From positions 1 to 23,504 of IMG/VR virus record IMGVR_UViG_3300042560_000673: DNA of 23,504 nucleotides. The stretch is one strand, 5' to 3'. Within the stretch, counting starts at the first letter, position 1. The number at the start of each line of letters is the position of its first letter. The notes beneath the pieces are model-generated. The model was not told where the DNA came from, did not search any database, and saw only the letters and a list, made by a program, of their open reading frames with translations. Positions 1 through 23,504 of this stretch are shown in pieces. The position numbers and the translations under genes were made by a program. This DNA comes from a virus.

Positions 1-3000
1 TCAACTACCATAGTATTAGTTGTATTATCTGTTGAAAATACTTGAGCGTCAATAGGATCAGTAGCAGGTTTGATTATACCTCCTGTTGTAAATCTAAATG
101 CTGAGTAATTGCAATTTAAAAATACTGCTTGGAATCCAGTAGCAGAATTTTCAATCAAAGGATTTATCTGTGTACTTGATTTGATTAATTGATCTCCGTT
201 TCCTACTTCATAAACATCAATTCTTAATTTTTCTGGATCAGAAATGTTAGTATCAAGTTCAATTGTTTTATTGACATAATCGCTAGTATAGCCATTTCCT
301 TCATAGATTGTAGTGCATAATCCATCACTTCCAATTATGTATACGCTAATACATGCAGGCACCTGTACTACATCAGCGAAACTATAAACATTATCTGCGT
401 TTGCATCTAATTCAATTGATACAACATTATAACCAACATGTGCATACTGTGTTGCTGACCAGTTAGTACCTGCTCTTGTAGTGACTATCATAGTCAACTG
501 GTCTGATACTACACCAGGTACTAATTCTTCCGGGCCATAACCTGCTTGGAACGGATCACCTTGAACAGTATAGACAGGTTTTACTAGGGCAAATACCTGC
601 GTTCTATCCCAAACTACTGGATCAGTAGTAGTATTTGAAGTTTGTAGTAATGTATTATCATCACCACCTATCGTATAAGTTGCATTTGATGTTTCATAAT
701 ATATTACGTTAAGATCATTTAATGTGCCGGTTGCACGTTCAGTCCAGGATGTACCGTTAGTTGTACTTACTTTAACAACACCATCATCGCCTACCGCTGT
801 GAATACATTGTTTACACAAATCACATCATTTAAGTTTTTACCAGAACTTAATATTAATGTCCATGCATTTAATGCTGAGGCTTGATAGACAGTACCGTTA
901 TTACCAACTACAACTATTACATTGTTGTTGTATGTTACAGAATTTAATGTTGAATTATTTGCGGTTCCGATATAATCTGATGAACTTACTTTAGTCCAAG
1001 TAGTTCCGTCAGTACTGTAGACAATTAATTTTGTGCTATTGTCGGTACCTACTGCAACATACCCTGTAAAGAATGATGTATTAACATAAGAGACATCATA
1101 GAAATACCCTGAGTCAGTATCAAACTTATAAACTTCTGTCCAAACTGTGCCTGTGCTATCACTTAATAATAATGTATTACCAGCAGCAATATATTTGTTG
1201 TTATGATATATTACGCTGTGTAATGAAAGTTCTGCTTGTGTTAATAATATTTTTTCATATGGGATATCAACAGGATCTGTGTCATAAGGGATGAAGTACC
1301 CATTGCTTGAGAATACATATCCATTAACACTCTTCATGATAGGTGTTGCTGAATTTGTAGTCGTCATTACATAGATACCATTATTGTTTATGATATCAGT
1401 CAAACCTAATGGATAATCACTTAGTTTACCTAATAGCCAATTATCTGAGACTTCAATATCCATAGCCAAGACACTTGAATTAGGTAAATTTGCAGGAGCA
1501 ATATAATTTACACCGTTAAACGTAATTGCTTCTACGTTTACTCCTGTTGGATAAAATTCTTGATCTTGTAATATAGTATCAACAGTAAACTGATCGGCAG
1601 GATCAAATGCATTTCCTTGATATACTGTATTTGGATATGTTAATCCAGTAAATAACTGCGTTAACTCGTCGCCCGGCATATTAACATCAGGTTGATAATA
1701 TGCGAATGCACGGTCTAGTGCATTTAATCTGCGATCTCCACTATCTAATTCTTCCCACTTACCGATATTAAAGTCGCTGTCATTGTTTGATACGACACAA
1801 ACATAAGTTTTATTATTGAATTTTACGATACTTGGAGTAAAGTAGAATGGTTCAGGTAAGAACATGAAACTACCTGCAGTAGCCATAGTCATAGAACCGT
1901 TAGCATCATCCGCAAAATTAATTACTGTACCACCTGGATTGTTAGTTAGACGAACTGTAGTTGATGTAGGTTTGTCGTAGATATAATATATTTGACCTAA
2001 CACAATCTCATTTGAGAACATCGTACCTGTAAACACTACAGGATCGTTTACATTAAAGTCTGTAGAACTTGTAACCGTAACTCTATCATCACTTGCTGTT
2101 ACATTTGTAGCAGTGGTAACCGTATATCCTACAAAGGCTAAATCGTCTGCTGAAACTGGAACTGTCATTCTAGGATCGCTATAAACATTGAAAGTATTTG
2201 CACCTGCTACCTTCAAGTAATAACTTTCAACTATATCATTAGGATTACCTTGACAGTTTACGCTAGTAATATTTCCTTCTGATTGTAGAGGTAATGACCA
2301 AACATATTCGCCTTCTACTACAGGATTAATCTGATTTACTACGATAGTCAAATCATTTGAAGGAGTAGTGCCGCCTAATAGGTTTCCAGCAATGCTTATA
2401 GTATTATCAACCGTAAATCCTTTACCACCGCTACTTATAATTGCTGTGTAGCCACCTAAACGATAGCCAATATCAAAAGTAGGTGCTTCTGTAATTTTCT
2501 GTACTAAATCTACAGGGCCTGTTCCAGGACTTAAAGTTTTTATTGCACCATTATAAGTGTCTGATACTGTTATATATGGCGCTCCCGTGATTGTAGCAGT
2601 ACCTACAGTATTAACTAAACTTGCTACACCTCCAGTTAAAGTGGCTTTTACTTTAAAATTAGTCAAGTCTACAATACTATGTACATAATAAGTTTGTCCT
2701 ATTTGTAATCCACCTAGTGGGAAGTTTGATATCACTATAGGCATGTCTACCATTAAATTAGTAGTAGTGGTTGTTAGGCTCACTGTTATTGTGTTATCTG
2801 AACTTGAAGATGAAGTACCTTGTAATGTTACATTACCAAACGTGTTAACATAGTATGCAGTTCCTGCTGTTAGACCACCTATACTTGTACCTACTGTGAT
2901 CGGTAATCCTTTATATACTCTTTGTATTCCACCTGCATCACGATCTAAAATCATATAATTCTGTTGACTGACTGGGACAGATCCGCTAGGTGGTACTGTT

Positions 3001-6000
3001 TTTAATATACTGCTTTCTACAAGATTACCGTAATTTATAGAAGTAATATTTTCAAATTCTTGACTTGATGAGTAGAATATAAATTGCTGTCCGTTAACTT
3101 GTCCAGGACTTGCAGGCAACTGTACGTTGACAGTCATGTTTCCTGTCGCAGATGTTAATTCTACATTATTTTCTTGACTTACAAAGAAACAATAAGTGTT
3201 GCTGCTTGATGCTACAGTTGTGACTGTAAATACTGCACCGCCCAATGTTGTGCTTATTGTAATAGTGTTGATGCCAATTGATTTTACATAATAAAAATTA
3301 CCAGCAACTATGTTACCAAAATTAGTAACCTGGTTACCATTAATAGTCATGTTACTGAATACGATTTGATCACCTACACTCAATCCAGTAGTGTTCTGTA
3401 CAACAATTTGATTTCCACTTACAATATAAAGGGCTTTGATTCTAGTAAATGAATCACTTGCTGAAATTGTAAATCTTTCTTTATCAATGACAGAAGTCAC
3501 AAAGTAAACAATATTTTCTTCAATACCGCCAAACACATTACCGACAAATTCAATTGGTATACCTGTGTATAGTCCTTGGCTTCCGCCTTGACCTATCGTT
3601 GTTAATGGAACAGTTACGATATTATTAGTGCTGCTAGTTGCTGTTGCTGTTCGTATGCCAGGATAATTTGTTGCGATTACCGCAGTGCTCACGTCTTGTC
3701 CTGTATAGCATCTTACTCCTAAACCACTTATAGTTAATGAGTTAAGAGTGACTACAGGACCTGTCAATGATGATTTGATAGTGAAATCAGTATCATTTAT
3801 AACTTCAGCAATATAATATACTGTGCCAGATTTGGTTTCAATATCAAATGCTTGTAATCCTGAAGTTCCTAGATCACCAGCAAAACCTACAAGCATATTT
3901 TCAACAAAACCTATAGTTGATCCGCTAGCATTTTCTGTTGAAGTGTTTAGTTTTAATCTGATTTTATTGCCTGTTGATATAGTGCTTTCTACGCTACGTT
4001 CAAATTCAGACCAAACTGGTTGAGTATAATTAGAAATTTCTGAGATTGGTAATACAAGTCCTTGATTGCTTGAAAGCATATTGGCAATATCAGGCAACGT
4101 GCTTTCTAGTGTAATACTTGAACTTGCAATATTCTCTGTATTGTTATAAGATCCTGCAAAGAATGAGCCATAAAAACTATTGGCTTCCCAATCAACTATT
4201 TGTGTGTTGTAACTTGTACGATCATATCGTAGAGTGATATTATTTTCTCTTACTGGATAACTTGAACTTACTGCCGCTGCTTTAGCACCCAACTTAAATG
4301 TATGAGATCCTGTGCCTTGACTGAATATTTTCACTCTGGTATTTTCAGCACCATAAATTGCATCTGCGTATGAAGTGTATAATGCTATGATAGTTGTAGG
4401 AACATTATCTAATACACGTACATAGTACCACTGGTTATTTTCAAGACCGCCTACTTCTGTACCTTCACCGCTTACATATCTTATTAGGTCTCCTGTTACT
4501 AATTCTGGAGCATATAATTCAAGTGTATTGACAGGGCTAATAGCGATATTAGTGCTATCTACTGTGAAGTCGTAGGCTGAGTCAATTATTATTCTAGGTA
4601 ATACTGCATATCCAGAACCAGGATTTATAACATTGACGCCTATTACCTTATCAACACGCATCACCGCTTCTAGAACTGCTTCTTCTCTTGGTTCAGGATA
4701 TATAGCAGTATCAATAAAAGCAGTTACTTTAGGAGGATTGGTATATCCTTTACCTGTGTCTAGTATGACTATTGCAGGTAAATCAATAAAAATGTTTTCT
4801 CCTGGGATATGATATGCAATTTCAGTACCATTAACTCCGCGTATTAATCCTGATAAACTGTTTGTGTCTCTATTAACTTGCGTATATCCAATCAGTTCGT
4901 ATACATTAGGATCTGCGACACTACTTACTTTTATAGTACCCGTTACAGGGAAACCAGAAACGTTATCTACAATAATAAAATCACTATTCAATGTGACGTA
5001 TGAACGTAGTGTTGAAATGTTATAATCGTTTTGTCCAATCAAACTTAAACCGTAATTGTTTCTCCATTCAGAGTAACTTTGAGTTGTCCAAATAGCATTA
5101 TTAGGCAAATATTCGCTTACTAAAGTTGGATTAGTATAAACCAACTCCGGACTGATAAATGATTGATTTTCAAAACTATATTCTGCAGGTAAATCAAAGT
5201 CCGTTATATTACCTTGATACCAGTCTATTCCAGTATATGTCAATAAAAATTCTTTGATGACAACGTGATATGGTTTTGCCTCGTTCAAATAACCAGATAA
5301 AAAGTCTTGATTATCATTTTGGAAATTTTGAATAGGCTTTAAATCTCTAATTTTGTGAGAAACATCAATTAAAGAAGTTTTATTTAACCATGGCAAGTAA
5401 TTTTGATTTTCATATGATTCTGCTTGTATGTAATTAAACAACAATATTAATGATCTATTACGGAAAATTAATAATTCATCTGTGAAAATTTGTTCGTTTA
5501 AGGCACGTATGATCCATCGTGTTTCTTCGCTAGGATAATTATCAAATGGTTGTGAGCCATAAAAATCACTACCAAAACCTATATTATTAGAACTATAATC
5601 CCATAATTCTGATTTGAATCTAACAGTTCCGTTTTGTAATCCTATGCGATTCCATTTACCTTCGTCTGTATAAATGTAAGTCTCACTATTACCTTGTCCA
5701 TTTTCTAATACAGTAACTATGCTTCCGGGTGCTACCTCTAAAGTTAGTAAATCATTATAAGCAGGTACCTGCATGATTGCTTTAGTATTATCATTATATC
5801 CTGGAACCCACCAATTTACATATTCCCAATAAAGTGAAGTGTCATAAAATTCTCCTGATTTAAATAAGAAAGGAATTCTAGGACGTATTTCTACGATTGG
5901 AAATTGCTTCAATATTGAATTACTATATTCTAAATAATTTTGAAGTGCTTTTAATCTATTATAGAAGAAACTCTGTCTTGGACGGGCCAATATACCACTT

Positions 6001-9000
6001 TGTACTGTCTTTGGCAAGAATGGATCTGGAACAACAGCACCTACTTCATCTGTACCGCCTAAACTGTCTATCAATCTATCATACAATGATCTTGGTGCTA
6101 TATTACCGTCAACAAAATTAGGTACTCCTGGTAAGAAATCGTTAGCAAAATTTTCTCTGATCAATTGATATTCTTCATGTTGAATAGTATTATTTGCTGA
6201 AGAATAACCTATATGTAAGACGCTATCATTTGCATTTATATATTGTTGACAGTTATATAATGCAAATGTATTCGGTAATAATGGGGCGATGTAACTTATA
6301 CCAGATCCTAATGGATTCAAGATATAATTAGCAACATTGACATCTGCTAAACTCTTATTTCTAAATTTAATTCCAGAATTTTTAACCCAGAAGAAATATA
6401 CCGGCTCAATAGTGTTTGATGCATTTAGTACTGTTTGAACTGAATATAAATCTATATTTCTAGGTGTGCCCGAGCCTTCATATTCAGAAGGGGGAACGGC
6501 GCTTGCTATCCATGAATAAATTGCTACGTCACTACCAGGAAATAATGTTCCCCAATATTTCGCATTATAAGCATTATCATTCTGATGATAATTTACAAAT
6601 CTTACATTTGAAGTATCAAACCACACAGTGCCTACTTGAGTCGATCCCCAAACAAATCCACTTTGTGTATTATTATCATTATTATAAGACGCAGGATCTA
6701 TGTTAGAAATTACGTCAATATTCTGTCGTATTGCACCTAATAATTTACCTTGTAATGGATCAAAATAATCTAAGTTAGTTAGTGTTTGATTCAACTCAGC
6801 ACTGAATATTTGACTGTTATCAATTTTACTAATATCAACAATTTCGTTTGTTTGTCTAAATTCTTTCCAGTTTGGCAATCCTGTTTGATTGATGTAGACT
6901 ACTACTTGTCCATCTATATCATCTGGACGATAGCCCGGTGTGCCTATAATCACTTTATTACTTGTAAAGTCTAACGCTGTACCATAACGAGGTTGTGAAC
7001 CATATACTTGACTCTTATCATTTGTGCTTTGAGCATATGTAAACGCACCTATATTGTTTAATGATTCTCTGTAATTTGAGAGATAATCAAACAAATATAC
7101 TGCACCTGCATTTGTATAAGTGTCTATAAATTGTGTAGCGTTATTGTCAAATATTGTATCATTAGTAAAATCTAAATCATCTATAAAATCAAAAGTAGTT
7201 TGAGCATAGCGTGTGCCTACTGGCGCACTAATTGCCACGCTATTAAACTCATTAAATTTAACGACAGTACCAAACTGAGTTGGTCCTGTCAAATGTGGAC
7301 ATTGTATTACTTGAGTTTGTGTGAGAACATCAATACCCAACTCTGCAAAAGTATCAACATCTGTGGAAGTTAATACTATCTGCTGGTTTGTGACTCCTAA
7401 TTCAGGTTTTATTAACTGAATATTTAATTTGTTGTTTATCGCTGTTGCTGTGATATTAGTTATTTGCGCTGTGTTTATTGCTAAGGCTGCTAGTTCTGCA
7501 TCACTATCTACTGGAATAGTAACTTCATATCCGTTAATCAATAACTTACGGTTAGCAGTTGTATCTACAGTAGAAGTACCAGTTATATTACCAAATCTTG
7601 CTCCGGCATTTGTATAACGATATACTGCCCCTTCTTCATTTTCAGAACTTAAAGCGAACGGTGCACCTACTAAAATTTCTGTGGCAAATCTATTATTATC
7701 AATGCTTGTACCGAACCCAACTCCTATTCTAGGAGTAGTTTCAGTTGTGAGAATTTGATTTAATGTAAATTTATTACCGCTTATTTTAATAATATCGCCT
7801 ACGACGAAAGTACCGGAGTATATTAGACTTGAACCACTTATAGAATAATTTGATTCGTCTACTAATACGCCGTTTAGATAAACATTAACTGTTTTGCTAG
7901 GGTCAGGAGTCCATGCTAACTGAAATGTTGTCGGATCATTTGTTGATGCTGTTTGTGTTTCAAAATTTTGTATTGATCTAGAATAATAATAAGCCTTGCC
8001 CCAATTTTCAGTTGATGCATCAAAATCTTCGTTGGGAGCACCTATAGTTACTACGTCTCCATAATAATTTGTAGTTATTGAACTTCCAAACTTATCTATT
8101 GTAACTGTTGGACCCGCTATAGTAGTAATAAATTCATAACTGCGTTTAATTACAGTGCCTTGATTAAACGGAATAGCAGTACCAGTTCCTGATCCTATAC
8201 TTATTGCTGTGAAAGTATCGCCCGGTGAAGGTGTCTCGCCCACATTAGTTGGTAGCCAGCCTGCTGCTGACCAGTCAGTAGTACCTAATGAACTAATAGT
8301 ATACTGTTCACCTATGACGAAAGTTCCTGCAGTAGATACTAAAGGTCCTGTTGCTTGAAAAATAATTCCTACTTTATTTTCTGGAGCGCCTACATTTGTA
8401 AAATCGTTTGCTCCTAAACTTATAATCTCATAATAGGTGCCATTTACTAATTCGTTAGCGTTGAATATGCCATTAATTCTTCTGTAAACATGTACATTGT
8501 TTCTTGCGACAGGTTCAGCATCATCAAAATCACTTATAAACAGCCAGTTACTATCACCGGACATTGCCATGCTGGAACCAAAATTTGTACATCCAACTGG
8601 GGCACTAATCTCTTGTAAAGGATTGATATCATCTGTAACGTATGTGTCGTTGACATAGTACAGGAATACTTTTGGTGTGCCTACAGGCTGTGAGATCGCA
8701 AAAATGTTTTGTCCTTTTACGATTGTTGTTCCGAATGAGGTACTTTTTTCAATAATTTGATCAGGATCGTAAACTTCAGTGATAGGATCATATTGGTATC
8801 TAAACACACGACCCATGCCTGCATCACTGAATAAAAAGTCTCCTTGTGTAGTGTAGGACACAGCACTACCAAATGTGCTTGTATCATTTTTCTCTTCGTC
8901 AGGTAGTGTATCTTTTGTGAATTCAATGTCAAATTCGTAATTGATTCCTTTACGATAGACAGCCCATCCACCATCATTGTTTGTATCTACCCAAACTTTA

Positions 9001-12000
9001 TTGCTTACAAATTCGTTGTTCAATAATAGTAAATCTTGGATATCGCTAGGTTGTGCAACTCTTTGTGATACGAACTGATAGGCGATTCCTTCGCCTGTCA
9101 ATGTCAAAGTGCTATTTGATAAGTTTAATGGTATTATAACTTGATATGGACTTACTACTTGTAATACTGTGAAGTATCCATTTATTAAATCATTAAAATT
9201 AATAATAGCAAAAATATCATTGATTTGTAGTGTCTGTGCTTGTCTAAAGAATATCGTAGTAGTACCATTTAAATTTGATCTAGCCCCAATGACCTGTCCT
9301 AACACATTAGGTGTCAATACGTTCCAGTTTGCAAGATAATTTGCAACATAAGCATAATCACCTACATAAAATTTATTTAAAGGTACGACTAATCCTGCTT
9401 CGTTTACTGCTGCAGGGAATCCACTAAAGAAGTATGATGACATTTTGACATCATTAAAGTTTACATATCCTGCATCAGGGAAAATAGTGTTTGGTGTGTT
9501 GGAATTCAATGTTGGTAAAACATCTGGATTTGTTATCGGTTTGCCATAATTGAACAAACTGTAGATAGGAACAATTTCTTGTGCCTGTTGTACCGGATTA
9601 CCATTTGTTAAACCTATGATGCTTGGGTTATTTGTTAGTTTGCTTTGGTTGAGTTTAAATTCAATGAAATTGTTTTGTAACACGCCACCGTACACACTGT
9701 TTAATATTGCCCAGTTTTCATGAAGGTCGTAATCTATTCCGCCTTGAGGTAAATCAGCGCCTTTAAAGACATCTAGTATAGCGCGTGTACCTTTTTCTTT
9801 GATCATGTTTTTATAAACATTGACCTGTGTGATATCGGTTAAGTCTGCGCTTACCATATATGGACGAGAGCGATAACCAATTAAACTAAATGATAATTGA
9901 TCTGCATCTTTTTCAAGATTTGCTTCGTTTACATTATAATATAACGAACTTTCATAACTTCTTGTGCTGCTGTTAGGCAACAGACCTTTTTGAACTTCAT
10001 CGTAATCTGTTTCTTTCCAATCTGCCTCTGTGAATGTTTTTGAAGGCTGAACGATTTTTAATGCTGTCCAATACTTGTTTTTAAAACTTACAATCTCACC
10101 CTTTGTATATTTTACAGCCGGTGTCCATTCTCGTATATTATCTTGATTATAGATAAATCCACTTGCATTCATCGTGCCGTTCCATTCAGCACTCTTAGTA
10201 CCCTGCAAGTAAATTCTATTTTGTTTTAATCCCGTGATTAAATTATAAATGACATCATTGAAAATAGTTTTATTATCAAATACTATACCATGCTCAATAT
10301 TACTCAAGTTAAATTGACCATAAGATATTGTATCGCCGTCTTTTAGTGCAGTGACACTAAATGATGTACCTTCTCTGACTATACTTAAATCTCTATTTTC
10401 AATAGGATATAAGTTTTGATTTAAAATAAAGTTATTATTGTGTATAGATAGAGGTTGCACTATCAAACTTTCTGCATTAATAGCAAGAGTATTTGCTGCT
10501 GGATTTAAAGTTATTACGCTACTATCAACAAAGCCGATCTGTGCCCAATATAAAAACTCACCGATCATCTGATTCCAGTCAAGTTGCACTCCTGATTCAA
10601 TTAACTCGTATTCACAACCTTGTGATATCAAATAACGTCCATAACTTGCAAGAAATTGTGCTAAATCCTGTGTTTTTCTGAATACGCTTCCATATTCAAC
10701 GATTTCAACTTTATCTGTATAATCTTTAGCGACCTTTACGCTTAAATCTTGTATAATGATGTTGTTTACGTTACCGTTGTTGATAGGTTTTAAAATTGAG
10801 AAATAATTAATATTCTGGCTAAAGCCATCTACGCGATAACCATTTGGAACTTTTTCTACGCTGACTGCACTATAAATTATCTTTGTGTATGGTTGATTTT
10901 CATATAATAATACACTAAAGTTTTCATCAGGTATTAACAAAGAAGAATTGCTACTGTTAGGTGTGCCTTTCTCAACAAAGAACTTTAACAATGTCTTGTC
11001 GCTGAATCCTGCCAATCTATAGACTAATCGTACATCTATATTTTTGAACAAATTAGTTATATTAGTTGTAGCATCTACGCCTAGTTGTTTTTCATAATCA
11101 ACTATCCAGTTAATATAACTTGTTTTAGCAGTGCCGTTACCATAAATTTGTATTTGATTAGGAACAAGATGGCTGCGATCATTAACAAGATACTGATTAA
11201 ATTCAGCGTTGTATTTGTAATTGTCTAGGTCTACTGCTAAGTTAAAGAAGTTGGCAGGTTTTAATAAAGCGCCCAATCGTACTAAATCAAAGGGCCATGT
11301 TGAGCTGCGACGATAACTGAATTCAACAGGACCAAGATCGCCTACTATCCATTGATCTGCAAATAGACTTGGATCATATGTTCCTACTATTGAATTCAAT
11401 GGGCTCTTTTGGCTACCGTCTTCATTTACAGGAAGTATTAATAAAAAGTTCTCAAACTCTGTGTCCCACTCAGTGGTATCTCTAGTGAAGTTTGATTTTT
11501 TATAGCGAGATAATGTTATAGGATTGCCGTTATTGTAATCAATACCGTCAAACATATCTGCCCACAATATTAAGTTATCACTTGTATAAGGGCTTGGACC
11601 ATAACGTTCATCCCACCAAGCAGGTTTATTAGCGTAGCCAATCATTTCCCATGGTGTAGTGGCTGGTGTTGAAGTACTGAAGTAGTAAATGTATATACCT
11701 CTCCAATTACCTTGAAGCAACAAGTCACCTGTTACTTTTGCCCCTGAATCTCGGTAGTTGTATGTATATGAATTACTTTGTGTAAAAATATGATCCTTAT
11801 AATCAAGTTTATTATTTCCTACCCAATCTAAGAATGCAGGAGAATATGCTGTCAACCAGTTATTATAATATTCAGTAGTATCTTTGTAATAATTAGGAAT
11901 AATGTCAGCAGCATTAATAGGAATAGTTGAACTTAATTTAATGTTGTTGTAGACACGTTTCTCAAACTCAAATAAAACTTGATCCCTATAATCGGTTAAA

Positions 12001-15000
12001 CCATATAATTCACTATATTGACCGTATAGTTTTGTATAAGACCCATCGTGTCCTACTATAAAATATGTCGGGGTAATATATGTTTCATCATAAATTACCT
12101 TAGGCACAGTTACAGGATATAATCCTAATTTACTTGGTGTATTAGGAACATAAGAGCCATAAGTTTGATTATATTCATTGATGATAACTTGATCACCAGT
12201 AATTAAATCTTTTGTGATAGTAAGTGATGGGCTATCTTTGCTTACAGTATAATCAATATTTTTATATAATAACTCTGTAACTGTAGTTCCCTGTACTTTA
12301 CGCTTTAGATAAACTAAAATACCATTATAGTTTGCTGTTTCATAATTATAAACTTTGCTTAAACCAAATGTCGTAGTTCCGATATTATTAAAAAAGTTAT
12401 AGACGTTTGAAATATAAGGAGCCTTGTTTGGTATCATGTCTGACCAAAAGAAAGGCATCTCTTGATTCTTGACGCTTGATATAATATCAAGTGTATAATC
12501 TAATAATGCACCTGCATCGTAACGTTGTTGCCAATCTATCTTATTAGCAGTATCTACTAATAATGATTTAAACTTTACATATTCTCTGCTATTGAACAAC
12601 AGTGCTTCAAATAAGTTATGCTCTTTTTGTCTTAGGAAAGCACCTGGTATTACTAAACTTGCACTATTTTGTATAATGCGATTACCCCATGGTACAAGAT
12701 TACCTAAATCGCGTGTATTGTTTGCTCCAAATACATCGCCGGTAGTGTCAGGATTATTGTAGAATATGCTTTGATATTGACCACGTATATCACCAACGTC
12801 AACTGAAGTAATATCAGTATTAAATGGATTGTTGCTTAAGTTTATAGGGATAGTATAAAATGCTTGCGTACTTACTTTATCGCTTAAAATTAAAACTTGG
12901 ATTACTGTTTTTTCAAGTGCAGGGATATTTACAGTTACACTAGTGCTTGTTTCTGTATTTTGTACAGTATAATCAGTGATAAGATTATTATTATTAAAGA
13001 CTTGAATAGATGGCCATATAGTATCTTCAACATTTAATTGTGGAACATCGCAAGTAACTGTAACATCTAAAGTTGTTGCATCTAAAGAAGTTAAAACAAC
13101 ATTAGGAGGTGTGTAAGGAAATTCAAATACTTGATACTGAGTGCTTGGGGCAACCGCAGTTTGCCATCCTAGTAATCTTTCATAAGTTAATCTTCCGGTC
13201 GTATTATACACATACCCTGTATTAACTTTTTCTGTTTCAGTAATATTTTGTTCTAAACCAGTAACATAATTGAATTCGTCAACGTTTAATGATACTTCAA
13301 AAGAAATATCTCCTGTATTTCTAATACTACTAAACGTGATAGGGAAACCCAAAATAGTATCGTTAACACCACCTAAATTTACTTTATAGTTAAACAATTC
13401 GCAACCTTGGAATGTGGTTGACTTATAGATGCTTGTGTCACCAAAACTTATACCGTTTTTATCAAACACATCAAATTTTGGAGGTTGATTTACTTTGATT
13501 TTCTGTTGAGCCACATGGAACAATACACCTAACTCATCTTCATCATAATACCAACTTACACCTTCATTGTTTTGTCCACGTAAAACAGCAAACTGATCAT
13601 TAGTTAAAATTTCTCCATCTAATGCCTCAGTAAAAGTTAATACTGGATATGAACCAGATATCGTAGTTGAAAAATTGGCTACAAAAATTTTATTTGAAAC
13701 TTCTGGATTAGTATCGGCAGAGAATACAACTCTTGCACCTGAAAACAATGCTAAGTCAGCATTATTTTTAATACTTGCTACAAAACTTGCGTCTCCTGAG
13801 GTAGGCAATACTATAGTAGGAGTTGGCCAATTTACAGTCATTGTTGTAGTTGTAGTACCACTAATAATATCAAAAATACGTGTACCAACAGGCAGTTTAC
13901 TTTGTTCTCCTAATATTAGATCATTGATGTACATGCCTGCACTTAGTGTACCTGTGATATCAGAAGTGGGGATAGTAATCGTAGTATTAGTTTGTGCTAG
14001 CGCAGTGCCGTTACCCTGTATCGCTGTACCCGTACCTACGGCTGGAGCGGTAGCAGTAAAAGTTCCACCTACTGTAGGAGTGCCTACATAACCAATGTTA
14101 TTCCATAGTGTGCTGCCTACAGATACAATTGTATATTGTAATCCTGAGACTAAATCAGAAGAATTTAGTAATCCCGAAATCAATGCAGTAAACAAAACGT
14201 TAAATGCCTGACCTCCACCAGATCCAATTATCTCACCTGGATATGCACATTTAAATGTTGAATTTTTTGCGTATGTGACACCGGTCGTTCCAGCAATTTT
14301 GTTCCATGCTGCTTGTGATGTGCTACCTAGATTCCAGATTATGTACTCTTGACCGACAACAAATTGTCCGTCTACACCCAGTGTCGCACCTAATTGCTCC
14401 CAAATCGTTACGTCTGTGGTACCTAGATTTGCAATTTTATATTGTTCACCTACTATAAAATCTCCGCAATTTACAGTAGGATTTGTTGCAATAGATCCTG
14501 TATAAGCCGTGTATGTGCTGACATCAGGATAGTAACCTGCTTGCCCTGCTACAGTTGAAAGTGCGTCTGTGGTTCTAGTGTCAATAAAGTCAACTGATTC
14601 TTTGCCTACTGTGCCAGAGTTAAACAATCTTAAGTTAGGATAAAATTCAAGTATAGGTCTTTTTGCTTTGTTAAAACTGCTAGCAAGGTTTAATATATTT
14701 GGATTACCATTATAAACTGCTGTGTCGCTAATTACTTGACTATGGAACCATCTATTACTGCGTGACCAAGCATTCTTATTGATACTATTTCTAGCAATAG
14801 TAATATAGTCGGGAGTTAAAGGTAAGTTTAAAGCCTCGTCATAGTTTTCAATATCATAATTGGTCATGTCATACGCAATTGATGTATCTGTAGTAAAAGA
14901 TTCTGGAATTAATAATGCCGTTGTAGGAATTAATTCAATTGCTGTACCTACTCCTTCTACATAATATTCGCCTTGTTGATAACTTGTAGGAATAATATCT

Positions 15001-16286
15001 CCGCTAAAAGATACTTTTAATCCATTTGTAAACTTAATTCCATTTGATGAAGTAAATGATTTTTTACCTAATATCTGAGTCTCTACGTCAAGAGTGTTTA
15101 AATCATTATTTTCAATTAATTTTATAATACCTACTTTGTTCGGATTCACACTATCTTGATAATACAGTGTATCCAATGGTGCTGAAATAAACGGAATAGG
15201 TGCAATTGAAGTTGTTTTGACAAAACCAATGCCTATATAAGTAGAACCATATGAAGGAGTTATTTTTTCTTCGTTGTAGATTACAGCATCAGGTGCTAGA
15301 GTAACGATTGGGTCTACAGGACTTGAACTATAATCATATGTGATTTTATAGAAATTATCTGATGGGAAAGTTCCCGTGATAGTTTCAGTATCAGCATTAT
15401 AAAATAGAATATTGATGCCGTTTAATGCAGTAACGCCGTCAATATTTCCTACTTGGCTCAATGGTAAATTTTGAATTTGTTCTATACTTTTTGTTGATAC
15501 TACGAATGCAGGTACACCTACTCCTGCTTCATAATTGTATTGGTCCATTGCATCTTTTGCAGGAACATTAAAGGTTATTGTTCCTGATTCTGCGCCGTTA
15601 TTGATCACTCCACCTAATTCTGTTAGTCTTACACTAAAGTTAGGTTGTGTTAAACTAGTGCCGTTTATTCCGGGAGCGCCTTGAATCCAAAATTGAGAGT
15701 CTTGATTTACATTAAAAGTATAAGTGCCACCGCGTATCAAAGTAAGCGTAGGATTATCAGAATATCCAGTTGCTCCCAATGGCTTAATTTGATATGAATT
15801 TTCTGCGCTAACCACATCATATTGATTTTCAAGGTACACAACTTCGTTTGTAACTACTACAGCAGGAGGTCCTTGTGGTAACCAATAGTATTGATTGAAG
15901 TTTATAATTTTATCTAGGTCTGTAAAACTATCCCAACTATAAAATTGACTTTCAAATAAATCATTATTATTATTTGTTAATCCATACTGAAGTTTTAATG
16001 CATCTAGTATTCCTGGATAACTTAAAAAATCATTTGCTTTGCCCTGATTATTCTTTAAGAATACTACACCCGGCTCTAATTGATAATCTTTTCTAACTTT
16101 AGTAGGTTCAGTTACATAAAAATCATTAGCATTTACACCATAACCTATAGTGCTACCAACGAAACCTTGTATCTTACGTGTTACAGGTGGATTTACCAAT
16201 TGATCAAGGGTAGCCGACAAAAATTGCTCATTTGTTGGCGTTTGAAAAATTTCTGGTAGAAAATCTAAAGTTCTAATGCGTGTCAT
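1..16286 (-). CDS. Giant modular virion/baseplate protein, partial (C-terminus beyond left edge)
   Basis: The frame opens at ATG 16286 (MTRIRTLDFLPEIFQ...) and I find no in-frame stop before the left edge: 5,428 codons are visible, about 600 kDa. The start lies 7 bp after the gp6 stop, with no clear Shine-Dalgarno sequence. Segments in order (residues approximate): 1-145, N-terminal region I associate with structural proteins of T4-like aquatic phages (TEPTKVRKDYQLEPGVVF, NFNQYYWLPQGPPA); 169-253, cupredoxin-like; 483-590, NAWSRSNRWFHS motif; 600-759, three GTTD modules; 1145-1255, partly helical segment (NPDTTGDVFG, LFNSREYVKFK); 2054-2090, CBM5/12-like; 2470-3135, FG-GAP propeller with insertions; 3765-3825, RGVNGT module; 3909-4788, YYV modules; 4916-5223, Ycf48/BNR-like propeller. 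The rest is beta-rich, Asn/Thr/Tyr-rich sequence I cannot assign. Position after gp6 matches T4 gene 7, but I see no sequence likeness to gp7. A peripheral baseplate or receptor-binding role is inferred. Confidence 0.9.
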   Translation of the reverse strand, partial: MTRIRTLDFLPEIFQTPTNEQFLSATLDQLVNPPVTRKIQGFVGSTIGYGVNANDFYVTEPTKVRKDYQLEPGVVFLKNNQGKANDFLSYPGILDALKLQYGLTNNNNDLFESQFYSWDSFTDLDKIINFNQYYWLPQGPPAVVVTNEVVYLENQYDVVSAENSYQIKPLGATGYSDNPTLTLIRGGTYTFNVNQDSQFWIQGAPGINGTSLTQPNFSVRLTELGGVINNGAESGTITFNVPAKDAMDQYNYEAGVGVPAFVVSTKSIEQIQNLPLSQVGNIDGVTALNGINILFYNADTETITGTFPSDNFYKITYDYSSSPVDPIVTLAPDAVIYNEEKITPSYGSTYIGIGFVKTTSIAPIPFISAPLDTLYYQDSVNPNKVGIIKLIENNDLNTLDVETQILGKKSFTSSNGIKFTNGLKVSFSGDIIPTSYQQGEYYVEGVGTAIELIPTTALLIPESFTTDTSIAYDMTNYDIENYDEALNLPLTPDYITIARNSINKNAWSRSNRWFHSQVISDTAVYNGNPNILNLASSFNKAKRPILEFYPNLRLFNSGTVGKESVDFIDTRTTDALSTVAGQAGYYPDVSTYTAYTGSIATNPTVNCGDFIVGEQYKIANLGTTDVTIWEQLGATLGVDGQFVVGQEYIIWNLGSTSQAAWNKIAGTTGVTYAKNSTFKCAYPGEIIGSGGGQAFNVLFTALISGLLNSSDLVSGLQYTIVSVGSTLWNNIGYVGTPTVGGTFTATAPAVGTGTAIQGNGTALAQTNTTITIPTSDITGTLSAGMYINDLILGEQSKLPVGTRIFDIISGTTTTTMTVNWPTPTIVLPTSGDASFVASIKNNADLALFSGARVVFSADTNPEVSNKIFVANFSTTISGSYPVLTFTEALDGEILTNDQFAVLRGQNNEGVSWYYDEDELGVLFHVAQQKIKVNQPPKFDVFDKNGISFGDTSIYKSTTFQGCELFNYKVNLGGVNDTILGFPITFSSIRNTGDISFEVSLNVDEFNYVTGLEQNITETEKVNTGYVYNTTGRLTYERLLGWQTAVAPSTQYQVFEFPYTPPNVVLTSLDATTLDVTVTCDVPQLNVEDTIWPSIQVFNNNNLITDYTVQNTETSTSVTVNIPALEKTVIQVLILSDKVSTQAFYTIPINLSNNPFNTDITSVDVGDIRGQYQSIFYNNPDTTGDVFGANNTRDLGNLVPWGNRIIQNSASLVIPGAFLRQKEHNLFEALLFNSREYVKFKSLLVDTANKIDWQQRYDAGALLDYTLDIISSVKNQEMPFFWSDMIPNKAPYISNVYNFFNNIGTTTFGLSKVYNYETANYNGILVYLKRKVQGTTVTELLYKNIDYTVSKDSPSLTITKDLITGDQVIINEYNQTYGSYVPNTPSKLGLYPVTVPKVIYDETYITPTYFIVGHDGSYTKLYGQYSELYGLTDYRDQVLFEFEKRVYNNIKLSSTIPINAADIIPNYYKDTTEYYNNWLTAYSPAFLDWVGNNKLDYKDHIFTQSNSYTYNYRDSGAKVTGDLLLQGNWRGIYIYYFSTSTPATTPWEMIGYANKPAWWDERYGPSPYTSDNLILWADMFDGIDYNNGNPITLSRYKKSNFTRDTTEWDTEFENFLLILPVNEDGSQKSPLNSIVGTYDPSLFADQWIVGDLGPVEFSYRRSSTWPFDLVRLGALLKPANFFNLAVDLDNYKYNAEFNQYLVNDRSHLVPNQIQIYGNGTAKTSYINWIVDYEKQLGVDATTNITNLFKNIDVRLVYRLAGFSDKTLLKFFVEKGTPNSSNSSLLIPDENFSVLLYENQPYTKIIYSAVSVEKVPNGYRVDGFSQNINYFSILKPINNGNVNNIIIQDLSVKVAKDYTDKVEIVEYGSVFRKTQDLAQFLASYGRYLISQGCEYELIESGVQLDWNQMIGEFLYWAQIGFVDSSVITLNPAANTLAINAESLIVQPLSIHNNNFILNQNLYPIENRDLSIVREGTSFSVTALKDGDTISYGQFNLSNIEHGIVFDNKTIFNDVIYNLITGLKQNRIYLQGTKSAEWNGTMNASGFIYNQDNIREWTPAVKYTKGEIVSFKNKYWTALKIVQPSKTFTEADWKETDYDEVQKGLLPNSSTRSYESSLYYNVNEANLEKDADQLSFSLIGYRSRPYMVSADLTDITQVNVYKNMIKEKGTRAILDVFKGADLPQGGIDYDLHENWAILNSVYGGVLQNNFIEFKLNQSKLTNNPSIIGLTNGNPVQQAQEIVPIYSLFNYGKPITNPDVLPTLNSNTPNTIFPDAGYVNFNDVKMSSYFFSGFPAAVNEAGLVVPLNKFYVGDYAYVANYLANWNVLTPNVLGQVIGARSNLNGTTTIFFRQAQTLQINDIFAIINFNDLINGYFTVLQVVSPYQVIIPLNLSNSTLTLTGEGIAYQFVSQRVAQPSDIQDLLLLNNEFVSNKVWVDTNNDGGWAVYRKGINYEFDIEFTKDTLPDEEKNDTSTFGSAVSYTTQGDFLFSDAGMGRVFRYQYDPITEVYDPDQIIEKSTSFGTTIVKGQNIFAISQPVGTPKVFLYYVNDTYVTDDINPLQEISAPVGCTNFGSSMAMSGDSNWLFISDFDDAEPVARNNVHVYRRINGIFNANELVNGTYYEIISLGANDFTNVGAPENKVGIIFQATGPLVSTAGTFVIGEQYTISSLGTTDWSAAGWLPTNVGETPSPGDTFTAISIGSGTGTAIPFNQGTVIKRSYEFITTIAGPTVTIDKFGSSITTNYYGDVVTIGAPNEDFDASTENWGKAYYYSRSIQNFETQTASTNDPTTFQLAWTPDPSKTVNVYLNGVLVDESNYSISGSSLIYSGTFVVGDIIKISGNKFTLNQILTTETTPRIGVGFGTSIDNNRFATEILVGAPFALSSENEEGAVYRYTNAGARFGNITGTSTVDTTANRKLLINGYEVTIPVDSDAELAALAINTAQITNITATAINNKLNIQLIKPELGVTNQQIVLTSTDVDTFAELGIDVLTQTQVIQCPHLTGPTQFGTVVKFNEFNSVAISAPVGTRYAQTTFDFIDDLDFTNDTIFDNNATQFIDTYTNAGAVYLFDYLSNYRESLNNIGAFTYAQSTNDKSQVYGSQPRYGTALDFTSNKVIIGTPGYRPDDIDGQVVVYINQTGLPNWKEFRQTNEIVDISKIDNSQIFSAELNQTLTNLDYFDPLQGKLLGAIRQNIDVISNIDPASYNNDNNTQSGFVWGSTQVGTVWFDTSNVRFVNYHQNDNAYNAKYWGTLFPGSDVAIYSWIASAVPPSEYEGSGTPRNIDLYSVQTVLNASNTIEPVYFFWVKNSGIKFRNKSLADVNVANYILNPLGSGISYIAPLLPNTFALYNCQQYINANDSVLHIGYSSANNTIQHEEYQLIRENFANDFLPGVPNFVDGNIAPRSLYDRLIDSLGGTDEVGAVVPDPFLPKTVQSGILARPRQSFFYNRLKALQNYLEYSNSILKQFPIVEIRPRIPFLFKSGEFYDTSLYWEYVNWWVPGYNDNTKAIMQVPAYNDLLTLEVAPGSIVTVLENGQGNSETYIYTDEGKWNRIGLQNGTVRFKSELWDYSSNNIGFGSDFYGSQPFDNYPSEETRWIIRALNEQIFTDELLIFRNRSLILLFNYIQAESYENQNYLPWLNKTSLIDVSHKIRDLKPIQNFQNDNQDFLSGYLNEAKPYHVVIKEFLLTYTGIDWYQGNITDFDLPAEYSFENQSFISPELVYTNPTLVSEYLPNNAIWTTQSYSEWRNNYGLSLIGQNDYNISTLRSYVTLNSDFIIVDNVSGFPVTGTIKVSSVADPNVYELIGYTQVNRDTNSLSGLIRGVNGTEIAYHIPGENIFIDLPAIVILDTGKGYTNPPKVTAFIDTAIYPEPREEAVLEAVMRVDKVIGVNVINPGSGYAVLPRIIIDSAYDFTVDSTNIAISPVNTLELYAPELVTGDLIRYVSGEGTEVGGLENNQWYYVRVLDNVPTTIIALYTSYADAIYGAENTRVKIFSQGTGSHTFKLGAKAAAVSSSYPVRENNITLRYDRTSYNTQIVDWEANSFYGSFFAGSYNNTENIASSSITLESTLPDIANMLSSNQGLVLPISEISNYTQPVWSEFERSVESTISTGNKIRLKLNTSTENASGSTIGFVENMLVGFAGDLGTSGLQAFDIETKSGTVYYIAEVINDTDFTIKSSLTGPVVTLNSLTISGLGVRCYTGQDVSTAVIATNYPGIRTATATSSTNNIVTVPLTTIGQGGSQGLYTGIPIEFVGNVFGGIEENIVYFVTSVIDKERFTISASDSFTRIKALYIVSGNQIVVQNTTGLSVGDQIVFSNMTINGNQVTNFGNIVAGNFYYVKSIGINTITISTTLGGAVFTVTTVASSSNTYCFFVSQENNVELTSATGNMTVNVQLPASPGQVNGQQFIFYSSSQEFENITSINYGNLVESSILKTVPPSGSVPVSQQNYMILDRDAGGIQRVYKGLPITVGTSIGGLTAGTAYYVNTFGNVTLQGTSSSSSDNTITVSLTTTTTNLMVDMPIVISNFPLGGLQIGQTYYVHSIVDLTNFKVKATLTGGVASLVNTVGTATITGAPYITVSDTYNGAIKTLSPGTGPVDLVQKITEAPTFDIGYRLGGYTAIISSGGKGFTVDNTISIAGNLLGGTTPSNDLTIVVNQINPVVEGEYVWSLPLQSEGNITSVNCQGNPNDIVESYYLKVAGANTFNVYSDPRMTVPVSADDLAFVGYTVTTATNVTASDDRVTVTSSTDFNVNDPVVFTGTMFSNEIVLGQIYYIYDKPTSTTVRLTNNPGGTVINFADDANGSMTMATAGSFMFLPEPFYFTPSIVKFNNKTYVCVVSNNDSDFNIGKWEELDSGDRRLNALDRAFAYYQPDVNMPGDELTQLFTGLTYPNTVYQGNAFDPADQFTVDTILQDQEFYPTGVNVEAITFNGVNYIAPANLPNSSVLAMDIEVSDNWLLGKLSDYPLGLTDIINNNGIYVMTTTNSATPIMKSVNGYVFSSNGYFIPYDTDPVDIPYEKILLTQAELSLHSVIYHNNKYIAAGNTLLLSDSTGTVWTEVYKFDTDSGYFYDVSYVNTSFFTGYVAVGTDNSTKLIVYSTDGTTWTKVSSSDYIGTANNSTLNSVTYNNNVIVVVGNNGTVYQASALNAWTLILSSGKNLNDVICVNNVFTAVGDDGVVKVSTTNGTSWTERATGTLNDLNVIYYETSNATYTIGGDDNTLLQTSNTTTDPVVWDRTQVFALVKPVYTVQGDPFQAGYGPEELVPGVVSDQLTMIVTTRAGTNWSATQYAHVGYNVVSIELDANADNVYSFADVVQVPACISVYIIGSDGLCTTIYEGNGYTSDYVNKTIELDTNISDPEKLRIDVYEVGNGDQLIKSSTQINPLIENSATGFQAVFLNCNYSAFRFTTGGIIKPATDPIDAQVFSTDNTTNTMVV
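615..1550 (-). repeat. Seven Ycf48/BNR-like repeats, second predicted beta-propeller (giant protein)
   Basis: Seven units begin with [LV]-x-x-[VI]-x-[YF]-[ND]-[ND] and continue to a G-[ND] turn and, in most, a W-[TD]-x strand. Starts: VEAITFNGVNYIAP (about 1535), LTDIINNNGIYVM (1405), LHSVIYHNNKYIAAGN (1225), FYDVSYVNTSFF (1110), LNSVTYNNNVIVVVGNNG (950), LNDVICVNNVFTAVGDDG (830) and LNDLNVIYY with TIGGDDN (725). Asp-box-like loops are visible as YSTDGTTWTKV and STTNGTSWTER. This is the layout of sialidase/BNR and photosystem-assembly Ycf48-type propellers, and seven units would close one ring. Sialidase catalytic residues are not evident, so a binding or scaffolding role is more likely than catalysis. 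Confidence 0.7.
1925..4560 (-). repeat. Row of about seven diverged 'GLxxGxxYYV' beta modules (giant protein)
   Basis: Related units of 50-80 residues occur at about 4560-4310, 3985-3730, 3630-3430, 3425-3200, 2935-2830, 2800-2610 and 2115-1925. The shared pattern is an acidic/polar start, a D-x-[IV]-[VI]-F strand, then G-x-x-x-G-x-x-Y-[YF]-[VI]-x-x-[IV], and a closing F-x-[IV] strand with G-G. Examples: MPIVISNFPLGGLQIGQTYY then VHSIVDLTNFKVKATLTGG; DPVVFTGTMF then LGQIYYIY; GGIEENIVYFVTSVID then RFTIS. At the DNA level the copies are too diverged to look repetitive, so this is an old duplication. Confidence 0.65.
4810..4990 (-). other. RGVNGT-type structural module (giant protein)
   Basis: Residues ~3765-3825 contain VSGFPVTGTIKV, a YELIGYTQVN strand and LSGLIRGVNGTEIAYHIPGE. 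This resembles a small module often met in phage structural proteins, in which a 'new surface' strand pair ends in a conserved Arg-Gly-x-x-Gly-T turn followed by A-x-x-H. Directly after it, at about 4780-4600, come GKGYTNPPKV and NPGSGYAVLPRI, two copies of a Gly-Tyr-Thr/Ala turn motif also common in such proteins. Confidence 0.5.
7400..7930 (-). other. Two further inserted domains between propeller blades 4-5 and 5-6
   Basis: Between blades 4 and 5 (about 7930-7770) is a fibre-type module: WTPDPSKTVNVYLNGVLVDE followed by YSISGSSLIYSG and a VGDIIKI strand. Between blades 5 and 6 (about 7570-7400) is RKLLINGYEVTIPVDSDAEL followed by AALAINTA and ITATAINNKLNIQL. That resembles the hook_IN-type motif of flagellins and hook proteins (a hairpin, a helix, then a strand). 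Blade 5 itself lies in the middle of this span. Function of either insertion is unknown. Confidence 0.5.
8155..8460 (-). repeat. Two GTTD modules inserted between propeller blades 3 and 4
   Basis: Two copies of the module seen at 13990-14490 sit here. One reads VNGTYYEIISLGANDFTNVG then VGIIFQATG. The next reads IGEQYTISSLGTTDWSAAG then GDTFTAISIGSGTGTA. The second copy carries the fullest form of the motif, including the closing GSGTGTA. They interrupt the FG-GAP propeller between two of its blades, so they would project from a loop at one face or edge. Confidence 0.75.
10017..10127 (-). other. CBM5/12-like carbohydrate-binding segment (giant protein)
   Basis: Residues ~2054-2090 read EWTPAVKYTKGEIVSFKN, KYWTALKIVQPSKTF, then EADWKE. 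This follows the compact pattern of CBM5/12 modules: an opening Trp, Y-x-x-G-[DE]-x-V, a short hairpin, a second aromatic [YW]-x-A, then Pro and a closing Trp. Such modules bind chitin, cellulose or other glycans, and short relatives are found on tail fibres. Surface-glycan binding is inferred. Confidence 0.5.
13990..14490 (-). repeat. Three tandem GTTD-type modules in the giant protein
   Basis: Three diverged copies of a ~35-residue module lie in a row. Copy 1 (about 14460-14365) has GEQYKIANLGTTDVT then an LGATLGVDGQF end. Copy 2 (about 14357-14246) has GQEYIIWNLGSTSQAAWNKI then GVTYAKNSTF. Copy 3 (about 14145-14010) has GLQYTIVSVGSTLWNNIG then VGGTFTATAPAVGTGTA. The shared pattern is G-x-x-Y-x-I-x-x-[LV]-G-[ST]-[TL], a Trp or Ile-Gly, then V/G-x-x-F. 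Modules of this type occur in large phage structural proteins and are likely small beta domains; their ligand is unknown to me. Confidence 0.7.
15530..15785 (-). other. Cupredoxin-like beta segment without copper ligands (giant protein)
   Basis: Residues ~169-253 read LTLIRGGTYTFNVNQDSQFW, then IQGAPG, then TITFNVPAKDAMDQYNYEAG. The spacing and the strand-Gly-Gly-Thr-Tyr-Thr-Phe opening resemble cupredoxin-like beta-sandwich domains, in which a His follows the second strand and a Cys/His/Met cluster follows the FTVP strand. Here the expected His, Cys and Met ligands are Gln, Asn and Gly/Val, so it should not bind copper. Fold assignment is tentative. Confidence 0.4.
15850..16286 (-). other. 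N-terminal region of giant protein, probable baseplate-attachment part
   Basis: The first ~145 residues are the most conserved-looking part of the giant protein. They hold LDQLVNPPVTRKIQGFVG, a GYGVNANDFYVTEPTK stretch, a YPGILDALKLQYGL helix-like stretch and the aromatic NFNQYYWLPQGPPA. I associate this layout with the start of very large structural proteins placed next to gp6 in T4-like phages of aquatic bacteria. An N-terminal anchor to the wedge with receptor or surface domains further out is inferred from general tail-fibre architecture, not shown by the sequence. Confidence 0.5.
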
Positions 16287-16293
16287 TTTATTA

Positions 16294-19200
16294 TTATGCT
16301 ATTTGTAATTCATTTGGTGTTAATGCAGCGATCACTAGAATATTTTCAGCAACCGCACCATTTACAAAAATTTCGTAAGGCGCGCTCTTTATCTCGTACA
16401 AAGTACCAAACGGTTCATTTGGATTATTTGGTACCAATACAGCAGAACTAATCAAATCACCTAATTGATTATGTAAGTATGCACTTAATTCTGAAAAGAA
16501 GAAAGTGTCACCGAAATTCCAATTGTTTATATCAAAATATGTATTCATTGCTGTTAACACTGCGCTACGTATTTCACTATCACTTGCTGTAGTTGTATTT
16601 GTTTTAATGACTTTGATTGTGCCTCTTAATGCAGGATCTGCTTTAGGACCAAACAAAGGCTTGAACACTACACTATTTAATACTACAGAATCACTCAACA
16701 TTTTGTAATCTTGAACTTTGCCATAACTTGCACTCAATTCAGCGATTGTAGGTGTTGATGGTTTAGGTACTGTATTTGTAGAATCTTGAATGTAATTTTG
16801 ATAGGCTGTATAATATGATTGTGTAACTACATATAAATCAATTATATTTGTAGTAGCAGGATCAATACGTGTTGTATTATTACTATTATGACGATATTGA
16901 TAACTTAATCCTTGTCTTCCATACTTAAATGAAAATTGATCTTGTATCACTAATTGATAACTTATAGTTGTCACTGAAGTATCTTGAACTGTTTTATAAA
17001 ATACTCCTTTTATTGCAGGATTAGACTCTAGTGGCTCTTGATTGGCGAAAAAGAGTTGACCTACTGGATATTCGTATTTTACATCTTCTATCTCATTCTT
17101 TGTGCTATACTGGAAATTAATTGTGTTTACAGGTACTAATTGAAGTCTTGTTAAATTGATAGGGTCTTGAACCGTTTCAAAAAACACATAAAATCCTGCA
17201 TTATTGCCATCAGAAGTCACGCCTGTTATTGTAGTGAAGAAATCAGGATTTAATATAAGTTGTTTGTTATTAATATCAGTGGCACTTATTTCAACTTGAA
17301 AATCATTTACATAGCCATCTGTTTCAACTGTTTGTCCAACTATATTAACTTTATAATCTCTGCCTAATGCATCTAAAGATTCTGGTTGTGTGTTTATTCC
17401 TAAGACATTAACAAAATCTTGTAAAATCTTTCCGCTAAATGGATCATATACAATTTCATTAGTAGCAAAAGTAAATCTAGTTTCACTCACACTACCAAAA
17501 TAATATTTTAGTGATTTGACTGTGATAGTGTATCTGTTAATAGCAGGATCTGATACAAACTTAACGAACCAATTAGAATCATTTACAGGTCTTACTATCC
17601 ATCTATTTTGATTTATTAATAAAGAATTGTTAAACACAAGTGAAAAACTTTGTTGTAATTCCATTTTAATAATAGCATCTTGTACCACTTCTACAGGTAG
17701 TGAGTTATCAAATGCAGGTATTATTTGTTCAAGTATACATTCAGCAGGTACATAACCATTTAATGTTACAGGACCTGTTCCGTTAGAAAACTGTCCTTGA
17801 CCTGTATTTGTTCCATCGCCTATCACATTAAGCACAGTTGTCCATAATGTGTTTGGTTTATTAGGTCCAGATATTCCTTCTACTAATCTATTATTATTAT
17901 CAAAATAATAATTATCAGGAGCCCTAAATTTAATCAATGCTCCTTTAGTTACATACTTCGCATTTGTAGTTGAGAATATTCCAACGAATGCAGGTACTTC
18001 AGAACCTTGATCTAAGTTATAAAAATATCCTGTTTGGCTATTCGCATCAACTGTGCTGCTAGCCCAATACATAACTTGAGACCCTGTCTCTGGATCTGCT
18101 GCGTTTGTTGGTAAATCAAATCGCTTATACCAGGCTGTTATGCTGTCGCTTGATTGATTAATATAATATTGATTTGATCTGTTGAGTGCAAGTACGCTTG
18201 CCAATGTATCAGTGATAAATGCGATAATGTCGCTAGGCGTGTTATTAATCGCAAGTGTCAATACAGTATCTTCATTGTTTTCCCATATTGAGCCGTCGTC
18301 TGCAAATGTATTTGTGCTAGAATATTTGCCAGTCGGGTCTAACAAGTCTAGATTTTTACTAACCCCGACGCTACTACGATTGATCGCTTTTGATTTGATG
18401 ATTGAACTGTATAATGTATAAGGAAAATTGTTATAATCTTCTCCATTGACCATACGGTTCTGGGTATAATAGCGTGTTGGTGCGCGTTGCTTGATAGAAG
18501 GTAATGATTCTCTTGCCTGCGCATTACTGACAGGTTGTGTTAATTGTAAACCTATCGCTAAGGTTTCTACCTTACCCTGGCGTGTGATGTAGTTGAAAGC
18601 AACATTAATACCTTGCATTTCGCTTGGGTCAATAGTATATGTTAATCCGTTGCTTGAACGTACATATGCTCTAAAAGTTCCTACTGGGATATTTGAGAAT
18701 ACACCATCACCGAAATTATAAGTAACTTGATCGTTAAATCTTGAACTTACACTGAAAATACTTTTTTTGCTTGTTTCGGTCTGTAGATAAGCATTAGCAT
18801 AAACGTTATCTACCTTTCTCCATAATGTTCTTGTATTATTGTTTAAATTTAATTGATACAACCAAGTATCTTCATTATTAATACCTTGAATATCAATATT
18901 AACTGCTTGGTTTGCGATTTGCTGTTCTAATACAAAATCAAAATTAGTCAATGAGCCTTGTTTAAAATAGAAAAAATAACCAGTGTTTGGGCTTGCAAAA
19001 CCTAATCTATCGTTTTGATAAACCATATTAAAACGACCTGTAGGTGCAGGTGGAATTTCATACAGATAATCTTCGTCTACGCTTGTTACACTTACTAATT
19101 CAAATCCCATAGTTATACCATCAACTGTTGAAGTAAATGGTACTATTGGTAAACTTTCTGCAGGGATCTGCAATGCATATTCTGCTGTTGTGACGCCTAA

Positions 19201-19737
19201 AATTTCTGCTATATTTCCTGGTCTACCTATGCGTTGGCTATCTACTAAAGCAGCATTAATTATCGTATTAAATTGCTCAAACCAATTTGGATTTGCGGGG
19301 TCATTCCATAATACTGTGAGATTGCTTAGATTAACTCCATTAAAATCTACTAGATTTTGAGTAGTTTGAATGCTAGTAACTTTGAGTAATCCCTGCGCTT
19401 CTAAATTTCTTTTCGGAGTATAACTTACTAAGTTTGCTAACTTAACAACGCTATCACGGCGTTCAGCAGTATCAATAAAGTTTTCACGGGCATTCAAGTC
19501 ATTTCTAAATGCTAGACCTTGACCCATGAACGCCATAACGTCTAATAATGCGATAAATTCGCTTGATTCAATGTAGTCGTTATATGTTTCAGGGTAGTAT
19601 ACGCGCAAATAATCTATGAAACTCTTGCGTAACGTTTCATAATCATAACTCTGGAAATCAGCCTCACGAAAGGTCTGATATATCGCCTTCCAGTCATTTA
19701 TACCAAACAAAGCACTTTGTCTAGAACTTGTAGCCAT
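16294..19737 (-). CDS. gp6: Baseplate wedge subunit gp6 (T4-like)
   Basis: In contractile phages gp6 dimers join neighbouring wedges into the ring around the central hub. The N-terminal part has the expected pattern: FLRVYY-like helix, SSEFIALLDVMAFMGQGLAF (residues ~58-77), NDLNARENFIDTAERRDSVV and LVSYTPKRN. The last ~130 residues match the gp6 dimerisation end: WNFGDTFFFSELSAYLHNQL, SSAVLVPNN and APYEIFVNG. At 1147 aa it is much longer than T4 gp6 (660 aa); the extra length is a beta-rich middle, roughly residues 450-1000. Start: ATG 19737, with a GAG at 19747-19745 about 7 nt upstream as a modest ribosome binding site. It ends in three consecutive in-frame TAA codons and is followed after 7 bp by the giant gene. 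Assignment is strong. Confidence 0.95.
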   Translation of the reverse strand: MATSSRQSALFGINDWKAIYQTFREADFQSYDYETLRKSFIDYLRVYYPETYNDYIESSEFIALLDVMAFMGQGLAFRNDLNARENFIDTAERRDSVVKLANLVSYTPKRNLEAQGLLKVTSIQTTQNLVDFNGVNLSNLTVLWNDPANPNWFEQFNTIINAALVDSQRIGRPGNIAEILGVTTAEYALQIPAESLPIVPFTSTVDGITMGFELVSVTSVDEDYLYEIPPAPTGRFNMVYQNDRLGFASPNTGYFFYFKQGSLTNFDFVLEQQIANQAVNIDIQGINNEDTWLYQLNLNNNTRTLWRKVDNVYANAYLQTETSKKSIFSVSSRFNDQVTYNFGDGVFSNIPVGTFRAYVRSSNGLTYTIDPSEMQGINVAFNYITRQGKVETLAIGLQLTQPVSNAQARESLPSIKQRAPTRYYTQNRMVNGEDYNNFPYTLYSSIIKSKAINRSSVGVSKNLDLLDPTGKYSSTNTFADDGSIWENNEDTVLTLAINNTPSDIIAFITDTLASVLALNRSNQYYINQSSDSITAWYKRFDLPTNAADPETGSQVMYWASSTVDANSQTGYFYNLDQGSEVPAFVGIFSTTNAKYVTKGALIKFRAPDNYYFDNNNRLVEGISGPNKPNTLWTTVLNVIGDGTNTGQGQFSNGTGPVTLNGYVPAECILEQIIPAFDNSLPVEVVQDAIIKMELQQSFSLVFNNSLLINQNRWIVRPVNDSNWFVKFVSDPAINRYTITVKSLKYYFGSVSETRFTFATNEIVYDPFSGKILQDFVNVLGINTQPESLDALGRDYKVNIVGQTVETDGYVNDFQVEISATDINNKQLILNPDFFTTITGVTSDGNNAGFYVFFETVQDPINLTRLQLVPVNTINFQYSTKNEIEDVKYEYPVGQLFFANQEPLESNPAIKGVFYKTVQDTSVTTISYQLVIQDQFSFKYGRQGLSYQYRHNSNNTTRIDPATTNIIDLYVVTQSYYTAYQNYIQDSTNTVPKPSTPTIAELSASYGKVQDYKMLSDSVVLNSVVFKPLFGPKADPALRGTIKVIKTNTTTASDSEIRSAVLTAMNTYFDINNWNFGDTFFFSELSAYLHNQLGDLISSAVLVPNNPNEPFGTLYEIKSAPYEIFVNGAVAENILVIAALTPNELQIA

Positions 19738-19754
19738 AATAAATCTCGTTTTAT

Positions 19755-19762
19755 TATTTATC
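19755..19762 (-). promoter_or_regulatory. Candidate T4-type late promoter before gp6
   Basis: The 45-bp gap between gp25 and gp6 carries GATAAATA on the minus strand, one base off the T4 late promoter TATAAATA. A transcript starting about 6 nt downstream would have a short leader that still includes the GAG ribosome-binding-site core in ACGAGATTT before ATG 19737. In such AT-rich DNA a 7/8 match can occur by chance. Confidence 0.35.
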
Positions 19763-19782
19763 TAATAATAAAAACTGCTTTT

Positions 19783-20232
19783 TTAAGCCAATGACGCTGT
19801 ATTCGTGCTAGAATCAAAGAAGATACTTAATAATCGTGCTTGGTTAAAAGGAACGATAGCCATTTCAACTTCAAGTAATATTCCATTATCTTTAGGATAT
19901 ACGTTTACAAAATTGAGTTGTATGCGAGGGTCAGCCCCCGCTATTCTTATGATTTCTTCTTGTAGGGCTTGTTGTACTTCAGGAACGTTGGGTTGAAAAA
20001 TAAAATTCCATAAATCTGTCCCATACTGCGGTTGTCCTACTTTCGTTCCCCTTCTAATGTTCAAGGCATTAACAAAATCCTGTATAACAAGGGGTGCATC
20101 AGTTAATCTAAACTTTTTCCCGGGTATAATAGTTTCGTTAACAGTGCCAACACCCCCTTGGTATCCTATAGGAGCATTTACAGTTTGGGGTTTATTTGCG
20201 TTTAAAGTTGTAAAACCTATGTATTCTGGCAT
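19783..20232 (-). CDS. gp25: Baseplate wedge protein gp25 (GPW/gp25 family, sheath initiator)
   Basis: gp25 is the small conserved wedge protein that joins the baseplate core and seeds the first sheath ring; its type VI secretion relative is TssE. The 149-aa product aligns with T4 gp25 (132 aa) over its core: LNIRRGTKVGQPQYGTDLW (T4: RKGSRPFDPEFGCDL), a helix PEVQQALQEEIIRIAG, ADPRIQLNFVNVYP at residues 100-113 (T4: YEPRIDKLAVNVIP) and LLEVEMAIVP. The family's Glu-Pro-Arg triad is Asp-Pro-Arg here (101-103), a mild change. The first ~60 residues are longer than in T4. It starts 8 bp after the gp5 stop. A possible ribosome binding site, AGAGG (20252-20248), is 15 nt upstream, which is far. Confidence 0.94.
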   Translation of the reverse strand: MPEYIGFTTLNANKPQTVNAPIGYQGGVGTVNETIIPGKKFRLTDAPLVIQDFVNALNIRRGTKVGQPQYGTDLWNFIFQPNVPEVQQALQEEIIRIAGADPRIQLNFVNVYPKDNGILLEVEMAIVPFNQARLLSIFFDSSTNTASLA

Positions 20233-20237
20233 AAAAC

Positions 20238-20245
20238 TATTTATG
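20238..20245 (-). promoter_or_regulatory. Candidate T4-type late promoter overlapping the gp5 stop
   Basis: CATAAATA on the minus strand, one base off TATAAATA, overlaps the TAA stop of gp5 (20243-20241). A start site ~6 nt downstream would fall on or beside the gp25 ATG at 20232, giving a nearly leaderless message. That makes a working promoter for gp25 less likely than the similar site before gp6. It may be a chance result of the stop codon in AT-rich sequence. Confidence 0.25.
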
Positions 20246-23200
20246 AACCTCTTTTGCTCGTAGTTGTCGTTGTAGTCTGTGATTTATTTTCAATCCAGCC
20301 TATTTCTTCGTCACCTTTTTCATTTACTGACCTGTAAACGACAAGATTATTATCAGGAGAACCGGTAGTGACGATAACATTAGATGGTTGTGTATTTTTA
20401 TTTGTTTTATTGGTGGTTAAAGCATTTTCATAATCTATAAGAGCCTTATCTGTTTCTAAGGATGCTTTCTCATATATTGAATATTTTTCATCTCTTGCTT
20501 GACGTAAATTGGCAAGTTCTGGACTACCTTGTACTAGATTTTTTTGTGCAGTATCATATGCTTTCTGCGCATCTTGAAAATCATTGAAGGCTATTTGTGA
20601 TGCTTCATCTTTTTTAAGATAAGTTTGATATAATGCATCAGATTCTTTTTTCTTCTGTTTACGTTTATCGTCTAATGTTTCTCTATCAACTTCTCCATAT
20701 GTAGGCGCCGGTAGTCCCGGATCTTCAAGAGCATCTTTAACACCTGCTTCTAATGAACTTCTATCATTTGTATTCACACCAACAGAAGGCATCTTTACTC
20801 CGCTGCCTTGTGATGTGATTGCTGATAGTGCGTTCTTAACTTCAGCAACTTTACCAGCAGGTAATCCGGCACTAATCAATTGTTCTATTCCATCTTTGCT
20901 TGCTAACGCTTGAACATCGCTTGCTGTAGCATTTATTAATTGTAGTGTAGGATTGTTACCTAAAGTATTTTGTGCGTTATTGATGGCATCTGTCGCCCCA
21001 TTTTGTATAGCAACCTTCAAATCATTTGTATTAGGAATGTTTTGAGTTAAACTTGCTAAATTATTGACAGTTGACACAGCGTCTTGGCCGCCGGGCAAAT
21101 TATTTACACCTGATGCCAATGTAGCAGCAGTTGTTGAGATTAATCCGGATGCCACAGTTTGTGCTGCCTGTTTAATTCCAGATACGCTATCTGCTGTATT
21201 TTTTGCAGCAGTTTGAGGATCTGTTACACCCAATGCTAAAGTTGCAACTGAATTTTTAGTGTCAACATTAACATTTGCTTTAGGCTTAGCAGCCTCGATC
21301 AGTGAGGACGCTAAACTGTTTGTTAATGGTAACACAACAGCAGAAACTAATGGATCGGATGAGTTCCCTGATAATTTTTTGGCTACTGAACTTGATAATT
21401 TGTCTGTTGCTATGTTTGTTGCTGCTCCAAATAAACCCTGTGCAAGATTTTGAGATTCATTACCAACTGATGCAGCAGTCGTTTTTTCTGCTGACTTAGT
21501 TGCTTCTGCTGTTAGATTTTGAGGTTTGTTTGGTACTAATGACGGTATAGAACTTACTATAGCACTGAATGCATCTGCTGCTGTTCCTTGTGATGTTGGT
21601 TTAGCATTTCCTAAAGAAGATTTAAACATTGCACTCAATGATGATTGTAAACCATCCAATGCTCCGCCTGCAGATTCACCTAGTTTGCTAGCAAAATTTC
21701 CTTGTGAGACATCTTTTAATGTTTGATCTAGTTTGTTAGTAAAGGACTGAATGTTAGGACCACTACCAGGTAAGAAATCTGACAATTTAGATGTTTGCAT
21801 TGATCCTAATACGTTGTCTACACCGTTATTTGCAGCAGATAATATCACACCACCTATTTCAGTACTTGATTCATTACCAGTTATCGCACCAGCATTTTGT
21901 AATTTTGTCTGTGCAATCTGTAAATTCTTTGCTAACGATTCTTGCTGTGCTCCTATATTATTGATGAACGCAGGCAGATTTTCTGCGCCTGGTTTACCTG
22001 TAAACAGAGTACTAGGTATAGCATTGGCAATATTAGATCCTGATGCTACAAGGCTATCAACTAGGCTTGATGAACCAGGTTTTAATATACCTGCTTGTTC
22101 TAATTGTTTTGGTGTTTGAGCAAATTGTCCAATAGCAACAGTGCTATTGCCTGTAGCATTTTGAACAAGGGTCGCACCTTTTTTCACTGCGTCGGCTGCA
22201 GGACCTGCAGCAGCATTTGTAGCAACTTGAGCGGACAACGCCTGAGTCGCATTTTTATCAATAGCATTACTGATGTTTTGTTTGACGGGAGTTTTTGCAA
22301 TCGTAGCATTTGATACTGGATTAGTGACTCCGCCGTTTCTTGCTGCTGTATTAATTGAACTTGTAGCAGTATTTGGTTTGCTTGGTAAATTTGAACCAGC
22401 ATTTAAGTTACTCTTAATATCAACACCCTGACCTGCGTTTGTCCATGGAGCATGTGCCGGCGCTCTACTAGTTACGCTCTTTAATTTTGCAGGCGCTGCT
22501 ACATAACCCTTTGCACTATCAAACAACGTATCAGTATGCAATACTTGATCTATCGCAGGCACTTCTTTAGGAGTCGTACCTGTTTTGCCTGAATTTAAGT
22601 TGACTCTACTTCCATTCACAAAGGCTTTTGCAGATGATGCCATACTAATATCACCTGTACTTTCTAAACTCATAGCACCAGATGCTTTAGCAGTAAAAAT
22701 AGATGTTGTGAAAATACTTAAATCTGCTCCTGCCCTTAACTTAAATTCTTTAGTGCTTTGTACATGCATTGCCTCGCCGGCAAAAATATTTAAGTTTTTT
22801 CCTGCATGTATGTTTAAGTTGTTATCTGCGTGTAGGTTTAAATCACCTTGTGTTCGTAGATTAATACTATTTGTAGAGTATATGTCAACTGTGCCTTCTT
22901 TACCTAGCTCAACATAACTTTGTCCGTTTTTATGAATAATAAAAATGGTTTGACCATCATCACTCATAGTGATTTGGTGACCGTCTGCTGTGCGTAATCT
23001 TATTAATTGATCTCTTCCGATAACATCGCCATCATCCATCACTATGCTATGACCTGCTCTTCTACCTATAATTTTTAAACTATCGGCTTTATCTGGGGTC
23101 AAATTATCAACTATATTGGTATCGTTAAATCCGCCTTCATATATAGGTCTTCCGGGAGTGCTAATACCAAAACCCACTCTACTTGCATTTTCACGCTGTG

Positions 23201-23504
23201 AACTTGAACTTATAGGCCCTCTTATAGGATCGCGCAAAATGCCTTGTTGCCACATTGTAGCAGCGACATATCGGTGTACTGGTTTCGCTTCTGTTAAATA
23301 TTTACCAGTGTTAGTGATCTCTTTATTGCTACTGTTAACGTTCGTTACAGGTAATCGTGTTGCACCGCCATACTTGTTTGCTTCACCTGATCCCGGAACG
23401 ATATATGTGCTAGATCCAATAGCCGGTACCATGTGTAATGCTTGTGGATCTGGTATGCATCCTATGTAATAACCAAAATTTAAGTCGCCATTAGCAAATA
23501 CACA
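20241..23504 (-). CDS. gp5: Baseplate hub / tail-needle protein gp5, 5' partial (start beyond right edge)
   Basis: gp5 forms the trimeric spike at the centre of the baseplate. The frame is open to the right edge: upstream of the in-frame ATG at 23432 it reads VFANGDLNFGYYIGCIPDPQ, typical of the end of the gp5 OB-fold, so that ATG is internal (Met 25 of 1087 visible residues). Next come RAGHSIVMDDGDVIGRDQLI (about 149-168) and RLRTADGHQITMSDDG, the lead-in to a beta-helix of 8-residue repeats (about 214-301). No lysozyme domain lies between OB-fold and helix, unlike T4 gp5. After the helix come ~600 residues rich in Ala, Ser, Asn and Thr, a charged coiled-coil (codons near 20690-20400) and a tail ending SQTTTTTTSKRGS. 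The gp25 start follows 8 bp later. Family assignment is strong; the role of the C-terminal extension is unknown. Confidence 0.93.
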   Translation of the reverse strand, partial: CVFANGDLNFGYYIGCIPDPQALHMVPAIGSSTYIVPGSGEANKYGGATRLPVTNVNSSNKEITNTGKYLTEAKPVHRYVAATMWQQGILRDPIRGPISSSSQRENASRVGFGISTPGRPIYEGGFNDTNIVDNLTPDKADSLKIIGRRAGHSIVMDDGDVIGRDQLIRLRTADGHQITMSDDGQTIFIIHKNGQSYVELGKEGTVDIYSTNSINLRTQGDLNLHADNNLNIHAGKNLNIFAGEAMHVQSTKEFKLRAGADLSIFTTSIFTAKASGAMSLESTGDISMASSAKAFVNGSRVNLNSGKTGTTPKEVPAIDQVLHTDTLFDSAKGYVAAPAKLKSVTSRAPAHAPWTNAGQGVDIKSNLNAGSNLPSKPNTATSSINTAARNGGVTNPVSNATIAKTPVKQNISNAIDKNATQALSAQVATNAAAGPAADAVKKGATLVQNATGNSTVAIGQFAQTPKQLEQAGILKPGSSSLVDSLVASGSNIANAIPSTLFTGKPGAENLPAFINNIGAQQESLAKNLQIAQTKLQNAGAITGNESSTEIGGVILSAANNGVDNVLGSMQTSKLSDFLPGSGPNIQSFTNKLDQTLKDVSQGNFASKLGESAGGALDGLQSSLSAMFKSSLGNAKPTSQGTAADAFSAIVSSIPSLVPNKPQNLTAEATKSAEKTTAASVGNESQNLAQGLFGAATNIATDKLSSSVAKKLSGNSSDPLVSAVVLPLTNSLASSLIEAAKPKANVNVDTKNSVATLALGVTDPQTAAKNTADSVSGIKQAAQTVASGLISTTAATLASGVNNLPGGQDAVSTVNNLASLTQNIPNTNDLKVAIQNGATDAINNAQNTLGNNPTLQLINATASDVQALASKDGIEQLISAGLPAGKVAEVKNALSAITSQGSGVKMPSVGVNTNDRSSLEAGVKDALEDPGLPAPTYGEVDRETLDDKRKQKKKESDALYQTYLKKDEASQIAFNDFQDAQKAYDTAQKNLVQGSPELANLRQARDEKYSIYEKASLETDKALIDYENALTTNKTNKNTQPSNVIVTTGSPDNNLVVYRSVNEKGDEEIGWIENKSQTTTTTTSKRGS
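20399..20690 (-). other. Predicted coiled-coil near the C-terminus of gp5
   Basis: About 100 residues beginning DRETLDDKRKQKKKESDALY and including QIAFNDFQDAQKAYDTAQKN and LRQARDEKYSIYEKASLE are dense in Lys, Glu, Asp, Gln and Ala. Hydrophobic residues (Leu, Ala, Tyr, Ile) are spaced at heptad-like steps, with a short break at GSPE. This contrasts with the uncharged Ala/Ser/Asn-rich stretch before it and suggests a trimeric helical bundle or hairpin. Confidence 0.6.
22602..22865 (-). repeat. Octad repeats of the gp5 beta-helix needle
   Basis: Eleven consecutive 8-residue units can be read: INLRTQGD, LNLHADNN, LNIHAGKN, LNIFAGEA, MHVQSTKE, FKLRAGAD, LSIFTTSI, FTAKASGA, MSLESTGD, ISMASSAK, AFVNGSRV. 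Hydrophobic positions alternate at 1 and 3 with Gly/Ala/Asn turns, as in the triple-stranded beta-helix of T4 gp5 and VgrG spikes. In T4 the helix is the C-terminal end and the tip; here about 780 residues follow it. Confidence 0.85.

Follow-up and report, generated by a model that had tools for sequence, protein, structure and literature searches.

A giant gene behind gp6 in an environmental phage contig probably encodes a baseplate wedge scaffold in the T4 gp7 position

The window, that is the whole stretch of 23,504 nucleotides analysed here (IMG/VR virus record IMGVR_UViG_3300042560_000673), contains four genes that all lie on one strand, in the order gp5-gp25-gp6-giant (Table 1). An open reading frame scan of the window followed the giant frame from its ATG through 5,428 codons without a stop to the left edge, where it exits, its 3′ part lying beyond; the other five frames stay open for at most 69, 89, 96, 164 and 1,155 codons, the last value belonging to the gp6 frame. 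The end of gp6 (position 16294) is found 7 bases ahead of the ATG of the giant gene, and the uninterrupted frame of at least 5,428 codons directly after gp6 that a preliminary description of this DNA had reported was recovered at exactly the same position. Positions 16286-16300 hold no clear Shine-Dalgarno sequence ahead of this ATG, and the leader is A/T-rich. The gp5-like hub gene (20241-23504) has a long C-terminal part rich in Ala, Ser and Asn.

Table 1. Genes of the window and features of the giant protein (residue numbers refer to the full-length protein)
Feature	Position	Strand	Basis
Giant protein gene, gp7 position (residues 1-5,428 of 6,505)	3..16286	minus	Open frame; PHROG 10938; complete in contig G001
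Conserved N-terminus, residues 1-150	15837..16286	minus	Opens with LPxxF..TxxNxxFLxxTLDQL helix motif
GTTDF-type repeat, residues 604-628	14403..14477	minus	E 8e-6
GTTDF-type repeat, residues 715-754	14025..14144	minus	E 8.3e-4
Conserved core 1, residues 850-2,050	10137..13739	minus	Conservation; model of compact relative L240
Fibre-adaptor-like domain, residues about 1,049-1,146 (L240 523-614)	12849..13142	minus	VIA Z up to 8.7 for L240
CBM5/12-like segment, residues 2,053-2,075, sub-threshold	10062..10130	minus	18.8 bits (Pfam cut-off 26.2)
Propeller 1, FG-GAP-like, residues 2,440-3,150	6837..8969	minus	FG-GAP_2
Two GTTDF-type repeats inside propeller 1 region, residues 2,614-2,647 and 2,652-2,702	8181..8447	minus	E 1.8e-9 and 3.9e-9
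Conserved core 2, residues 3,150-3,730	5097..6839	minus	Conservation; own model, pLDDT 82, pTM 0.55
Helical hairpin, residues 3,586-3,627, candidate gp6-binding element	5406..5531	minus	Helices 437-451 and 454-478 of core 2 model
FP module, residues 3,755-3,830	4797..5024	minus	hhalign 96.2%, E 2.5e-9, versus cyanophage gp7-position giants
Region of seven YYV-type repeats, residues 3,918-4,801	1884..4535	minus	Trained repeat model
Propeller 2, Ycf48/BNR-like, residues about 4,930-5,240 (outer borders by eye)	567..1499	minus	Ycf48 profile matches
gp6, baseplate wedge subunit, 1,147 aa	16294..19737	minus	PHROG 10646, E 1.1e-257
gp25-like baseplate wedge/sheath initiator, 149 aa	19783..20232	minus	PHROG 43, E 1.4e-9; Pfam GPW_gp25, 27.8 bits (cut-off 27.2)
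gp5-like baseplate hub protein, 5′ end open	20241..23504	minus	PHROG 13211, E 2.8e-12

A second contig (G001; IMGVR_UViG_3300044627_001013, 49,919 bases) carries the gene in full; its alignment to the window, 23,387 bases long and free of gaps, has 5 mismatches (99.98% identity). Through this contig the frame could be extended to a stop codon, as had been suggested earlier: the gene ends with TAA after 6,505 amino acids (715.8 kDa), its C-terminus lying outside the window as claimed. Full-length frames in nine contigs, including this one, range from 5,928 to 6,747 amino acids. Among 80 related loci fetched with gp6, of which 77 were checked by script and 75 had enough downstream sequence, the frame is open to the locus end in all 75, over lengths between 37 and 3,332 codons; the set includes several loci that hardly differ from the window or from one another. 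Comparison with two relatives gave dN/dS ratios of 0.053 (3,219 codons) and 0.069 (3,157 codons), indicative of purifying selection, with 0.02-0.12 in every 500-codon block tested; dS is near saturation (1.2-2.9), which makes these ratios rough, and the comparison reaches only to about codon 3,200, near the middle of the gene. The giant frame is a real, conserved gene: selection, the 75 open loci and the sister contig bear out the earlier assertion that a frame of 16.3 kb cannot be due to chance, and an assembly join is not likely, since independent contigs carry the same frame.

In profile searches, the protein matches PHROG 10938, a family of virion structural proteins (model length 3,324, category head and packaging), with E values of 2.7e-167 for residues 1-2,000 and 5.8e-83 for residues 2,001-4,000, and no match to this family was found in residues 4,001-5,428. 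tblastn retrieved 63 phage records with gp6 and 30 with the first 1,000 residues of the giant protein. RaK2-like, PA5oct-like and Atu_ph07-like jumbo phages encode members of the same family, with the same core blocks and the same place after gp6, the giant gene standing directly behind gp6 in nine of the ten cultured relatives inspected. These proteins are shorter than that of the window: Phosso, 4,555 amino acids; Atu_ph07, 4,449; PA5oct, 3,857; GAP32, 3,341; CBB, 3,340; XaC1, 3,332; Hallingskeid, 3,330; RaK2, 3,326; and XacN1, 3,313. The exception in gene order is Salicola phage SCTP-2, whose relative (gene 140, 3,807 amino acids by record coordinates) lies away from gp6; two giants stand side by side at this locus (L114), at 633-9923 (3,096 amino acids) and 10001-20438 (3,807 amino acids), the second being the relative. 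Virion mass spectrometry bears on two family members: CBB_236, tied here to the CBB genome record by its gene number, is reported from virions by mass spectrometry with 21 peptides and 7.72% coverage (PMC5259590), and the record of PA5oct gp355 bears the note ESI-MS/MS. For phage AP-J-162, a structural protein of 4,455 amino acids is listed beside a wedge protein of 1,198 amino acids (PMC11242549).

Two IMG/VR scans with core-1 alignments yielded at least 527 and at least 574 confirmed stretches, in sets that may overlap. In 50 environmental contigs taken from these scans, each longer than 50 kb, the frames measure 3,677-7,757 amino acids, some of them maybe cut by contig ends; these contigs were chosen for carrying the gene, which is therefore present in all 50 by construction, and only the lengths inform. 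Since 25 of the 50 frames reach at least 5,900 amino acids, the window protein is ordinary for its clade. The preliminary description had considered it exceptional among phage structural proteins, a view that finds no support in the comparison with jumbo phages (3,313-4,555 amino acids), with this half of the environmental contigs and with the cyanophages discussed below (4,446-6,180 amino acids): the gene is impressive, not of a new kind, and relatives of similar size are already known. The longest frames among the 50 contigs, 7,757 and 7,575 amino acids, belong to G027 and G050 (loci L155 and L219), and G028 (locus L159) is the sole case with one TAA inside the core match, possibly an error or a broken copy. 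In a collection of bacterial and archaeal genomes, none of 12 pattern-matching stretches encodes a relative, in a search with one protein as query that reaches close relatives only.

Compared with eight environmental and four cultured relatives, the chain is conserved at residues 1-150, 400-600, 850-1,300, 1,350-2,050, 2,100-2,300 and 3,150-3,750, and variable from 3,750 to 6,400, after which a conserved tail follows; the order of core blocks and tail is kept in all nine full-length environmental members aligned. Helices are predicted at residues 7-10, 18-26 and 29-32 of the N-terminus in the model of the compact relative L240. The LPxxF motif of the N-terminus is reminiscent of tail protein I families, a likeness for which Pfam and NCBIfam gave no support and which was set aside. 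The AlphaFold2 model of the first 1,200 residues of L240, built with 69 sequences, reached a pLDDT of 85.2 and a pTM of 0.84. Foldseek found no PDB match to it at an E value of 0.001 or better; CBA120 tailspike 4 and tail proteins head the list. Most of the model is matched by predicted viral proteins in BFVD, that of Atu_ph07 among them. VIA gave a Z score of 8.7, with an rmsd of 3.5 over 72 and 74 residues within residues 523-615 of L240, a Z score near 8 being a value that can reflect a common arrangement; of the first eight VIA rows, one is a tailspike and the other seven are tail, fibre or portal-tail proteins. The match to fibre-adaptor folds covers residues 523-615 of the model, and the conserved YxIPxNLxNNP motif served to place the domain by eye on the window protein. 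Core 2, modelled from the window protein itself (pLDDT 82.3, pTM 0.55), shows a hairpin and then a low-confidence stretch; no structural match with a Foldseek E value below 0.7 was found for it, and its best VIA Z score is 5.5 over 52 residues of a tailspike piece. T4 gp7 is absent among the structural matches listed for core 1 of L240 and for core 2, which excludes nothing. With regard to the gp6-binding core bundle and trifurcation fold of gp7, the models show helical elements at the N-terminus and at residues 3,586-3,627.

Two different propellers had been proposed for this chain, and both were recovered, one FG-GAP-like and one Ycf48-like. For propeller 1, FG-GAP_2 matches at an E value of 1 or better in nine of nine members (best 3.6e-9), the window copy (1.3e-3) lying below the Pfam cut-off, and its profile found no significant PDB match (best 0.087). 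For propeller 2, a profile of eight members matches the Ycf48 structures 8am5 and 5ojp in the PDB at 6e-5 and 9.9e-5, PSII_BNR is detected in two of the eight members, and no Pfam propeller match was found with the window copy alone; a model made from the other seven members identifies four blades in the window, at residues 5,021-5,188. It is in blade sequence that the two resemble Ycf48-like and FG-GAP propellers; they differ in being built as modules into a phage protein. Among the matches listed from searches of open-licence PMC papers, none described propellers in a protein of this kind.

At least two families of repeated beta modules, also claimed at the outset, found support from GTTDF and YYV models trained on the other eight members and applied to the full protein, which contains 4 GTTDF-type and 11 YYV-type copies, 7 of the latter wholly within the window; the copies are not fully independent tests, because some of the seeds are these very modules, taken from relatives. 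A twelfth YYV match, at residues 16-84 (E 0.0035), was discounted, one seed having lain in the N-terminus of G012, and crude counts of YYV and GG motifs in the window protein, which hardly exceeded those in shuffled sequences, were replaced by the trained models. Neither repeat occurs in the four cultured relatives tested (Phosso, Atu_ph07, PA5oct and GAP32), for which reason part of the extra length of the clade is attributed to module amplification; P-HM1 has two YYV copies. The glycan-binding-like segments of the preliminary description have weak support, from two CBM5/12-like segments of 18.8 and 12.6 bits that both miss the Pfam cut-off of 26.2. Chitin-binding modules do match an insert at another place in the family profile (6.3e-4), and the annotation of the gene in phage vB_Pa-PAC2 names a chitin-binding domain.

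In T4, gp6 is followed by gp7, and the window giant occupies the place of gp7 behind gp25-gp6. T4 gp7, the baseplate wedge initiator of 1,032 amino acids, is described as a monomer present in six copies per tail and as part of an ordered wedge assembly (PMC3004832). The likeness consists in the place after gp6 and in a putative wedge role, whereas T4 gp7 is six times shorter and has no detectable sequence similarity: neither its Pfam domains nor its sequence matched the window protein or its family in Pfam, profile or blastp searches. In profile comparisons, the whole-family profile scored 0.1% against T4 gp7 and 0.3% against the cyanophage giants, the helical region 0.2% against T4 gp7, and the N-terminus 0.2% against cyanophage N-termini and 0.4% against T4 gp7. 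As a control, cyanophage N-termini failed against T4 gp7 too (0.4%); whole cyanophage giants, run alongside the whole-family profile, scored 65.7% against T4 gp7 (E 5.8e-5), so the T4 gp7 negatives carry some weight. Homology to T4 gp7 thus found no support, and the sequence evidence leans against it.

Like the clade of the window, the three T4-like cyanophages inspected have a single giant frame directly after gp6, of 6,180 amino acids in S-SM1, 5,195 in P-SSM2 and 4,446 in P-HM1, the last annotated as gp7, baseplate wedge initiator; they also have one module in common with this clade. blastp of the window protein and eight environmental relatives against the cyanophage giants gave no match. 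Of the 16 matches to cyanophage and T4-type targets, Atu_ph07 accounts for 10 and Phosso for 6; they lie in repeat regions, and their targets are S-SM1 and P-HM1 (best 4.7e-7). The window protein and the other 15 queries gave none, and P-SSM2, T4, RB49 and K491 received none. This repeat likeness of Phosso (L094) and Atu_ph07 (L095) hints at a common pool of repeat modules.

The shared module, termed FP, stands behind the hairpin in the window and aligns, in the cyanophage giants, with the stretch that follows directly on the N-terminal helices; in a longer alignment (93.0%), the hairpin remains unpaired with these helices. In 55 of the 56 environmental frames that have both, the module follows the KPYH motif by 83-108 residues, the remaining frame having it at 493. 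A search of 2,177 open frames from 22 loci located the FP model, outside environmental members, in the gp7-position genes of P-HM1 and P-SSM2, in the S-SKS1 frame beside gp6, in SSM1_104 of S-SM1 and in one more unannotated S-SKS1 frame, and did not find it in cultured jumbo relatives at an E value of 0.01; the gp7-position copy of S-SM1 itself was found only in a smaller search. When the ten cultured relatives were searched alone, FP matches were short, weak and near C-terminal ends or elsewhere, the best (6.1e-5) lying near the C-terminus of Atu_ph07. In S-SKS1 (L120), the 7 kb behind gp6 (21287-28284) have no annotated gene and contain open frames of 710 codons, beside gp6, and 1,601 codons. 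Judged from these alignments, FP is a structural module that both groups have at a similar place; it falls short of proof of common descent, because it is missing from the shared core, other frames carry it and the hairpin is unpaired.

Downstream of the giant gene in G001, none of the seven nearest small frames received a baseplate name or matched a gp8 family. PHROG 11259, of unknown function, is matched by the first of them (3.3e-67), and PHROG 14394, a virion structural protein, by the first 72 residues of the second (2.2e-11).

Taken together, the giant protein, which takes the place of T4 gp7 in the gene order, is probably a baseplate wedge scaffold of a jumbo myophage related to T4. This reading is supported by the gp5-gp25-gp6-giant order, the adjacency to gp6 in nine of ten cultured relatives, the T4 order gp6-gp7 and the P-HM1 annotation, as well as by the virion detection of the CBB and PA5oct proteins, the fibre-adaptor-like domain, the FP module, the propellers and repeats, and the conservation map. 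Gene order, virion detection in relatives and a hint from the fold thus carry the wedge role, and the adhesive role of the arm is a further step that we infer. Confidence is lowered by the 65.7% control and by the fact that the shared core lacks the FP module, and further points against a wedge role are the lack of a T4 gp7 match and of a structural match for core 2, the position of the SCTP-2 gene, the head category of the PHROG and the lack of a gp8 match among the seven genes just downstream in G001.

As a wedge scaffold, one copy of the protein per wedge would bind the gp6 dimer through helical elements, either the N-terminal motif, the hairpin at residues 3,586-3,627 or both; it would help to build the wedge and reach outward as a long arm. 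The fibre-adaptor-like domain of core 1 may dock fibres or spikes, and the propellers and beta repeats could serve as spacers and adhesion surfaces, altered by gain and loss of modules, the C-terminal half having presumably grown by module amplification. With six copies, as for gp7 in T4, about 4.3 MDa would be added to the tail tip.

An alternative that we regard as unlikely is that the protein takes no part in the wedge and is a tail fibre or adhesin whose gene just happens to adjoin gp6. The propellers, beta repeats, CBM-like inserts and fibre-adaptor-like domain would all suit such a protein, as would the SCTP-2 relative away from gp6 and the missing gp7 match; however, the core blocks in the first 3,750 residues are kept across phages of different hosts, unlike typical host-range fibres, and the gene adjoins gp6 in all cultured relatives inspected except SCTP-2. 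That the product is a polyprotein, cut into several virion proteins, is improbable: its sheer length and the processing of head proteins described for phiKZ-like jumbo phages (PMC13282480) speak for cleavage, whereas the constant order of core blocks and tail in the nine full-length environmental members aligned speaks against it. A head or packaging protein, as the category of PHROG 10938 would have it, is more improbable still, given the baseplate genes upstream in the window and in cultured relatives and the fibre-adaptor-like fold. The category itself looks doubtful, the neighbours being baseplate genes. That the frame stems from a frameshift or an assembly error, or covers several genes that start internally, is scarcely credible, the sole point in favour being that metagenome contigs are unverified, against the near-identical independent contig, the 75 unbroken loci, purifying selection and the long frames of cultured genomes.

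Under the wedge scaffold reading, a very common unnamed giant gene of environmental phage contigs is now linked to baseplate genes. Its conserved core and growing modular arm have been mapped, with domain borders that are testable by structural work on cultured relatives, and giant genes prove to follow gp6 in two groups of phages, jumbo phages and cyanophages, reaching equal size in the latter. More speculatively, and with considerable doubt on our part, the aquatic clade may have fused wedge scaffold, fibre docking and adhesion surface in one chain of about 5,900-7,800 residues, six copies of which would surround the tail tip as an adhesive skirt of several megadaltons, with a reach and a surface that evolve by gain and loss of YYV and GTTDF modules rather than by swaps of separate fibre genes.
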